Source: Bacteroidales bacterium (GTDB lineage Bacteria; Bacteroidota; Bacteroidia; Bacteroidales; UBA932). Taken from it: 61,534 bases of DNA. Of this stretch, positions 1 through 61,534 are shown piece after piece. Each line of letters begins with the position of its first letter. Position 1 is the stretch's first letter. The notes under the pieces were generated by a model, which did not search any database, was not told the DNA's origin, and saw only the letters and a list, made by a program, of their open reading frames with translations. The stretch is taken from assembly GCA_017558775.1 (NCBI GenBank), contig JAFYTP010000003.1, forward strand, positions 1-61,534. The letters are read 5' to 3'. Position numbers and translations under genes: made by a program.

Positions 1-93
1 AATATTCATCATTTGGGGGTGAAATTTACACTTTTTAATCCGTCTTTCCAAATAAACGGCCGGAACAAAGTATCATTGAAACCAAACAATTGT

Positions 94-101
94 TATCTTT
101 G
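94..101 (+). promoter_or_regulatory. -7 element (TATCTTTG) upstream of the first DUF6057 gene
   Basis: TATCTTTG matches the Bacteroidota TAnnTTTG -7 element and would place the transcript start near 108, about 20 bases before the ATG at 128. A TTG lies at 76-78, but the 15-base spacing is shorter than the usual 19-20, so the -33 box is uncertain. Nothing else is recognisable in 1-127. Confidence 0.5.
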
Positions 102-127
102 TTATCGTAACCAATGAACGTATCCAG

Positions 128-1873
128 ATGACCCGAGCGCAGAAATTGATCAGTGCGGTGCTGACCGTATTGACAGGTGTCGCCGTGTACTGTTTCTTCG
201 CCTTCCGATACCCGTATCACCTGCATTTTCAGGAACAATACCAGCTCTTCGAGTCCACCTGGGCGTACTTTGCCGGCGTCGCCTCCGTTCCCGGCGGTTT
301 TGCCGATTGGATCGGCCGCTTCCTGACGCAATTCTGCTACTACGCGCCGGCCGGAGCCGTCATCATGGCGCTGCTGGTTTGCGCCGTGCAGCTGCTCACT
401 TGGGCTTTGTGCCGTCGGCGCACGTTTGCTTCATACGCATTGAGCTTCCTTCCCGTTGCTTTACTGCTGGCTTTCTACTGCGACGAAAGCGCGCTCACGG
501 GCGGGGCGGCCGCCCTTATCCTGGCGCTCGCCTGCGCCGCGCTTTGCACACTAATCCGCTCTGACAAGGCTCGCTGGAGCCTAGAAGCCTTGCTGGTACC
601 ATTGACCTATATGGCTTGCGGCGGGCTCGCTGTTGTGTTTGTTCTGGTCTGCATTATCCGGGAGTTTGCCCGATGCGGCATCAAGGCCTGGCTTATTGCC
701 CTGATTCTTATCGCTTTGGCCGTCGCCTGCCCCATCGTTGCCGCGAGAGTATTCCCCTATCCCATCGACCGTCTCTGTTACGGCGTCCACTATTATCGCT
801 TCCATCATATTGTGCCCGGCCTGCTTTGGGCAGCCGCCCTTTGCGCGGTCCTCGTGGTGGGAATCTGCTCTTTCAAGGGACGGAAGCAGAAATCGTCCTG
901 GGCCATCGGCGCAATCCTTTTTGTCCTGATTGCGGCCCTGGGTACGGGGCTGGTCCTCAAGATGGCGGATTGGTCGCGGGAAGAGGCGATGCGGTACGAC
1001 TTCATGGCGCGGATGGGGATGTGGAACCGGATCATGATGCGGGCGGACGAGCGCAATCCCCAGGATCCCGCTTCCCTCACCTGCATCAACCTGGCATTGG
1101 CCAAGACCGGACGGATGGGCGACCACCAGTTCGAGTATTTCCAGAACGGGCCGGAGGGGCTGATCCCGGGCTTTGTCAATGATTTCACCGGCCCCGTCGC
1201 CACCGGGGAGGTGTTCTGGAACCTCGGCATGGTTAATACCGCCCAGCGCTTCGCCTTCGAGGCGCAGGAGGCCATCCCCGACTTCCAGAAGAGCGCCCGC
1301 TGCTACAAGCGTCTCGCCCAGACCAACATCGTCAACGGCGACTGGGACGTCGCCCGCAAATACCTGAAAGCCCTGCACAACGCCGTCTTTTACCGTCGAT
1401 GGGCGAATGAGACGATGGCGGCGCTTGACAAAGGCACCGTCTTCGACCAGCCGGAGCTTGCACAGGCCCGCGACCTCCGTTTGAGAGAGCATGAGTTCCT
1501 GTTCAGCGACACGGAAATGGACTCGATGCTGGGCCTGCTGAAGGTCGAGAATCCCGCCAACACGCTTGCCCTCGACTATCTGCTGTCCTGGTGCCTGCTG
1601 CGGAAGGACCTGGACCGGTTCGTGGAATGCATCAGCCTGATCGACACCCCCACTCTTCCCAAGTCTTACCAGGAGGCCCTCCTGCTCCGCTGGGTGATGA
1701 CGCACAACGACTTCGAAGGCCTGCCGACCTATCTGTACCGCACCCACGCGCAGCGGATCGGCGAGTTCGTCCAGGATTTCCGGGCCGGAAAGTCCGAAGA
1801 CTACATGTACCGGCAATACGGTGACACGTACTGGTTCTATTACTATTACCAGCAAGACTCCTCCACGCTATGA
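128..1873 (+). CDS. DUF6057 family multi-pass membrane protein (copy A)
   Basis: 581 residues. The first ~275 are a series of hydrophobic helices (roughly eight or nine membrane passes, beginning near residue 8); residues ~290-581 are soluble and helical with TPR-like spacing (for example the stretch around NIVNGDWDVARKYLKALHNA) and end in an aromatic tail with YWFYYYYQQD. It matches two other genes in the window (6578-7636 and 9619-11082) at the N-terminal QEQxQLFxxTW and PGGFADW motifs and in the TPR-like part. Its stop overlaps the ATG of the next gene as ATGA, so the two are translationally coupled. The biochemical function is unknown; coupling to a CxxCH beta-propeller lipoprotein suggests an envelope complex. 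Confidence 0.8.
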   Translation: MTRAQKLISAVLTVLTGVAVYCFFAFRYPYHLHFQEQYQLFESTWAYFAGVASVPGGFADWIGRFLTQFCYYAPAGAVIMALLVCAVQLLTWALCRRRTFASYALSFLPVALLLAFYCDESALTGGAAALILALACAALCTLIRSDKARWSLEALLVPLTYMACGGLAVVFVLVCIIREFARCGIKAWLIALILIALAVACPIVAARVFPYPIDRLCYGVHYYRFHHIVPGLLWAAALCAVLVVGICSFKGRKQKSSWAIGAILFVLIAALGTGLVLKMADWSREEAMRYDFMARMGMWNRIMMRADERNPQDPASLTCINLALAKTGRMGDHQFEYFQNGPEGLIPGFVNDFTGPVATGEVFWNLGMVNTAQRFAFEAQEAIPDFQKSARCYKRLAQTNIVNGDWDVARKYLKALHNAVFYRRWANETMAALDKGTVFDQPELAQARDLRLREHEFLFSDTEMDSMLGLLKVENPANTLALDYLLSWCLLRKDLDRFVECISLIDTPTLPKSYQEALLLRWVMTHNDFEGLPTYLYRTHAQRIGEFVQDFRAGKSEDYMYRQYGDTYWFYYYYQQDSSTL

Positions 1874-3330
1874 AAAGATACATCCCACTCCTGGTAATTC
1901 TGATTCTGGTAGCTTGCCAGCCAAAAGCTCGAAACGCTGCGCCTGCCGGTGTGCGTCCCGAGATCTATCCCGATTATGTCGGAGTGACGATTCCTACTGG
2001 GATTGCGCCGCTGGATTTTACGGTGAAGGGGGCGGAGGCGGTCGATGTGCAGGTGAGCGCGGCGGACGGGAAGGTGCTGCGTTCCCGCGGGCGGGCGTGT
2101 ACCCGGTTCCCCGCCAGGCGGTGGGCGGATTTGCTGGAAAGGAGCGTCGGGGATTCATTGACAGTAACCGTTTCCGGCTTGTTTGACGGAAAGTGGAAGG
2201 CTTTCGAGCCATTCGGCATCTTTGTGTCGCCGGACCCCATCGACTATGGCCTCAACTATCGGTTGCTGGAACCCGGATATGAAGTGTACAGCCTGATGGG
2301 GATTTACGAGCGCGAGCTGGGGTCCTTCAAGCAAAGGGCTTTGCTGGAGAATACGCAGTTTGACGGGTGCGTGAACTGCCATTCCTACAATCGCAACGAT
2401 CCATCGGCCTTCTCCTTGCACATTCGCGGTCAGCACGGAGCCACGCTCCTTCAGCGGGACGGCGAACTGAAAGCCTTCAACACCAAAACCGATTCCACGC
2501 TTGGATTCTGCGTCTACCCCTACTGGCATCCCTCCGGGAATTATATCGCCTATTCGACTAACAGCACCCGCCAGGGCTTCCATGTGCAGGAGGACAAATT
2601 GATCGAAGTTTATGACCTCGCCTCGGATCTCCAGGTCTATGATGTAGTTCATAACCAAATCATTACCGCTCCGCAAATCAAGCAGGAGGGGGTGTGGGAG
2701 AGTTTCCCCGCTTTCTCTCCGGACGGGAAGACGCTTTATTTCACGGCGGCCGCTCAGGTGGAGATTCCCGGCGGATTGACGGAGTCGCATTACAATCTGA
2801 TGAAGGTCAGCTTCGAGCCGGAAACCGGCACCATCGGCAAAAATGTCGAGTTAGTCATCGACGCGGCCTCCCTCTCCAAGAGCATCGCCTTCCCGAAGCC
2901 GTCCTTTGACGGCCGGTTCCTGATGTACACCCTATGCGACTACGGGACTTTCCCCATCTGGCACCATGAGTCCGACCTCTGGGTGCTGGACCTGGAAACC
3001 GGCGAAACCCGGCCGGTTGACGAGGTGAACAGCCCCGATACGGACAGCTATCACGACTGGAGTTCCAACTCCCGCTGGTTCGTCTTCTCAAGCCGTCGGG
3101 ACGACGGGCTTTTCACCCGCCTGTATGTCGCCCATTTCGATGAAAACGGCGTAGCCGGGAAGCCGTTCATGCTCCCCCAGCGGGATCCCCAAAACTATTA
3201 CGAGGGGCTGTTCCGTTCTTACAATGTCCCGGAATTCGTAACGGGGCCAGTCTCCCTGGACAAAAGAAGCGCCCAGAAGATGATCAATTCTCCTGAGCGC
3301 ATTCCGTTCGGCTTCCGCTGGTCGGATTAA
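1870..3330 (+). CDS. PD40/TolB-like beta-propeller lipoprotein with CxxCH heme motif (copy A)
   Basis: 486 residues with a lipoprotein signal (lipobox LVAC, Cys16). A conserved N-terminal block (YPDYVGVTIPTGIAPLDF) is followed by a single c-type heme-binding motif CVNCH at residues 167-171 and then RGQHGATLLQ. PD40/WD40-like repeats follow (FPAFSPDGKTLYF near 275, SFDGRFLMY near 345, SSNSRWFVFSSRR near 398), and the C-terminal block is LPQRDPQNYYEGLFRSYNVP. The architecture implies an exported heme-bearing beta-propeller; no axial Met ligand is obvious. It is coupled by ATGA to the DUF6057 gene. Its TAA overlaps the TAA of the convergent GH5 gene in a TTAA palindrome. Despite the propeller resemblance, it is not the Tol-Pal TolB. 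Confidence 0.8.
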   Translation: MKRYIPLLVILILVACQPKARNAAPAGVRPEIYPDYVGVTIPTGIAPLDFTVKGAEAVDVQVSAADGKVLRSRGRACTRFPARRWADLLERSVGDSLTVTVSGLFDGKWKAFEPFGIFVSPDPIDYGLNYRLLEPGYEVYSLMGIYERELGSFKQRALLENTQFDGCVNCHSYNRNDPSAFSLHIRGQHGATLLQRDGELKAFNTKTDSTLGFCVYPYWHPSGNYIAYSTNSTRQGFHVQEDKLIEVYDLASDLQVYDVVHNQIITAPQIKQEGVWESFPAFSPDGKTLYFTAAAQVEIPGGLTESHYNLMKVSFEPETGTIGKNVELVIDAASLSKSIAFPKPSFDGRFLMYTLCDYGTFPIWHHESDLWVLDLETGETRPVDEVNSPDTDSYHDWSSNSRWFVFSSRRDDGLFTRLYVAHFDENGVAGKPFMLPQRDPQNYYEGLFRSYNVPEFVTGPVSLDKRSAQKMINSPERIPFGFRWSD

Positions 3331-5120
3331 GGCGCTGAATTATAGACGCTTTCCAGCGTATAGGCCGGATCCGTCGTGGTCACGGCCTTGACCATCAGGC
3401 CGATCAGTTCCGTCGCCTTGTCATCCACGACCTTGCCGCTTCCGTGGTCGATGTAGCCGTGCTTCTCAGGGCCGACGCCCTTGCCGCCATTATCCCACAC
3501 GTACATCGGCAGAAGCCGGTCCGCGGCCGCCTTGCAGAAATACTCCATGTAATACTTCTGGTAAGGGAAATCGGCCTCCGCATGACGGGAGCAGCCCATC
3601 TCGCCCAGATACACGGGAATGCCCTTGTCCAGATAGGCGGCCTTCAGATTGTCGAAAACGGCGACGACGTCCGCCTCGTTATTGCCGCTGATGCGGAGGC
3701 TCGGATCCGCCGTATGACCCCATTGGCGGATCTTGAACTCGTTGGGATGCTTTTCGTCGAGGCTGCTGAGGGTGTAGTCATAAGGATCGTAATCGTGGAC
3801 CGCCACAATCAGGCGGTTCGCGGTGGTATGGTCCTCCGGCAGGACGAGGCCGGCGATCGTGAAACCGGGATTGGCGGCATAGCCCGGGACGCCCAGCCAG
3901 CGGGTGGCGTTGTTTCCACCGGTGGAGCGGACGGCGTCCACGAAGGTCTGGTTCCACTCGTTCAACACCTTGTACTGCGCCTGCGGATCAGCCCGGAAGG
4001 CCTGGCTCCAGCCCCAGCCGCCGTCCTGGATCTCATTGAGAGACTCGAAGACCAGCCATTCTCCCTTGTCGGCGAAACGCTGGGCAATCTGCGTCCAGAG
4101 GCAGAATATCTCGTCCTTCACCTTTTCGTTCTGGGCGGTATTGTTATAGGCGTTCTTGATGTCCTGCCACTCGGTTTCGTCGTGATGGGAGTTCACGATG
4201 GCGACCAGGCCGGCTTTCTCCGCATAGCCCACGATTTCCGCCACGCGGTCCAGCCATTGGTCCTCGATCCGATAGGAAGGAGCGGGGCCGATATGGCCTT
4301 CCCAGGTCACGCAGATGCGGACAGCCTTGAATCCGGCCGCCTTGACGCCGTTCATCGTGGCCTGCGTGCATTTGGGATTGCCCCAAATTGTTTCGTTGGC
4401 GATATGGTTGCTGATCGCGTCCATCTGGTTGCCCAGATTCCAACCGGGCGCCATCGCCTGGAACACGATTTCCGGCGTAATGGCCGTCGTCGTAGCCGTG
4501 GTGACGCTGCCAGCCTCCTCCGAGACGCTTACCGTCACTGTTTCATTGCCACAAGTGATCGTGATAGTACCGGTCCGCGGCGTGAAGCTCCGGTTGGCGC
4601 TGGCCAGAATGGACACAACCGTTTCATGCTTGTCGGATATCGTCCCAGCCTCCACCCCGCACCAAACAGCGTCCGTGGTGATAGAAGGCTGGACCGCGGA
4701 AGTGACCTTGAAGGTCGCCTCGCCGCCGAACCGGTCGAAGGAGAATTTGTTCTGATCCACGGACAGTTTAATCGGCGGGACATTCTGAGTCACGGGAATC
4801 ATCAGGCTCATCTTGTTCCCGATGACGCGGATGGAGGTCTTGCGCTCCTCCGTTCCGGTATAAGCCTGGGCTTTCACCGACAACTTGAAGGTGTTGTTCG
4901 ACAAGGCCCCTTCTTTCAAGGTAATCCAGGAATCGACAGCCGACACCTCGGGCTTGACGTCGGTAGTGATGGACAGTTCCTGGGTGCCACCCGCCGCCTC
5001 GAAGACCAGCGACGAAGGTTCGGACGAGAGCCGCACGGGGTCGGGTTCGGGCTTATTCCCGCCGCAAGCGGTCAGACATAGGGCGGCCAGGGCCGATAAG
5101 AGGATATTCCAGGATTTCAT
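3327..5120 (-). CDS. BACON-BACON-GH5 endoglucanase lipoprotein
   Basis: 597 residues. Lipoprotein signal with lipobox LTAC (Cys19), so probably anchored in the outer membrane. Two BACON-type beta-sandwich modules lie at ~29-116 and ~117-205, followed by a Thr-rich linker and a glycoside hydrolase family 5 domain at ~215-590. The GH5 signatures are WNLGN near 227, the proton donor in ESLNEIQDG (Glu363) and the nucleophile in YLGEMG (Glu507). Subfamily 4-like endo-beta-1,4-glucanase activity (cellulose, xyloglucan or mixed-linkage glucan) is likely from family knowledge, but the substrate is not proven. It is the last gene of the susCD run, 13 bases after the PD40 gene, and supplies the only glycanase seen here. 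Confidence 0.9.
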   Translation of the reverse strand: MKSWNILLSALAALCLTACGGNKPEPDPVRLSSEPSSLVFEAAGGTQELSITTDVKPEVSAVDSWITLKEGALSNNTFKLSVKAQAYTGTEERKTSIRVIGNKMSLMIPVTQNVPPIKLSVDQNKFSFDRFGGEATFKVTSAVQPSITTDAVWCGVEAGTISDKHETVVSILASANRSFTPRTGTITITCGNETVTVSVSEEAGSVTTATTTAITPEIVFQAMAPGWNLGNQMDAISNHIANETIWGNPKCTQATMNGVKAAGFKAVRICVTWEGHIGPAPSYRIEDQWLDRVAEIVGYAEKAGLVAIVNSHHDETEWQDIKNAYNNTAQNEKVKDEIFCLWTQIAQRFADKGEWLVFESLNEIQDGGWGWSQAFRADPQAQYKVLNEWNQTFVDAVRSTGGNNATRWLGVPGYAANPGFTIAGLVLPEDHTTANRLIVAVHDYDPYDYTLSSLDEKHPNEFKIRQWGHTADPSLRISGNNEADVVAVFDNLKAAYLDKGIPVYLGEMGCSRHAEADFPYQKYYMEYFCKAAADRLLPMYVWDNGGKGVGPEKHGYIDHGSGKVVDDKATELIGLMVKAVTTTDPAYTLESVYNSAP

Positions 5121-5133
5121 AATACTTTGATTG

Positions 5134-6603
5134 TCAATCGAAAACTTCCGCCGGAACCTCCCGCCAGACCCGGCCGATTTCCGCGGCGTCGAAGCCGACG
5201 GAGGCGTTGCCGAGGTCCGGAACGTTGAAGGACCGGGTCATGGAATCGTAGAAATGGGGATCCCGCTGCGGGAGCAGGAAAGGTTTGGTGACGGTCCCAT
5301 CTTCCGAGACGTGGCTGAACCAGGGCTTTCCGAACATCCCGTCTCCCCGCTTGGAGGCGAAGACGAACCACTTGGAGTCGGAAGCCCAGCTGTGGTAGGT
5401 GTCGGACTTGTCCGCATTGACCTCCTCCAGCGTAAGGACTTCGCCGGTGCGGAGGTCCAGCATCCGGAGGTCGCACTCCCGGTGGTTGATGGGGAAAGTG
5501 CCGTAGTCTGCCACGGTGAACAGCAGCCAGCGGCCGTCGGGCGACGCCTTCGGGTGGCAGACCGAAAGGCCGCGCTCCGTGGCGCTCCAGATGGTATCGA
5601 CCTGATTCACAAGCGTTCCCGTCTCGGCGTCGAAAGGAATACGGACCAGGGAATAGCCGATGTGCTCGATCTCCGCGGGCAGGGATTTCGCCGGGGCGGT
5701 ACAGTAAAAGACATACTGCCCGTCGGCGGAGAAAACGGGGAAGGTCTCGAACGTGTCCAACCGAGCGAAGTCCGGGAAAGTCATCATCCGGTTCCCGTCG
5801 AAATCCGCCACGCACAGGTCGGAGGCCGTATCGAAAACCTCCATGCGGCGGTTCCCATAGGAATGCATCGCAGGAATAATGATATTGGTCGAAAAGACGC
5901 CGAAACGGCCTTTCGGATGAATCTCGCCGTATACGGTGGGAGAAATCATCGACGAATCCCGCAGGGTGAGCTTGCGCAAGGTCCCGCCGCGGTTGAGGAT
6001 GGCGCCGCCGCCCTCGCCCCGAAGATAGAACATCGACAAATCTCCCCTGCCCTGCGCGTGGATGTGGCAGTTCATGCACTTGTTCTTCGTGTTCCGCCAG
6101 TCGGAAATGGGCTTGGCGTCGAAGCTATCCAAGTTCCGTTCGATGATCTCCAGGTCGTCCCAGACCTCGAATCCGGGCTCGATGAGGCGGTAGGTCAGGT
6201 AAGGGTCGATGGCATCGGCACTTACATGGACGGTCCAGCGGAAGGACATCGGCCCTGACGGAGTCTTGTACTCGGAAAGGACCTCCACATCCGCACCTGT
6301 CGACAGTATCCGGGCCCAGGCTTTCTTTTTCCAAACCACGTCCCGGCCCCGGACCTTCACGGTGGTTCCGGCCGATGTGAAGGTGGTCACGAACCGGGAC
6401 GCTTCCGGATCCGTGTAGTAGAAGTTGAGCGGGGCGATGTTGCAGGGAACGGTGACGTCGCGGTAGTCCGGGAAAACGGGCGCCGTGCGGTCGGTTCCCT
6501 CCCCAACCGGACGCAAATCAGGCGTCCGCCCGCAAGCAAGGAGCAGGAGGAGCGCTGCCAACACCGTCCAGGCACGGTCAATGATTCTCGTTCCGCACAG
6601 CAT
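5134..6603 (-). CDS. PD40/TolB-like beta-propeller lipoprotein with CxxCH heme motif (copy B)
   Basis: 489 residues. Lipobox LLAC (Cys24). It carries the same blocks as copies A and C: FPDYRDVTVPCNIAPLNF near 44-61, TYRLIEPGFEVWDDLEII near 137, the heme motif CMNCH at 176-180, YLRGEGGGAIL, the repeat FPVFSADGQYVFYC, and the terminal LPQRDPHFYDSMTRSFNVP. The start overlaps the end of the short DUF6057 gene by 26 bases, so translation is coupled, but the junction differs from the ATGA of the other two pairs. Expected location is periplasmic or on an outer-membrane leaflet; maturation would need a cytochrome c heme-ligation system, which is not in this window. Confidence 0.78.
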   Translation of the reverse strand: MLCGTRIIDRAWTVLAALLLLLACGRTPDLRPVGEGTDRTAPVFPDYRDVTVPCNIAPLNFYYTDPEASRFVTTFTSAGTTVKVRGRDVVWKKKAWARILSTGADVEVLSEYKTPSGPMSFRWTVHVSADAIDPYLTYRLIEPGFEVWDDLEIIERNLDSFDAKPISDWRNTKNKCMNCHIHAQGRGDLSMFYLRGEGGGAILNRGGTLRKLTLRDSSMISPTVYGEIHPKGRFGVFSTNIIIPAMHSYGNRRMEVFDTASDLCVADFDGNRMMTFPDFARLDTFETFPVFSADGQYVFYCTAPAKSLPAEIEHIGYSLVRIPFDAETGTLVNQVDTIWSATERGLSVCHPKASPDGRWLLFTVADYGTFPINHRECDLRMLDLRTGEVLTLEEVNADKSDTYHSWASDSKWFVFASKRGDGMFGKPWFSHVSEDGTVTKPFLLPQRDPHFYDSMTRSFNVPDLGNASVGFDAAEIGRVWREVPAEVFD

Positions 6604-7636
6604 AGTAGAAGTAATACCAATAGGTTTTTCCGAATTCCTCCGTCAGGTTCTTGCCCGACCCGTTATCCCGCTTGTAAATGGTCACAAACTGATTGAAGCG
6701 GGAAAGCGTTTCCTGCGAAATCTGGTAATGGGCGAAATTGTCGGGCGCCATTCCACCCTTTGCGGCCAGGAAGATGAGCATCGCCTCCTCGTACAGCTTC
6801 GAATGTGTCAGGGACGGAACATAATCCGCCACGAACGCGTCCAAGTCCTTGGTCAGCAGGTCATAGCACAGCAGGTAATCCAGGGCCATCTTGTTGGACG
6901 GATTGGAGTTGAGCAGGACCCGGAGGGTATACTGCACCTGGTCCATGCCGTGGACCAGGTCGAAGCGCGGCAGCTTGGCGCGTTTCTCGTCGATGAGCAT
7001 CCGGTAGCCCGGATTCCAGGCATCGGGAAGCCTTACTTGGGCCCATTTCCGGTCGCGCGGAGAATTGAGGAGGATACGTAGATACTTGGACGCCGCCTCG
7101 TAATCGCCCTTGACCAGATTCGTTTCCGCCAAACGGCGCAGGTAGCGAGATCCGGTGTGCGCCGGGGAGAACAGCATCCCCAGCATCGCGTCGCGCTCCG
7201 CCAGGGACATATCCCCCAGGGCGAACCAGACGTCGCTGGCGCAGCCGATCACGAAAGGAGAGGAATGCTCTCCGACCGGGAGGAACAGGCCGCGCTCAAA
7301 AGGCTGGTAATAGTCCAGCAGCTTGTCGGCCAGCTGGCCGTACATCGCATTGGAAAGGTTATAATAGTAGGTGCCGACCTCCGACCGCCTGTCCTCTTTC
7401 GCCAGGGCGGCGACCGCCTGCCAGTTTTCCAACGAAGCCTCCACGGCCATACCCATCGCCGTCTCGGACACCTCGTTCGGATGCCCCCAGACTTTCCGGG
7501 CTTCCCGCAGGGAAATCCCGTTCTGGGCGGCGTATTTCCGGAAATACGGATATCGGGTCAGGAACAAGACCTGGCTCGCCCCGGCGGCCAGCGCCGCCAC
7601 GGCAAGGACGATCCAGAGTATGCGCCTGACTTTCAT
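6578..7636 (-). CDS. Short DUF6057-type protein with one membrane helix (copy B)
   Basis: 352 residues. One N-terminal hydrophobic helix (ILWIVLAVAALAAGAS) acts as signal anchor; the remainder aligns with the soluble TPR-like C-terminal half of the two full-length DUF6057 proteins. Shared segments include RRLAETNLVKGDYEAASKYL, NKMALDYLLCYDLLTKDLD and the final GKTYWYYFYY. The multi-helix membrane domain is absent. It is preceded by the DUF4369 gene with a single base between them and followed by PD40 copy B with a 26-base overlap. Either this is a natural single-anchor variant or the membrane domain was lost after duplication; the intact frame and tight coupling argue it is functional. Confidence 0.7.
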   Translation of the reverse strand: MKVRRILWIVLAVAALAAGASQVLFLTRYPYFRKYAAQNGISLREARKVWGHPNEVSETAMGMAVEASLENWQAVAALAKEDRRSEVGTYYYNLSNAMYGQLADKLLDYYQPFERGLFLPVGEHSSPFVIGCASDVWFALGDMSLAERDAMLGMLFSPAHTGSRYLRRLAETNLVKGDYEAASKYLRILLNSPRDRKWAQVRLPDAWNPGYRMLIDEKRAKLPRFDLVHGMDQVQYTLRVLLNSNPSNKMALDYLLCYDLLTKDLDAFVADYVPSLTHSKLYEEAMLIFLAAKGGMAPDNFAHYQISQETLSRFNQFVTIYKRDNGSGKNLTEEFGKTYWYYFYYAVRNENH

Positions 7637-7637
7637 C

Positions 7638-8177
7638 CTACTCCTTGGGAAGGGGGTACATGTTCAAAAGGAACTCTCCCAGGATGCTTTCCTCACCCAC
7701 GGCGAGAGCCATCTTCTGGGTCCGGTCCCGGTACGCGGCGCGGGCCGAATCGGCCTGCTCCTTGAGGCCGGCGCTCAATAGCAACGCCCGTTCCTTGTTG
7801 CTGGCCTGGGTCAGGTCCTTCCAGACCTGGAGACTGTCGTTCAGGGGTGTACCGCCGCCGGAGCTTTCCGGGCCGATGGTCACATAAATATCGCCGGGTT
7901 CCGTCACCACCAGCAGATTCTGGCCCTTGTCGCGATGGTACCGGTCCAGGCGGATGGTGCACATCCAGTGCTTGTCCCCCTTGAAGAAGAACTCGTGGTT
8001 GCGGATGACGACCGAATCGACATTCTCCGGTTCCTCATGACCGAACGGCACCAGGAAGACCTGGATGCCCTCCAGATCGTTGGAGGTGACGCGGCCATGG
8101 ATCCGGTACCGGTCCGGATGGCTGCAGGAAAACAGGAGGACGCCCAGGAGGGCCGTCAGGACAAATGCTTTTTTCAT
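7638..8177 (-). CDS. Stand-alone DUF4369-like lipoprotein
   Basis: 179 residues starting at MKKAFVL. Lipobox LFSC (Cys19 region). The body (YRIHGRVTSNDLEGIQVFLVP, then VVIRNHEFFFKG and LVVTEPGDIYVTIG) resembles the DUF4369 domain that normally sits in front of a TlpA/AhpC thioredoxin domain in Bacteroidota, but here the protein ends after a helical tail and has no thioredoxin part. The start ATG overlaps the PD40 copy C stop (ATGA at 8174-8177), which fixes the start; the next gene begins one base after its stop. It is probably a periplasm-facing accessory subunit of the same complex. Confidence 0.65.
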   Translation of the reverse strand: MKKAFVLTALLGVLLFSCSHPDRYRIHGRVTSNDLEGIQVFLVPFGHEEPENVDSVVIRNHEFFFKGDKHWMCTIRLDRYHRDKGQNLLVVTEPGDIYVTIGPESSGGGTPLNDSLQVWKDLTQASNKERALLLSAGLKEQADSARAAYRDRTQKMALAVGEESILGEFLLNMYPLPKE

Positions 8178-9622
8178 TCTTTCACCGTAGCTTGGATGCG
8201 CTCGTCGGAGAACACTTCCCGGTAGGTGCCGCCGGTGCGGAACCGCACCTTGGCCTTGGTGAAATCGGGGACGTTGAACGAATAGAGCGTATCGTGATAA
8301 TATTTTCTGGGATTCTTCTGCGGGAGCACGAAAGGTTTCGTGCAATGGCCGTTCTCATCGATCGACGAGAAGTACACCTGCACATACAGCCCGTCCGCGC
8401 GGCGGCTGGAGAACAGGAACCAGCGGCTGTCGGAGCTCCAGTTGTGGAAGCTCTCCGAGAAGGGGCTGTTCACCTCGTCCAGAGGCCTGGATTCGCCGGT
8501 TTCCACATCCATCAGCCACAGGTCCGCTTCCTTATGGTCGATGGGGAACACGCTGAAATCGTGCTTGTTATACATCAGCCAGCGTCCGTCATAGGAAGGG
8601 CGCGGGAAACTGACGCTCTTTCCCTCCGCGCTGGCGGGAATCAACGTCTTGACATCGCCGAGCGCGCCCGTTTCCGGGTCGAAGCTCGCGTACATCAGGT
8701 CATATTGGACCTTCTCCACATTCTCCGGGACATCGTATGCTTTCGCCCGGCAGAAATACAGGGTCCTGCCGTCCGGAGAGAAAGCGGGAGAGGTCTCCAG
8801 ACTGTCTTTCGTCGTAAACCGGGGATCCACGATCAGGGAATGGTCCTCCGTGTCCATCACCACCAGGTCCGACGCCAGGTCGAACACCTCGATGGTGCGC
8901 TGGTCCCCCGTCCAGAAGGACTGCCGGACCGGATTGATCGACCCGGCCATCCATCGGCCTTCCGGATGCCAATAGCAGTAAGCGACATTGCCGATGGTGC
9001 TGTCCGTCTTGGTCGTCACCCACTCGCGCGCGCCATCATGCTGGAAATAGGTGGCACCGTGCTTGCCGCGGAGGTGGAACAGGAACTGCGAGGGATCCGT
9101 GGCATTGGCCGTATGGCAGCCCATGCACTGGCCCGGAGCCAGGGTGCTTTCGATAATGGGTTCCTCGCGGAAACTGTGGATATCACGCTGATAGATGCCG
9201 ATCCGGCTGTACGTCGTGTAGCCGGGCGCCATCTTCCGGTAAGTGATACCGTAATCCGTGAGCGGCGCGTCGCTCACATACATGATGAAATCGCGCCATT
9301 GCGTCCATCGTCCGCCCTTGCGGCCCAGGACGGTGAAATGAAGCGTTCCGCCTGCATTCTGCTCCGTGAGCTTATGCCAGGCGCGGACCGGGAAGGAAGC
9401 CCACCGGCCCTTGGTCTTGATTTCCCCGCCCTTGCTGCCGGTCACACGGACGAACACGCGGTCGTATTCCTCCGGCAGGTTGAAGTTCATCGGAGCGATG
9501 TCGACGGGGATGGTAACACCGATATAATCGGGATAAATGTCAGGAAGTTCCTCGAGAAAGTGCGTGTCCCGGGAACAGGCGGCGGCCAACAAGGATGCGG
9601 CGATCAGGATCCACTTTCTCAT
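8174..9622 (-). CDS. PD40/TolB-like beta-propeller lipoprotein with CxxCH heme motif (copy C)
   Basis: 482 residues from MRKWILIAA. An upstream in-frame extension exists, but the lipoprotein signal (LAAAC, Cys16) and the ATGA overlap with the preceding DUF6057 stop identify 9622 as the start. It has the shared IYPDYIGVTIPVDIAPMNF block, TYRKMAPGYTTYSRIGIYQ, heme motif CMGCH at 166-170, HLRGKHGATYFQHDG, PD40 repeats (SPAFSPDGRTLYFCRA and others) and the end block LPQKNPRKYYHDTLYSFNVP. Closest in layout to copy A. Coupled at both ends (ATGA with DUF6057 copy C and with the DUF4369 gene). Confidence 0.8.
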   Translation of the reverse strand: MRKWILIAASLLAAACSRDTHFLEELPDIYPDYIGVTIPVDIAPMNFNLPEEYDRVFVRVTGSKGGEIKTKGRWASFPVRAWHKLTEQNAGGTLHFTVLGRKGGRWTQWRDFIMYVSDAPLTDYGITYRKMAPGYTTYSRIGIYQRDIHSFREEPIIESTLAPGQCMGCHTANATDPSQFLFHLRGKHGATYFQHDGAREWVTTKTDSTIGNVAYCYWHPEGRWMAGSINPVRQSFWTGDQRTIEVFDLASDLVVMDTEDHSLIVDPRFTTKDSLETSPAFSPDGRTLYFCRAKAYDVPENVEKVQYDLMYASFDPETGALGDVKTLIPASAEGKSVSFPRPSYDGRWLMYNKHDFSVFPIDHKEADLWLMDVETGESRPLDEVNSPFSESFHNWSSDSRWFLFSSRRADGLYVQVYFSSIDENGHCTKPFVLPQKNPRKYYHDTLYSFNVPDFTKAKVRFRTGGTYREVFSDERIQATVKE

Positions 9623-11082
9623 TGCTCGCCCTCCCATTGCTTGAGCCGCTGCCAGGCTTTGTAATACTCGGCCGCCATGAAGTTGTTCTTGTTCTGGTTG
9701 TACAGGATGGCCATCATAAGGTCCAGCCCACCATAGGCAGTGATGAAATCGTCCTTGAAACGGACCTGGCGGATGTAGGCGTACACCGGATCCGCCGCCA
9801 CGCGGCTCTCGTCCTGGATCAACACTTTCTGCTCCCGGGCCCATTTACGATAGAAGAGGCTGTGTTCCAGGATATCCAGGTATTTCACGGCCCGGTCGTA
9901 CCAGCCGTTCACGATGTTGCACTGAGCGACGCGGGACATGAAGCGCCCGCTCTTCCGGCCGTTCTGGATGGATTCCTGCAGGTCGAAGTTGTACTGGAGG
10001 GTGATATTGGGCATGCCCATCATCCACAGCAGTTCGGCGGAAGTGATGTCGGAGAGATTATCCCGGATGCTGGGGAGGACCAACCCGCCCGTTCCACACT
10101 GGTAGAACTGCGTCATCCGCGCATCCAGCTGCCGCTCCATAAATAAGCAGAAATTGACGGAACAGGCGCTGACGGGATTGTGCGGCTGGTACTTCTCCGC
10201 CCGCTTGATGACATCCTGATAGCGTTCGTTCCGGATGAGCCAGTCATAGGCCAGAACCTCATAAGTGTCCTTGTCATAAGAAAGGGAAACGCCGATCCAG
10301 GTGCCGATGGCCAGCACCGCCGCCAGGGCGATGTCCACGATCCGCGGATATCGCATCCGGATGTCCAGACCGCAGATGAAGATGCACAGGAGTGTCACCA
10401 CCGGAATAATGACCTGCAAGGCCGGCAGGGATTCGATCAGCCGATAGTAGTTAAGCCCGAAAGCCGCGTCACGCGGAGGATACTGGGCTGCCAGGAGCCG
10501 GTACTGCGCAAAGAACACCGGCACCAGATAAAGAAGCATCACCAGGTCCGCCCATTTTCTCCCGACGATGCAGGAGAACAGGACGGGCACCACGATGACC
10601 GGCCCGACGAGCCACCAACCCAGCGGGATAAGCCAGAGCCGATGCCACCCCGCCTTGGCGAAGAGCGGGCACAGGGCCACGGCGATGATCAGGGCGACAG
10701 GATAGCTCAGGAGCACCTCCACGTCCCCCAGATGGACGAGCATCAGCAGGGACGGGAGGAAACTCAAGGCATAGAGCCCCCGATGTCCTTCCTTACCCGC
10801 GTACTTCGCGGCCCTCCAGACGAAGAGCTGCAGCAACACGGCCAGCAAGGCATGGACCAGGGCGCCGGCCCAGCGGACATAGAACAGTTGCACGAGGAAT
10901 TCCGACAACCAGTCGGCGAAGCCCCCCGGCAGCACCAGGCGCCCGCCGAGATACCCCCACGTGAAGAGGAACAGCTGGTTCTGTTCCTGATAATTGAGCG
11001 CCTGCGGATACAGCCACATCCAGAAAGAGAACACGGCCGCGCCCAGCAGGGCTGTCAAAACAATTCTGTAGCTTCTGTCCAT
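9619..11082 (-). CDS. DUF6057 family multi-pass membrane protein (copy C)
   Basis: 487 residues from MDRSYRIVLTALLG, chosen because upstream codons are not hydrophobic and run into the terminator-like hairpin. The N-terminal half has several membrane helices with the family motif NYQEQNQLFLFTWGYLGG and PGGFADWLSEFLVQLFY. The C-terminal half is TPR-like (SRVAQCNIVNGWYDRAVKYL, KNNFMAAEYYKAWQRLKQW) and lacks the aromatic YWxYY tail of copies A and B. Separated from the surface lipoprotein gene by 68 bases and coupled to PD40 copy C by ATGA. Function unknown. Confidence 0.78.
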   Translation of the reverse strand: MDRSYRIVLTALLGAAVFSFWMWLYPQALNYQEQNQLFLFTWGYLGGRLVLPGGFADWLSEFLVQLFYVRWAGALVHALLAVLLQLFVWRAAKYAGKEGHRGLYALSFLPSLLMLVHLGDVEVLLSYPVALIIAVALCPLFAKAGWHRLWLIPLGWWLVGPVIVVPVLFSCIVGRKWADLVMLLYLVPVFFAQYRLLAAQYPPRDAAFGLNYYRLIESLPALQVIIPVVTLLCIFICGLDIRMRYPRIVDIALAAVLAIGTWIGVSLSYDKDTYEVLAYDWLIRNERYQDVIKRAEKYQPHNPVSACSVNFCLFMERQLDARMTQFYQCGTGGLVLPSIRDNLSDITSAELLWMMGMPNITLQYNFDLQESIQNGRKSGRFMSRVAQCNIVNGWYDRAVKYLDILEHSLFYRKWAREQKVLIQDESRVAADPVYAYIRQVRFKDDFITAYGGLDLMMAILYNQNKNNFMAAEYYKAWQRLKQWEGEQ

Positions 11083-11105
11083 CCGGAACCGGTTTTTAGA
11101 AAGAA

Positions 11106-11129
11106 GGCAGCCGCTTTCCGGCGGCTGCC
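11106..11129 (-). terminator. Hairpin between the surface lipoprotein and DUF6057 genes
   Basis: A 9-bp perfect stem, GGCAGCCGC against GCGGCTGCC with a six-base loop, is followed on the minus strand by TTCTTTCT. It looks like a weak rho-independent terminator or attenuator that would set the first three genes (susC, susD, surface lipoprotein) at a higher level than the downstream six. No new TAnnTTTG promoter is visible between it and 11082. Confidence 0.55.
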
Positions 11130-11150
11130 CTCTCCGGGAATAGCGATTGA

Positions 11151-12647
11151 TTACTTCTTGGGCTGGAATCTCCACCAGGTGACTTCACCCCAACCCCAGA
11201 CATCCTCGCCGTTGCGGCAGATGAGGGTCATCATATTACCGTCCATATAGATGATCTCGTACTCGGTGGCCTTCTGGCCGCCGGCGTTGACGATGAACGG
11301 GAACAGGATACCGGACTCGGCGGGATCGTTGACCAGGTCACCCATCTTGTATCCCTCGCTCGCCTCCGTGGTCCAGTCGAAGTTCTCGACGGAGTAGGTG
11401 GAGGAGGTAATCTTGTCGCCGCCGGCATCGTAGGAGGTAACCACACCGTTCACGCTGTCGAACACCATATAGGCGTCCGAGCTGCCGTAACCGTAGGCGA
11501 CACCGCCGCTATGGGCGATCTGTTCGGTCTCCAGGTCTTCCGGGAGACAGCCCCACCAGTAGCCGGGGATGGCACCGGAAGCGACGTCGGCCTGGCCGCC
11601 TACGCCGATGTAACCGGCATTGCCCCAAGTAGCGCCGTCGATCGGCATCCAGGTCCAGGCACGCTCGCCGCTGCCGGCGAGGGCGGCATCCGGATCGGAA
11701 GCGTTCTTGAAGCGCCACCAGGTGGCCTCTCCCCAACCCCATTCTTCATTTTTGCCCTTGTAGATCAGCGACATCTGGTTCGGGTCGATGTAAATGACTT
11801 CGAACTCGTTGACGCGCTGTCCGCCGGTGTTGATGGAGAACGGCATCAGGATGGGAGCGTCCGTGGTGGTGAGGGTTCCGTAGAGGTAGTTCTCACCACT
11901 GGGATCGTAGTTCGTCATCGTATAGGAGCCCTTGGCGATGAGGGTGCCGTCTTCCTTGTAGGAGATGCACTCACCGTCCTCGTTGAAGATCATGTAGGCA
12001 TTGCTGCTGCCGTAACCGTACTCGGTACCGCCGGTATGATCAATCTGCTTGGTCTCCAGATCTTCCGGAGGACAGCCCCACCAGAAACCAGGGATGGCGC
12101 CGGAGGCGACATCGGCCTGGCCGGCCACGCCGATGTAACCGCAGTTACCCCAGCAGGCGCCGTCGATGGTGTACCACTTCCAGGCCTTGACACCGGACTC
12201 GCCGGTGAGTACCTTCACCTCGGGGGCGAGGTCGGCCGGGACATAGACATTGACGCTGCTGTCGAAGGAAACGACGGAGGCGTCCTGGTTGATGGTGGCG
12301 ACGGAGAATGCCTGGTTCGGGTCGGCACCACGCCGGGGCGTGATGTTGAACACGCCGGCGGCGCCGGTGTTCAGGACATTCTTGGAGCCGTCAGCCTTAT
12401 AATTGTACACCTGGACGGTCCGGGCAGGGCTCGTATGGTACTTGATATAGTTACCATCGGCCTGAGGAATCGTGCAGGCGGCATCGGCAAACTGGCCGTC
12501 GATCACGAAGGAACTCTGCAGGTCGTTCGCGGCGATGGGCGCGTCGGTATCCGGACCTTCGATGAGCACAGGCTCACAGGAGACCAGCAGGGCACCCGCC
12601 AGGGCGGCAATTGCGAAGTAGAATATCTTTTTCATGTTTCGTTTCAT
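11151..12647 (-). CDS. Surface lipoprotein with duplicated Trp-rich domain (SGBP-like position)
   Basis: 498 residues from 12647; a second ATG at 12635 (MKKIFYFAIAALAG) is an equally good start and gives a more typical signal peptide. Lipobox LVSC. An N-terminal domain (~30-150) with beta-rich, SusE/PKD-like character is followed by two tandem copies of a ~160-residue module (~156-314 and ~331-495). Each copy has WGNxGYIGVxGQADVASGAI, WWGCxPEDLET and the terminal WGWGExTWWRF. The position after susD is that of a surface glycan-binding protein, and the Trp/Gly-rich modules are compatible with carbohydrate stacking, but I do not recognise a named family. Confidence 0.7.
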   Translation of the reverse strand: MKRNMKKIFYFAIAALAGALLVSCEPVLIEGPDTDAPIAANDLQSSFVIDGQFADAACTIPQADGNYIKYHTSPARTVQVYNYKADGSKNVLNTGAAGVFNITPRRGADPNQAFSVATINQDASVVSFDSSVNVYVPADLAPEVKVLTGESGVKAWKWYTIDGACWGNCGYIGVAGQADVASGAIPGFWWGCPPEDLETKQIDHTGGTEYGYGSSNAYMIFNEDGECISYKEDGTLIAKGSYTMTNYDPSGENYLYGTLTTTDAPILMPFSINTGGQRVNEFEVIYIDPNQMSLIYKGKNEEWGWGEATWWRFKNASDPDAALAGSGERAWTWMPIDGATWGNAGYIGVGGQADVASGAIPGYWWGCLPEDLETEQIAHSGGVAYGYGSSDAYMVFDSVNGVVTSYDAGGDKITSSTYSVENFDWTTEASEGYKMGDLVNDPAESGILFPFIVNAGGQKATEYEIIYMDGNMMTLICRNGEDVWGWGEVTWWRFQPKK

Positions 12648-12665
12648 TTCTGGTGTAAGAATCTG

Positions 12666-14474
12666 CTACTGCCAACCCGAGAAGTCAAACTGGGAGCCCC
12701 AGCCTTCATTCTGGGTGAACTTGTACTCTTCACCGGCTCCGGCGGACAGGGAAATCTGACCGCTCGGGAGCGGGACAAAGCCCTTGGTGGCCTTATAGCG
12801 CTCACCGTATCCGCCATTGAACTTGGAAGCGTTGTTCTTGTCTTCCTCGCCCAGGTTCCAGATCTTCACGCCTTCCTGCTTGTTCAGGGCGGTGACGGCG
12901 TAGCTCTCACCGTAGCGGCGCAGGTCGTTGAAGCGGACGCCTTCGAAGTTCAGCTCCCAACGGCGCTCATTGCGGATGTTCTCCTCATTGAGCGGTCTGC
13001 TGGGCAGGCCGGCGCGGGCGCGGACCTTGTCGAAGGAAGCCTGGTTGCCGTTGATCTCGGCATCCATCAGCAGCACTTCGGCGAAGCGGATCAGGACCAT
13101 GTCGTTCACGCAGTTCAGCTGGTAGTCGTCCTCAGCTCCGGAAGACCAGACAAGGCCCGGGAACATCACGTTGGTGAAGGACTTCATGTACTTGCCATTC
13201 TCCTCGCTGTAAGCCATGACCGGCATGTTCTTGGTCTGATAGTAACCGGTTTCCTGGATGAAGGAGTCGCCGCCGTATTCATATTTACCGGAGAACTTAT
13301 CCACCGGCAGGACGGAAGCGTCCAGACGGGGATCGTTCGGCTCGATCGCCTTCCAGTCGGAGACCAGCGCGGGAGAGACCGGGCACATACCCCAACCCTG
13401 GCCGAAAGGCATGCACTCGCCGTTGGAATAGCTCTGCTCGCGGACGCCCATGAACAGGCAGGTCTGGTTCGCATAGCCGATCGTAGTGCTCCAGGAAGGC
13501 TGGGTGTTGAACTTGATGATGAACATCGCCTCGGGGTTGCGGGCGCCGTCATCCTCGACCCACTTGAAAGGCTTTCCATCGATGGTCTTGCCTTCGGAAT
13601 AGGGATTCTTAGGATCGCTGATGGAGCAGCGGTTGGTGTAAGCCCAGAGGTTGTGATAGTCGTCGACCAGTTTATAACCGGAATTCTTCACGCAGTCGTC
13701 GATGTACTTGCCCACATCGGCCTTGCCGAGCTTGGTGCCTTCGGCGATGTTGACGCCGATGGCATCGTTCGAATAAGCCGGGAGGGTGACTTCGGAGAGA
13801 TTGTAGAAGCCGGTGGCGAACAGCCAGGCGCGGCCCAGGAGGGCCTCGGCGGCGTACTTGTCCACATGGCCGTCACCGATGGCCTGCACGGCCGGCATAA
13901 TGTCAGCCGCGATCTTGCAGTCCTCGATGATCTGGCCCCAGAGGGCCTCACCGCTGATCTGCGGCAGGGTGGGATCGGCCGTGGACGTCACAGGGCAAGG
14001 GATGTTGCCGAACATGGAGGCCAGTTCGTAGTAGTACCAGGCGCGGAGGAAATAAGCCTCGCCCATGTACTGGTTGAGCTTGTCCGCCACGCCGCAGTTA
14101 GGCAGCGCCTCGATGGCGGCGTTCGCACGCGCGATACCTTTATAACGCTCGACATAGAAACTGTCGTACATATCGGCACCGACGTTCATCAGGAGGTCTT
14201 CCGCCTGGAAGACAGGGTCGTTCTGACCGCCGCCGCCCAGGGCGTCGTCGGACGCGGCGACGGACCACAGGAAGTGATTCAAGTGGACATCGCCGCCGAT
14301 GGCGGAATTCAGGTTGTTATAGATACCGGCGAGCATCTGCTCGGCATCGGTAGCGTTCACCGGGAAGTTACTGCTGTCTTTGGACCAGTAGTTGGTCGTG
14401 TCGAGGAAAGACTCACAGGACGCAAACGAGAAAGCGAGGGCGGCGAGAGCCGCAAGTTTCATCAATTTTTTCAT
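12666..14474 (-). CDS. susD-like: SusD/RagB family nutrient-binding outer-membrane lipoprotein
   Basis: 602 residues from MKKLMKLAALAALAF; nine further in-frame codons upstream are ignored because the signal peptide begins here and the gap to susC is then a normal 16 bases. Lipobox FASC (Cys20). The SusD_RagB fold is indicated by the N-terminal ESFLDTTNYW, the TPR-type helices (YKGIARANAAIEALP, GEAYFLRAWYYYELASMFGNIP) and the C-terminal RNERRWELNFEGVRFNDLRRYG typical of the family. It caps the SusC barrel as a surface lid that captures oligosaccharide. Confidence 0.95.
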   Translation of the reverse strand: MKKLMKLAALAALAFSFASCESFLDTTNYWSKDSSNFPVNATDAEQMLAGIYNNLNSAIGGDVHLNHFLWSVAASDDALGGGGQNDPVFQAEDLLMNVGADMYDSFYVERYKGIARANAAIEALPNCGVADKLNQYMGEAYFLRAWYYYELASMFGNIPCPVTSTADPTLPQISGEALWGQIIEDCKIAADIMPAVQAIGDGHVDKYAAEALLGRAWLFATGFYNLSEVTLPAYSNDAIGVNIAEGTKLGKADVGKYIDDCVKNSGYKLVDDYHNLWAYTNRCSISDPKNPYSEGKTIDGKPFKWVEDDGARNPEAMFIIKFNTQPSWSTTIGYANQTCLFMGVREQSYSNGECMPFGQGWGMCPVSPALVSDWKAIEPNDPRLDASVLPVDKFSGKYEYGGDSFIQETGYYQTKNMPVMAYSEENGKYMKSFTNVMFPGLVWSSGAEDDYQLNCVNDMVLIRFAEVLLMDAEINGNQASFDKVRARAGLPSRPLNEENIRNERRWELNFEGVRFNDLRRYGESYAVTALNKQEGVKIWNLGEEDKNNASKFNGGYGERYKATKGFVPLPSGQISLSAGAGEEYKFTQNEGWGSQFDFSGWQ

Positions 14475-14490
14475 AACGCTTTCGTTCTTA

Positions 14491-17400
14491 TTATTTGACA
14501 ATACACACAGCTACGCGGTTGGATTCGGGGCTGCGGGAAGCATCCCGGTCGCCACCGACGGCGGAGCGGATGATACGGCTGGCGGCGATGCCGGCCTTCT
14601 TGAGCATCTCGACCACCACGTCAGCGCGCTGCTCGGAGAGATCCTTGTTGATCTCGTCGGTACCGGTGCCGCTGTCGGCATAGCCGGTGACGGTGATCGT
14701 GGCGTCAGGATTGTCCTTCAGGATCTGCGCGATCTGGCCCAGCTTGAAGGCCTCGTCGGGACGGATCTCGGACTTGCCGATCACGAAGAACACGTCGTCG
14801 CTGTAAGGACCGGTGAAGTTGGAGCCGGCAGGAACCTTGACTTCCTTGACGACCTCCACGGGCACTTCCTTCTCGACGATCTTTTCGACGATCTTCTCGA
14901 CGATGCGCTCAGGCACATAGGCATTCGCCACATGGGCGGTCTCGGCATGCTTGCGGGTGCCGCCGAAGGAGAGGTTCAGGCCCACGAGGAGACCCTTGGC
15001 GTGCGGATAGTAACCCAGGTCGATACCCTTGGTCCAGCTGCTGAAGCCGGAGGAGGAACCCACCTCAGGGTCGAGGCCCTTGTACTTGGTGAAGACCCAA
15101 GGGTTCTGGGCCTGCACATACAGGTGGCACTGGCCGAACGGGGCGTTCTTCCACAGACGCTTGAAGTCGTAACCGAGGGTGACGGTCTGGATCCGGAAGA
15201 AGTCGGCATCCTCGATGAAGATGTCGGAGTTGTTCATATAGTTGTAGTTGGTACCGGCGACCAGACGGGGAAGGCGGTTGGAGGAGCCTTCGCCGTGCCA
15301 GTAGTCGTACACCTCGGTGGTGTAGTTGTTCCACTGGCTGTCGGTGTAACGGCGGTAGGCGCGGAACACCTGCTGGCCGAACATGCCGTAACCGCTCACG
15401 CCCAGGTCGAAGCCCTTGTAATAGACGGAGAAGTTGAGACCCACGTTGAAATCCGGGTTCGGATCGCCGGTCATCGTCTTATCGGCGTCGTTGATGACAC
15501 CGTCCTTGTTCTGGTCGACGAACTTGAGGTCACCGGGAACGATGTTGTCCACGATGGTGCCCAGGCCCTTGGCTTTCCACTCATCGATTTCAGCCTGATT
15601 CTGGAACACGCCGTCGGTCTCATAGGTCCAGAAGTAGCCGATCGGGAAGCCGACCTGCGCGCGGTACATCTCAGCGATGCCCTGGACGACGGAACCGGCA
15701 CCGTGGATGATGCCCTCATCGTTGGCGATACGGGTGACGCGGTTCTTGTTGTAAGCGCCGTTCACGCCGATGTTATAGGAGAAGTCCTTGCCGATGGCGT
15801 CATTCCAGTTCAGGGCGAGCTCGACACCGGAGTTGCGCACGTCACCACCGTTCTTATACGGGGCGTTGGCGCCGAAGTGACCCATGATCGGGGCGTTCAC
15901 CAGCCAGTTCTTGGTATCCTTCTGGTACCAGTCGAACGCGACACTCAGCTTGTTGGCGAACAGGCGGGCGTCGAAGCCCAGGTCCAGCTGCTGGGAGGTT
16001 TCCCAGGTGATGTCGGGGTTCGCGAGCTTGTCGGCATAGGCGCCGGTACCGGAATTCTGGGCGGTAGGGCCGGTATAGAAGGAGTAACCGCCATCGGCAG
16101 CACCCACGGAAATGGTGGAGAGGTACTGGAAATTGTCGATGTTGCAGTTACCGTTCTGGCCCCAGCTGCCGCGCAGCTTCAGGAAGTTCACCACGGTAGG
16201 ATTCCACCAGTCTTCGTTGGAAACCACCCAACCGGCGGAAACGGACGGGAAGTAGCCCCAGCGATGACCTCTCGCGAAGTTGGAGGATCCATCAGCGCGG
16301 AAAATCAGGGACAGCAGGTATTTCTCGGCGTAGTCGTAATTGACACGGCCGAAGAAGGAGACCAGGCCGCTGTCACCCCAGGTGGAACCGGAGATATCGC
16401 TGAGGGAAGGAGTGCCGTTGGTGTTGCCCACATAGGCGTACTTCCACTGGTTCGGCCAGAGGACGCCGCTGTTGCCGGCGCCGACGGACTCACCGAAGCC
16501 ACTGTGCTCGAGGGTGTTACCGACGAGGGCGTCGAAGTGGTGGTTCTTGCCGATGTTGAAGAGGTAGTTGACCGTATTTTCCCAGGACCAGCTCCAGCCG
16601 GCCCAGGCGCTCTGGCTGACGCTGTCGACGCCGCTGTAGGACGTGTCGGTCAGGCTGTAGATGAGACCGTACTGACGATAGGTGCCCGAGCTCATGTTGT
16701 AATTGAACTGGCTCTTCCAGATGAGGCCCTTGATGGGCTGGACCCGGAGGTTGGCGGACATGTTCAGGCCGTAGTCGTGGTTCTCGTTGTTGCCGCGGGA
16801 GGAATAGACCATCTCGGCGATCGGGTTGCTGATGGTGGAAACCAGGTTCCAGACACCGCTGTTCTTCAAGTAGTCATACTCCGTAAAGGAACCGTCCTCC
16901 AGATAAGCGGGGACCAGCGGGTTCGCGGAGAGCATGTTGAAGATATCGTTCCAGTAATGGTTGCCGGTGCCGATACCGCTCTTCTTGGACTGGATGAAAG
17001 TCAGGTTTTCACCGACGGAGATGATGTCCAGGCCATCCTTGCGCCAGAGCACGTGGTCCGAATTCAGACGGGCGGTGACGCGGGAGTAGTTGGAAGCGAC
17101 CGGCTTGCCGAAGATACCTTCCTGGTTGGCGTAGCTGACACCCATCGAGAACTTGGACAGGTCGGAACCGCCGACGATGTTCACGGCGTGGTTCTGGTTG
17201 GGAGCGTTCTCGTTGCGGATCAGGTCCAGCCAGTTGGTACCCACGAAGGAACCGTCCTTGATGCTGTTGTACAGCGCGGGGCTCAGGATGTTGGCCCAGT
17301 CGAGCTTCTCCTTGCCCATATTGAACTGCACCTGGTCCTGGATGTCCATATACTGCTGGGCGTTCAGGAATTCAGGCATCCGCAGCACATTCTGGACACC

Positions 17401-18117
17401 GTAGAAACCGTCATAGGAAACGGTGATGCTCTCGCCCTTGCCCTGCTTGGTGGTCACGAGGATGACACCGTTCGCACCACGGGCACCGTAAATGGCGCAG
17501 GAGGCGGCGTCCTTCAGGACGTCGATGCTCTCGATATCGGAGGCGTTCAGGGAATTGATGTTTCCGCCGGCGACACCGTCGATGACATAGAGAGGCTCAT
17601 AGGAGCCGATGGTACCCATACCGCGGATGTTCACATTGTAGCCTTCGCCCGGCTGACCGGACTTGGACATGATGCTCACACCAGGAGTGGAGGACTGCAT
17701 GGCGCCCAGGGCGTTGGTGGAATTGAGCTTCGCGAGGTCATCGCCCTTGACCTGGACGGTTGAACCGGTCACCAGTTTCTTCTTCTGGGTACCGTAACCG
17801 ACCACGACGACTTCGTCGAGAAGTTCCTGGTCTTCCTCCAACATCACCGAGAACTGGGTCTGATTCCCCACCTCGATGACCTGGGTCCTGTAACCGATGG
17901 ACGAAATCTCGATGCTCGCGCCCGGTTGGACGTTGAGCATGAAATGACCGTCCAGGTCGGTGATGGCACCGTTCTGGGTGCCGCTTTCAATGACGCTCGC
18001 GCCCACGACGGGTCCGATGGCGTCGGTGACCGTTCCGGAGATCCGGACCGTCTGCGCCGTCGCGGCCATGCCGATAAGCAGGAGCAGCATTGAGGCAAAA
18101 AGTCTTAAACTTTTCAT
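14491..18117 (-). CDS. susC-like: SusC/RagA TonB-dependent transporter fused to an OmpA peptidoglycan-binding domain
   Basis: 1208 residues. After a signal peptide come a carboxypeptidase-like regulatory domain (~24-95), the TonB-box/plug region with LDEVVVVGYGTQKKK and the GxxGSYEPLYVIDG plug segment, and then the 22-strand barrel, which would normally end at YYPHAKGLLVGLNLSF near 1050. Instead the protein continues with a charged linker (VEKIVEKIVEKEVPVEVV) and an OmpA_C-like domain at ~1098-1208 (VFFVIGKSEIRPDE, TVTGYADSG, the peptidoglycan-contacting NKDLSEQRADVV, SNRVAVCIVK). The frame is continuous with no slip. It imports oligosaccharides with SusD, and the tail should bind peptidoglycan. 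A 188-nt leader is predicted. Confidence 0.93.
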   Translation of the reverse strand: MKSLRLFASMLLLLIGMAATAQTVRISGTVTDAIGPVVGASVIESGTQNGAITDLDGHFMLNVQPGASIEISSIGYRTQVIEVGNQTQFSVMLEEDQELLDEVVVVGYGTQKKKLVTGSTVQVKGDDLAKLNSTNALGAMQSSTPGVSIMSKSGQPGEGYNVNIRGMGTIGSYEPLYVIDGVAGGNINSLNASDIESIDVLKDAASCAIYGARGANGVILVTTKQGKGESITVSYDGFYGVQNVLRMPEFLNAQQYMDIQDQVQFNMGKEKLDWANILSPALYNSIKDGSFVGTNWLDLIRNENAPNQNHAVNIVGGSDLSKFSMGVSYANQEGIFGKPVASNYSRVTARLNSDHVLWRKDGLDIISVGENLTFIQSKKSGIGTGNHYWNDIFNMLSANPLVPAYLEDGSFTEYDYLKNSGVWNLVSTISNPIAEMVYSSRGNNENHDYGLNMSANLRVQPIKGLIWKSQFNYNMSSGTYRQYGLIYSLTDTSYSGVDSVSQSAWAGWSWSWENTVNYLFNIGKNHHFDALVGNTLEHSGFGESVGAGNSGVLWPNQWKYAYVGNTNGTPSLSDISGSTWGDSGLVSFFGRVNYDYAEKYLLSLIFRADGSSNFARGHRWGYFPSVSAGWVVSNEDWWNPTVVNFLKLRGSWGQNGNCNIDNFQYLSTISVGAADGGYSFYTGPTAQNSGTGAYADKLANPDITWETSQQLDLGFDARLFANKLSVAFDWYQKDTKNWLVNAPIMGHFGANAPYKNGGDVRNSGVELALNWNDAIGKDFSYNIGVNGAYNKNRVTRIANDEGIIHGAGSVVQGIAEMYRAQVGFPIGYFWTYETDGVFQNQAEIDEWKAKGLGTIVDNIVPGDLKFVDQNKDGVINDADKTMTGDPNPDFNVGLNFSVYYKGFDLGVSGYGMFGQQVFRAYRRYTDSQWNNYTTEVYDYWHGEGSSNRLPRLVAGTNYNYMNNSDIFIEDADFFRIQTVTLGYDFKRLWKNAPFGQCHLYVQAQNPWVFTKYKGLDPEVGSSSGFSSWTKGIDLGYYPHAKGLLVGLNLSFGGTRKHAETAHVANAYVPERIVEKIVEKIVEKEVPVEVVKEVKVPAGSNFTGPYSDDVFFVIGKSEIRPDEAFKLGQIAQILKDNPDATITVTGYADSGTGTDEINKDLSEQRADVVVEMLKKAGIAASRIIRSAVGGDRDASRSPESNRVAVCIVK

Positions 18118-18311
18118 TGGAAGGTTGGATTAATTAATATGGTTGTAATGTGCTTTCAGCCGTACCTTATTGTAAAAAATACTAATTTCAGATTAGAGGA
18201 AGGGGGGCTTGCTCGCGCTCGGAGAAGGGAGCGATGGCTGAGGCGGAATATGAATCCCCAATAACCGGGAAGTGGCCCTCATTAAAGGTATAGTCTTAGC
18301 ATTCTAACTTT

Positions 18312-18343
18312 CAAAAATAGCATTTTCAGTTAAATAAGACAAA
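18312..18343 (-). promoter_or_regulatory. Promoter of the susC operon
   Basis: On the minus strand TTTG (18343-18340) is followed after 20 bases by TATTTTTG (18319-18312), an exact fit to the Bacteroidota housekeeping promoter. The predicted start near 18305 leaves a leader of about 188 nt before the susC ATG at 18117. The leader has a short CTAAT/ATTAG hairpin followed by TATTTTTT about 70 bases before the ATG. No regulator gene (hybrid two-component system or ECF sigma/anti-sigma) is present beside it. Confidence 0.6.
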
Positions 18344-18372
18344 TTTTTTATGAACATTTTTGTAAAAAATTG

Positions 18373-18380
18373 TACTTTTG
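18373..18380 (+). promoter_or_regulatory. -7 element (TACTTTTG) of tadA
   Basis: TACTTTTG fits TAnnTTTG and predicts a transcript start near 18387. This excludes the upstream in-frame TTG at 18370 as the tadA start. It lies back to back with the susC promoter, so the two divergent transcripts start about 80 bases apart. Confidence 0.5.
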
Positions 18381-18396
18381 TGTAAACAGGATTGAC

Positions 18397-18831
18397 TTGG
18401 AACAGGACGAAAAATACATGCGGGAGGCGCTTCGCGAAGCGGCCGCCGCCCTTGCCGCCGGGGAGGTTCCCATCGGGGCGGTTATTGTATCCCGCGGCCG
18501 CATCATCGGCCGAGGGCACAACATGACGGAACGGCTCACCGACACCACCGCCCACGCGGAGATGGTGTCCATCACCGCCGCGACCGAAGCTATCGGTGGC
18601 AAGTATTTGAATGATTGCACCTTGTATGTGACGGTGGAGCCCTGCCCGATGTGCGCGGGCGCCCTGAACTGGGCGCAGATCGGCCGCATCGTATACGGGG
18701 CCATCGACCCGCGCCGGGGATTCAGCCTGTTCACCCCTTCCCTCCTCCATCCGAAGACGGAGGTCACGGCCGGCGTCCTGGCCGACGAATGCACCGCGCT
18801 GATGCAGGATTTCTTCCGCTCGAAGCGCTGA
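18397..18831 (+). CDS. tadA: tRNA-specific adenosine deaminase
   Basis: Converts A34 to inosine in the wobble position of tRNA-Arg(ACG). The zinc cytidine-deaminase fold is shown by the HAEM motif with its catalytic Glu and the PCPMCAGA motif with the two Cys zinc ligands. Start choice: the TTG at 18397 gives MEQDEKYMREAL, in line with family N-termini, and lies just after the predicted transcript start; the ATG at 18418 is the alternative. About 144 residues, a normal length. The next gene begins 31 bases downstream from its own promoter. Confidence 0.92.
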   Translation: MEQDEKYMREALREAAAALAAGEVPIGAVIVSRGRIIGRGHNMTERLTDTTAHAEMVSITAATEAIGGKYLNDCTLYVTVEPCPMCAGALNWAQIGRIVYGAIDPRRGFSLFTPSLLHPKTEVTAGVLADECTALMQDFFRSKR

Positions 18832-18848
18832 TTGACAAGGTTTTTTGC

Positions 18849-18856
18849 TATCTTTG
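18849..18856 (+). promoter_or_regulatory. -7 element (TATCTTTG) of the 76-codon gene
   Basis: TATCTTTG ends six bases before the ATG at 18863, so the transcript should start at or within a base or two of the start codon. A TTGACA-like box sits at 18832-18837, closer than the usual spacing. Confidence 0.45.
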
Positions 18857-18862
18857 CATCTG

Positions 18863-19093
18863 ATGGCCAGAAAACCTAAAATCCCGGGCGTAGACCCCGC
18901 TTACCTCGAAAAACAGAAGGAGGCGCTCCTCCGCAAGAACCGCTATGTCCTGTATTTCAACGACAGCGAGATGGCGGCGGTGGACGAATACTGCGCCCGC
19001 TTCAAGGTCCATGCGAAAGCGGCCCTGTTCCGCGAAGCCATCATGTCCAAGATTCTCTCCGAATTAGAGGAGAACCACCCTACCCTTTTCTAG
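18863..19093 (+). CDS. Small conserved protein, possible ribbon-helix-helix fold
   Basis: 76 residues from MARKPKIPG. I do not recognise a named family. The C-terminal half has a predicted strand (RYVLYFN) followed by two helices (SEMAAVDEYCARF and AKAALFREAIMSKILSEL), the order seen in ribbon-helix-helix DNA-binding or antitoxin-like proteins. The N-terminal part is Lys/Pro-rich. It is followed by the TSCPD gene three bases later, so the two are probably co-transcribed. Confidence 0.65.
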   Translation: MARKPKIPGVDPAYLEKQKEALLRKNRYVLYFNDSEMAAVDEYCARFKVHAKAALFREAIMSKILSELEENHPTLF

Positions 19094-19096
19094 ATC

Positions 19097-19390
19097 ATGC
19101 CTGAAGATATCCAGATCCTGAGCGACACCATGGTAGACGGTGTCCGCCATATCACGGCCGCCACCTCGGCCCTCGTCTGCTCCCGTCAGATCGATTTCGA
19201 CCTCATCGACGGTACCATCCGGAACCTTCGCTACACCGGCGGCTGCCACGGCAACCTCCAGGCGCTCGGCGCGTTGCTGGAAGGCCAGCCCGTGGATTTC
19301 GCCCTGGACCGCCTGACCGGCATCAACTGCAAGGAGCGGGGGACGTCCTGCTCCGACCAGCTTACGCGCGTGCTGCGGGCCGTTCTTTAG
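19097..19390 (+). CDS. TSCPD domain-containing protein (TIGR03905 type)
   Basis: 97 residues. Matches the small TSCPD family related to the C-terminal domain of B12-dependent ribonucleotide reductases: a GGCHGNLQALGALLEG segment and the signature GTSCSDQL near the C-terminus with conserved Cys residues. Possible roles in nucleotide or metal binding are not established. It directly follows the 76-residue gene. Confidence 0.8.
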   Translation: MPEDIQILSDTMVDGVRHITAATSALVCSRQIDFDLIDGTIRNLRYTGGCHGNLQALGALLEGQPVDFALDRLTGINCKERGTSCSDQLTRVLRAVL

Positions 19391-19393
19391 CCC

Positions 19394-19424
19394 TTGTCAC
19401 TTTTGGAAAATTATACTATCTTTG
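19394..19424 (+). promoter_or_regulatory. tRNA-Gln promoter
   Basis: TTG at 19394-19396, a 20-base spacer and TATCTTTG at 19417-19424 give a near-ideal Bacteroidota promoter, with a predicted start near 19431, five bases before the mature tRNA. Confidence 0.75.
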
Positions 19425-19435
19425 CACCCCGGAAT

Positions 19436-19506
19436 TGAGATGTGGTGTAATGGTAGCACTAGGGATTTTGGTTCCCTCAGTTAGAGTTCGAATCTCTACA
19501 TCTCAA
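19436..19506 (+). tRNA. tRNA-Gln (anticodon TTG)
   Basis: A complete cloverleaf. The 7-bp acceptor stem pairs TGAGATG with CATCTCA, the D arm holds GGTGTAATGGTAGC, and the anticodon stem AGGGA/TCCCT encloses the loop TTTTGGT with anticodon TTG. The T arm is AGAG-TTCGAAT-CTCT and the discriminator is A. The CCA end is not encoded. The stop codon of the convergent DJ-1 gene begins two bases after it. Confidence 0.96.
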
Positions 19507-19507
19507 C

Positions 19508-20062
19508 TTAGAGCATCAGGCCGGCCCGTACGCGGTCGGCCGTTTCCTTTCCCTTCAGCACCTCCAGGATCGCCAGGCCGAAGTTCACGGCATGGCCGGC
19601 GCCGCGTCCGGTGATGAGGCGTCCGTCCACGACGGCGCTCTCGGGCGTGAAGATGGCGCCCTTGGCGATCATCGGATCCTGGAAGCCCTCGAAGCAGGTG
19701 AAGCGCTTGCTGGAGACATCGTCCAGCTGGGAGACGACGAGGCCGGGAGCCGCGCAGATGGCCGCGACGACGCCGTCGTGCTTGTAGCACTTGCGCATCA
19801 GCGCCATCAGGGCCTTGTCGGCCGCGAGGTTCTTCGTGCCCGGCATGCCGCCCGGGAAAATCATCACGGCGGGGCAGTCGTCATCGAAATCGTCCCGGGT
19901 GAGGTCCACGCTCACGGTGATGCCGTGGGAGCTGGTCACGAAGGGTTCGTCATTGATGGAAACGGTCTGGACATCCACGCCTCCGCGGAGGAGGACGTCA
20001 CGGGTGGCGATGGCTTCCATATCTTCGAAGCCGTCGGCGAAGAACATATAAACGCCTTCCAT
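19508..20062 (-). CDS. DJ-1/PfpI family protein (YajL/ThiJ-like)
   Basis: 184 residues from MEGVYMFFADGFEDME; the ATG shares one base with the stop of the upstream protease gene (TAATG). The flavodoxin-like DJ-1 fold is supported by the early FEDMEA acid, the strand-turn VMIFPGGMPGTKNL and the nucleophile elbow AAICAAPGLV with the conserved cysteine. Known relatives are glyoxalase III/deglycase-type or protein-repair enzymes; which activity applies here cannot be read from sequence. Confidence 0.88.
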   Translation of the reverse strand: MEGVYMFFADGFEDMEAIATRDVLLRGGVDVQTVSINDEPFVTSSHGITVSVDLTRDDFDDDCPAVMIFPGGMPGTKNLAADKALMALMRKCYKHDGVVAAICAAPGLVVSQLDDVSSKRFTCFEGFQDPMIAKGAIFTPESAVVDGRLITGRGAGHAVNFGLAILEVLKGKETADRVRAGLML

Positions 20063-20736
20063 TATCTTCTTCTTGCGATGGAAATGTAATACAGCAGGGT
20101 GGCCAGGGAGCCGATGGCCGCGATCACATAGGTGTAGGCGGCCCATTTGAGGGCGTCCTGCGCCATCGGTTTGGTCTCATAGCTCACGACGCCGGCGTTG
20201 TCCAGCCACTGGACGGCGCGGGCGCTGGCGTTCATCTCCACCGGGAGGGTGATGAAGCTGAACAGCGTGGTGAGGGCGAACAGGCCGATGCCGATCCACA
20301 GCAGGGACGGGAAAATCTGGTACAGGAACAGGCCGGCCAGGAGGACCCAGGAGATCCAGCTGTTGGTGAACGTGAGCACCGGGACCAGGGCGGAACGCAG
20401 TTTCAGCGGGCCGTAGCCGGTCGCATGCTGGACGACGTGGCCGCACTCGTGCGCGGCGACGGCGGCCGCGGCGACGGAACGTCCGTAATAGACGTCGTGG
20501 CTGAGGTTCACGGTCTTGGTCTGGGGGTTGTAATGGTCCGTCAGGGTGCCCTCGACGGAAACGATGTTCACGTCGTGGATGCCGTGGGCCTGCAGCATCC
20601 GCTGGGCGACCTCGGCGCCGGTCAGGCTCGTAGGGACTTCCGAATACTTCTCAAAGCGGCTCTTCAACCTGACCTGCACCAGCATGGACAGGAACATCAC
20701 CGCGATCATCAGGATCCAAATCATCGATGTTGACAT
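20062..20736 (-). CDS. Membrane zinc metallopeptidase (YugP-like)
   Basis: 224 residues from MSTSMIWILMIAVMF. Zinc-binding HExxH appears as HECGH in AAVAAHECGHVVQH, preceded by a domain with NLSHDVYYG. Hydrophobic helices lie at the N-terminus, around the middle (TNSWISWVLLAGLFLYQIFPSL) and at the C-terminus. Typical of the neutral zinc metallopeptidase family of unknown substrate. The start at 20736 fits a TATTTTTG -7 element on the minus strand at 20761-20754, about 18 bases upstream. Confidence 0.88.
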   Translation of the reverse strand: MSTSMIWILMIAVMFLSMLVQVRLKSRFEKYSEVPTSLTGAEVAQRMLQAHGIHDVNIVSVEGTLTDHYNPQTKTVNLSHDVYYGRSVAAAAVAAHECGHVVQHATGYGPLKLRSALVPVLTFTNSWISWVLLAGLFLYQIFPSLLWIGIGLFALTTLFSFITLPVEMNASARAVQWLDNAGVVSYETKPMAQDALKWAAYTYVIAAIGSLATLLYYISIARRR

Positions 20737-20793
20737 AGCGCTCACAGTTTTCACAAAAATACACATTTTATGGAAAAAGTCCGCCGTTATTGC

Positions 20794-20801
20794 TAAATTT
20801 G
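20794..20801 (+). promoter_or_regulatory. -7 element (TAAATTTG) of alr
   Basis: TAAATTTG implies a start near 20808 and a leader of about 15 bases to the ATG at 20823. It shares the 86-base divergent region with the -7 element of the zinc protease gene (20754-20761, minus). Confidence 0.45.
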
Positions 20802-20822
20802 CCTGATATTTTGCAGGAAGAC

Positions 20823-21926
20823 ATGATGCGAGAGGATGATTTTTCCAGATTGGAACTGGACCTGAAGGGGTGCCAGCGGAACTACCGGTATTTCCGTTCC
20901 CTGCTGGAACCGTCGACGAAACTGCTGGTTCTCGTCAAGGCCAACGCATACGGCCACGGCGCCGTGGAGTTCGCCGCGATGATGCAGCGGGCGGGCGCCG
21001 ACTACCTGGCCGTGGCCTATCCGGTCGAGGGCATGGAACTGCGGGAGAACGGTATCAGCCTGCCCATCATCGTCCTGACCGCCGGAACGGACTTCTATCC
21101 GGAGATCGTGAAGACGCGGATGGAGCCCAGCATCCCCAACCTGGAATCCCTGGACGTGTTCTGCACCTACCTGCGCAGCGTCGGCCTCCGGGACTATCCG
21201 ATCCACCTCAAGCTGGACACCGGCATGCACCGGCTGGGTTTCATGACCTCGGAGATTCCCGCCCTCGTTGAATTCCTGAACGCCCATCCCGAAGTCAAGG
21301 TCAAATCCCTCTTCTCGCACCTCTGCGTCGCCGAAGATCCGGAGGAGGACGCCTTCACCCAGGCCCAGTTCGACCTGTTCGAGCGGAACACGCAATCTAT
21401 CATCGACGGAATCGGCTATCAGCCCCTGCGCCACATCCTCAACTCCGCCGGCATCGAGCGTTTCCCGGAGCACCAGTACGACATGGTGCGCCTGGGCATC
21501 GGCATATACGGCATCAGCGCCCTTCCGGGCGTCAAGCTCGCCCCCGTCGCTTCCCTGAAGTGCAAGGTCCTGCAGGTCAAGCACCTGCGCGAGGGTGACA
21601 CCATCGGTTACGGTCGATGGGGCAAGGCCGCCCCGGGCACCGTCATCGCCACCATCCCCGTGGGGTATGCCGATGGCATCGACCGTCACCTGGGCCGCGG
21701 CAAGGCCTCCTTCTGCGTGAACGGCCACCGCGCCCCGACCATCGGGAACATCTGTATGGATATGTGCATGCTGGACGTCACCGGCATCGACGTGAAAGTC
21801 GGCGACACCGTCACCGTCTTCGGCGAGGATCCCACCGTCTCCGAACTGGCGGACATCCTCGGAACCATCCCCTACGAAATCCTCTCCTCCATCCCCCGCC
21901 GCATCGAACGGATCGTCGTGCGCTAA
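20823..21926 (+). CDS. alr: Alanine racemase
   Basis: 367 residues. PLP-dependent interconversion of L- and D-alanine for peptidoglycan. The catalytic PLP-lysine is in LVKANAYGHGAVEFA near the N-terminus, the phosphate/active-site region includes HLKLDTGMHRLGF and GIGIYGI, and the C-terminal domain carries GYGRWGKA and NICMDMCMLDV. The start was set at 20823 because an upstream in-frame TTG at 20790 precedes the promoter; a second ATG lies at 20826. Its stop overlaps the convergent gene's stop within CTAA. Confidence 0.95.
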   Translation: MMREDDFSRLELDLKGCQRNYRYFRSLLEPSTKLLVLVKANAYGHGAVEFAAMMQRAGADYLAVAYPVEGMELRENGISLPIIVLTAGTDFYPEIVKTRMEPSIPNLESLDVFCTYLRSVGLRDYPIHLKLDTGMHRLGFMTSEIPALVEFLNAHPEVKVKSLFSHLCVAEDPEEDAFTQAQFDLFERNTQSIIDGIGYQPLRHILNSAGIERFPEHQYDMVRLGIGIYGISALPGVKLAPVASLKCKVLQVKHLREGDTIGYGRWGKAAPGTVIATIPVGYADGIDRHLGRGKASFCVNGHRAPTIGNICMDMCMLDVTGIDVKVGDTVTVFGEDPTVSELADILGTIPYEILSSIPRRIERIVVR

Positions 21927-23371
21927 AGCTGGAGATAACGATGCTGGACGACTCCGTTGGAGCCGAGCTGCATCACGTACGGAAGTGCGGATAGGTCGAA
22001 AGTATCCAGGAGGAAATGAGCCTCGTCAGGATATTCTTCCAGAAGAGTATCTACGTTAATCAGGAGCACTTTTGATTTGTGGCGGGAGAGTTCCCGGGCG
22101 GCTTCCAGGGTTTCTTCGCAGCGGCCGCAGCCTTCGGTATAGAATACCAGATAATCCGGTTTCCGGAGGGAGAAAACGCCCTTCTTGGCGGCCTTCCGGA
22201 ACAAGCAGGGCTTCCGCAGCAGCGTACCATGGACCTTCTGGTCGGGAACCGTGCTTCCTACGGGCGTCCGCTCCAGGAGATCTTTCATCACCAGCGCCAT
22301 CGACACGACCGAGGATGTATCTTCCGCCGTGGTCCAGACATCCGGAACGCCAAGAATATATTTGTCGATGAAAAGCCGCGTACCTTCCTTAAAAGTCTCC
22401 CCCGTCTGCGAGGAGAGATAGTACAGCAGGTCGCCCGCCATGTGCTTGAAGGACTCGGTATCCCCTTCTCCGTAAGTGCGTTCCGCCACGTATGAAGCGA
22501 CATCCAGCACGTCGGAGGGCTGGAAATCATTGTCATAGCCGGAGAACACCTTATCATAGAGGGAAGTTCCCTCCTGGGTGCCATACACGTAGTCTTTCTT
22601 ACCGGCAATCTTGTCTGTCAATATCTGCAGTGCCGGGGTATCCAGTCCCCTGCCCACGACGTTTCCGTCCGGATCGACCAGGAACATCCGGGGCGTCTGG
22701 AGGACGCCATACTTGCGCTGGAAATCGGATTCCACCTCCGGATCCCAGAGATGGATCATACCCTGGACGGGCAGGGACGCCTCCCTGTAGCGGGCCCATG
22801 CTTCCGGGTCCGTGCCCACATACACCGCGACGGCCGTCAGCGGGAATTCCGTTGACGAAAGGAACCGGACCAGCCGGGGCGTCTCGATACGGCAGGTAGA
22901 ACAGGAAGTATCGTAGAAATACAAGAGCGTGTAAGCGCCTTTCACCGGAACGGTCACATCGGTGCCTTCCGGAGTTTGCATCTTCACCTCCGGCGCCGCG
23001 GCGCCGAGCTGCGCCTGCCGGTTGAACTCCGCGAACACTTTGACATTCAAAAGGTCCAGTTCATCCTTCATGGCCACCTTGCCCGGGATGAGCCAGGTAT
23101 CGGCAATATGCACGGCCACGCCCTCGTCGCCCATGATCTTGGACTGGAGGTAATGGTCATAGATCTTCAGCGTCACGAACTGACGCACGAGGGAATCCTT
23201 GCAGGACTCGATAAGGAAGTCGCATTCGGCGTTCTGGACGCTCAGCGGTTCCCCCGCCAAAGCGGCGAAATACTCTTCCAGCTTGGCGCCCAGCTCTGCG
23301 TACCGGTCGTCCTGCGCCCGGAGCGTCAATGCGGCGAAAACGGCCGCCAGGGCCAGCAGAAGGCGTCTCAT
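21923..23371 (-). CDS. Exported thioredoxin-like protein with two CxxC motifs (DUF5106/TlpA type)
   Basis: 482 residues. Cleavable signal peptide (ALTLRAQ) without a lipobox Cys. An N-terminal helical domain (~20-125) resembles the DUF5106 region of Bacteroidota TlpA-like proteins, then a thioredoxin-like domain with YFYDTSCSTCRIETPRL near 155. The extreme C-terminus (~400-480) contains a second thioredoxin-like segment with FYTEGCGRCEETLEAA and a LSALPYVMQL strand resembling the cis-Pro region. Likely a periplasmic disulfide exchange protein. It overlaps coaD by ATGA at its start and alr by CTAA at its end. Confidence 0.75.
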   Translation of the reverse strand: MRRLLLALAAVFAALTLRAQDDRYAELGAKLEEYFAALAGEPLSVQNAECDFLIESCKDSLVRQFVTLKIYDHYLQSKIMGDEGVAVHIADTWLIPGKVAMKDELDLLNVKVFAEFNRQAQLGAAAPEVKMQTPEGTDVTVPVKGAYTLLYFYDTSCSTCRIETPRLVRFLSSTEFPLTAVAVYVGTDPEAWARYREASLPVQGMIHLWDPEVESDFQRKYGVLQTPRMFLVDPDGNVVGRGLDTPALQILTDKIAGKKDYVYGTQEGTSLYDKVFSGYDNDFQPSDVLDVASYVAERTYGEGDTESFKHMAGDLLYYLSSQTGETFKEGTRLFIDKYILGVPDVWTTAEDTSSVVSMALVMKDLLERTPVGSTVPDQKVHGTLLRKPCLFRKAAKKGVFSLRKPDYLVFYTEGCGRCEETLEAARELSRHKSKVLLINVDTLLEEYPDEAHFLLDTFDLSALPYVMQLGSNGVVQHRYLQL

Positions 23372-23826
23372 AACACCACGCCTTCCGGGATGAACGTCGA
23401 GTAGTCGCCGTGGTGCTTGAGGATGTCCCGCACCGCGCTGGACGAGATATGCGCGAACTCCTGCGCCGTCGGGATGATGATGGTCTCGATGTCCGGGGCC
23501 AGGCGGCGGTTCGCGTCGGCGATGGACCGTTCCGTCTCGAAATCAATCATGTTTCGGACGCCACGGACGATGTGGTGGATGCCCAGCTCGCGGCAGGTGT
23601 CGATGGTGAGGTTGTCATACTGGATGACGGAAACGCCTTTCATCCCCTCCGTCGCCTGATAGATGATGGAGAGACGCTTTTCCATATCGAAAAATCCGCG
23701 CTTGTCCTGGTTGATACCGATGGCGACGACCACCTCGTCGAACATCGTGAGGGCACGCTTGAGGATATTCAGATGGCCGGCCGTAAACGGGTCGAACGAG
23801 CCGGGGAACAGGGCTTTTGTTTTCAT
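23368..23826 (-). CDS. coaD: Phosphopantetheine adenylyltransferase
   Basis: 152 residues from MKTKALFPGSFDPF; three extra upstream codons exist, but this ATG overlaps the ung stop as ATGA. Fourth step of CoA synthesis. Nucleotidyltransferase signatures: GSFDPFTAGHLN with the HxGH-like element, IVRGVRNMIDFETE, and the C-terminal HISSSAVRDI. Downstream overlap with the thioredoxin-like gene is again ATGA. Confidence 0.96.
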   Translation of the reverse strand: MKTKALFPGSFDPFTAGHLNILKRALTMFDEVVVAIGINQDKRGFFDMEKRLSIIYQATEGMKGVSVIQYDNLTIDTCRELGIHHIVRGVRNMIDFETERSIADANRRLAPDIETIIIPTAQEFAHISSSAVRDILKHHGDYSTFIPEGVVL

Positions 23827-24491
23827 AACTGCCAATCAATCGGGGTTTTTCCTTCGGCGCGAAGGATGAGGTTGGTCTGGGAAAAATGGCGGCATCCGAA
23901 GAAGGCGCCACCCGCCAGCGGCGACGGATGCGCCGCGGTCAGGACATGGTGCTTCGTCGTGTCCACGAGGGCGGCCTTCCCCTGGGCGAACCGGCCCCAG
24001 AGAAGGAACACGACGCCGTCGCAGCGGTCGGAGACGGTCCGGATCACCGCGTCGGTGAACTCCTGCCAGCCGATGCGGCTGTGGGAGGTGGGCGTTCCCG
24101 CCTGCACGGTGAGGACCGTGTTCAGCAGCAGGACACCCTGACGGGCCCACGGCTCAAGGTCCGGGCTTCCGCTCATGTGGAGGCCCAGGTCGGTTTCGAT
24201 TTCTTTAAAGATGTTCTTCAGGGACGGCGGCGCGGGAACGCCCTCCGGCACGGAGAAGCACAGCCCCATCGCCTGTCCCGGCCCGTGATACGGGTCCTGG
24301 CCCAGGATGACGACCTTCACCTCGGAAAGAGGCGTGAGGTCGAAGGCCTTGAAAATCTGGCGGCCGGGAGGATAGATCACCTTCCCGGCAGCCTTTTCTT
24401 CGTGGAGGAAGCGGACCAGGGAGGCGAAATACGGTTTCTCGAATTCGTCCCGCAGGGCTTCCTTCCAAGATTGTTCAATCTTTACGTCCAT
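23823..24491 (-). CDS. ung: Uracil-DNA glycosylase
   Basis: 222 residues from MDVKIEQSW. Family 1 UDG that removes uracil from DNA. The water-activating loop GQDPYHGPGQAMG, the LLLNTVLTV segment and the C-terminal HPSPLAGGAF minor-groove loop are all present. In-frame codons upstream belong to the intergenic repeat at 24496-24522, so the start is placed after it. It begins the ATGA-coupled ung-coaD-thioredoxin run. Confidence 0.96.
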   Translation of the reverse strand: MDVKIEQSWKEALRDEFEKPYFASLVRFLHEEKAAGKVIYPPGRQIFKAFDLTPLSEVKVVILGQDPYHGPGQAMGLCFSVPEGVPAPPSLKNIFKEIETDLGLHMSGSPDLEPWARQGVLLLNTVLTVQAGTPTSHSRIGWQEFTDAVIRTVSDRCDGVVFLLWGRFAQGKAALVDTTKHHVLTAAHPSPLAGGAFFGCRHFSQTNLILRAEGKTPIDWQL

Positions 24492-24495
24492 GTTA

Positions 24496-24522
24496 GATTC
24501 CTTCGCTGCGCTCGGAATGACA
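24496..24522. repeat. Dispersed 27-bp intergenic repeat, copy 1
   Basis: GATTCCTTCGCT followed by GCGCTCGGAATGACA. It differs at one position from the reverse complement of 60942-60968 and resembles 60882-60918 and 39811-39837. It fills most of the 37 bases between lon and ung. Probably one member of a genome-wide intergenic repeat. Confidence 0.7.
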
Positions 24523-24528
24523 GGGAGG

Positions 24529-26931
24529 TCAGAAGATCGCTTCAATGACCTCCGCAATGTTCTTCACATAGACAAAGGTAAGACCTTTTACGTAAATTTC
24601 CTTGATGTCCTCGATATCTTTACGGTTTTCTTCGGAAATGACGATGGTCTGGACCCCGGCGCGCTTAGCAGCGAGGATCTTTTCCTTGATGCCGCCCACC
24701 GGGAGCACCCGGCCGCGGAGGGTCATCTCGCCCGTCATCGCGATGCCGCTCTTAAGCGACTGCCCGCGCAGGGCGGACACCATCGAGCTGACCATCGTGA
24801 TGCCGGCGGACGGGCCGTCCTTGGGCACCGCGCCCTCGGGCACATGGACATGGATATCCTTCTCCATGAACTGGTCGGTGGTCATCTCCGCCAGTTCCGG
24901 ATGGGCTTTGATGTACTGCCAGGCGATCTGGGCGGACTCCTTCATCACGTCGCCCAGGTTGCCGGTCATCGACAGGACGCCCTTGCCCTTGGAGACGGAG
25001 CTTTCGACGAAGAGGATCTCGCCGCCCATCTCGGTCCAGGCCAGGCCGGTCACCACGCCCGGGGCCTCATTGCCCTTCTGGGTGTCGTGGAAGGAGGTCG
25101 GCAGGCCCAGGTACTCGCGGAGGTGTTCCTTCTTGACCACCTTCGGGTATTCCTCCTCGAGGGCGATCTTCTTCGCGGTCACGCGGGCGATCTTCGCGAT
25201 CTGCTTCTCCAGGCCGCGGACGCCGGATTCGTGCGTGTACTCATCGACAATGTCGGCGAGGCATTCCGGGTCGATCTCCAGCTCGTCCTTCTTCAGGCCG
25301 TGCTCTTCCAACTGCTTGGGAACCAGATAGTTTTTCGCGATCTCGAGCTTCTCCTCGGCCAGATAGCCAGTCACATTGATCATCTCCATACGGTCCTTCA
25401 GGGCCGGCTGGATGGTGGAGATGCCGTTCGCCGTAGTGATGAACAGGACGTTCGACAGGTCATAGTCGATGTCCAGGTAGTTGTCGTGGAAGGTGCTGTT
25501 CTGCTCCGGATCCAGGGCCTCGAGCAGTGCGCTGGACGGGTCGCCCTTGAAGTCGGAGGAGAGCTTGTCGATCTCATCCAGGACGATGACCGGGTTGGAG
25601 GTGCCGGCCCGCTGGAGGCCGTTCAGAATCCGGCCTGGAAGGGCGCCCACGTAGGTTTTCCGGTGGCCGCGGATCTCCGCCTCGTCGTGCATGCCGCCGA
25701 GGGAGATGCGCACGTACTGACGCCCGAGGGCACGCGCGATGGACTTGCCAAGGCTGGTCTTACCCACGCCGGGAGGGCCGTACAGGCACAGGATCGGGGA
25801 CTTCATGTTGCCCTTCAGCTTGAGGACGGCGAGGTACTCGATGATACGGTCCTTCACCTGGTCCAGGCCGTAGTGGTCCTCGTCCAGCACTTCCTGGGCG
25901 TGCTTCAGGTCCAGATTGTCCTCCGACATCTCGCCCCACGGCAGGTCCAGCATAAACTGGATGTAGTTGTATTGCACGCTGTAGTCCGGCGAGGACGGGT
26001 TGTACTTCTCCAGGCGCGCCATCTCCTTGTCGAAGATAGCCCGCACTTCCTTGGACCACTTCTTCGCGTCCGCGCGTTCGCGCAGTTTCGCGAACTCCTC
26101 GCCCTCGTCCATGCCGAGCTCCTCCTGGATGGTCCGCAGCTGGTTGTTCAGGTAGTATTCCCGCTGCTGCTGGTCGATGTCGCTCTTGACCTTCTGGTTG
26201 ATCTCCTGCTTGATCCGCAGGAGCTGCACCTGGGTGTCCAGCACCTTGAGCAGGGCCATGCCGCGCTCGTGGACATCGCTGAAGGAGAGGAGATTGACGC
26301 GGTCCGCGAAGTTCTCCACCTCGATGGTGGTGGCGATGAAGTTCACCAGGAACTGGAAGTTGTCGATGGCCTTGAGGGCGCCGACAGCCTCCTTCGGGGC
26401 GAAGGACGAGGAACGGACGATCTCTCCGGCCCGCTCCTTGAGCGCGTCGGAAAGCACCCGGATCTCGTTCTCGTCCTCCTGCGGGAGGACATCCTCCTCA
26501 TAGGTGACGCGGGCGACGATATAAGGGTCGCAGTTCAGGACCGCATCCACATGGATGCGCTTGAATCCCTGCAGGATAGCGGTCAGGGAGCCGTCCGGCA
26601 TCTCCAGGGTCTTGACGACCTTGCAGACGGTGCCGTATTCGGCGAGGTCCCCCTGGACGGGATCCTCGACGGTGACGTCGGTCTGGGGAACCGCGCCCAG
26701 GACGCCGTCCCGCGTCTCGACGTCACGGATCAGGCGGATGGATTTCTCCCGGCCGATGGTGACGGGGAACACGGTCCCGGGGAACACGACGGCGTTCCGC
26801 AGGGCCAGCACAGGGATGGCGTCGGCGAGGTCGGACTCGTCCAGCTTCAGCAGGGACGTATCGCCCACGACCGGCATGATATTCACTTCTACGCCCGGCT
26901 GGGCGTTCATATCAAAGATATCTTTCATCAA
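24529..26931 (-). CDS. lon: ATP-dependent protease La
   Basis: 800 residues, normal for Lon. An N-terminal substrate-binding LAN domain (~40-240), a coiled region, an AAA+ module with Walker [16 protein letters not shown] and Walker [11 protein letters not shown], and a C-terminal S16 serine-lysine protease domain with the catalytic Ser in [10 protein letters not shown] and Lys in [14 protein letters not shown]. Cytosolic quality-control protease. No TAnnTTTG promoter is visible upstream; a 15-bp palindrome lies 18 bases before the ATG. Two ATGs (26931 and 26928) are possible starts. Confidence 0.96.
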
Positions 26932-26949
26932 CAGTAAAAGTTAGGGGGC

Positions 26950-26964
26950 ATGACAATTTGTCAT
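26950..26964. promoter_or_regulatory. 15-bp palindrome in the lon leader
   Basis: ATGACAA-T-TTGTCAT is a perfect 7-bp inverted repeat around one base, 18 bp before the lon ATG. As lon is commonly stress-regulated, this could be an operator, but the cognate regulator is unknown. Confidence 0.4.
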
Positions 26965-27045
26965 ACCCGGTACTTGTATTCTTTCCATATATAATAATGT
27001 CAATCTCCGTGCCAAGCCGTAGAAGGCCGATTTTTGGCGGAACTC

Positions 27046-27076
27046 TTTGATTTTAGAAAAATTAACCCTAATTTTG
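27046..27076 (+). promoter_or_regulatory. HU promoter
   Basis: TTTG at 27046-27049, a 19-base spacer and TAATTTTG at 27069-27076 form a canonical Bacteroidota promoter. The predicted start near 27083 gives an A-rich leader of about 50 bases with AAACAAACC and no Shine-Dalgarno. Confidence 0.75.
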
Positions 27077-27133
27077 CAAATCCGAAACTTAAACGGAAGA
27101 AAAACAAACCTTTAAACAATTTTTTATTTAACT

Positions 27134-27412
27134 ATGACTAAGGCAGAGATTGTCAATGAGGTTGCGAAATCGACCGGCATTGAGAAAGTTCAGGTTCAGA
27201 GTGTGATCGAGGAGTTCACCAAGGTTGTCAAGGATTCCATTATTGCCGGTGAGCCGGTTTATCTCCGTGGCTTCGGTAGCTTTATCATCAAGCACCGCGC
27301 CGAGAAGGCCGCCCGCAATATCACGAAGAAGCAGACGATGACCATCCCCGCTCACAACATCCCGGCTTTCAAGCCCGCCAAGGTTTTCGTCAACGCCGTG
27401 AAGGAAAAATAA
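27134..27412 (+). CDS. HU-family DNA-binding protein
   Basis: 92 residues. Dimeric nucleoid protein: N-terminal helices (TKAEIVNEVAKSTGIEKVQV), the LRGFGSF turn and the basic beta-arm with Pro in NIPAFKPAKVF. It is followed by the AURKAIP1-like peptide and a terminator, so a short highly expressed transcript is likely. Confidence 0.96.
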   Translation: MTKAEIVNEVAKSTGIEKVQVQSVIEEFTKVVKDSIIAGEPVYLRGFGSFIIKHRAEKAARNITKKQTMTIPAHNIPAFKPAKVFVNAVKEK

Positions 27413-27447
27413 TCCATTCACAAAAATAAACAAACAACTTTTTTATT

Positions 27448-27537
27448 ATGCCTAGCGGTAAGAAAAGAAAAAGACATAAAATGGCAACGCACAAGCGTAA
27501 AAAGCGCTTGCGCAAGAACAGACACAAGAAGAAATAA
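27448..27537 (+). CDS. 29-residue basic protein, AURKAIP1/COX24 (mS38-like)
   Basis: MPSGKKRKRHKMATHKRKKR then a further nine mostly basic residues; more than half of all residues are Lys, Arg or His. Matches the very short AURKAIP1/COX24-domain proteins encoded after HU in Bacteroidota, related to the mitoribosomal small-subunit protein mS38. A ribosome-associated role is known for the mitochondrial homologue and inferred here. Too short for most gene callers. The 35-base gap from HU is A-rich. Confidence 0.85.
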   Translation: MPSGKKRKRHKMATHKRKKRLRKNRHKKK

Positions 27538-27578
27538 TTCTTCCCGCGTGTCTGCCATTTTAGCAGTCTGCTGAAAGC

Positions 27579-27611
27579 AAAGGGCTCGCCGGAGGATCCG
27601 GAAGCCCTTTT
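27579..27611 (+). terminator. Rho-independent terminator after HU/AURKAIP1
   Basis: AAAGGGCT pairs with AGCCCTTT and encloses a second stem CCGGA/TCCGG, followed by TTGTCTT. It separates the small abundant transcript from the RNase gene starting at 27641. Confidence 0.8.
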
Positions 27612-27640
27612 GTCTTAAAGTCCAAAAACCAAATTTCCTG

Positions 27641-29206
27641 ATGGAGTCTGAAAAACCCGACAAGGACCTGATTGTCGATGTAACATCGACGGAAGTACAC
27701 ATCGCCTTGATGGAAAACCACCGGCTGATCGAGTACAACACGGAGTCCAGCACTGGGAAAAAGTATTCGGTGGGAGATGTGCACCTGGGTAAGGTGAAGA
27801 AAATCCTCCCGAATCTCAATGCTGCCTTCGTCGATATCGGGGACAAGAAGGAAGCCTTCATCCACTATCTGGACCTGGGACTGTACTTCCACGCGTTCGA
27901 CCAGTTCGTGCGGGAGTCAAACCAGAACACGAATCTCGAGGACCTCTATTCGAGGATTCAGATCGGTACTCCCCTCCCCAAGGAGGGCAAGATCGAGGAA
28001 ATCCTGAAACCGGGCCAGATGATCGTCGCCCAGATCGTGAAAGAGCCGATATCCACGAAGGGATCACGACTGACTGCGGAAATTTCGTTGGCGGGACGCA
28101 ACATTGTCCTTCTCCCCTTCGCCGAGAAGGTGTCGATCTCCGCGAAGATCGCATCGAAGGAGGAGAAGCGTAGACTTGAAACGCTTGTCAAGAGCATCCT
28201 CCCCAAGAACTACGGAGCCATCATCCGTACGGCGGCCGAAGGAAAGAACGCCGCCACCCTCGTGGGAGAGACGAAAGCCCTCATCGAGAAGTGGGAAAGC
28301 TCTTGGAAGAAGATCGCCCGTAACAAGAACGTCCAGCTGCTCTTCACCGAGTACAGCAAGACGACCACCATCCTCAGGGACCTGCTGAACGAATCGTTCT
28401 CCAACATCTGGATCAACGACGAGAAAATCTGCGACGAAGCCCGGAAGTACATTGCGATCATCGCTCCCGAACAGGAGAAGATCGTGCACCTGTACGAAGG
28501 CAAGCAGCCCATCTATGACCATTTCGAGGTCACCCGGCAGATCAAGAGTTCCTTCGGAAAGGTGGTGCCGATGAAGCAGGGGGCCTATCTTGTGATCGAG
28601 ACGACGGAAGCGCTGAATGTGATCGACGTGAACAGCGGCATCCGCACCAAGACCGCCGACCAGGAAGAGAATTCCTTCGAGGTCAACAAGATCGCCGCGG
28701 AAGAGATCGCACGGCAGCTCAGACTCCGCGATATGGGAGGGATTGTCATCGTGGACTTCATCGACATGGAGTCGAACGACCATAAGAACGCCCTCTTCAA
28801 ACACATGCAGGAGCTGATGGAAAATGACAGGGCCAAGCACAACGTGCTGCCGCTGACCAAGTTCGGGCTGATGCAGATCACCCGGCAGCGGATCCGCCCG
28901 GTGACCGAGATCAACACCATGGAACAATGCCCGCTGTGCCACGGCACCGGCAAGATCCACTCCAGCGTGGTGATCGACGAGGAGATTGAGCGGAAGCTCG
29001 CCTACTACGTCATCGAGAAGGGATACAAGGTCCTGACCCTGAAAACCAGTCCGATCCTGGGCGCATACCTCAAAAGGGGTTTATTCAACTCCTATCTGAG
29101 CAAGTGGAGAAAGCACTACAAGGTCAAGTTGGACATTGAAGAAATCACCGATTTCTCCGTCCTGCAACACGAAATGTACAATGAAAAAGGAGAGAAGCTC
29201 GATTAG
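27641..29206 (+). CDS. rng: Ribonuclease G/E family endoribonuclease
   Basis: 521 residues, RNase G length. An S1-like RNA-binding region (VGDVHLGKVKKILPNLNAAFVDIG) with an inserted segment, the RNase H-like/5'-sensor region, and the catalytic Mg-binding acids in NVIDVNSGIRT and GIVIVDFIDM. The zinc-link CPLCHGTG near 430 supports dimerisation. No long RNase E scaffold tail. Begins 30 bases after the terminator; its own promoter is not obvious. Confidence 0.95.
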   Translation: MESEKPDKDLIVDVTSTEVHIALMENHRLIEYNTESSTGKKYSVGDVHLGKVKKILPNLNAAFVDIGDKKEAFIHYLDLGLYFHAFDQFVRESNQNTNLEDLYSRIQIGTPLPKEGKIEEILKPGQMIVAQIVKEPISTKGSRLTAEISLAGRNIVLLPFAEKVSISAKIASKEEKRRLETLVKSILPKNYGAIIRTAAEGKNAATLVGETKALIEKWESSWKKIARNKNVQLLFTEYSKTTTILRDLLNESFSNIWINDEKICDEARKYIAIIAPEQEKIVHLYEGKQPIYDHFEVTRQIKSSFGKVVPMKQGAYLVIETTEALNVIDVNSGIRTKTADQEENSFEVNKIAAEEIARQLRLRDMGGIVIVDFIDMESNDHKNALFKHMQELMENDRAKHNVLPLTKFGLMQITRQRIRPVTEINTMEQCPLCHGTGKIHSSVVIDEEIERKLAYYVIEKGYKVLTLKTSPILGAYLKRGLFNSYLSKWRKHYKVKLDIEEITDFSVLQHEMYNEKGEKLD

Positions 29207-29237
29207 AGCCTCTCTCTTTTGCTTCTCAAAAGAGAGA
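29188..29237 (+). terminator. Possible terminator at the 3' end of rng
   Basis: GAGAGAAGCTC at the end of rng can pair imperfectly with GAGCCTCTCTC after the stop, followed by TTTT; a second overlapping hairpin CTCTCTTTTG/CAAAAGAGAG follows at once. The two are mutually exclusive structures. Confidence 0.5.
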
Positions 29238-29254
29238 AGCAATCGTTCACGTTA

Positions 29255-29322
29255 CCCCCACCCTAAATCCCTCCCCTCGGGGGAGGGACTTAGTCGCTTC
29301 GCTCCGAAACGACCGGGGGTTC
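29255..29322. repeat. GC-rich intergenic repeat-like element
   Basis: Contains a strong hairpin CCCTCCCC/GGGGGAGGG followed by TTAGTCGCTTCGCTCCGAAA and CGACCGGGGG. It has the look of the dispersed intergenic elements common in Bacteroidota and occupies the convergent space between rng and the Omp28 gene. No second copy of this exact type occurs in the window. Confidence 0.45.
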
Positions 29323-29323
29323 A

Positions 29324-31186
29324 TTATTCAGCCTCGATGGGAGCCGTGGTGCCGACCGCGGCAACGCGGCAGTTGTCCACGTACCAGTCGCCGTAGCTGC
29401 CGGACTGGATGGCGGGACGCTCGCCATAGGCCCGCTGGACGTACGCCAGGATCATCAGGTTGTCCTTGTTATAATCCGAAGGGACGGTGTAGCTGTAGTT
29501 GAAGGACTTGGTCCCGCCTACCTCGTTGATGGTGAAGGATTCACCGGAGATGGAGGAGGTGAGGGTCTTCCGGGCTACACGGTCGTGCTGGAAGTCATCG
29601 TGGGCACCGTTGTTATAATCGGCCTGGTAGCCGATAATGCCGTTCTCCATCAGGATGACCGTCAGCTTGTAGGTTTCGGGAGAGAGGCCCAGCACATCGA
29701 CCTTGACATTCAGATTCTGACCGGAGAGGCTGGATTCCAGGCCGACGGACGTCACCGCGGGATAGAGGGTCTCCGTCTCTTCGACGGCGTTGGCGATCAG
29801 TTGCGCGGCATAGTCGGAGCTATAGTTCTCCACCTCGACGCGGCCGTCGACGATTCCGGTCGGATAACCGCCGATCTGATATTGGCTGCCCAGGGTGTTA
29901 ATGTCCGAGAAGCCGTAATTACCGTCCGTGGCATACAGGCAGATATACTCAAACTTATCACCCAAGTTGGACTTGGCCAGCTTGAAGGTCTCGCTCATGA
30001 TGGGGCAATAGCCACACCAGGTCGCCGTGAAGCGCATGCCCAGGGAATGATGGGCAATCTTCTTGAGGTTGCTGCCGTCACCCTGCGTCACCGTGACCGG
30101 ATAGCAGTTCTTGTCATCGCACACAATCAGCACGCCCGTACGCTCCTCGCCGAGGTTCTGTTCGGCGCTGAAAGAAACGGTCACGCCCAGCCGGGGATCG
30201 CCGCTGGCGCCCACTTCCTTGATCCAGTCAGCGGTGTTTTCGATGTGGTAGCCGACCGTGGAGCGGATGGTCAGGGAGAACACGCCGCCCATCGGATCCA
30301 CCGTGATTTCGGTGGGGCTGTACTCGAAGAAATCGCCATACTCGATACCCGCGTCCGCATCCATCAGCGTGGCAAAATGGCCCGCCTGGATGTTAACGTC
30401 CTTGGTGACCGTACGGACAGCGATATCCCCGTCCTCCTTCTCGAACAGAAGGGAGAATCCGCCTTTCAGGTTGGCAGGCATCGTCACGAAATGATAGGCT
30501 TCTCCCACCTTCAGGGTCTCCCCTTCCGGAGCGGAAAGCTCGATCTTGTTGGACATGTAATCCGCCGAACCGGTCGCGCGAATGTAAGGCGTGGATCCGG
30601 CCGAAGCCGCATACAGGCCGATGAGGCCGGCCAGATAGACGCTTTCGTCCGCAGGGACGAGAAGTACCTTCTTGACGCCCGGCTCGGTCACGGAGAACTT
30701 GACGCCACCGCACTGGTGATGGAAGGTCAAGGACTTCGTGTCTTTCTTGACAAAGGCTGCGGAGATGAACAGATTATCCGCGAAGGAGCCGGCGACAGCC
30801 TCCTGCGTGTCAGGAAGTGTCGTCACATAATAGCTGCTCTGGATATTGTTGTCCGCATTGTACGGATAAACCGCCCAGAAGTTACCGGAACCGGAAGGCA
30901 TCGTGCCGGAGAACTCGGCCGTCGCCGCAGGTTCGGTATTCTTGGAAACGAATTTCTTGTTGGCGGAATTGCCAACACGGATAATGGAAATCGCGTCCTT
31001 GGGAGACCAGAAAACCTTTCCGTCGGCTTGACGGACGGTCTTCGTTTCATCGGCACCGGAGAAACCGGCGGTGAGGACGGTGATCTCACCTTCCTCTTCG
31101 GGCGTGACATCGACGGGCTCGTCGACGTTGCAGGAGCAAGTCAGGATGGCGGCGAAAGCCGCGAAAAGCAATGCGTTCTTTTTCAT
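29324..31186 (-). CDS. BACON/Omp28-related lipoprotein with thioredoxin-type CxxC
   Basis: 620 residues from MKKNALLFAAFAAILTC; lipobox near Cys18-20 (LTCSC). The N-terminal ~280 residues are beta-rich and fimbrillin-like. A BACON-like segment follows (ITVDPMGGVFSLTIRSTVG, then YPVTVTQGDG). The C-terminal Omp28-type domain begins with a thioredoxin-like FTATWCGYCPIMSETF and ends with the family stretch VILMENGIIGYQADYNNG and NGAHDDFQHDRVAR. Likely surface or periplasmic; many such proteins are linked with gingipain-like export or envelope redox loci, but the role is unproven. Last gene of the TlpA-DUF6029-Omp28 run. Confidence 0.8.
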   Translation of the reverse strand: MKKNALLFAAFAAILTCSCNVDEPVDVTPEEEGEITVLTAGFSGADETKTVRQADGKVFWSPKDAISIIRVGNSANKKFVSKNTEPAATAEFSGTMPSGSGNFWAVYPYNADNNIQSSYYVTTLPDTQEAVAGSFADNLFISAAFVKKDTKSLTFHHQCGGVKFSVTEPGVKKVLLVPADESVYLAGLIGLYAASAGSTPYIRATGSADYMSNKIELSAPEGETLKVGEAYHFVTMPANLKGGFSLLFEKEDGDIAVRTVTKDVNIQAGHFATLMDADAGIEYGDFFEYSPTEITVDPMGGVFSLTIRSTVGYHIENTADWIKEVGASGDPRLGVTVSFSAEQNLGEERTGVLIVCDDKNCYPVTVTQGDGSNLKKIAHHSLGMRFTATWCGYCPIMSETFKLAKSNLGDKFEYICLYATDGNYGFSDINTLGSQYQIGGYPTGIVDGRVEVENYSSDYAAQLIANAVEETETLYPAVTSVGLESSLSGQNLNVKVDVLGLSPETYKLTVILMENGIIGYQADYNNGAHDDFQHDRVARKTLTSSISGESFTINEVGGTKSFNYSYTVPSDYNKDNLMILAYVQRAYGERPAIQSGSYGDWYVDNCRVAAVGTTAPIEAE

Positions 31187-31199
31187 GGCCGTTCCGTTT

Positions 31200-31322
31200 T
31201 TAGTCATCCAGATCATCAAGGATGTCGTCATACGTGTCATCCAATCCGCCGCTCAGGCAGAAAGAGAGGTCTTGATGCAGGTCGATCACCCGGACCGCAG
31301 GGGTTAGATACACTTTTTCCAT
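31200..31322 (-). CDS. 40-residue acidic peptide with Gly-Gly motif
   Basis: Reads MEKVYLTPAVRVIDLHQDLS, then FCLSGG, then a 14-residue tail of mainly Asp, Leu, Ile and Tyr. An intact ATG-to-TAA frame sits between the two Omp28 genes, 21 bases after one stop and 13 bases before the next start, so it is in the operon. Short proteins with the K-x-Y-x-x-P-x-V-x-V-I start, a Cys and a Gly-rich or acidic end are frequent in Bacteroidota beside envelope proteins, but their role is not established. No signal peptide. Confidence 0.7.
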   Translation of the reverse strand: MEKVYLTPAVRVIDLHQDLSFCLSGGLDDTYDDILDDLDD

Positions 31323-31343
31323 CTCTTTGATTTTGAATATTTG

Positions 31344-32345
31344 TCAGTCGTTTTCTTCTTCATATTGATAATCCACCGAAGCGCCAAGGGCGCAAGTGAC
31401 GACGTTGTCCACGAAGCCGTTGCGGAGGACCAGGGCCACGAATCGGGGCGAGCCGGAAACGGGTCTGGAGATGGACGCATGCCCGGTTTCCCCTTCTTTC
31501 ATTCCCGACGCGGTGAAACAATCCGTCCACGAGCGCAGGACATTGTTGTGGACATGGTTCTCGGAACCGCCTGTCTGTTTGGCTACGATGCCGTCTTCCA
31601 GTTCCAGGATGCTGAGGGTGTAGTCACCGTCCCGGACAATCTTCATCTCGGCCTTCACCGTGTATCTGTCTCCGTCCAGTTCGCTCTCAATCTTAAGGCC
31701 GGCGGCCGGGCCGCGGGCTTCCAGGAGACGGTCGACCTGTTTGAGTAAGAGATCCATCGAAGAATCTGTAAACTTACTCTCAGGATCCAAATCTACAACA
31801 GCTTGCGGACATGTATTCTTCGTTTCGAATCGCTTGACCAAATCATCACAGAGAGGCTTAACATACATCGGGTCAATGGACAAGCAATGGACACTCACCG
31901 GGACAATCCGGCCGGGTCTTGCCTCCATCGCCTGTTCAATAGCTTCTTCCATGAACGGGCAATTCACACACCAAGTGCCCGTGAATTCCAGCACCAGGCT
32001 GCGGCGGTAGAAGTCCTTGCCTTCATCGGCAATCACGATGGCTGAGATCACGAGGGGCTCGGATTCCTCACCGTCGATCGAGGCGACGAAGGTCCACTCC
32101 CCGGCTTCCGTCGGGGCGAAGACGTTCCCCTCGAGGACGGTTCCGTCCGTGACGTTGCGGATTTCCGCATCGGCTGTCACATCCTCGGCGCCGGAGAAGA
32201 CGGTGAAGGTAGCCTGCTCCCCCGCCGTCACGTTCAGGGCGGTGAGGTCGGCCACCAGACGTACTTCCAGCGCGGGGTCGTCCTTCTGGCCGACGCAGGA
32301 GAGCATCGGCATAAGCAGAAGGAGGATATATAACCACTTTCTCAT
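31344..32345 (-). CDS. Omp28-related lipoprotein with CxxC thioredoxin motif
   Basis: 333 residues. Lipobox MLSC (Cys17). An Ig-like N-terminal domain (~25-105, LTALNVTAGEQATFTVFSG) precedes an Omp28-type thioredoxin-fold domain with EFTGTWCVNCPFMEEAI near 120. The C-terminal beta-rich region contains GGSENHVHNNVLRSW, the Omp28 counterpart of the HDDFQHDRV segment in the following lipoprotein. One base separates it from DUF6029, so co-translation is expected. Confidence 0.82.
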   Translation of the reverse strand: MRKWLYILLLLMPMLSCVGQKDDPALEVRLVADLTALNVTAGEQATFTVFSGAEDVTADAEIRNVTDGTVLEGNVFAPTEAGEWTFVASIDGEESEPLVISAIVIADEGKDFYRRSLVLEFTGTWCVNCPFMEEAIEQAMEARPGRIVPVSVHCLSIDPMYVKPLCDDLVKRFETKNTCPQAVVDLDPESKFTDSSMDLLLKQVDRLLEARGPAAGLKIESELDGDRYTVKAEMKIVRDGDYTLSILELEDGIVAKQTGGSENHVHNNVLRSWTDCFTASGMKEGETGHASISRPVSGSPRFVALVLRNGFVDNVVTCALGASVDYQYEEEND

Positions 32346-32346
32346 T

Positions 32347-33963
32347 TTAGAATGACCATTGGGCGCGGAGGCTCACACCCTTGAACGCGGGCTGCCAGCG
32401 GCAGACACCGCCCGAGCACACCATACCCTCGCGGGTACGGCCCGCATTCAGGGAGATGTTCAGCGCGTTCCAGGAGTAAGCGGCTCCGATGTTATAATAA
32501 TGCACCTTGGTGTCGCCGTGATTGTACATATCACTGGCGGAAATGCTCCAGTGCGGAGCGAAGGAGAGTTCCACGAGGCCCGCCATCCAGTCGCGGGTCA
32601 GTTCCTGGGAATACAGGTACTGGAGTTCCGTGCGGAGGGAAACCGTCTTGGAGAAACGGTACAGGGCGTCGAGGACGAAGACATTCTGCGCGTCGGTACG
32701 CTTGGCGTTGCCGTGCGTCGGGGAATTCTCCTGGATGGACACGAAGAAGATCGTCTTGAACTTCCGGCTCCAGGTGCGTTCCAGGTCGATGTTGATATCC
32801 CGGTAAGCCAGGTAATGGGTTTCCCGGTCGGGCAGGGCGCAAGGGAGCGCCTCGATCCAGGAACCGCCCACGTGCAGTTTCATGCCGTATTTACCGCCGA
32901 GAACCGTTTCACGGCGGAAGGTGTAATAGAGGTCGCCCTGGAAACCGGCTTCGCCGTCGGCGTAAGTCACATAAGGGTTCAGCCCCGCCAGCATGTAGGT
33001 TTGCTGCATGCACAGGGACGGGAGATAGTTCAGCGTATTGGCCGGGGAGGGATTGGAGGCCGTCAGGAAGATGCGGTCCGTCATGTTCTCCAGCCGGCGC
33101 AGGGTCACTGCAGCAGAGAAAGATCCGACGGCATAGTTCAGTTCGATGAGCTGCGCGTTGCCGCCCTTGAGGCGGTAGGCCTGCTTCGAATGACGGAGAT
33201 GCTCCGTATAGAAATCGTTCCCCTTGCCCACATATTCGCCTTTGAGGGAGAATCCGCCGATGGAATACTGCAGCCGGCCGGACCAGGACAGCACCTGTGA
33301 AGGGACCTCGAAACCACCGGTGGAAGCAAGGAATGCGATGTTATCCTCAACCTTGGAAGTGTAGCGGTCCACGACGCTTCCTTCCAGCACGATGGAATGC
33401 TCCGACTCGCGGCCGAAAAGGGGAAGCAGGTCGAAGGACAGGTCCGCACCGGCGACTGCCGTTCCTTTCGTGGGCCAGAGGCCGTACTTGGGCATACCGC
33501 CTAAAACCTTGAAGGAAACACCCCGGTTCGGGGTATGGAAGGTGATGCGGCCGCCCATGAGCGCGTTGTTCAAACCCAGCTCCCGGTCTTCCCAGGTGCG
33601 GAGAAGGATGCCGCTGCCCAGCTGCTCGAAGAAGGAACCCGCCGTCGCTTCCAGCCAGTCGCCGTTCCAGGCGGCGTACAGGCCGGTCAGACCGGCGCCT
33701 TTGAGCTCGGCGGGATAGCCAGCAAGCGCCTGCGGATAATATTCCGCCTGCAACCCGGCGGAGAAACCGCCCTTCGCATAGTCCAACTTGAAATAGTTAT
33801 TGGAGCCCCAAGGATGCTCGGGACTGCCGATGACGCTGTCGTCCAGATAATAGATGGAGTTCGACTCCAAGCTCCCGGTGACACTGCCTTTATCCTGCGC
33901 CATCAAGGCGGAAGGGAGACATCCTGCGCACAGCAGGAGTGCGACGATTACTTGCCGGCGCAT
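32347..33963 (-). CDS. DUF6029 family outer-membrane beta-barrel protein
   Basis: 538 residues with a signal peptide (LPSALMAQ). Alternating amphipathic strands through the whole length (for example FSAGLQAEYYPQ, ISFKVLGG-type segments, VSLRTELQYLYSQ) and a C-terminal Phe (LRAQWSF) are typical of an outer-membrane barrel. The N-terminal GSVTGSLESNSIYYLDD and LELGLNNALMGG-like segments match DUF6029 proteins. It overlaps tlpA by 16 bases. Function unknown; the family is regularly adjacent to Omp28/TlpA lipoproteins. Confidence 0.8.
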   Translation of the reverse strand: MRRQVIVALLLCAGCLPSALMAQDKGSVTGSLESNSIYYLDDSVIGSPEHPWGSNNYFKLDYAKGGFSAGLQAEYYPQALAGYPAELKGAGLTGLYAAWNGDWLEATAGSFFEQLGSGILLRTWEDRELGLNNALMGGRITFHTPNRGVSFKVLGGMPKYGLWPTKGTAVAGADLSFDLLPLFGRESEHSIVLEGSVVDRYTSKVEDNIAFLASTGGFEVPSQVLSWSGRLQYSIGGFSLKGEYVGKGNDFYTEHLRHSKQAYRLKGGNAQLIELNYAVGSFSAAVTLRRLENMTDRIFLTASNPSPANTLNYLPSLCMQQTYMLAGLNPYVTYADGEAGFQGDLYYTFRRETVLGGKYGMKLHVGGSWIEALPCALPDRETHYLAYRDINIDLERTWSRKFKTIFFVSIQENSPTHGNAKRTDAQNVFVLDALYRFSKTVSLRTELQYLYSQELTRDWMAGLVELSFAPHWSISASDMYNHGDTKVHYYNIGAAYSWNALNISLNAGRTREGMVCSGGVCRWQPAFKGVSLRAQWSF

Positions 33964-34439
33964 TTCTTCACCTGAGCGAGCAGTTCCTGTTCATCTCCGG
34001 GACGGTAACCGATGTGCGTCCAGAAGAGCTTTCCGTTCTTGTCATAGACGAACACCTGGGGCACGGAACTCACGTTCAGGGCCCGGCGGAGGTCCGCATT
34101 GACATCGAACAAGGCGGTGATCCCGTCCCAATCCCGGCCCTGGGCCATCGCGACGGCGCGTTTCATAGAGCGGCTGTCGTCCATGGACACGGCATAGATG
34201 CGGAGCGGGAAGGAGGCGTCCCAGTCGGGGAATTCCTCGGCGAGGGTGTCGAGTTCCTTCAGGCAGGGCTTGCAGGTGGTCATCCAGATGCTGATGACGA
34301 AGGGGGTCTTGCCGTCCGCCAGGGAAGCGGTCGTGACGGGCTTGCCGGCACCGTCCTGCAGGGTTACCGAAGGGATCTGCTGGCCGGAGGCAACGAGGGC
34401 CGCCAGACAGAGAAAAAAGCACACTACTAACTTTTTCAT
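33948..34439 (-). CDS. TlpA-family thiol:disulfide oxidoreductase
   Basis: 163 residues from MKKLVVCFFLCLAALVASGQ, a cleavable signal peptide. A compact thioredoxin fold with FVISIWMTTCKPCLKEL as the active site (CKPC) and the cis-Pro loop NVSSVPQVFVYDKNGK. It probably supplies reducing power to the CxxC-bearing Omp28 lipoproteins in the same operon. The ATG follows the -7 element by only five bases, so the mRNA may be nearly leaderless. Confidence 0.92.
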   Translation of the reverse strand: MKKLVVCFFLCLAALVASGQQIPSVTLQDGAGKPVTTASLADGKTPFVISIWMTTCKPCLKELDTLAEEFPDWDASFPLRIYAVSMDDSRSMKRAVAMAQGRDWDGITALFDVNADLRRALNVSSVPQVFVYDKNGKLFWTHIGYRPGDEQELLAQVKKCAGK

Positions 34440-34444
34440 ATCTA

Positions 34445-34475
34445 CAAATATACAATTTCCCTGCGAGGAATGCAA
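34445..34475 (-). promoter_or_regulatory. Promoter of the tlpA-DUF6029-Omp28 operon
   Basis: On the minus strand TTG (34475-34473), a 20-base spacer and TATATTTG (34452-34445). The predicted start is within a base or two of the ATG at 34439. The element lies in the space after lnt. Confidence 0.7.
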
Positions 34476-34476
34476 G

Positions 34477-36099
34477 CTATTTGCGCCGAATCAGCGCCGC
34501 CGCCAGGAGAAGGACGAACAGGAAAACGGAAATCCGTCCGACAATATCCCCCGCCCGGACAAAGAAAGTCTCCTCGCCGGAAAGGTTCACCCGACCCTTC
34601 AGGATGGCCGGTTCCCACCAGGTCGTCCGCTGCAGGATCCGTCCTTTTTGGTCGATGAAAGCCGAGATACCGGTATTCGCGCAGCGGGCGATATCCCGGC
34701 GCGTTTCGATGGCCCTCAAGCGGGCGTAGTTCAGATGCTGCTTGTAACCGGGAGTATCGCCCCACCAAGCGTCGTTGGTGATAACAGCCAAGAGTTTGGC
34801 GCCCTTGCGGACATACTTCGCGCAGTGCTCGCCATAGACGGATTCATAGCACACGGCGCAGCCGATGGGCACATCCTGATTGAAAACAAGGTTGGAAACT
34901 TCCTTCTGTCCCACGTTACGACCCGAGACGCCGCCCAGCAGCTTATCATCTATCGGGGCCAGCACGGAAGGATACGGAAGCATTTCCACGCCGGGAACCA
35001 GCTTGGACTTCTGGTAGATTCCATACCGTCCCAAAGTGTCCATGATGAGGGCCGAGTTATGCGTCTCATACCACGTACCATCCCCAAACTGCCGCGCATT
35101 GGCCGAAGGCCGCTCTTTCTGATCATAAATCGACAGCGAAGACGCTCCGAACAGGATTTCACCCCGCGGATGCTCCTGCAGGAAAGACCGGAAACGCCGG
35201 AACGTCCGGCTGGAAGGCACATCGTTGCAAAGGATGTCGGAAGTGAAAGTCTCGGGGGCCAGCAGCAGGACAGCGGACGAATCTTCCGGATTTCCCTTCT
35301 CCATCTCCTTCAGCCCCTGCGCGAACAGGTCCAGCAGCACGGCATTCTGCTCGTCCTGCGTGAGTCCGCCAAACTTGTGATACGGGTCGAAATCGGGCTG
35401 TGCGATAACCACCGGGACGCTCGCCTCGGAAACCTCCGTCCGGTTCCAAAGCACCCAAGACCACACCATCGGCCCGAACAGGACGAGGACCGTCCCCACG
35501 ACTGCGGCGACGCGCGCCTTCCCGTTCCACCGGGCGGAGAACCGTCCGTCGGAAAGCGCCACCATCAGTCCGAAAATAGAAAGGGACGAAGCCCATACCC
35601 ACAGCGAGCCGCCCAGCGCGCCCGTATATTCATACCATTGGACCAAGGCCGATGTCCCGGCGAAAGCGTTTCCCAGCACCAGCCAGGGCCAGGAAATCTG
35701 GGCGACCGTCAGGTAATATTTCTCCCAGGCGATCCACGCGGCCGCGAGGAACAGATACGGGACCGATCCGCCCTGCTTCATCCGCCGTTTCACCCAGCGG
35801 AACAGCCCGAAAACGAGCGACATCTGCACCGCGTTGGCCAGGATGGCGAAAATGCCGCCCCCGACCGTCGCGTTGCACACCCAGAACGTCGTCACCGCGT
35901 TCCACGCCACGAACGTTCCGTAATGCCACCACCAGAAATGCTTCAGCCCGTTCTCCGACGCCACACGTTCCATGCACAGCAACGGAACGAATCCCACCAG
36001 CGCGAGCCAGCCGCACCCTTCCACCAGGAAAGGCAAGCTCATCAGCAGCACGAACAGCGCCGCCAACAACAGCATCACAACGGATCGACTTATCTTCAT
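34477..36099 (-). CDS. lnt: Apolipoprotein N-acyltransferase
   Basis: 540 residues. Adds the third acyl chain to lipoproteins at the inner membrane. The N-terminal ~190 residues have six or so membrane helices, followed by a periplasmic nitrilase-like domain with the Glu-Lys-Cys triad in LLAPETFTSD, YQKSKLVPGVEMLP and GCAVCYESVYG, and a last membrane helix (ISVFLFVLLLAAALI). Length is normal. The ATG is seven bases after a TAnnTTTG element. Confidence 0.95.
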   Translation of the reverse strand: MKISRSVVMLLLAALFVLLMSLPFLVEGCGWLALVGFVPLLCMERVASENGLKHFWWWHYGTFVAWNAVTTFWVCNATVGGGIFAILANAVQMSLVFGLFRWVKRRMKQGGSVPYLFLAAAWIAWEKYYLTVAQISWPWLVLGNAFAGTSALVQWYEYTGALGGSLWVWASSLSIFGLMVALSDGRFSARWNGKARVAAVVGTVLVLFGPMVWSWVLWNRTEVSEASVPVVIAQPDFDPYHKFGGLTQDEQNAVLLDLFAQGLKEMEKGNPEDSSAVLLLAPETFTSDILCNDVPSSRTFRRFRSFLQEHPRGEILFGASSLSIYDQKERPSANARQFGDGTWYETHNSALIMDTLGRYGIYQKSKLVPGVEMLPYPSVLAPIDDKLLGGVSGRNVGQKEVSNLVFNQDVPIGCAVCYESVYGEHCAKYVRKGAKLLAVITNDAWWGDTPGYKQHLNYARLRAIETRRDIARCANTGISAFIDQKGRILQRTTWWEPAILKGRVNLSGEETFFVRAGDIVGRISVFLFVLLLAAALIRRK

Positions 36100-36106
36100 A
36101 ATAACA

Positions 36107-36138
36107 CAAAGTTAAATCCTTTCCGCCGGAATTGCAAA
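36107..36138 (-). promoter_or_regulatory. lnt promoter
   Basis: Minus strand TTTG (36138-36135), a 20-base spacer and TAACTTTG (36114-36107). The start would be near 36100, directly at the ATG. It lies between the stop of the TPR regulator and lnt. Confidence 0.7.
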
Positions 36139-36139
36139 C

Positions 36140-37753
36140 TCACCGCACGAGGTCCAGATAGCGCCGGGCGCGGGCGGCGGGAAGCCGTTTGATCCGCTCC
36201 AGCAGGCGGTTCTTCCAACAATAAACCGTGCTTTCTTTCTCCGTCCCCATCAGAACCGAGATGAGCGGAGCGTCATAGCCGATGACCAGATAGCAGAAAA
36301 GCAGGATGTCTTTCTCCTTGAGGGAAGGTATGTCCTTCCGGAGACCGGAAATCGGGTGCCCCAGATGCTCTTCGATATAATCTTGAAGACGGAGGATACC
36401 CTTCTCGTCACCATCGATCTCTTTCAGAATGTCGCTGACGCGCTTGAAAAGGACGGATTCCGTCTGCGTCTGGGTCTCGGCAAAGCACTTGTCCTCGAAC
36501 AGGCGGCCCAGCCGCTTGTATCCGTCCCGCAGCATGAACAGATACTCCGAACGGATGTCCTCCAGCTCCTGTTCCCGGGTCCGGACCGTGTGCGAGAGCG
36601 AATGGATCTTGTTCAGGTGCCGATGTTCGGCTTCGGACAGTTTCCGGGTCATCCGCTCCGACTCCTCCAGGGCGCGGCGGACGGTGACCAGCCGGTCCCT
36701 CGCCTTCTGCCACAGGAGGAAAGCCGTCATCGACAGTAACAGGAGCAGCAGGATGCCCACGGCGAGGACAGCCCTTCTCCGGTCCAGTTCCCGGGCGGCC
36801 TTCAGCCGCTCCCCTTCCGCCACCGCCTCCAGATAATCCCGCTGCGACCGGCTCACCGCTTCGGAAGTCTGACCCCGGAGGACAATGTCCTGATTGGTCG
36901 TGCTTTCCTCCAGCAGCGGAAGCGCATCCCGGGTGTTCCCTTCCAGGCAATACACTTCGTATCGGCGGTAATTCAACTGGTTGAAACCTTCTGGATGTCT
37001 CTGCTCCACGCTGTCCCACAGGCGGAGCGCCTCCGCTTTCCGCCCTTCCAGATACAGGGCGTATCCCCAGTCGCACAGTTTATCATCCGAGAGCGGAAAT
37101 CCCATGGCGGCAAGTTCCTCGAAACAATGGATGGCCTTGGCGGCGTCTTCCTCGGGCGAATTCAAGGCATATGTAGCCGTGACATTCATGCACGGAGCAT
37201 AAAGCATCCGGTCCCTGATCGCAATGGGGGTAACCTGGTCCAGAATGGCGCCGGCTTTGTCCCACTCCCGGTCATTGATGAACGCGAGGACGAGCCGGAG
37301 CGCCGTCTCCGCCTGGTACAGGGTGTCGTTCCCCGCGCCGAAAGCGTCCATCGCCCGACGCAGATAGACCGTATCCTCCCGGATGTTGAAGGTATGGTTA
37401 TAAGTGTCCGCCATCGCCCGGCAGATCAGGCCCTCCAGATGATGGTCGCCGGAAAGCCGGGTCTGTTCCAATCCCTTCTCGAAGGAAACGATGGCCTTGT
37501 CGTAATCGCCGCGGGAGAAAGAAATGAAGCCCCACTGGTACCACAATCTTCCCTTGGTAAAAGCATCACCTTTCTCGGGGAAATACGCCAGGGCGGGAGC
37601 CAGCAGTTCAGCGTCGATGGAATCAATTCCCGCCTCATACAGGCGGATGACCGTATCCAAAGAATGGTATGCTCGTTTCCGGAGCGATTCGCGATGGCCG
37701 CAAGAGACAGCCAGGAACAGGCAGATTATCAGAATATATTTTATTCGAATCAT
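36140..37753 (-). CDS. Membrane-spanning TPR protein with C-terminal HTH (putative regulator)
   Basis: 537 residues. A lipobox-like AVSC (Cys18) ends the signal region. TPR helices run to ~325, then a single membrane helix (~328-350, VLAVGILLLLLLSMTAFLLW), a coiled coil (~351-410) and a C-terminal helix-turn-helix-like region near 480-530 (LKEKDILLFCYLVIGYD, then STVYCWKNRLLERI). This is the layout of Bacteroidota one-component sensors with a periplasmic TPR input and a cytoplasmic LuxR-like output. A TACCTTTG -7 element lies on the minus strand at 37788-37781. Confidence 0.72.
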   Translation of the reverse strand: MIRIKYILIICLFLAVSCGHRESLRKRAYHSLDTVIRLYEAGIDSIDAELLAPALAYFPEKGDAFTKGRLWYQWGFISFSRGDYDKAIVSFEKGLEQTRLSGDHHLEGLICRAMADTYNHTFNIREDTVYLRRAMDAFGAGNDTLYQAETALRLVLAFINDREWDKAGAILDQVTPIAIRDRMLYAPCMNVTATYALNSPEEDAAKAIHCFEELAAMGFPLSDDKLCDWGYALYLEGRKAEALRLWDSVEQRHPEGFNQLNYRRYEVYCLEGNTRDALPLLEESTTNQDIVLRGQTSEAVSRSQRDYLEAVAEGERLKAARELDRRRAVLAVGILLLLLLSMTAFLLWQKARDRLVTVRRALEESERMTRKLSEAEHRHLNKIHSLSHTVRTREQELEDIRSEYLFMLRDGYKRLGRLFEDKCFAETQTQTESVLFKRVSDILKEIDGDEKGILRLQDYIEEHLGHPISGLRKDIPSLKEKDILLFCYLVIGYDAPLISVLMGTEKESTVYCWKNRLLERIKRLPAARARRYLDLVR

Positions 37754-37836
37754 TCAGTGCTGATTGCAAAAATCCGGATGCAAAGGTAGCATCTTTTCCG
37801 GAGAATCCGGCAATAAAAAATCTTGCATTCAAACAC

Positions 37837-37859
37837 GCTGAATACAAGACACTTACGAA
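37837..37859. repeat. Motif shared with 59024-59046
   Basis: Begins GCTGAATACAAG and continues CACTTACGAA after one extra A. It aligns to 59024-59046 with two single-base gaps and one mismatch. Here it lies between the rluD-like stop and the TPR regulator promoter. It may be a remnant of a mobile element end. Confidence 0.4.
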
Positions 37860-37876
37860 CTATTTAGACACGCTTC

Positions 37877-38923
37877 CTACTTCATCGACGCGACATACGC
37901 CCGCCATTTTTCAATCAAGGCGGTCATGTCTTCGGGAAGGGGCGCTTCCAGGAAAATGCGTTCGCCGGTGCGGGGATGCGTGAAGCCGAGTGTGCGGGCG
38001 TGAAGGGCCTGCCGGGGGCAGATGGCGAAGCAGTTCTGGATGAACTGGCGGTACTTGGTGTAGATGGTGCCCTGGCGGATCTCGGAACCGCCATAGCGTT
38101 CGTCATTAAAAAGGGGGTGGCCGATGGAGGCCATGTGGACACGGATCTGATGCGTGCGTCCGGTCTCCAGGCGGCACTCTACCACGGTAATGAAGCCGAA
38201 GCGCTCCAGGACCTTCCAGTGGGTGACGGCCCATTTCCCCTTCTCCGGATCGTCATAGACGCGGAAACGGAGGCGGTCGTTCGGGTCTCGGCCGATGGTG
38301 CCTTCGATGGTGCCCTCGTCCTCAGCGATGTTGCCCCAGACGACAGCGGTGTACACGCGGTCGATGGAATGGACAAAGAACTGGTCGGCGAGGTGCGCCT
38401 GCGCCGTAGGATTCTTGGCGACGACGAGCAGGCCGCTCGTGTCCTTGTCGATCCGGTGCACCAGCACGCCCATCCGCTCGTCTTCGGCATCCGGCCCCTG
38501 GGACAGCCCCAGATAGAAGGCCAATGCGTTCACGAGCGTTCCGGTGTAGTTCCCGTGCCCCGGGTGGACCACCATGCCGGCGGGCTTGTTGATGACCATC
38601 ACGTCGTCATCCTCGTAGGCGATATCCAGCGGAATGTTCTCCGGAAGGATCTCCACCCCGCGCCGCTGGTACGGCATCACGAACTTGATGACGTCGCAGG
38701 GGCGGATGATGGTGTTGGCCTTCGCAGGCTTGTCATTGACAAGGACATAGCCCAGTTTGATGGCCTGCTGGACACGGTTCCGGGAGGTGTCCTCCTGATG
38801 GGTGGTGATGAATTTGTCTACACGGAGAGGCGCCTGGCCCTTGTCGGCCACCAGGCGGAAATGTTCGAACATTTCCTGCTCGTCCTCCTGCGGGAGAAGG
38901 GTCTCTTCGTCGAGGGGAGACAT
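37877..38923 (-). CDS. RluA/RluD-family 23S rRNA pseudouridine synthase
   Basis: 348 residues. An S4 RNA-binding domain (RVDKFITTHQEDTSRNRVQQAI) precedes a pseudouridine synthase domain with the catalytic Asp in HRIDKDTSGLLVVAKN and the ETGRTHQIRVH motif. Most like RluD by length and S4 domain; the precise target uridines are inferred. Its ATG overlaps the stop of the PASTA gene (TAATG). Confidence 0.93.
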   Translation of the reverse strand: MSPLDEETLLPQEDEQEMFEHFRLVADKGQAPLRVDKFITTHQEDTSRNRVQQAIKLGYVLVNDKPAKANTIIRPCDVIKFVMPYQRRGVEILPENIPLDIAYEDDDVMVINKPAGMVVHPGHGNYTGTLVNALAFYLGLSQGPDAEDERMGVLVHRIDKDTSGLLVVAKNPTAQAHLADQFFVHSIDRVYTAVVWGNIAEDEGTIEGTIGRDPNDRLRFRVYDDPEKGKWAVTHWKVLERFGFITVVECRLETGRTHQIRVHMASIGHPLFNDERYGGSEIRQGTIYTKYRQFIQNCFAICPRQALHARTLGFTHPRTGERIFLEAPLPEDMTALIEKWRAYVASMK

Positions 38924-39732
38924 TACTCGGAGGGAAGTTTCCCGGAATCGAGGGTTAAATACAGATTGATGGCAGAGCCGTAGGTGCGGGTCTGGTCCAA
39001 ACCGTCCTGCTGGTACACAACGGCGTTCACGGAGTCCGCATAGGTGCGGATGCCGCTGTCAAAGCGGACGCGGCCCACATTCAGATAGTGGTCGTGGAGG
39101 GCGTCCACGGCGCGGATGTATTTCATGCCGATGACACGCGGAACGGAGGTAGGCCGTTCATCGCTGGACAGACCCAGGGTCAGGTCCACGTCGGATCCGC
39201 TCACCACCAGGTCGCCGGCCCGGACGTTCCGTCCGCGGACGGTCTGCCGGAGAACGTTGTTCGTGGCGATATCCTGGGTGTAATTGAGCTTTCCGAGGGC
39301 GAGACCGCGGTTGTTCAGTTCCGCGCGGGCTTCCGTCAGGGAATAGCCGATGAGGTTCGGCATCACAACCTTGCGGGGAACGATGGAATTGATGGTCAGG
39401 AAGATGCTGCGACCCTTCTTGACGGTAGCCCCGGCCTTCGGGGCCTGGCGGTAGATCACCCCGGCTCCGAGCCTGCGGACGAACACGGAGTCCGTCACTT
39501 TCACGCTCACGTGATTGTCGCGGGCGATCCTGTGCGCCTCGGCGACCGTCATGTTGGTGAAATCGGGAACCGTAACCGTCTGATTATGCCGCGTGATGAG
39601 GCTCAGCCCACCCTGCGCCAGCAGCAGCAGTCCCACCACCAGCAGCACGGCCAGGAGAAGGTTCCGCACAATCCAGTTGGACAGCGCGCCCTTCATCTTC
39701 GCAGACGTATCTTTTGTCGCTTTCTTTGCCAT
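38923..39732 (-). CDS. PASTA-domain membrane protein
   Basis: 269 residues. A short Lys-rich cytoplasmic tail, one membrane helix (~22-45) and three periplasmic PASTA repeats: TVTVPDFTNMTVAEAHRIA, KVVMPNLIGYSLTEARAEL and TSVPRVIGMKYIRAVDAL. There is no kinase domain, unlike PknB-type PASTA proteins; Bacteroidota carry such stand-alone forms. PASTA domains bind muropeptides or divisome partners in known cases. A minus-strand TAACTTTG at 39761-39754 gives a ~15-base leader. Confidence 0.9.
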   Translation of the reverse strand: MAKKATKDTSAKMKGALSNWIVRNLLLAVLLVVGLLLLAQGGLSLITRHNQTVTVPDFTNMTVAEAHRIARDNHVSVKVTDSVFVRRLGAGVIYRQAPKAGATVKKGRSIFLTINSIVPRKVVMPNLIGYSLTEARAELNNRGLALGKLNYTQDIATNNVLRQTVRGRNVRAGDLVVSGSDVDLTLGLSSDERPTSVPRVIGMKYIRAVDALHDHYLNVGRVRFDSGIRTYADSVNAVVYQQDGLDQTRTYGSAINLYLTLDSGKLPSE

Positions 39733-39777
39733 GGCTATTATCCTTTCAACTTACAAAGTTAGCAAAAAAAACAAAAT

Positions 39778-39805
39778 AAAAGGCGGTCCCGAAAGACCGC
39801 CTTTT
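39778..39805. terminator. Bidirectional terminator
   Basis: AAAGGCGGTC pairs perfectly with GACCGCCTTT around a six-base loop. On the minus strand it is followed by TTATTTTGTTTTTTTT, making it the terminator of the Met/Gly-rich receptor gene just upstream of the PASTA promoter. Confidence 0.9.
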
Positions 39806-39810
39806 GATGA

Positions 39811-39837
39811 GATTCCGGGTCAAGCCCGGAATGACAG
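39811..39837. repeat. Intergenic hairpin repeat (ATTCCGGG type)
   Basis: ATTCCGGG-TCAAG-CCCGGAAT is a perfect 8-bp hairpin followed by GACAG. Its ends (GATTCC and GGAATGACA) are the same as those of the 27-bp repeats at 24.5 and 60.9 kb, with a different centre. Confidence 0.6.
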
Positions 39838-39863
39838 GGTGTCAAGTCCGGATGGACGTGGGG

Positions 39864-42800
39864 CTACATCATCGGGGGCATACCGCCGCCCATCATGCCG
39901 CCACCCATCATGCCGCCGCCCATGCCACGGCCACCGCCACGACCGCCACGGCCGCCGCCCATCATGCCGCCCATGCCCATACGGCCGTTACGACCGCCGA
40001 AGGTGCCGAAGCGCCAGGTGAAGGACACGATGATATATCGGCCGATGGAGAGGGAACGGGACTCGGAATAGGTGTTCGCGTTCTGCGTCGTGCTCAGGTT
40101 CTTCCGCTGGCCCAGGATGTCGTAGGCATTCAGGGCGATGGTGGCCTGGTTGTAGATGATCGGCATCTGCAGACCGGCGTTCCAGATCAGGCGGGAAGGT
40201 TGCTCGGTCTTATAGCCGTTGTACCAGTTGTAGTTCGCGTCGGTGGTGAAAGTCAGACCGGTGTAGCCGATGGTCCAGTTGATGGAACCGCCCACAGAGT
40301 TGTTCCAGGTGACGTTCTCGTTGTTTCCCGTCGTCTTCACGCTATACCAGGGCTTGTTGAAGCGGGTGCCGCCATTGAGCCGGACCTCGAAATAATCGCT
40401 GCGGTAATTCAGGTTCAGGCGCTCCATTACGCTCAGGGTCTGGGTGATGTTGGAGATGAAGGGCGCTTTCTCATCATTCAAGTCGGGATAGTCATCGTGG
40501 AACAAGTCATAGTTAAAGTCCGTCATGGCATCGTTCCAGTATCTCGACATATCCAACTGTTCGGAACCCACATAGCTGCCCGACTTGGAGTAGTTGATGT
40601 TGGCGTTGTTGGAGATGGAGAAGTTGGACTTCGCGATCGGCGCGTTGACCATGATACGGGCGCTGCCGTTGTAGGTGTCGATACCATTCACCGGGAAGGT
40701 GTAGGTACGGCCCTTCACGTCCACCCAAGAAGCGTTCACGATCGGATTCTGGTTCAGGCCGCCCTGCAGATTCAGGCGGGCGGTGAAGAAGGTCTGCCGG
40801 TTGGAGTATTCCAGTTCAATACGGCCATTATGGTTGAAGTACGGGGTCAGATACGGGTTACCCAGAGACATGGACATAGGGTTGGAGTTGTCCAGGACCG
40901 GCATGAGCTGGTTCGTGGACGGCTGACCGCTGCGGCCGTTATAGTTGATGCGGATGTTCGCGTTGTCGTTGAAGTCGTAGAAGAGCATCGCGCGCGGAGC
41001 CCAGTTCAGGACCTTGTTGTCATAGACTTTTCCGTTGGTCTCGTTGTGCTGGTTCTGCGGATTCGCGGTGATACCCAACTGGGCACGGACATCGCCTTCC
41101 TGATACATGAAGGCCAGACCGGCGCTTTGGTTGATGTTGCGATTCAGGATCTTGTTCGAATAGTCATCGTCCCTAGTTTCGCCGGAAGCGATATACTCCA
41201 TCGTACGCGCTGCGATATCATAGTCATAAGTACCAAGGGAATTGTACGCGCTATTGTAAACATCCTTGTCGGTATTCGACTGGCTGTAATTGTACTGGTA
41301 ACTGCCTTCCACGTAGAAACCGCCGCCGAGGGGCTCCGTATAGACGAGACGGGCGCCGGCGTTCTGGGTACGGGAACCCTGGTCGATACGCTGGTTCACC
41401 AAAGTGGGAGCATCACCGGCATAGGTCTGGGTGACAGACTGGTTATAGCCATCGGAATGGTTGTTGGAGAGGGTCCAGCTCAAGTTCACGGAGAGAGTAC
41501 GTCCCGGCATGCCCAGGCGCTGGCGGAAGAGCAGGAAGCCGTTCGCCTGCCAGTTGCTGTTGAGGCCGTAGTTGGAGGAATAACCGTCATTGATCTTGTT
41601 GGCGTCGGTCATCGCATTGTTCCAGGTATCAAAGATCTGGGTCTGGTTGTAACCGCCCTGGCTGTAGTTGAACTGCGGCTGGAACAGGATGGAAGTATTG
41701 TCGGAGAACTTGTGGTCCAGACGCACGCCCACGCGGTGGCCGTTGTTGCGCTGATTGCTGGTACTCTCGCTCTTCTGGATCTGGGTGAAACCGTCGTAAT
41801 AGTTCTCCTGATAGGTATCGTTCAGGGACTCGGTGATGGAACCGTTGTACATGTAGTTACCGGAGAGTTCCATGTTGCCGTCCAGGAGGTCCGCCGCCGC
41901 ATTGACACCGCCCATCCAGGAGGTGGTGATGCCGCCGCCGAAGCCGCCCATGCCGCCACCCATGGCACCGCCGCCCATGCCACGGCCGCCACCCATCATC
42001 TGGCCCATCATGTTGCCGCCCATGTTGGTGAAGCCCATGCCGCCGGCGCCGTTGTTGCCGTTGGCGATGACGGACAGCTGGGTGTCATTCGTGAAGCGGC
42101 CGACCATGCCGTTTCCGGTGTAGCGCCAGTCGTTCATGTCGTTCTCCTTGGAGGGGATATCGTGGCCCACACCGCCGGTGACGTTACCGAAGATACCGTT
42201 CATCATGCTCTTCTGCACGGTGAGGTCGATGATGGTCTCGTCGTTGCCGTCGTCGATGCCGGTGAATTCAGCCTGCTCGGACTTCTTCTTCACGACCTTC
42301 ACCTTCTCGATCATCTTCGCGGGAAGGTTCTGGGAAGCCATCTGGGGATCGTCCAGGAAGAAAGTCTTGCCGTCAATGGTGATCTTCGTGATCGTCTCGC
42401 CGTTCGCGGTGATGGTGCCGCTGTCGTCCACTTCGATGCCCGGGAGCTTCTTCAGGAGGTTGATCAGCATGTCCGTATCGGTGGTCTTGAAGGAGGAGGC
42501 GTTATACTCCACCGTGTCCTTCTTGATGATGATCGGATTGCCGGTCGCGGAAACGGAAGCGGCGTCCAGGACCTGCTGGTCCAGTTCCATCTTGATGGTG
42601 CCGAGATCCGTAGCTCCCTTGATCTCAACTTCTTTCGAATAGGTCTTGTAACCCATGATCTCCGCCTTGAAGGTGTAGGTTCCGTCCTTGACCTTCTCGA
42701 TGGTACCCTTACCTTCGTTGTCGGTCAGGGCATACTTGGGGTTGCCTTTGGCGGGGGTGAGGGAGACGGTGGCGAAGCCGACGGCGTCGCCGGTCGAGGC

Positions 42801-42896
42801 GTCTTCCAATTTCACGGTCACATTGTGATTCTGGGCCGACATCGCGACTGCGGCGAACAGGCTGACCAGAACAAGCAGAATTCTTCTCATAGACAT
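39864..42896 (-). CDS. TonB-dependent receptor-like outer-membrane protein with Met/Gly-rich segments
   Basis: About 1010 residues; starts at 42896 or 42890 (MRRILLVLVSLFAAVAMSAQ) are both plausible, and a GTG at 42905 is less likely. A carboxypeptidase-regulatory-like domain (~25-110), a plug-like region (DTVEYNASSFKTTDTDMLINLLKKLPG split in the family manner) and a barrel of the outer-membrane beta-barrel family typified by TonB-dependent receptors. Two striking Met/Gly/Arg tracts: one in a predicted loop near 280-320 (GNMMGQMMGGGRGMGGG) and one forming the last ~45 residues (GGMMGGGMMGGGMPPMM). Substrate unknown. No SusD partner. Confidence 0.85.
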   Translation of the reverse strand: MSMRRILLVLVSLFAAVAMSAQNHNVTVKLEDASTGDAVGFATVSLTPAKGNPKYALTDNEGKGTIEKVKDGTYTFKAEIMGYKTYSKEVEIKGATDLGTIKMELDQQVLDAASVSATGNPIIIKKDTVEYNASSFKTTDTDMLINLLKKLPGIEVDDSGTITANGETITKITIDGKTFFLDDPQMASQNLPAKMIEKVKVVKKKSEQAEFTGIDDGNDETIIDLTVQKSMMNGIFGNVTGGVGHDIPSKENDMNDWRYTGNGMVGRFTNDTQLSVIANGNNGAGGMGFTNMGGNMMGQMMGGGRGMGGGAMGGGMGGFGGGITTSWMGGVNAAADLLDGNMELSGNYMYNGSITESLNDTYQENYYDGFTQIQKSESTSNQRNNGHRVGVRLDHKFSDNTSILFQPQFNYSQGGYNQTQIFDTWNNAMTDANKINDGYSSNYGLNSNWQANGFLLFRQRLGMPGRTLSVNLSWTLSNNHSDGYNQSVTQTYAGDAPTLVNQRIDQGSRTQNAGARLVYTEPLGGGFYVEGSYQYNYSQSNTDKDVYNSAYNSLGTYDYDIAARTMEYIASGETRDDDYSNKILNRNINQSAGLAFMYQEGDVRAQLGITANPQNQHNETNGKVYDNKVLNWAPRAMLFYDFNDNANIRINYNGRSGQPSTNQLMPVLDNSNPMSMSLGNPYLTPYFNHNGRIELEYSNRQTFFTARLNLQGGLNQNPIVNASWVDVKGRTYTFPVNGIDTYNGSARIMVNAPIAKSNFSISNNANINYSKSGSYVGSEQLDMSRYWNDAMTDFNYDLFHDDYPDLNDEKAPFISNITQTLSVMERLNLNYRSDYFEVRLNGGTRFNKPWYSVKTTGNNENVTWNNSVGGSINWTIGYTGLTFTTDANYNWYNGYKTEQPSRLIWNAGLQMPIIYNQATIALNAYDILGQRKNLSTTQNANTYSESRSLSIGRYIIVSFTWRFGTFGGRNGRMGMGGMMGGGRGGRGGGRGMGGGMMGGGMMGGGMPPMM

Positions 42897-42944
42897 AAAA
42901 TACACATTTCGCCCTTTTTCCGGGCCATACAGTACATTTAGACG

Positions 42945-42960
42945 CTACGCGCACGCGTAG
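42945..42960. promoter_or_regulatory. Perfect palindrome upstream of the Met/Gly-rich receptor gene
   Basis: CTACGCG-CA-CGCGTAG, 49 bases before the receptor ATG and 34 bases after the ruvC stop. It could be an operator for the receptor; no clear TAnnTTTG promoter is seen in the same 97-base gap. Confidence 0.35.
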
Positions 42961-42993
42961 GTTTAACCGCCTGACAACTATTTTTTTAATTTT

Positions 42994-43551
42994 TTATTGA
43001 ATCCGGTCGGGATGGTCCTTCAGGAACTGCTCCCAACCGCCCTTTCCCTTCACGGAAGCGAGCGGATTCGTTGTCTGGAAATGGTGGCAGAGGGCGATGG
43101 CGAGGGCGTCGGTCGCGTCCAGGTGCTCGGCGGCGAGTTTCACGCCGAGAGTCTTCTCCAGCATCAGCTGGACCTGTTCCTTGGAAGCGGCCCCGTTGCC
43201 CACGATGGCCTCTTTCGCCTTGCGGGGCGCGTATTCCGTCACGGAAGCGACCCCGGATTCGAGGGCGGCGATGATCGCGGCCCCCTGGGCGCGGCCGAGT
43301 TTCAGCACGACCTGCGCGTTCTTGCCGTAGAACGGCGATTCGATGGCCAGCTCGTCCGGATGATAGGACTTGCAGACCTCGGTGATACAATCATAGATGG
43401 CCTTCAGCTTCACATAGGCATCCTTCTCCTTCCGGAGGTCCAGTACGCCCATATCCACATACTCGGCCTTCTTGCCCAAGGCACGGACGACCCCGAAACC
43501 CAGCAATTGGGTTCCGGGGTCGATGCCTAATATGATTCTCGGCTTATCCAA
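42994..43551 (-). CDS. ruvC: Holliday junction endodeoxyribonuclease
   Basis: 185 residues. RNase H-fold resolvase with catalytic acids in LGIDPGTQLLGFG (Asp), AIESPFYGKN (Glu) and HLDATDALAIALCH (two Asp). Overlaps serS by eight bases, consistent with co-transcription from the rplU promoter or a serS promoter. RuvAB are not in the window. Confidence 0.96.
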   Translation of the reverse strand: MDKPRIILGIDPGTQLLGFGVVRALGKKAEYVDMGVLDLRKEKDAYVKLKAIYDCITEVCKSYHPDELAIESPFYGKNAQVVLKLGRAQGAAIIAALESGVASVTEYAPRKAKEAIVGNGAASKEQVQLMLEKTLGVKLAAEHLDATDALAIALCHHFQTTNPLASVKGKGGWEQFLKDHPDRIQ

Positions 43552-44815
43552 TACGGTCGAAGCCGGTGTAGGGACGGAGCACCTCGGGAATCTCGATGTA
43601 GCCGTCCTTCTGGTTGTCCTCCAGCAGGGCCGCGACCACTCTCGGGAGGGCCAGGGAACTGCCGTTCAGGGTATGCACGAGCTGCGTCTTTCCGTTCTCG
43701 TCCTTGTAGCGGCACTTCAGGCGGTTCGCCTGGTAGCTTTCGAAATTGGAGACGGAGGAAATCTCGAGCCAGCGGCCCTGCGCGGCCGACCAGAGCTCGA
43801 AGTCATAGGTGATGGCGGACGTGAAGCTCATGTCCCCGCCGCAGAGGCGGAGGATCCGGTAGCGGAGACCGAGGTCCTGGACGAGCTTCTCCACGTGGGC
43901 GATCATCTCGTCGAGGGCGGCGTAGCTGTTCTCGGGCTTCTCGATGCGCACGATCTCCACCTTGTCGAACTGGTGGAGACGGTTCAGACCGCGGACGTCC
44001 TTGCCGTAGGAACCGGCCTCGCGGCGGAAGCAGGGCGTGTAAGCCGTAAGCTTCTGCGGGAACTGGTCGGCGTTCAGGATGACGTCGCGGAAGATGTTGG
44101 TCACCGGCACTTCGGCGGTCGGGACCATATAGAAGTCATCGACGGTGGCGTGGTACATCTGGCCTTCCTTGTCAGGAAGCTGGCCGGTACCGAAGCCGGA
44201 GGCGGCATTGACCATCACCGGCGGCTCCACCTCCTGGTAACCCGCGGCGGTGTTGCGGTCCAGGAAGAAATTGATGAGGGCGCGCTGGAGTTTGGCACCC
44301 TTGCCCTTGTACACCGGGAATCCGGCGCCGGTGATCTTCACGCCCAGGTCGAAGTCGATGATGTCGTACTTGCGGGCGAGCTCCCAGTGCGGAAGGGCGT
44401 TCTCGGGGAGAACGGGATCCTCACCGCCCATCTTCACGACCAGGTTGTCCTCGGCACCCTTTCCTTCCGGGACGAGGTCGCACGGGAGGTTCGGGAGAAG
44501 GACGAGCTGGGCCTGGAGCTCGGCGTTGTTGTCATCGGCCTGCTTGAGGAGGTCGTTGGAACGGGCCTTGAGGGCGGCGACTTCGGCCTTGGCGGCCTCG
44601 GCCTCGGCCTTCTTGCCCTGCTTCATCAGGGCGCCGATCTCGGCGGCGGCCTTCTTCTGCTGCGAGAGCAGCGCGTCGGACTCGGTCTGGAGGGCCTTGC
44701 GGTTATCGTCCAGGGCGATCACCTTTTCCACAATCGCGCGGGCGTCGAAATTTTTGACGGCGAGTTTCCGGATCACATATTCGGGATCGTCGCGGAGCAG
44801 TTTGAGTGTAAGCAT
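43544..44815 (-). CDS. serS: Serine-tRNA ligase
   Basis: 423 residues. An N-terminal tRNA-binding coiled coil (~25-105, rich in Ala/Lys/Glu) and a class II synthetase core: motif 2 TPCFRREAGSYGKDVRGL and motif 3 TLNGSSLALPRVVAALLED. Charges tRNA-Ser and tRNA-Sec with serine. The gap to rpmA contains a strong hairpin that may limit read-through from the ribosomal genes. Confidence 0.97.
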   Translation of the reverse strand: MLTLKLLRDDPEYVIRKLAVKNFDARAIVEKVIALDDNRKALQTESDALLSQQKKAAAEIGALMKQGKKAEAEAAKAEVAALKARSNDLLKQADDNNAELQAQLVLLPNLPCDLVPEGKGAEDNLVVKMGGEDPVLPENALPHWELARKYDIIDFDLGVKITGAGFPVYKGKGAKLQRALINFFLDRNTAAGYQEVEPPVMVNAASGFGTGQLPDKEGQMYHATVDDFYMVPTAEVPVTNIFRDVILNADQFPQKLTAYTPCFRREAGSYGKDVRGLNRLHQFDKVEIVRIEKPENSYAALDEMIAHVEKLVQDLGLRYRILRLCGGDMSFTSAITYDFELWSAAQGRWLEISSVSNFESYQANRLKCRYKDENGKTQLVHTLNGSSLALPRVVAALLEDNQKDGYIEIPEVLRPYTGFDRIG

Positions 44816-44845
44816 ATATCAGTTATTATGTGTCCTGAAATGACA

Positions 44846-44883
44846 AAGGAGGACCGTACCCCCTGCGGGCATACGTCCTCCTT
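44846..44883 (-). terminator. Hairpin between rpmA and serS
   Basis: AAGGAGGAC pairs perfectly with GTCCTCCTT around a GC-rich 20-base loop that can itself pair. On the minus strand it is not followed by a T run, so it is more likely an attenuator or processing site than a full terminator. Confidence 0.5.
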
Positions 44884-44907
44884 GAGAATCTTGTGTGTCC
44901 TGCGGGA

Positions 44908-45168
44908 TTAGTTCTCGAGCGGGAGAACGGAGACGAAGGACTTGTCGTTACGCTTGCGGGTGAACTTGACGGTGCCGTCCACGAGGGCGTAGAGAGTGTG
45001 GTCCTTACCCATACCGACGTTCAGGCCGGGGTTGTGGGCGGTGCCGCGCTGACGGACGATGATGTTGCCGGCTTTCACGACTTCCTCACCGAACTTCTTG
45101 ATGCCGAGTCGCTTGGAATGGGACTCACGACCGTTCTTGGAACTGGACTGACCTTTTTTGTGTGCCAT
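44908..45168 (-). CDS. rpmA: 50S ribosomal protein bL27
   Basis: 86 residues, starting [20 protein letters not shown] and containing [21 protein letters not shown]. The N-terminus begins directly with the mature AHKK form, without the Firmicutes-type cleaved extension. Follows rplU by 17 bases, the universal gene order. Confidence 0.98.
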
Positions 45169-45185
45169 AGTTGTTTCCTCCTGAA

Positions 45186-45497
45186 TTAAGCGATAGCGTC
45201 AATATGGATCTTGGTGAGCTTCTGGCGGTGGCCATTCAGCGTCTGGAATCCCTTGCGACGGATCTTCTTGAATACGAGCACTTTCTTCGCCTTGGCGTCG
45301 TCATCGACGACGGTAGCCTTGACGACAGCGCCTTCCACATACGGAGTACCGACCTTCACGGCGCCGGCCTCATCGATGAGGAGCACCTTGTCGAACTCGA
45401 CAGATTCACCATTGTGAGCCGGGAGACGGTTCACAAAGATGTCCATTCCAGCTTCAACCTTAAACTGCTGGCTAGCAATGTCAACGATTGCGTACAT
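45186..45497 (-). CDS. rplU: 50S ribosomal protein bL21
   Basis: 103 residues from [17 protein letters not shown]; upstream in-frame codons lie in the leader and are not part of bL21. Conserved core [16 protein letters not shown] and [21 protein letters not shown]. First gene of rplU-rpmA-serS-ruvC. Confidence 0.98.
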
Positions 45498-45591
45498 TCT
45501 AAAAAACTTGTTATAAGTTTCGGACCGTAAGCGGACGGGCACCGTGCCTGTCACTTCTGGAGCTCAGCGGCCATTTCACAATTTTGGACCG

Positions 45592-45621
45592 CAAAGATAC
45601 GGAAATTTCCGGCATTTGCAA
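45592..45621 (-). promoter_or_regulatory. rplU promoter with an 88-nt leader
   Basis: Minus strand TTG (45621-45619), a 19-base spacer and TATCTTTG (45599-45592), so transcription starts near 45585. The leader to the ATG at 45497 is about 88 nt and contains GGCACGGTGCC and a GGTCCG/CGGACGG-like pairing, a candidate ribosomal-protein autoregulatory leader. Confidence 0.65.
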
Positions 45622-45627
45622 AATATT

Positions 45628-45658
45628 TTGTTCGATTCCCGAATTTTTGCGAACTTTG
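45628..45658 (+). promoter_or_regulatory. Promoter of the EF-hand membrane protein
   Basis: TTG at 45628-45630, a 20-base spacer and GAACTTTG at 45651-45658, one mismatch from TAnnTTTG. The start near 45665 leaves a ~25-base leader. It is divergent from, and interleaved with, the rplU promoter. Confidence 0.45.
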
Positions 45659-45689
45659 TTAAGCACCTCGCCACATTAACACAAACGAT

Positions 45690-47912
45690 ATGGAAAACAA
45701 ACCGCACATCTGGACTTTCACATCGGTCGGTGGTACCGTCCGCGTGAAGATCAATTCCGGGGCCGACATCGCGAACCTCGGACAACTGGACCGCAAGCTC
45801 TGGAGTGTCCTCAGCTGCCCGGCCAAGAGCCTGGAATTCGACCAGAAAACCCTTGAACTCATCGACGCCGACCACGACGGCAACATCCGCGTGGACGAAG
45901 TGGTCGCCACCGCCGAATGGCTCACCGGTGTCCTGAAGAATCCCGACCTCCTCCTCACCCGGGGAACCGAGATTCCCTTCGACGCGTTCAACACGGAGAA
46001 TCCGGAAGGAGCCAAGCTCCTTGCCTCCGCGAAGCAGATCCTGACCAACCTCAAACTCGAGAAGGACAGCATCGCCCTCGAGGACACGGCCGACCTCACC
46101 AAGGTCTTCGCCGACTCGAAGTTCAACGGCGACGGCGTCATCACCCCCGCCTCCCCCGACGACGAGGCCCTCGCCGCCCTGGTGACCACCATCACCGAGA
46201 TCATCGGCAAGGCCCCCGACCGCAGCGGTGTCGACGGTGTCAATGCCGACCATATCGAAGCTTTCTACACCGCCCTTGCGGACTATGCCGCCTGGAAGGA
46301 CGCCGGAGTCGGTGAGGTCCTCCCCTACGGCGACAAGACCGCCGACGCCCTCGCCGCCGTCAACGCCCTGAAGGAGAAGGTCGCGGACTACTTCATGCGC
46401 TGCAAGCTCATCGGTTTCGACAAGGCTATCGCCCCGGCGGTGGATGTTTCTGTCGATAAGATCGGCGCCATCGAAGGCAACCTGGCCGACGCCGGCTCCG
46501 CCATCAGCGAGGAGCCCCTGGCCAAGCCCGCCGCGGACGCCGTCCTGCCCCTGAACGCCGTGAACCCGGCCTGGAAGGGCGCCATCGAAGCCATGCGCGC
46601 ACTCGTACTCGATGCGAAGAAAGATACCATCACGGAAGCCGAGTGGAACGAAATCGTGGGCAAGTTCGCCCCCTACATCGCCTGGATGGATGCCAAGAAG
46701 GGCACCGAGGTGGAAGGCCTGGGCATCGACAAGGTGAAGGAACTGCTGAAGGCCGACCAGAAGGGCGCCCTCCTGAAACTTATCGACGCCGACAAGGCGT
46801 TGGAGGAAGAGGCCCTCTCCATCGAGGCCGTTGACAAGCTTCTCCGCCTGTATCACAACTTCTACGACTTCCTGAACAACTACGTCGTCTTCGCCGACTT
46901 CTACGATCCCGACCGGAAGGCCATCTTCCAGGCCGGCCGCCTGTACATCGACCAGCGCTCCACGGATCTCTGCGTCCGCGTGGACGGTCCGCACCCGGAG
47001 ATTTCCTCCCTCAGCGGCATGTACATCCTCTACTGCGCGTGCAAGAGCGACAAGATGGGCAAGACGATGAACATCGCCGCCGTCCTCACCGACGGTGACG
47101 TGGACGGTCTCCGTCCGGGCAAGCACGCCGTGTTCTACGACCGCGACGGCAACGACTGGAGCGCCGTCGTCACGAGCATCGTGGATAATCCGCTCAGTCT
47201 CAAGCAGGCCTTCTGGGCCCCGTACAAGAAAGCAGGACGCTGGATCTCCGACAAGGTGAACAAGTTCGCCGGCGACAAGGCCGCCAAGGGCGAAGGAACC
47301 CTTTCCAACATCACGGAAAGCGCCACCAACAAGCCTACCGAGGGTGTCGATGCCGCCACCAAGGCCGCTCCGGTCGATGTGGGCAAGATCGCCGTCATCA
47401 CGATGGCCATCGCCGCGGTCACGGGCGTCGTCACTCTCATCGTCAACACGCTCAAGACCCTGACCTGGTGGCAGTGGATCGTGCTGATCGTCGTCCTGAT
47501 GCTTGTCATCTCCTTGCCTTCTGTGTTCATCGCCTGGCGGAAGCTCCGCAAGCGCGACCTCGGTCCCGTCCTGAACGCGAACGGCTGGGCCATCAACGCC
47601 GCTTCCTACGTGCGCGGCAAGTTCGCCAAGGGCCTGACCCAGGTTGCCAAGTTCCCGAAGCTCACCGCCGTGGATCCCGTCGCGCGCCGCAAGGCCTGCT
47701 GGCGGAAGTTCTTCCTCTGGCTGCTCTTCCTGCTCGTCGCCGCCTTCTGCTTCCTCTTCTTCACCGACCGTCTCGCCCCGTACGGCCTGCCTCGCCATAA
47801 GGCGCAGCCCGTCGAGGAAGAAGTGGTCGAGGAAGCCGCTGAAGAGGCTGCCGAGCCTACGCTCGAGGAGGCCATCGAAGCGGCTGCGGAAGAGGTCGCT
47901 CCGGAAGAATAA
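45690..47912 (+). CDS. Large EF-hand membrane protein
   Basis: 740 residues. No signal peptide. A canonical EF-hand calcium loop DADHDGNIRVDE occupies residues 59-70, with a degenerate second one near 145 (FNGDGVITP). The next ~430 residues are Ala/Asp/Lys-rich helices including YFMRCKLIGFDKAIAP and RLYHNFYDFLNNYVVFADFYDP. Two membrane helices near 570-620 (VITMAIAAVTGVVTLIV, WIVLIVVLMLVISLP), one near 675-692 (FFLWLLFLLVAAFCFLFF), and a highly acidic Glu/Ala C-terminus. I do not recognise a characterised family. Single gene with its own promoter and terminator. Confidence 0.75.
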   Translation: MENKPHIWTFTSVGGTVRVKINSGADIANLGQLDRKLWSVLSCPAKSLEFDQKTLELIDADHDGNIRVDEVVATAEWLTGVLKNPDLLLTRGTEIPFDAFNTENPEGAKLLASAKQILTNLKLEKDSIALEDTADLTKVFADSKFNGDGVITPASPDDEALAALVTTITEIIGKAPDRSGVDGVNADHIEAFYTALADYAAWKDAGVGEVLPYGDKTADALAAVNALKEKVADYFMRCKLIGFDKAIAPAVDVSVDKIGAIEGNLADAGSAISEEPLAKPAADAVLPLNAVNPAWKGAIEAMRALVLDAKKDTITEAEWNEIVGKFAPYIAWMDAKKGTEVEGLGIDKVKELLKADQKGALLKLIDADKALEEEALSIEAVDKLLRLYHNFYDFLNNYVVFADFYDPDRKAIFQAGRLYIDQRSTDLCVRVDGPHPEISSLSGMYILYCACKSDKMGKTMNIAAVLTDGDVDGLRPGKHAVFYDRDGNDWSAVVTSIVDNPLSLKQAFWAPYKKAGRWISDKVNKFAGDKAAKGEGTLSNITESATNKPTEGVDAATKAAPVDVGKIAVITMAIAAVTGVVTLIVNTLKTLTWWQWIVLIVVLMLVISLPSVFIAWRKLRKRDLGPVLNANGWAINAASYVRGKFAKGLTQVAKFPKLTAVDPVARRKACWRKFFLWLLFLLVAAFCFLFFTDRLAPYGLPRHKAQPVEEEVVEEAAEEAAEPTLEEAIEAAAEEVAPEE

Positions 47913-47929
47913 TACCCCTGGATATCGAG

Positions 47930-47962
47930 AGAGGGCGGCCCGCCGGGTCGCCCTCTTTTTTT
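47930..47962 (+). terminator. Rho-independent terminator after the EF-hand gene
   Basis: AGAGGGCG pairs with CGCCCTCT around an 11-base GC-rich loop and is followed by seven T residues. Confidence 0.9.
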
Positions 47963-48007
47963 GTTCCACATCGTCCGAAAAGGTATAGGAGATTTCAAAT
48001 AATGTGC

Positions 48008-48015
48008 TATCTTTG
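48008..48015 (+). promoter_or_regulatory. -7 element (TATCTTTG) of the small barrel gene
   Basis: Predicts a start near 48022 and a ~16-base leader with AACGAAA before the ATG at 48038. No good TTG is found at -33. Confidence 0.5.
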
Positions 48016-48037
48016 CACTCGCAAAATTGTAACGAAA

Positions 48038-48718
48038 ATGAAAAAGCTTATTTTGACGGCCTTCGTGGCCCTGTTGGCGGCGCCCTGCTTCGCCCAGTAT
48101 GACGCGGTCTACACCTCTGACAACGGAAAGTTTTCCTTTGACCTCATCGACCACATGGGTGTCGGCTACAACTTTGTGGACACCGACGATTTCACCCCGA
48201 GCGGGTCTTTGGATTTTTTCATGAACATCGCCAAGATCGGCCTGCGCCCGGTGCAGAACTTCGGTCTGGACATGGGTGTTGACCTGCAGTTCTATACCTT
48301 CTCTTCCAAGGAGAACGCGTTCGCGCAGGAGAACCGGATCATCAAGCCGACCAGTTTCTCCTCGCTGGACATCCTGGTCGATTCCTTCGACAAAAAGCGT
48401 GGCAGCTTCTCCACCTTCGGCCTCAGCGCTCCGGTGCTGCTCAAGGGAATCTTCAACGACTTCGAGATCGGCGTCGGCGCCGTGGTCTCCTGGAACATTG
48501 AGGGCGACACTTACGCCACTGTCCGCAAAGACCACAAGACGTGGGATTACCGTGAAAGCAACGCGAAGGTCAATCCCTTCTCCTACTGCTTCCTGGCCAC
48601 CGTGTCCTACGATGAGCTCGGCGTGTATCTCAAGTACAATCCGAAGTCTTCCCGTCTCCTGCCCGACGGCAGCATCGACATGAGCTTCATAACGCTCGGC
48701 GTGGCCTTCAACCTGTAG
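48038..48718 (+). CDS. Small outer-membrane beta-barrel protein
   Basis: 226 residues from MKKLILTAFVALLAAPCFAQ, a cleavable signal peptide. Alternating strands (GLDMGVDLQFYTF, FEIGVGAVVSWNIEG, YCFLATVSYDELGVYLKY) and the terminal SFITLGVAFNL suggest an eight- to ten-strand barrel ending in Leu. Function unknown. Monocistronic, flanked by terminators. Confidence 0.75.
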   Translation: MKKLILTAFVALLAAPCFAQYDAVYTSDNGKFSFDLIDHMGVGYNFVDTDDFTPSGSLDFFMNIAKIGLRPVQNFGLDMGVDLQFYTFSSKENAFAQENRIIKPTSFSSLDILVDSFDKKRGSFSTFGLSAPVLLKGIFNDFEIGVGAVVSWNIEGDTYATVRKDHKTWDYRESNAKVNPFSYCFLATVSYDELGVYLKYNPKSSRLLPDGSIDMSFITLGVAFNL

Positions 48719-48742
48719 TCGACGGGCCATCCCGCACATTCA

Positions 48743-48777
48743 AAAAGACCCTGGCGAGAATCTCACCAGGGTCTTTC
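48743..48777. terminator. Bidirectional terminator
   Basis: AAAGACCCTGG pairs with CCAGGGTCTTT and has an inner GAG/CTC pair; a short T-rich run follows on the plus strand and an A/T-rich side on the minus. Serves the barrel gene and the convergent lipoprotein gene. Confidence 0.85.
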
Positions 48778-48799
48778 TTATTCTACGACTTGCGTGCGG

Positions 48800-49276
48800 T
48801 TATTTCAGTACGTTGAGCAGGCTGTTGAGGGCGCCCATCGTGGCGGCGACGCCTTCATCGGTGGTCGGGACCGCGCGGCTGCCGTTCGCGTAAGCCTTGG
48901 CGGAAGGGCCCGTGAAGACGGACTGGTCGATGTTGTTCAGGGCCTGCAGGCCTCCCAGCACCGCGGCGACGTTGGAACTGTTCACGAGGTTGCCGGAACC
49001 GTTCATCAGACCGGTGATGAATTCGTTGGTGTAATCCTGCGAGGCGTTCGTGAGGGAGTTCGCGCCGGTGAGGATCTTGCCGATGTTGATGACGTTCATC
49101 AGGTCGGAAAGGTCGATGTTACCGTTCGTCTTGAGGACATTGAAGATAGCGGCGAGGGCCGAACCCGTGGTGTTGCCCGTCTGGGTGGCGCTCTGCGTCA
49201 GTCCGCTCAGGATGGAGCAGGAAGACAGAAGGGAGATGGCCACGAAGGCCGCTGCGATTCGCTTGAGAAGTTTCAT
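48800..49276 (-). CDS. Small lipoprotein of unknown function
   Basis: 158 residues. Lipobox LSSC (Cys20). The remainder is a low-complexity, Asn/Ala/Leu/Gly-rich helical sequence (SALAAIFNVLKTNGNIDLSD, NVAAVLGGLQALNNIDQS) with no Trp and few charges. No recognised family; the pattern recalls small DUF4923-like Bacteroidota lipoproteins, but that link is weak. Divergent from the YqeY gene. Confidence 0.65.
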   Translation of the reverse strand: MKLLKRIAAAFVAISLLSSCSILSGLTQSATQTGNTTGSALAAIFNVLKTNGNIDLSDLMNVINIGKILTGANSLTNASQDYTNEFITGLMNGSGNLVNSSNVAAVLGGLQALNNIDQSVFTGPSAKAYANGSRAVPTTDEGVAATMGALNSLLNVLK

Positions 49277-49321
49277 GGCATTTAGTGTTAGTTTTGTCTG
49301 TGCGAATATACGAATTTTTCG

Positions 49322-49329
49322 TAACTTTG
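49322..49329 (+). promoter_or_regulatory. -7 element (TAACTTTG) of the YqeY gene
   Basis: The predicted start near 49336 leaves about 21 bases before the ATG at 49357, with an A-rich AACAAAAAGAA just before it. Confidence 0.5.
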
Positions 49330-49356
49330 TCCATACCGAACAAAAAGAATACCATT

Positions 49357-49806
49357 ATGACGCTCGAACAGCAGATCCAGGAAGCCATCAAGGAAGCGAT
49401 GAAGGCGAAGGACGCGGTGGCCCTCAGCGCGAACCGCGCGATCAAAGGAGAAATCCTTCTTTTCAAGACCGCGGAAGGCGGTTCCAAGGAAGTCACCGAC
49501 GGCGACATCCTCAAGATGATCCAGAAGCTCGTGAAGCAGCGCAAGGAAGCCGCTGAGCAGTTCGTCGCCGGCAACCGTCAGGACCTCGCCGACAACGAGA
49601 TGGCCGAGGCCGCCGCGCTGGAGAAATACCTCCCCAAGCAGCTCTCCCCCGAGGAAGTGAAGGTCAAGGTCCAGGAGATCATCGCCCAGGTGGGCGCCAC
49701 CTCCATCCGCGACATGGGCAAGGTGATGGGCGTCGCCAACAAGGCCCTCGCCGGCCTGTCCGACGGACGCACCATCTCCGCCATCGTCAAGGAACTCCTT
49801 GGATAA
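49357..49806 (+). CDS. GatB/YqeY domain-containing protein
   Basis: 149 residues from MTLEQQIQEAIKEAMKAKD; in-frame codons upstream precede the promoter. Matches the YqeY family (SANRAIKGEILLFK, KLVKQRKEAAEQF, AALEKYLPKQLSPEEV, GKVMGVANKALAGLSDGR), which resembles the tail domain of the GatB amidotransferase subunit. Thought to bind tRNA or act in amidotransferase-like complexes; the role is unproven. Confidence 0.92.
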   Translation: MTLEQQIQEAIKEAMKAKDAVALSANRAIKGEILLFKTAEGGSKEVTDGDILKMIQKLVKQRKEAAEQFVAGNRQDLADNEMAEAAALEKYLPKQLSPEEVKVKVQEIIAQVGATSIRDMGKVMGVANKALAGLSDGRTISAIVKELLG

Positions 49807-49828
49807 TCAAAAAAAATCCATACCTTTG
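49799..49828 (+). promoter_or_regulatory. Promoter of the riboflavin operon
   Basis: TTG at 49799-49801 (overlapping the end of the YqeY gene), a 19-base spacer and TACCTTTG at 49821-49828. Transcription would begin near 49835, just before the FMN aptamer. Confidence 0.7.
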
Positions 49829-49842
49829 TTGTCCAGATAACA

Positions 49843-49964
49843 ATATCTCTTCAGGGCAGGGTGTAATTCCCTACTGGCGGTGACAGTCCGCGACTCCCCT
49901 TTTGGGGACTGAACCGGTGAAACTCCGGTACCAACGGTTAAAGTCCGGATGGAAGACGGGATAT
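49843..49964 (+). promoter_or_regulatory. FMN riboswitch (RFN element)
   Basis: All conserved blocks are present in order: TCTTCAGGGCAGGGTG, CCCTACTGGCGGTGACAG, a variable hairpin ACTCCCCTTTTGGGGACT, CCGGTGAAACTCCGGTACC, AACGGTTAAAGTCCGGATGG and AAGA. P1 closes with ATATC/GATAT. Binds FMN and represses the following rib genes; with the terminator at 50015-50050 this is a transcription-attenuation design. Confidence 0.96.
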
Positions 49965-50014
49965 GACGGAATGGTGCACGTACTGTACCGTTTCGCGTGT
50001 AAGAATGACAGCGT

Positions 50015-50050
50015 CGCCCTGAGTGCTCATTGTGCTCAGGGCGTTATTTT
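50015..50050 (+). terminator. Riboswitch-controlled attenuator before ribD
   Basis: CGCCCTGAG pairs perfectly with CTCAGGGCG and is followed by TTATTTTTT; it ends five bases before the ribD ATG. The region between the aptamer and this hairpin (49965-50014) must hold the antiterminator strand; CGCGTG and GTCGCC segments are candidates. Confidence 0.85.
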
Positions 50051-50055
50051 TTGAT

Positions 50056-51177
50056 ATGGAGACAACACGCAGATTCTGGTCCGAGACGGACAAGCAATAC
50101 ATGCAGGAGGCGATCGCCCTTGCGGAAAGAGGATACGGCCACACGGCCCCGAACCCGATGGTCGGATGCGTCCTTGTCAAAGACGGCCGTACCATCGGCC
50201 GCGGCTGGCACCGCCAGTACGGCGACCTCCACGCCGAAAGGGAGGCCCTCGCGGCCTGCACGGAGGATCCGGCCGGCGCGACGGCCTATGTCACCCTGGA
50301 GCCCTGCTGCCACCACGGCAAACAGCCGCCCTGCACGGACGCCCTCCTGGAAGCCGGCATCGCCCGCGTCGTCGTGGGCCTGACCGATCCCAACCCGCTC
50401 GTCTGCGGCAAGGGCATCGAGATCCTCCGGGAGCACGGCGTCAAGGTGGAAGTCGGCCTGATGGCGGACAAGATCCGCGAGCAGAACCGCATCTTCCTGA
50501 AGTACATCACCGAAAGACGGCCCTGGGTGACCTTGAAGGTCGCCATGACGCTGGACGGCAAGATTGCCACGGCGGACGGGGATTCCCGCTGGGTGACCTC
50601 CCCGCGGGCCCGCGTCTTCGTCCATCGGCTCCGCGGCGGCCATTCCGGCATCTGCGTGGGTGCAGGCACCGTCCGTGCCGACAACCCGATGCTGGACTGC
50701 CGCCTGACCGAATACAAGAATCCCGTCCGCATCCTCCCCGACAGCCTCGCTTCCCTCTCCCCGGAGAGCCGCATCGCGCAAAGCGCCCGCAGCATCCGCA
50801 CCATCCTCGTGCACACGGAAGCCGCTGACATCGACAGGCTCAAACAACTCCGCGACTGCGGTGTCGAGACTCTCGCCTGCAAGACCGACAACGGACGCAT
50901 CGACCTGAGGGATATGCTGTGCCAGCTCGGTGCGCAGGGTATCGACTCTATCCTGCTGGAGGGCGGCGAGGAACTCAACGGCAGCTTCTTCGAACAGGGT
51001 CTTGTCGATGAGTACTACTTCTTCGTCGCCCCTAAGATCCTGGGCGGCCGGGAGGCCTTGTCCGCCATCGGCGGCAACGGATTCGCCAAGATGGCGGATG
51101 CCCTGGCTGTCAACATCGACTCGATCCGTCACTTCGGGCAGGACTTCCTGCTCCACGGCTATCCGGAGAAGAAGTAA
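50056..51177 (+). CDS. ribD: Bifunctional deaminase/reductase of riboflavin synthesis
   Basis: 373 residues from METTRRFWSETDKQYM; the ATG follows the attenuator. The N-terminal deaminase has the zinc site HAEREAL and PCCHHGKQPPC; the C-terminal reductase domain has LKVAMTLDGKIATADGDSRW and ILLEGGEELNGSFF. Converts the first pyrimidinedione intermediates. First gene of a complete rib set. Confidence 0.97.
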   Translation: METTRRFWSETDKQYMQEAIALAERGYGHTAPNPMVGCVLVKDGRTIGRGWHRQYGDLHAEREALAACTEDPAGATAYVTLEPCCHHGKQPPCTDALLEAGIARVVVGLTDPNPLVCGKGIEILREHGVKVEVGLMADKIREQNRIFLKYITERRPWVTLKVAMTLDGKIATADGDSRWVTSPRARVFVHRLRGGHSGICVGAGTVRADNPMLDCRLTEYKNPVRILPDSLASLSPESRIAQSARSIRTILVHTEAADIDRLKQLRDCGVETLACKTDNGRIDLRDMLCQLGAQGIDSILLEGGEELNGSFFEQGLVDEYYFFVAPKILGGREALSAIGGNGFAKMADALAVNIDSIRHFGQDFLLHGYPEKK

Positions 51178-51180
51178 CGC

Positions 51181-51834
51181 ATGTTCACGGGAATCATCGA
51201 AGAAACGGGAACCGTCCGTTCCATCACCTCGCGCAGCGCAGGTACCGCCCTGTGTGTCAATGCGGACAAGGTGCTGGAGGGTACGGTCGTCGGAGAAAGC
51301 ATCGCTGTCAATGGCGTCTGCCTGACGGTCACGTCCCTGTCCGACCGTTCCTTCACGGCGGACGTCATGCCCGAGACGGTGCGCCGCACCTCCCTGGCCC
51401 GGCTGATTCCCGGGGCGAAAGTCAATCTGGAACGGGCGATGCTGCCCACCGGACGCCTGGGCGGCCACATCGTGTCCGGCCACGTGGACGGCTGCGGCCA
51501 CGTCGATTCCATCACCCGCGACGGCATCGCCAACCGCGTGACCATCTCGCTCGAGCCGTCCCTACTTAAATATATCGCCCAGAAAGGTTCCGTGACGGTC
51601 GATGGCGTCAGCCTTACCGTCGTAGCGGCGGACGACCGCACGTTCGCGGTCTCGCTCATCCCCCAGACCCGCGCCGTAACCACCTTGGGCGAACTTAAGA
51701 CGGGCAGCCTCGTCAATGTCGAGGTCGACGTGCTCGCCCGCTACACCGAACGCCTGCTCACCGCGGGCCTTACTCAGAAAGAAGAAAAGAAAAGCAGCCT
51801 CTCCCTGGAATGGCTGCAAGAAAACGGATTTTGA
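51181..51834 (+). CDS. ribE: Riboflavin synthase, alpha subunit
   Basis: 217 residues. Starts [12 protein letters not shown], the hallmark of the family, and contains the duplicated barrel repeats with [11 protein letters not shown] and [13 protein letters not shown]. Dismutates two lumazines to riboflavin. Three bases after ribD and overlapping ribBA. Confidence 0.97.
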
Positions 51835-53066
51835 TTTTGCAGAACTTAACATTATCCACCATCGAAGAAGCGCTGGAGGAGCTGAAACTCGGGCGCATCA
51901 TCGTTGTCATCGACGATCCCGAACGGGAGAATGAAGGCGACCTGGTCTGCGCCGCCCGCTACGCGACGCCGGAGAACATCAACTTCATGGCCACCTACGG
52001 CAAAGGACTGATCTGTATGCCGATGAGCGGGGCCCTCACCGACCGGCTGGACCTCAACCAGATGGTCGCGTATAATACCGACAATCACAATACGGCGTTC
52101 ACCGTATCCATCGACCATATCTCCACCACCACCGGCATTTCCGCGGTCGAGCGATCCGTCACCGCAATCAAGTGCACCGATCCGAACGCGTCGCCGGCCG
52201 ATTTCCGTCGCCCGGGCCACATGTTCCCGCTGAAAGCGCGCAAGGGCGGCGTCCTGATCCGCTCCGGCCATACGGAGGCCACGGTGGACCTGATGCGCCT
52301 CGCCGGCCTGGAAGAATGCGGCCTCTGCTGCGAGATCATGCGGGAGGACGGCACGATGATGCGCACCCCGGAACTGCTCCAGTTCGCCGCACAGCACGGC
52401 ATGAAGGCCATCACCATCGCCGACCTGATCCGCTACCGTCGCCGTCACGAGAAGACTGTTGAGCGTATCACGGTCGCCGACCTGCCGACCAAATTCGGCC
52501 ATTTCAAGGCCTACGGTTATATCAGCCTGATTACGGGTGAGCATCACGTGGCTCTCGTCAAAGGAGATGTCTCTACGGACGAGCCGGTGCTCTGTCGGGT
52601 GCACTCCGAGTGCCTGACGGGCGACGCTTTCGGCTCCCTGCGCTGCGACTGCGGCGAGCAGCTGGAGGTGGCGCTGCGTCGCATCGAGGAGAAGGGGCGC
52701 GGCATCCTGCTATACCTGCGGCAGGAAGGCCGTGGCATCGGCCTGATCAATAAACTCCGCGCGTATTCCCTGCAGGAGCAGGGCTTGGACACGGTCGAGG
52801 CCAATGTCGCCCTGGGCTTCGCGCCCGACCTGCGCGAATACGGCACCGGCGCCGCCATCCTCGCGGACCTCGGCGCCCGGCAGCTGGTCCTGATGACAAA
52901 CAATCCGGAGAAAATCAACGGTCTGGACGGCTACGGCATCGAAATCATCCGCCGCGAGCCCATCGAGATCAAGAGCAACGCGGACAACTACCGCTACCTG
53001 CGCACCAAGTGCAGCAAGATGGGGCACCTGCTCCACTTTGACGAAAACGACAAACAAAAAAGATAA
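51810..53066 (+). CDS. ribBA: Fused DHBP synthase / GTP cyclohydrolase II
   Basis: 418 residues from the ATG at 51810, which overlaps ribE by 25 bases; a TTG at 51837 ([13 protein letters not shown]) would match family N-termini even better. The N-terminal RibB part has [14 protein letters not shown] and [13 protein letters not shown]; the C-terminal RibA part has the zinc-binding [17 protein letters not shown] and [16 protein letters not shown]. Feeds both branches of the pathway. Confidence 0.96.
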
Positions 53067-53072
53067 TCAGCC

Positions 53073-53534
<462 letters not shown>

Positions 53535-53587
53535 GGCCTTCCGGGCCGCGTGAAACAGAACTTATTGACGATCAGATTATTACACAT

Positions 53588-53617
53588 TATTGCCTGGGCG
53601 AATTTGCCCAGGCAATA
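53588..53617 (+). terminator. Terminator of the riboflavin operon
   Basis: TATTGCCTGGGC pairs perfectly over 12 bp with GCCCAGGCAATA; a weak T-rich tract (TGATTTAATT) follows. A second short hairpin CCCGTT/AACGGG at 53658-53671 lies after the convergent ybjQ gene. The rest of 53535-53682 holds nothing else recognisable. Confidence 0.8.
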
Positions 53618-53682
53618 TGATTTAATTCGCTAGTAATCAAGCAGATACATTTCACGCCCCGTTTCAACGGGCCGGGCTTTCT

Positions 53683-54003
53683 CTATGCCAGTTTCACGGC
53701 CGTGCCGGAGGCGGTGACCATCAGCATGCCGTTGTTCTCGCCCAGGACTTCATAGTCAATGTCGATGCCCACGACGGCATCGGCACCGAGGCTGGCCGCG
53801 CGGGAAGCCATTTCGTCCATGGCCTTCATACGCGCGTTGATGAGTTCCTCTTCGTAGGAGCCGCTGCGACCGCCGATGATGTTGCGGATGCTGGCCGCGA
53901 AATCGCGGATGAAGTTCACGCCGGAGATAACCTCTCCGAACACGACGCCTTTGTACTCAGTGATGGTGCGTCCTTCGACGCTGGGGGTAGTTGTCAGGAT
54001 CAT
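53683..54003 (-). CDS. YbjQ/UPF0145 family protein
   Basis: 106 residues from [14 protein letters not shown]. Family motifs [51 protein letters not shown]. Forms pentameric barrels in known structures; sometimes annotated as heavy-metal-binding, but the function is unknown. Promoter on the minus strand: TTG (54042-54040), 19 bases, TAAATTTG (54020-54013), leaving only a few bases of leader. Confidence 0.93.
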
Positions 54004-54012
54004 AGTATTTAG

Positions 54013-54042
54013 CAAATTTAATTAATATCTTGTTGTTTACAA
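54013..54042 (-). promoter_or_regulatory. Promoter of the ybjQ-type gene
   Basis: TTG-N19-TAAATTTG on the minus strand, with the predicted start about three bases before the ATG at 54003. Confidence 0.65.
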
Positions 54043-54591
54043 CTGACAGGCATTCCGAAGATTTACCGCAACTTCCTGCGCATAAGTCCCGTCCATTCCG
54101 GCAGGGATATGCAGGACACGGCCATCCTTCAGTATCACAAGAATGTGGTATTCACCAGGCACGTAAGGATTGGCGGCGACATTGTTGAACGAGACATCGG
54201 ATATTGAGTCAATCGGAATCTGAGCGCCGTTGTATACCAGGATGCCCTTATTGCGGTACACGAAGACGGATCCAGTCGATTCGTTGATCCGGATTGGGGA
54301 AACAACAATCTGTTCATCCGGTTCCCCTTCCAAAGGTTCCGGCATAGGAGCCGGAGAAACCTCTTCCGAATCATCCACAGGCGCTTTTTTCTTTCTTTGC
54401 AGTGTGATGATTCCGATGGCCCCGAATACGATTCCCATGCTACCAAAAATCAGAAAATCCGTTTCCGTGTCGGAAAAATGAATCAGACTGAGAATCACCA
54501 CAATCAACCCCATAACCAGCATGAAGACCGAAATAATCCATAAAGGAATACGTCCGGTCTTCGATTCGCTTATGTAATCTCGTTTAAACAT
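54037..54591 (-). CDS. Membrane protein of unknown function with PH-like C-terminal part
   Basis: 184 residues. Two adjacent membrane helices (~18-38 and ~45-63), a Pro/Glu linker (PAPMPEPLEGEPDEQ) and a beta-rich C-terminal domain (~95-180: GSVFVYRNKGILVYNGAQIP, ISDVSFNNV, YHILVILKDGRVLHIPAG) resembling a bacterial PH-like fold. No recognised family. First of a run of AT-richer minus-strand genes. The 141 bases after its start hold two small hairpins only. Confidence 0.6.
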   Translation of the reverse strand: MFKRDYISESKTGRIPLWIISVFMLVMGLIVVILSLIHFSDTETDFLIFGSMGIVFGAIGIITLQRKKKAPVDDSEEVSPAPMPEPLEGEPDEQIVVSPIRINESTGSVFVYRNKGILVYNGAQIPIDSISDVSFNNVAANPYVPGEYHILVILKDGRVLHIPAGMDGTYAQEVAVNLRNACQL

Positions 54592-54732
54592 TTTATCCTA
54601 AGTCTTCTATAATGCTAATTTACACAAAACATTTGGGAAATCGGCATTAAATCTTGTACAGACCCTCGCCGGAGGGAAAGGAAATGTAAACCCGATGTGA
54701 TGACTTTTTTCTCAACATTCTTCGAATGTTTG

Positions 54733-55152
54733 TCATTCTGTGGGGATCAGATTCATGTCCCCATCGACAAAACCGAATCCCAGTCCTTTCTTTTCTTTGA
54801 GAAGGCTGGCATATTTGCCTTTCTTGAGGTATTTTTCCAGAAGAGACCGGAAGGAAGACAGTTGCTTTTCCCAAGACTCGTCACTTTTCCATTGAATGGG
54901 ATTGTCTCTGTTGTCGAAGACTTCGTCACAGGCCCAATCGCTGTCGTCTTTATCAAAGGAGCCGGCGCCGATGATTTCGGCGGACCAGCTTCCGTTACCA
55001 TCGTCATACAGGTTGAAGCAAAAGGCCTCTATCCCGTCTGGAAGTTCGGTCGATAAGGTTGTGTCAACCCACTTTTCAAATTCAGCGTATTGTAGACCCT
55101 TACCACCCAAAATACCTAGCAAACTCATTATAATAATCTGAATGTGATACAT
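54733..55152 (-). CDS. Acidic cytosolic protein of unknown function
   Basis: 139 residues from 55152; a second ATG at 55128 (MSLLGILGG) is possible, but a TATCTTTG -7 element at 55179-55172 supports the first. The sequence is Asp/Glu/Trp-rich (FCFNLYDDGNGSWSAEIIG, DWACDEVFDNRDNPIQW) with a Lys-rich helix (LEKYLKKGKYASLLKEKKG). The composition is like that of immunity-type proteins, but no family is recognised. Confidence 0.6.
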   Translation of the reverse strand: MYHIQIIIMSLLGILGGKGLQYAEFEKWVDTTLSTELPDGIEAFCFNLYDDGNGSWSAEIIGAGSFDKDDSDWACDEVFDNRDNPIQWKSDESWEKQLSSFRSLLEKYLKKGKYASLLKEKKGLGFGFVDGDMNLIPTE

Positions 55153-55195
55153 AATTGCAATTTAGGCGTCACAAAGATACGGTAAATCTTTGATT

Positions 55196-55921
55196 TTACT
55201 CCCAGGTGGGTTTGTTGAAAGAGGATTCGTGGGACTCGGATCGTTTGATGGTCCCGTCGTCGTTGACCCGAATGGAGTAATACCCGCCCACAAGCTCATC
55301 GTCTTCAATCAAATCCACAGCGACAGAGGACATGACAAAGGTGTTCCTGGAAATCCGATTGGATTCGATGGCGTTCCCAGTCCCGTAGCCCTCGCAGGCT
55401 AAATGGATTGAGCTTACCGCCACGCCATTCTTGGCAATAAGGGCATAAGCATCATGGTAACCAACTTGTTCTTCATTCACTTCCGTGTAGATATAACAAT
55501 CCAGAGAATCAGAGACATCGATTGTTCCACAATACTTGTATTCCGTTTTTGACTGAAGGAGTCTTTCGACCCATTCACCTCTGGACATATCGACGAGGGA
55601 ATCATAGTGATTGACTACATCAAGACTCAGGAATTCCTTCAACGCCTCTCCGGAGATTCTTTTGCCCTTGGGCATCTCGAACTTCATTCTCTTTCCGTCA
55701 AGTTTGTACCCCCACTCTTTGAAAGGCCACTGTTTCAAAGGCTTCCCATTCTGAGAGAAGAAAGCTTGAAGGTGCTCGCCGATTCTGTTGGAGTCCTCGG
55801 TTATAACCTGTTCTTTCGAAACGGTTCCGGGATTTGTATCCTGATGATGCCTCTTGTTCCCGCAAGAACACGCAAAAATGACGAGGAAAGACAATGCTAT
55901 GAGGGACAATCTTTTAAGCAT
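55196..55921 (-). CDS. Lipoprotein of unknown function
   Basis: 241 residues from MLKRLSLIALSFLVIFAC; lipobox around FACSC. The mature protein is mixed alpha/beta with FSQNGKPLKQWPFKEWGYKL and a C-terminal beta-rich part (NTFVMSSVAVDLIEDDEL, GGYYSIRVNDDGTIKRSE). No family recognised. Begins eight bases after the preceding gene's stop. Confidence 0.62.
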   Translation of the reverse strand: MLKRLSLIALSFLVIFACSCGNKRHHQDTNPGTVSKEQVITEDSNRIGEHLQAFFSQNGKPLKQWPFKEWGYKLDGKRMKFEMPKGKRISGEALKEFLSLDVVNHYDSLVDMSRGEWVERLLQSKTEYKYCGTIDVSDSLDCYIYTEVNEEQVGYHDAYALIAKNGVAVSSIHLACEGYGTGNAIESNRISRNTFVMSSVAVDLIEDDELVGGYYSIRVNDDGTIKRSESHESSFNKPTWE

Positions 55922-55929
55922 GGTATGAT

Positions 55930-56592
55930 TCAATCTGTTTTTCGTTTGAAATAATACACGGGGGTATCTCTCTTTCCGTAATCATGAAGCCCTTGGCGGG
56001 CAACCGCAGCGGAAGCCCTTTGTGCTCCTACGTCGTCCTGCATGTTGCCGATAGAGTCCAGCTCAAAACCACCAATGACGATATCAGCCGCAGGCGTGTT
56101 CTTGATAGCCTTCATAACCTTTTTCGCTTCCTTCTTCTGAAAGGATTGACCGGTTTGATCCTGAAATCTGATCACGTATGGATAGAGGGCCATCGTACCG
56201 CGTTTGATTCTGTGCTGCGTATAAAGGGTGATATAATGAACATCCCAAGGAATCTCCCAGGCCTTTACGGTCGGCTGTACAACCACGATTGAGTCCGGAA
56301 ACATCCGTACATCGGGAGGAACGACTATGGAGCGTTCAGGGGAGTGGACAATATCCACTTTTCTATATCCCTGGCGCTCATAGTAGATATGTACGTCTTT
56401 TTGATAGGAAACCGGGATGGAATAGTGCCCAGACGTGTCAGACATCGTATACCGGAATTCGGAAGTATGGATGTAGCAACCGGGTAACGGTTTGTTAGAT
56501 TCGTCATAAACAGTTCCTTTGATATCGAACGTCTGGGCGGACATCCGGGCGATGTTCGCAAAAAGGAAAAGGATCAGAATAAACCGTTTCAT
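55930..56592 (-). CDS. Exported protein with carboxypeptidase-like regulatory domain
   Basis: 220 residues, signal peptide ending near ARMSAQ. Residues ~22-110 form a CarboxypepD_reg-like beta-sandwich (FDIKGTVYDESNKPLPGCYI, SDTSGHYSIPVSYQ), the same fold that starts SusC proteins but without any barrel. The C-terminal half has a helix region (KKEAKKVMKAIKN) and a charged end. Its ATG overlaps the previous stop (TAATG). Confidence 0.65.
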   Translation of the reverse strand: MKRFILILFLFANIARMSAQTFDIKGTVYDESNKPLPGCYIHTSEFRYTMSDTSGHYSIPVSYQKDVHIYYERQGYRKVDIVHSPERSIVVPPDVRMFPDSIVVVQPTVKAWEIPWDVHYITLYTQHRIKRGTMALYPYVIRFQDQTGQSFQKKEAKKVMKAIKNTPAADIVIGGFELDSIGNMQDDVGAQRASAAVARQGLHDYGKRDTPVYYFKRKTD

Positions 56593-56984
56593 TACTGTCG
56601 ATTACGTATTTTGAAAATCTTCGAGAGCCGGCCTTCCCGATACAGGTTGAAGGATTCTTTGACCTCAGTCTCTTCGGGCTCCGGCCTCCAGGAGTACTTG
56701 AAATAGATCTTTTCGGGCAGTTCAGCGTCCGAGAGGATATCGACCTTGCAGGGAAATTTCGTGTCGATGACAAACAGCTTATCGCCAAGGGTGTTAGGGG
56801 AGATATCTCCGGCCAAGGCTGTCCATTTACCCCTCCAGACGTCCCACAAATAGTCGTTCCTCAACATCCATATGAAGTCCTTCACCGTCATATCGGCAGG
56901 TATGACGATGACTCTTTTGTGCTCATCGACATCATCGGCGGCACATACCGGATCCCTGTTCAGATAGAGGGTTTTAGTCGACAT
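56592..56984 (-). CDS. Small protein of unknown function
   Basis: 130 residues without signal peptide. Contains KRVIVIPADMTVKDFIWMLRNDYLWDVWRGKWTAL (shown only as part: VIPADMTVKDFIWML) and KIYFKYSWRPEPEE. No family recognised. Tightly packed: two bases after the preceding stop and a one-base overlap with the next gene, so it is part of an operon. Confidence 0.6.
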   Translation of the reverse strand: MSTKTLYLNRDPVCAADDVDEHKRVIVIPADMTVKDFIWMLRNDYLWDVWRGKWTALAGDISPNTLGDKLFVIDTKFPCKVDILSDAELPEKIYFKYSWRPEPEETEVKESFNLYREGRLSKIFKIRNRQ

Positions 56985-56986
56985 TA

Positions 56987-57532
56987 TTATAAGAGGCTCT
57001 TGAGGAAATCAACCTTTTGTTGCTCGGTCCATTTGTCCGCAGAGCTGATCGAGAGGTTGCTGACAGTCCCGTTCTTTTCACCAATCAAAAAATAGGTGTC
57101 GAGATCTTTACCGAAGATTCGATAGATGATGTAGTTATTCGCTTTGTTCTTCTCCAGCACCTTACGGTCAAGTCCCAAAGATGAGACAAGGTATTGGGAA
57201 TCCCATTCGTAAAAGGCTTCCGCAAACTCATAACCCCTCAACGCGCCGTCCGGATTGAACTCGAATTTGTCGCTGGGCGCAAATGCAACGGCAACGATGA
57301 CACCGTCCTGGTTCTGAAAGGACTGCTGCCGGGAGGATTTGTTGTAATCGCCCTTTTCCCATTTCCCGGGCAGAGAAACCTTGCCGAGAGGATACACATA
57401 ATACTCCGTCACATTTTTCGACGCATCATAGTCTCCACCGACGATGTAGGATTGCGGGGCCTTTTTCGCGGCGCCACATCCAGTCATGAGGAGGGTCATC
57501 GACAAAACGAGAAAATAAGCTATCTTTTGCAT
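56987..57532 (-). CDS. Lipoprotein of unknown function
   Basis: 181 residues from MQKIAYFLVLSMTLLMTGCG; lipobox MTGC. The mature part resembles a small alpha/beta stress-type domain (YPLGKVSLPGKWEKGDYNKS, GVIVAVAFAPSDKFEF, NYIIYRIFGKDLDTYFLIGE) ending in a helix. No family recognised. The ATG rather than the upstream TTG (57541) is taken as start. Confidence 0.62.
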   Translation of the reverse strand: MQKIAYFLVLSMTLLMTGCGAAKKAPQSYIVGGDYDASKNVTEYYVYPLGKVSLPGKWEKGDYNKSSRQQSFQNQDGVIVAVAFAPSDKFEFNPDGALRGYEFAEAFYEWDSQYLVSSLGLDRKVLEKNKANNYIIYRIFGKDLDTYFLIGEKNGTVSNLSISSADKWTEQQKVDFLKSLL

Positions 57533-57547
57533 GCAATTCAAGGATGA

Positions 57548-58036
57548 TTAATGTCTCAATTCAAAACGGTATTCTTGCAGACAGATGGTGGAATGGTCCA
57601 CAGGAACATATCTGGTCAATTTGAAGACAAAGGAAAAGTAAAAATTCGAGCCGGGCTGAGGGTCCAGCTCTTCGAGTCTTTTCTTGCACTGGGTTTCCAT
57701 CGCCTGCATTCTCGGCAGAAGTTTATTATACCGGTCCAAGGCATTCTTGTCTTCCGCTTTGTAATGGTCATTGTCAACAAAGACATCCCAGTGTTGGCGG
57801 ACATTCGATAAATACGCTTCGAAATCAGACAAGAGTTGCTTATATGCTTCATTGACAGCAGGGTCCGCCAACATCTCGACATATCTGGGGTTGGTGAAAC
57901 TTTCAAAGTCACCGACGATGTCATATTCGGTGAGTTTGGACTCTTTTGCACAAGAAGCAGACAACAACGAGACGATAAACAGTCCACAAACGAGAACCAT
58001 TGACCGCCAGGAGCTGGTGGGGAGAAAGCGCGACAT
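57548..58036 (-). CDS. Lipoprotein of unknown function
   Basis: 162 residues. Signal region VLVCGLFIVSLLSASC with lipobox. Helical mature part (NEAYKQLLSDFEAYLSNVRQ, NALDRYNKLLPRMQAMETQC) followed by a beta-strand end. No family recognised. A small hairpin (CCCTTGATGAGGG) lies in the 74-base gap upstream. Confidence 0.6.
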   Translation of the reverse strand: MSRFLPTSSWRSMVLVCGLFIVSLLSASCAKESKLTEYDIVGDFESFTNPRYVEMLADPAVNEAYKQLLSDFEAYLSNVRQHWDVFVDNDHYKAEDKNALDRYNKLLPRMQAMETQCKKRLEELDPQPGSNFYFSFVFKLTRYVPVDHSTICLQEYRFELRH

Positions 58037-58110
58037 GGTATTAATGCATTAACAATTCTGTCATAAAACCCTCATCAAGGGCTTTTCTTGCATGAAGTTA
58101 CCTGAAAAAG

Positions 58111-58830
58111 TTATCTCATCCACCCCTCTACACGGTAAACCTTTTCCATGAGTTTGGTCTCCCGACCTGTTTTGGCATTCTTATGCCAGACTTCGATCCT
58201 CGCGGCATAGTAATCTCCCCAATCCCCTTCGTAAATCGTAAACTCATGCTGGTCTACGACCTTGGAAAAAGAAGAGGTTGTGTCGATGGTAACCTTGCTG
58301 CTTTCCCTGATCCTGTCTGCCGAGAGCCGGATGTTCTCGGTCACCTCGTAACACCGTAGGTATATTTCCCCGGCAGGCAACGGTCCATAATAAAAGTCAT
58401 ACTTGTAAATCCCGCCCTGGATCCCGTTCCAAATCTGAAGAGAGCCATTTCTGTCGATGTCGATTGCAGGATCCGAATATTCCTCAAAGGGAATACTGTA
58501 CTCCATTCCCTCCGGAATACTGTGCTCTCTTCCAAAGTCATCGGAACTGGGTGCAAACAACCCCCTAAAACCGATCACAGCCACCAGGATGGCTATGACT
58601 GCCCCTACAAGAATCGACAGTAAGAAAGAAAACAGAAACTTCTTCCACTGCTTGTTGAGTGCCAATATGATCCAAGACGCGAGAATAGCGATTCCGGTCA
58701 AAAGCAACAACCACTCAACAACAGATTCCAAGGTGGGAAGATCTGCAACCAAGAAAACGCAATCCAACACCATCAGCACCACCATCAAGGCCGGAATGGT
58801 CCACCAATATTTTAGAATGACTTTTATCAT
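58111..58830 (-). CDS. Membrane protein of unknown function
   Basis: 239 residues. Three N-terminal membrane helices (~10-30, 38-58, 66-92) and a beta-rich exported C-terminal domain (SLQIWNGIQGGIYKYDFYYG, GEIYLRCYEVTENIRLSADR, WGDYYAARIEVWHKN). It starts the AT-rich gene run; TATCTTTG on the minus strand at 58853-58846 gives a ~9-base leader. No family recognised. Confidence 0.65.
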   Translation of the reverse strand: MIKVILKYWWTIPALMVVLMVLDCVFLVADLPTLESVVEWLLLLTGIAILASWIILALNKQWKKFLFSFLLSILVGAVIAILVAVIGFRGLFAPSSDDFGREHSIPEGMEYSIPFEEYSDPAIDIDRNGSLQIWNGIQGGIYKYDFYYGPLPAGEIYLRCYEVTENIRLSADRIRESSKVTIDTTSSFSKVVDQHEFTIYEGDWGDYYAARIEVWHKNAKTGRETKLMEKVYRVEGWMR

Positions 58831-58910
58831 ATTTCTCTTTTACTGCAAAGATACAAGTGAATATCAATAATTATTCCGCAGACCCCGTAAACCGATCTTA
58901 GGACGACGCA

Positions 58911-59066
58911 CGAGGTTCGGCACCGGCCTAGACGCAGGGGGTTGAATATGAGTAAGTTATAAAACCGTGCGTTCCGAACCCCCAAGAAAAATGGGAGGTT
59001 CGGAACGGGGTGCTTCTCAAACGGCTGAATTACAAGCACTTACAAAGTCAATAGTGCCGAACCTCG
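58911..59066. repeat. Inverted-repeat element with nested hairpin
   Basis: The ends are a perfect 13-bp inverted repeat, CGAGGTTCGGCAC (58911-58923) and GTGCCGAACCTCG (59054-59066), flanked by CA on both sides. Inside is a second perfect stem, CGTTCCGAACC (58970-58980) with GGTTCGGAACG (58997-59007), extended by CCC/GGG. No frame of useful length. It may be a miniature inverted-repeat transposable element or a structured RNA. It fills most of the 318-base gap 58831-59148, whose remainder has only the -7 element and a terminator. Confidence 0.6.
59024..59046. repeat. Motif shared with 37837-37859
   Basis: Begins GCTGAATTACAAG and continues CACTTACAAA. It is embedded in the right half of the inverted-repeat element, which suggests that the copy at 37.8 kb is a remnant of a related element. 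Confidence 0.4.
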
Positions 59067-59094
59067 CAGGATGGCAAGGAAAGACCCCAAGAAC

Positions 59095-59120
59095 GAAAAA
59101 AGGCCCGTACAAGCGGGCCT
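59095..59120 (-). terminator. Terminator of the DUF2795 gene
   Basis: AGGCCCG pairs with CGGGCCT around six bases; on the minus strand it is followed by six T residues (59100-59095). Confidence 0.85.
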
Positions 59121-59148
59121 CAAATCGTCTAGCTAATTGATTATCAAA

Positions 59149-59370
59149 TCAATATTCTTCCTCGTTAAAGAAGAAATCATCCTTGGTCGGGTAGTCCGGC
59201 CAGATGTCTTCGATGGATTCGTAGATTTCGCCGTCTTCCTCGAGTTCCTCAAGGTTTTCGACCACCTCGTCCGGGGCGCAGGTGCGGGTTGCGTAATCGA
59301 TGAGCTCTTCTTTGGTGGCCGGCCACGGAGCGTCGTCCAGGCTGCTGGCAAGTTCAAGGGTCCAATACAT
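59149..59370 (-). CDS. DUF2795 family acidic protein
   Basis: 73 residues. Highly conserved Bacteroidota form: APWPATKEELIDYATRTCAP, then an acidic stretch (ENLEELEEDGEIYESIEDIW) and FFFNEEEY at the end. Strongly negative. Function unknown. A TATCTTTG element on the minus strand at 59453-59446 predicts a ~69-nt leader. Confidence 0.9.
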   Translation of the reverse strand: MYWTLELASSLDDAPWPATKEELIDYATRTCAPDEVVENLEELEEDGEIYESIEDIWPDYPTKDDFFFNEEEY

Positions 59371-59487
59371 ATCGGCGTTCGTTTAAAATGTTTATAATCA
59401 ATAAATTCAAAGCCATTTTTCGCGGTTTTCCGCGTTTTAGGGGTGCAAAGATAAAGAAAAAATCGGGATATAATAGTTTTTTTTCGC

Positions 59488-59495
59488 TAATTTTG
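59488..59495 (+). promoter_or_regulatory. -7 element (TAATTTTG) of folE
   Basis: The predicted start near 59502 gives a ~34-base leader. It is divergent from the DUF2795 promoter across about 35 bases. Confidence 0.5.
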
Positions 59496-59535
59496 CAGTC
59501 CCAAATCTGTCGGACGACGCAGCAAATACAATACC

Positions 59536-60126
59536 ATGGCATACAGAAAGTTGGAAGAATACGATGAAAAAACCACACAGGAACTCGCGGGGCACATCAA
59601 GGCCATTCTCGGGCTCCTGGGAGAGGACGTCGAACGCGAGGGTCTCCTCAAGACGCCGGAGCGTGTGGCGAAGGCGATGCAGTTCCTAACCCAAGGGTAT
59701 TTCCAGGACGGCGAGGAGATTGTCCAGACCGCCGTCTTCACGGAGCCGTACAGCCAGATGGTCCTGGTCAAGGACATCGAGTTGTTCTCCCTCTGCGAGC
59801 ATCATATGCTTCCTTTCATCGGCAAAGCGCACGTGGCTTATATCCCGAACGGGAAAATCACGGGGCTGTCCAAGGTCGCCCGCGTGGTAGAGACCTATGC
59901 CCGCCGTATGCAGGTCCAGGAGCGTCTGACGGAGCAGATCCGCGACTGCATCCAGGACTCCCTGCAACCCCTCGGCGTCGCCGTCGTCATCGAGGCGATG
60001 CACACATGTATGTCGATGCGTGGCGTCCAGAAATCCAACGCCGTCACGGTGACATCGGCCTTCTCGGGCATCTTCCTGAAGTCCGACAAGACTCGCAACG
60101 AGTTCCTGCAGCTGATCGGGAAATAG
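59536..60126 (+). CDS. folE: GTP cyclohydrolase I
   Basis: 196 residues. Opens GTP to dihydroneopterin triphosphate for folate synthesis. Zinc ligands in [12 protein letters not shown] and HTCMSMRGV, with [20 protein letters not shown] forming the family core. Normal FolE length. Its TAG is immediately followed by the TAA of the convergent gene (TAGTTA). Confidence 0.97.
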
Positions 60127-60861
60127 TTACCGACCCCTTATCTTTTGAATGAAATACCGGAACGGCGCCAACCAGGCGTCGTTTTCGCGTGCCATGCCCT
60201 CCGGATGGAACTGGAAGGCGATGACCTGGTCGCCGTATTCGTAGGCCTCGATGATTCCGTCATCGGCATAAGCCGTCACCCGGATGCCCGGAGCGGGCGC
60301 TTTCACGGCCTGATGGTGGGAGGAATTGACTGTCAATGAATCCGTTCCGAATAACCGGTACAGCACGCTCCCCTTCTCCACCCCGATCCGATGCCAGGCG
60401 CCTTTGTGCTTGACGAGCGTGTCCACCTGCGTGGGAATATCCTGAATGAGCGTCCCCCCGAGGACGACGTTCATCAGCTGCTCGCCGCGGCAGATGGCCA
60501 TAATCGGTTTCCTCGAGGCCAATGCCGCCCGCATCAGCAACAAATCGCTGATATCCCGGAGGGTGTCGATCTCCACCGTCTCGTTCCAGACCGTCTCCCC
60601 ATAGTAGGAAGGGTCCAGGTCCGGGCCGCCGGAGAAGATGACGCCGTCCACGGTTTTGAGCAGCGCCTCTGCCGATGCCTCGTCGGCGACCGTCGGAAGG
60701 ATGACCGGGACGCCACCGGAGCGGAACACGGCATTCGTGTAGTTCGCGGACAGGGTGGCGGCACCGCTATCGGACCGGCCGCTGGATATGCCGATGACGG
60801 GTGTGCGATGACTGCACGCCACCAGCGCCAAAACTGTGACTATGAATAGGATTCGCTTCAT
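60127..60861 (-). CDS. Exported gamma-glutamyl hydrolase-like (class I amidotransferase, C26) lipoprotein
   Basis: 244 residues from MKRILFIVTVLALVAC, a lipobox (Cys16) immediately followed by the enzyme domain (PVIGISSGRSD). Catalytic triad: nucleophile Cys in MAICRGEQLMNV, His and Glu in FQFHPEG. The GGPDLDPSYYGE segment is typical of the PuuD-like gamma-Glu-GABA hydrolase family, usually cytosolic. A periplasmic or surface form may act on gamma-glutamyl bonds of peptidoglycan or peptides; that is inference. Confidence 0.85.
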   Translation of the reverse strand: MKRILFIVTVLALVACSHRTPVIGISSGRSDSGAATLSANYTNAVFRSGGVPVILPTVADEASAEALLKTVDGVIFSGGPDLDPSYYGETVWNETVEIDTLRDISDLLLMRAALASRKPIMAICRGEQLMNVVLGGTLIQDIPTQVDTLVKHKGAWHRIGVEKGSVLYRLFGTDSLTVNSSHHQAVKAPAPGIRVTAYADDGIIEAYEYGDQVIAFQFHPEGMARENDAWLAPFRYFIQKIRGR

Positions 60862-60881
60862 AATCACAAAAATAGGAAAAA

Positions 60882-60918
60882 GATTCCTTTGTCGGTCTCC
60901 GACCTCCTCGGAATGACA
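60882..60918. repeat. Dispersed intergenic repeat, longer variant
   Basis: Starts GATTCCTTTGTC and ends CTCGGAATGACA. Related to the 27-bp repeats by its ends, with a different centre (GGTCTCCGACCTC, itself a small hairpin). It faces the copy at 60942-60968, so the two form an inverted pair. Confidence 0.55.
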
Positions 60919-60941
60919 AAAAAAACTCGGAATGGCATCTC

Positions 60942-60968
60942 TGTCATTCCGAGCGAAGCGAAGGAATC
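60942..60968. repeat. Dispersed 27-bp intergenic repeat, copy 2 (inverted)
   Basis: The reverse complement reads GATTCCTTCGCT then TCGCTCGGAATGACA, one base different from 24496-24522. It lies directly after the htpG stop. Confidence 0.7.
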
Positions 60969-60973
60969 CCTTC

Positions 60974-61534
60974 TTATTTCAGGTAGGCGTCCGTCACCAC
61001 CTTCTGGCTGCGGGCGATGAAATCGCTGAGGGCTTTGCCCTTTAGCATGCCGTTCGCCAAGAGCGCGAGGTCGGTGATCTGGTGGAGGATCTCATTCCCG
61101 GCCGCGAAGGCCTCGACATCGGCCCTGTGGGCCTTGCGGACCTCTTCGCGGGCCTTGCGGGCGGCGTCCTTCTCCGTGTCGGAAGCGTCGGCCGGGGCCT
61201 CGGCGGGGAGCTCGCCCTGCGGGGCGACTTCCGCCTGCTTGGCGGCCCAGATCTTCGCCACCAACGGATTTTCCATATTGACCGTGATCTTGTAGCTCTC
61301 CGGCATCTCGCCATAGAAGTTCATACCGCCGCCGAGGGCGCTCATTTCGCGGTAACGGCGCATGAATTCGTTCTGGGTGATAAGGATAGGGGCCGATGTC
61401 TCTCCGAGGTTCTCTCCTACCACATAGTAGTCGTTCCCTTCGGGGAGGACGGCTTTGAAGAGGTTCTCGAGGTCGTAGCGCTCGTCTTCCTTCATCTCGG
61501 GCTTGATCTTGTCTTCCTTGGGGATGAGGTTCTC
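60974..61534 (-). CDS. htpG: Chaperone HtpG (Hsp90), C-terminal part
   Basis: 187 codons to the window edge; the start lies beyond it. The segment contains ENLFKAVLPEGNDYYVVG, NEFMRRYREMSALGGGMNFYG, NMENPLVAKIWAAK and a C-terminal dimerisation helix region (LHQITDLALLANGMLKGKAL), matching the Bacteroidota HtpG C-terminal domain with its acidic/Ala-rich insert (PAEAPADASDTEKD). Cytosolic ATP-dependent chaperone. Truncated by the window, not by mutation. Confidence 0.88.
   Translation of the reverse strand, partial: ENLIPKEDKIKPEMKEDERYDLENLFKAVLPEGNDYYVVGENLGETSAPILITQNEFMRRYREMSALGGGMNFYGEMPESYKITVNMENPLVAKIWAAKQAEVAPQGELPAEAPADASDTEKDAARKAREEVRKAHRADVEAFAAGNEILHQITDLALLANGMLKGKALSDFIARSQKVVTDAYLK

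Follow-up and report, generated by a model that had tools for sequence, protein, structure and literature searches.

A SusC-type transporter ending in an OmpA-type domain, a putative wall anchor exchanged between glycan importers

The locus and its encoded protein

The gene at 14491..18117 on the minus strand of the window (the whole 61,534-nucleotide stretch of Bacteroidales DNA analysed here) is a single ATG-started frame without internal stops, in line with the uninterrupted 1208-codon frame described in an earlier note, and its domain matches identify the 1208-aa product as a SusC-OmpA fusion. A putative signal peptide, read by eye from the sequence (residues 1-21, 18055..18117), is followed on the same strand by the N-terminal extension CarbopepD_reg_2 (PF13715, residues 26-105, 17803..18042) and the Plug domain (PF07715, residues 114-218, 17464..17778), both matched by Pfam, and by the SusC/RagA signature TIGR04057 of NCBIfam (residues 194-224, 17446..17538, 66.5 bits). 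The NCBIfam SusC/RagA transporter model TIGR04056 spans residues 25-1051 (14965..18045, minus strand) with 896.8 bits against a cut-off of 368.25, covering model positions 2-981 of 981, and the barrel ends with GLLVGLNLSF at residue 1051, where the earlier note had placed it to within a residue. The protein then runs on for 157 residues beyond the last barrel strand. Its membership of the SusC/RagA family stands, because stopping at that strand is usual rather than defining: this is the case for 28 of the 30 non-fused SusC-signature genes compared from the source genome, of which 26 end in Phe, L116 in Leu and L123 in Tyr, the remaining two being L117, which is cut by a contig end, and L118, which ends in a linker stub. 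One further signature match (C86, a 152-aa frame) lies outside these 30.

The tail begins with a 55-residue linker (residues 1052-1106, 14800..14964, minus strand) that includes the Val/Glu/Lys-rich stretch VEKIVEKIVEKEVPVEVVKEVKVP and shows its strongest hydrophobic periodicity near 85 degrees per residue, as in neither a beta strand nor a plain amphipathic helix. It leads into an OmpA-type peptidoglycan-binding domain (residues 1110-1197, 14524/14527..14790, minus strand), matched by PF00691 with E 2.9e-15 and 56.8 bits against a cut-off of 27.2, so that the OmpA_C-like tail proposed from the letters is borne out and both family models score above their cut-offs on one protein. This similarity is not due to chance, because the tail scores 116.9 bits against a profile built from 34 standalone OmpA domains, compared with at most 13.2 for 2000 versions of it with shuffled residues. 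D1148 (14674..14676) and R1164 (14626..14628), both on the minus strand, correspond in alignments to the Asp and Arg residues in Pal and YiaD, which we take to be ligand contacts at the diaminopimelate site, and a conserved Asn, N1157 (14647..14649, minus strand), lies between them. All three are invariant across the 75 tails compared, as are G1145, T1151, G1152 and L1160; the Asp/Arg pair of the diaminopimelate region had been predicted from the window alone. The motif LSX2RAX2VX3L, quoted for the OmpA_C domain in the available part of PMC5053529, is present in the translation as LSEQRADVVVEML. A consensus scan of the junction where barrel meets tail found neither a promoter nor a terminator.

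Directly downstream, the ATG of a SusD lipoprotein gene (12666..14474, minus strand; SusD-like_3 and SusD_RagB, PF14322 and PF07980, by Pfam) lies 16 nt past the SusC stop, as read from the junction sequence. The next gene (11151..12647, minus strand) encodes a 498-aa putative lipoprotein whose first residues look like a signal that ends in Cys; it has no match in Pfam or NCBIfam and may, from its position, be the third member of the SusCD operon. Further along the same minus strand, at a distance of about 9 kb, a protein with BACON and GH5 (cellulase family) domains (3327..5120) is a possible enzyme of this locus. Family and neighbours together suggest that the window SusC performs TonB-driven import of a glycan (or peptide). 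The source genome holds four such fusions, which lie near GH5, GH16, GH88 with a pectinesterase, and GH2 with a fucosidase and a GH18-like protein, respectively; the tail is therefore not tied to one substrate. Around the fusions at large, the neighbour survey covered 79 of 166 flanking frames, and 35 downstream frames were scanned for SusD.

Distribution of the fusion

The four fusions stand among 35 SusC-signature matches in the source genome, and its SusCs up to 52% identical to the window barrel are without a tail. Across the genus, the tail was matched in 27 of 260 genomes (E<=1e-40), or 12 of 102 among the more complete ones, so that it is dispensable, and 59 of 63 tails lay within frames of 1081 aa or more. 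A scan of named genomes, considering the best 80 of 86 relatives, returned at least 66 fusions and placed barrel and tail in one frame in at least 41 other assemblies, a set that overlaps with the 27 genomes, since several contigs are of equal length. The fusion of the window is found over its full length in further assemblies (L018-L022, with 80-83% identity in alignment A3), and Pfam matched both Plug and OmpA domains in all 28 fusions scanned, drawn from those collected. The source is one assembly of 128 contigs, but such recurrence in independent assemblies, a fourfold occurrence within the source genome and the similar GC3 of barrel (0.833) and tail (0.815) lead us to reject misassembly and make an artefact of assembly or annotation that joined two genes exceedingly improbable. 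The linker, measurable in 63 of 75 fusions, is 49-77 aa long (median 57). Some copies may be broken, because the frames of L028 (633 aa) and L063 (292 aa) fall well short of full length although they lie away from contig ends.

Among the 41 fusion assemblies from the best 80 of 86 relatives, 18 carry a ruminant host or stomach compartment in their title, 17 bear RUG/RUI names, which we take to denote rumen, and six neither; by the same reading, 7 of the 14 standalone loci in that scan are ruminant. Prevotella-type SusC tails were considered as an order-wide form of the fusion and set aside: query A2 matched in 42 of 393 order genomes (E<=1e-18), with frames of 374-443 aa among the matches listed, and query A5 matched in 123 of 251 family genomes (E<=1e-20), where among the matches listed only G690, the genome from which A5 came, had a frame of more than 1000 aa. 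A PF00691 census over 60 genomes of the Prevotella-type genus covers the best matches and gives no fusion count. Carriage of the tail by plasmids or phages was rejected as well, as no match there covered 80% of it; partial matches of under 60% identity occurred in six plasmid and two phage records. We found no description of a SusC-OmpA fusion in the open-access full-text literature.

The tail as an exchangeable module

The barrels of the four fusions of the source genome are 22-38% identical, whereas their tails are 65-73% identical. On a barrel tree (FastTree, with long-branch warnings) the fused label requires at least 16 changes, 12 of them forced by starred branches; the tree comprised 69 of the 80 fused rows, leaving out the partial L017, L027, L028, L056 and L063, the duplicates L127 and L131-L134, and L129, together with 29 of the 30 non-fused rows (all except the contig-cut L117). 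A single fused clade was rejected on a 25-row subset with a p-AU of 1.9e-42, a value that overstates the case since the rows were picked after the barrel tree was known. Origin of all fused SusCs by descent from one fusion is rejected on these two results. The OmpA-domain tree of 77 fused and 34 standalone rows needs only three label changes, over 102 columns and 111 rows that include long ones, above all L146; it suggests that linker and OmpA domain were probably taken from OmpA proteins two or three times. The source genome has five standalone OmpA-domain proteins, three of them putatively barrel-type (391, 395 and 430 aa), and the nearest by tail profile, L013, is 43% identical over the domain.

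Individual pairs illustrate the exchange. For example, L118 and L128, from two genomes, have barrels that are 93.4% identical, and L118 carries a linker stub where L128 carries the tail; the DNA from 50 to 700 nt behind their stops is identical at 591 of 653 positions. Conversely, tails 88-93% identical sit atop barrels 26-32% identical in L046/L039, L135/L136 and L087/L088, and in the first of these pairs, found in one assembly, the barrels are 26% identical and the tail DNA 92%. In L040/L045, a clean swap of the tail alone was not borne out, as two further stretches also differ. As a general pattern, concerted evolution of tails that share a genome was unsupported among 70 of the 75 tails (barrel part >800 aa), with core-tail medians of 69.0 versus 68.6% for 42 within-genome and 1651 between-genome pairs (P 0.22, nine divergent rows being set aside). 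Together, these comparisons show that fused barrels are polyphyletic and that one barrel may occur with or without the tail. Relatives, most of them from ruminant stomachs, show that unrelated importers have gained the tail, swapped it among themselves and lost it. With four copies in the source genome, it is, judging by sequence, a recurrent module. The tail is also under purifying selection, with a dN/dS of 0.045-0.252 in 11 hand-picked close pairs.

Possible roles of the tail and relation to known systems

Gut and rumen Bacteroidota import glycans through SusC transporters, which are not generally regarded as fixed to the wall. We think it quite likely that the protein described here is a SusC importer of glycans, driven by TonB, and that an OmpA-type module exchanged between barrels ties it non-covalently to the wall. 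Both ends of outer-membrane barrels such as OmpA face the periplasm, so the linker that leaves the SusC C-terminus would carry the OmpA-type domain into that compartment, where it would most likely bind the meso-diaminopimelate of peptidoglycan, holding the SusCD complex to the wall while TonB powers import. Linker and domain behave as one module, which after its capture would have spread among unrelated SusC barrels through recombination and at times have been lost. The OmpA domain, the SusD neighbour and the Asp/Arg conservation make a tether to the wall the best inference. The earlier note had likewise proposed a wall-anchored importer, and its reading of a SusC with an OmpA domain stands; the suggestion that the tail fixes the complex in place is weakened by E. 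coli OmpA, the mobility of which, according to the available part of PMC3637615, was not raised in FRAP when its peptidoglycan-binding domain was removed.

The benefit of such a tether would most likely be mechanical retention of complexes gripping polysaccharide: when the lid and surface proteins clamp SusCD onto a long or insoluble chain, pull and shear would pass to the wall, and fewer complexes would be lost in vesicles. We favour this tentatively, as it agrees with the proximity of the fusions of the source genome to polysaccharide-degrading enzymes and with the titles of the fusion assemblies (of 41, 18 naming a ruminant source and 17 with RUG/RUI names, from the best 80 of 86 relatives), although this host pattern may reflect sampling bias and the tail is found on only 4 of the 35 SusC-signature matches of the source genome. 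A broader and somewhat more doubtful extension is that Bacteroidota, mostly of the ruminant stomach, turn selected nutrient importers into machines tethered to the wall by pasting a recombining wall-anchor cassette onto whichever SusC is in use, two or three lineages having acquired it separately and each with its own linker, so that polysaccharide load is passed to peptidoglycan and import is coupled to envelope mechanics.

It is less probable that abundant fused SusCs serve as extra tethers between outer membrane and wall, with import incidental, in bacteria from which tol-pal is, to our knowledge, reported absent; the five standalone OmpA-domain proteins mean that tethers are not missing from the source genome, and at E<=1e-40 no match was obtained in 233 of the 260 genomes of the genus. 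A role as counterforce to the Ton motor, an idea of the earlier note, in which the tail holds the barrel against the pull of TonB or near wall-bound ExbD/TonB, is more unlikely still. It fits the N-terminal extension and plug, as in TonB-coupled transporters, and the transient contact of ExbD with peptidoglycan during Ton-driven uptake described in the available part of PMC10771500, but all SusCs face TonB and nearly all non-fused ones of the source genome lack a tail, and the present data hold no sign that barrels are dragged. TonB pulls on the plug inside the barrel, and the barrel itself is embedded in the membrane. That the tail is a functionless by-product of recombination would suit its patchy distribution, with related barrels with and without it, and L118, which shows that it can be spared, but the low dN/dS, the seven invariant residues and the two or three probable captures render this very unlikely.

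If the tail of these importers binds peptidoglycan, some of them would be load-bearing parts of the envelope, which would bear on the cohesion of outer membrane and wall in bacteria reported to lack tol-pal and on the set of proteins shed in vesicles. Natural controls exist in SusCs that are almost identical but differ in having the tail (L118/L128), and in near-alike tails on barrels of only 20-30% identity, so that what a wall anchor does to an importer can be tested directly.

Among known systems, SusC/RagA transporters such as those of the levan and dextran SusCD utilisomes (in the available part of PMC7618045) have the N-terminal extension, plug, profile, signature and SusD partner in common with the window protein, whereas ordinary SusCs stop where its tail begins. 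OmpA-type porins, on the other hand, share the order of barrel, linker and OmpA domain, but the OmpA barrel is small, with eight strands and no plug, and the membrane part of the window protein is a SusC, so that it is not itself an OmpA porin. Pal and the OmpA-domain structures (PDB 1oap, which is Pal, 2k1s and 3td3; nearest 9uu2) belong to the same domain family as the tail, which shares the Asp/Arg pair in the Pal and YiaD alignments and has one more residue between Asp and Asn than the aligned structures; Pal is anchored by a lipid, whereas the tail would be anchored by a transporter barrel. PorE/PG1058 of type IX secretion (TPR, propeller, carboxypeptidase-like domain and OmpA_C) is likewise a Bacteroidota envelope protein combining carboxypeptidase-regulatory-like and OmpA_C domains, but in the available parts of PMC5053529 and PMC12204202 it is described as a lipoprotein with no barrel or plug, tied to secretion rather than glycan import.

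Fused SusC genes in the window genome and its relatives

The fusion of a SusC transporter to an OmpA domain claimed in the earlier note was right in both coordinates and content. Positions 14491-18117 of the window (minus strand) hold 1208 open codons, and in the HMM search that the note had proposed, SusC and OmpA profiles both match this one protein. A complete SusC/RagA transporter (residues 25-1051; TIGR04056, 896.8 bits), with CarbopepD_reg_2 and Plug domains and the SusC/RagA signature (TIGR04057), is joined by a roughly 55-residue linker, which includes a Val/Glu/Lys stretch (window 14800-14964), to an OmpA domain (residues 1110-1197; PF00691, E 2.9e-15), and the ATG of a SusD gene lies 16 nt behind the stop. 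Against a profile made from standalone OmpA domains only, the window tail (linker plus OmpA domain) scored 116.9 bits, versus 13.2 for the best of 2000 shuffles.

In the window's genome (G000; 2.63 Mb, 88% complete), PF00691 matches nine times, four of these within frames of 1191-1249 aa, and domain searches identified all four of these as SusC-OmpA fusions. Each has a SusD gene downstream, for one fusion (L010) judged by position and sequence. The tail is present at four of the 35 places with a SusC signature (34 above cut-off), one other match (L117) ending at a contig edge before its C-terminus and a further one, on C86, being left out. Nearby enzymes are a GH5 about 9 kb from the window fusion and, for the other three, GH16; GH88 and a pectinesterase; and GH2, a fucosidase and a GH18-like protein. 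The window also carries three pairs of a DUF6057 protein and a PD40-propeller protein (128-3330, plus strand; 5134-7636 and 8174-11175, minus strand), with one CxxCH haem-binding-type motif per propeller protein; elsewhere, DUF6057 occurs among the neighbours of fused SusCs in 6 of 79 proteins.

A census, also suggested in the earlier note, revealed fusions in other genomes too. With an alignment of the four G000 tails as query, in the genus, 27 of 260 genomes bear the tail at E<=1e-40 (12 of the 102 more complete ones), giving 63 tails with a maximum of six per genome. Of these tails, 59 lie in frames of at least 1081 aa and the other four in shorter ones of 319-683 aa, one of which corresponds by frame length to L027, a SusC truncated by a contig end. 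An earlier genus sample had the tail in frames >1100 aa in 7 of 61 genomes, among them G012, whose tails fall outside the stricter cut of E<=1e-40. At family level, E<=1e-22 is reached by 33 of 249 genomes, four with frames of at least 1191 aa and the other 29 solely with frames of 108-466 aa; in the order, 4 of 393 match at E<=1e-24, with long frames only in the window's own genome, which is also the single match among 296 genomes of the phylum.

From a scan of named genomes, the best 80 of 86 relatives were kept as loci: 14 lie in 356-424-aa frames without SusC and 66 in SusC frames, some of the latter truncated by contig ends. Two tail-bearing SusC frames away from contig ends, L028 (633 aa) and L063 (292 aa), are short for other reasons and may be broken genes or assembly errors. 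The 66 fused loci come from 41 assemblies, of which 18 have a ruminant host or stomach compartment in the title, 17 bear RUG/RUI names, which denote the rumen, and six give neither; the same reading of titles makes 7 of the 14 standalone loci ruminant (all raw counts from the best 80 of 86).

Separate histories of barrel and tail

Modularity of the tail, which occurs on unrelated SusC importers rather than marking one lineage, is the strongest of the new findings. The four G000 fusions share 22-38% identity across their barrels and 65-73% across their tails. When barrels from 69 fused and 29 non-fused proteins are placed on one tree (FastTree, with long-branch warnings), at least 16 changes of the fused state are needed, 12 of these forced by starred branches. 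A mixture model on a 25-row barrel subset, chosen after the first tree was known, gives nine changes, eight of them forced, and a single clade of fused barrels was rejected on the same subset (p-AU 1.9e-42). The OmpA-domain tree (77 fused and 34 standalone rows), which has few columns and a very long branch for L146, needs only three changes, its fused groups being a clade of 74 tails, a Prevotella/Prevotellaceae pair (L087, L088) and L146, which scores 835.8 bits as a SusC and whose OmpA domain is above the Pfam cut-off. The nearest tail belongs to a related barrel (at least 50% identity) for 39 of 70 tails and to a more distant one for 31. The tail also occurs on shorter SusC-family receptors (L053, L064, L075); L064 and L075 resemble each other, and L053, matching TIGR04056 only from model position 100 onward, seems to lack the N-terminal extension.

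Gain, loss and possible source of the tail

The locus L118 on contig C111 of G000 encodes the same SusC as L128 in genome G003, with identity at 1067 of 1143 residues (93.4%), and the DNA 50-700 nt behind their stops is identical at 591 of 653 positions. L128 has the tail, whereas L118 ends inside the linker (..GGSQKKATPAHNAD) and is followed by SusD. Because their next relative in the 25-row tree, L119, is also without a tail, the tree alone cannot separate gain from loss; the remaining linker stub favors L118 as a candidate recent loss. Further fused/unfused relatives are 73-76% identical (L120/L025, L119/L037, L124/L064). Between L040 and L045, identity per 100 nt is 92-100% over most of the barrel (dS 0.09), but falls to 79-90% over the linker and OmpA stretch (OmpA dS 0.49) before returning to 97-100%. 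Since the first 400 nt of the gene (80-91%) and 300 nt behind the stop (74-87%) have also diverged, the tail looks like one of three apparent recombination patches. L049/L060 present a like contrast (dS 0.11 versus 0.45), also with a diverged flank behind.

Read from sequence, most fusions have a Val/Glu/Lys linker, while that of L087, L088 and L146 is coil-like and that of G012 alanine-rich; linker and domain were probably acquired together, as standalone OmpA proteins bear linkers of the same kinds. Val, Glu, Lys, Ile and Pro make up 99% of the linker repeat in 70 relatives, a figure that partly reflects the pattern of these letters used to cut it out, and the repeat has a hydrophobic periodicity of about 4.2 residues. 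Two Prevotella-type genomes contain frames of about 1290 aa (L171, L172) with a C-terminal coil-like linker and OmpA domain; a domain search of this C-terminal half matched only OmpA families, and the membrane part is perhaps another TonB-dependent receptor class. With the L171 linker and OmpA domain as query, 123 of 251 genomes in the family of G690 match at E<=1e-20, and the matches listed, L171 itself aside, fall within 129-668-aa frames, mostly of about 390 aa, which suggests that the captured tail derives from standalone OmpA porins.

Proposed function of the fused OmpA domain

Purifying selection acts on the tail (dN/dS 0.045-0.252, with 0.087-0.241 for barrels; 11 pairs). Within the OmpA domain, D1148 and R1164 match the Asp and Arg of aligned Pal and YiaD sequences, and these two residues and N1157 are invariant across 75 of 75 tails. 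Among chains of known structure, 9uu2_A ('Major outer membrane protein', E 1.8e-17) is the nearest in sequence. Since an outer-membrane barrel has its two ends in the periplasm, the domain would adjoin the wall there, as in OmpA. A wall-tethered importer is therefore the favored reading.

As to the possible benefit of a wall-tethered importer, mechanical retention of polysaccharide-gripping complexes would best fit the hosts and neighbors. A role beside ExbD is possible, ExbD being described as transiently in contact with peptidoglycan in Ton-driven uptake in the available text of PMC10771500. Extra tethering of outer membrane to wall is also possible, in line with the phylum being reported without tol-pal (available text of PMC12204202), but G000 also has standalone OmpA-domain proteins. 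Plain immobilization is weakened by FRAP in E. coli, where OmpA was no more mobile without its peptidoglycan-binding domain (available text of PMC3637615).

Our search of open-access full-text literature, which includes no bioRxiv preprints and lacks the majority of subscription papers, listed no paper on a SusC with an OmpA domain; a 2021 review on TonB-dependent transporter domain structures may mention the fusion. In the available text of PMC6434023, TonB-dependent transporters are classed by their N-terminal architecture. The SusC-OmpA fusion is real, recurrent and under selection, and is a new SusC variant.
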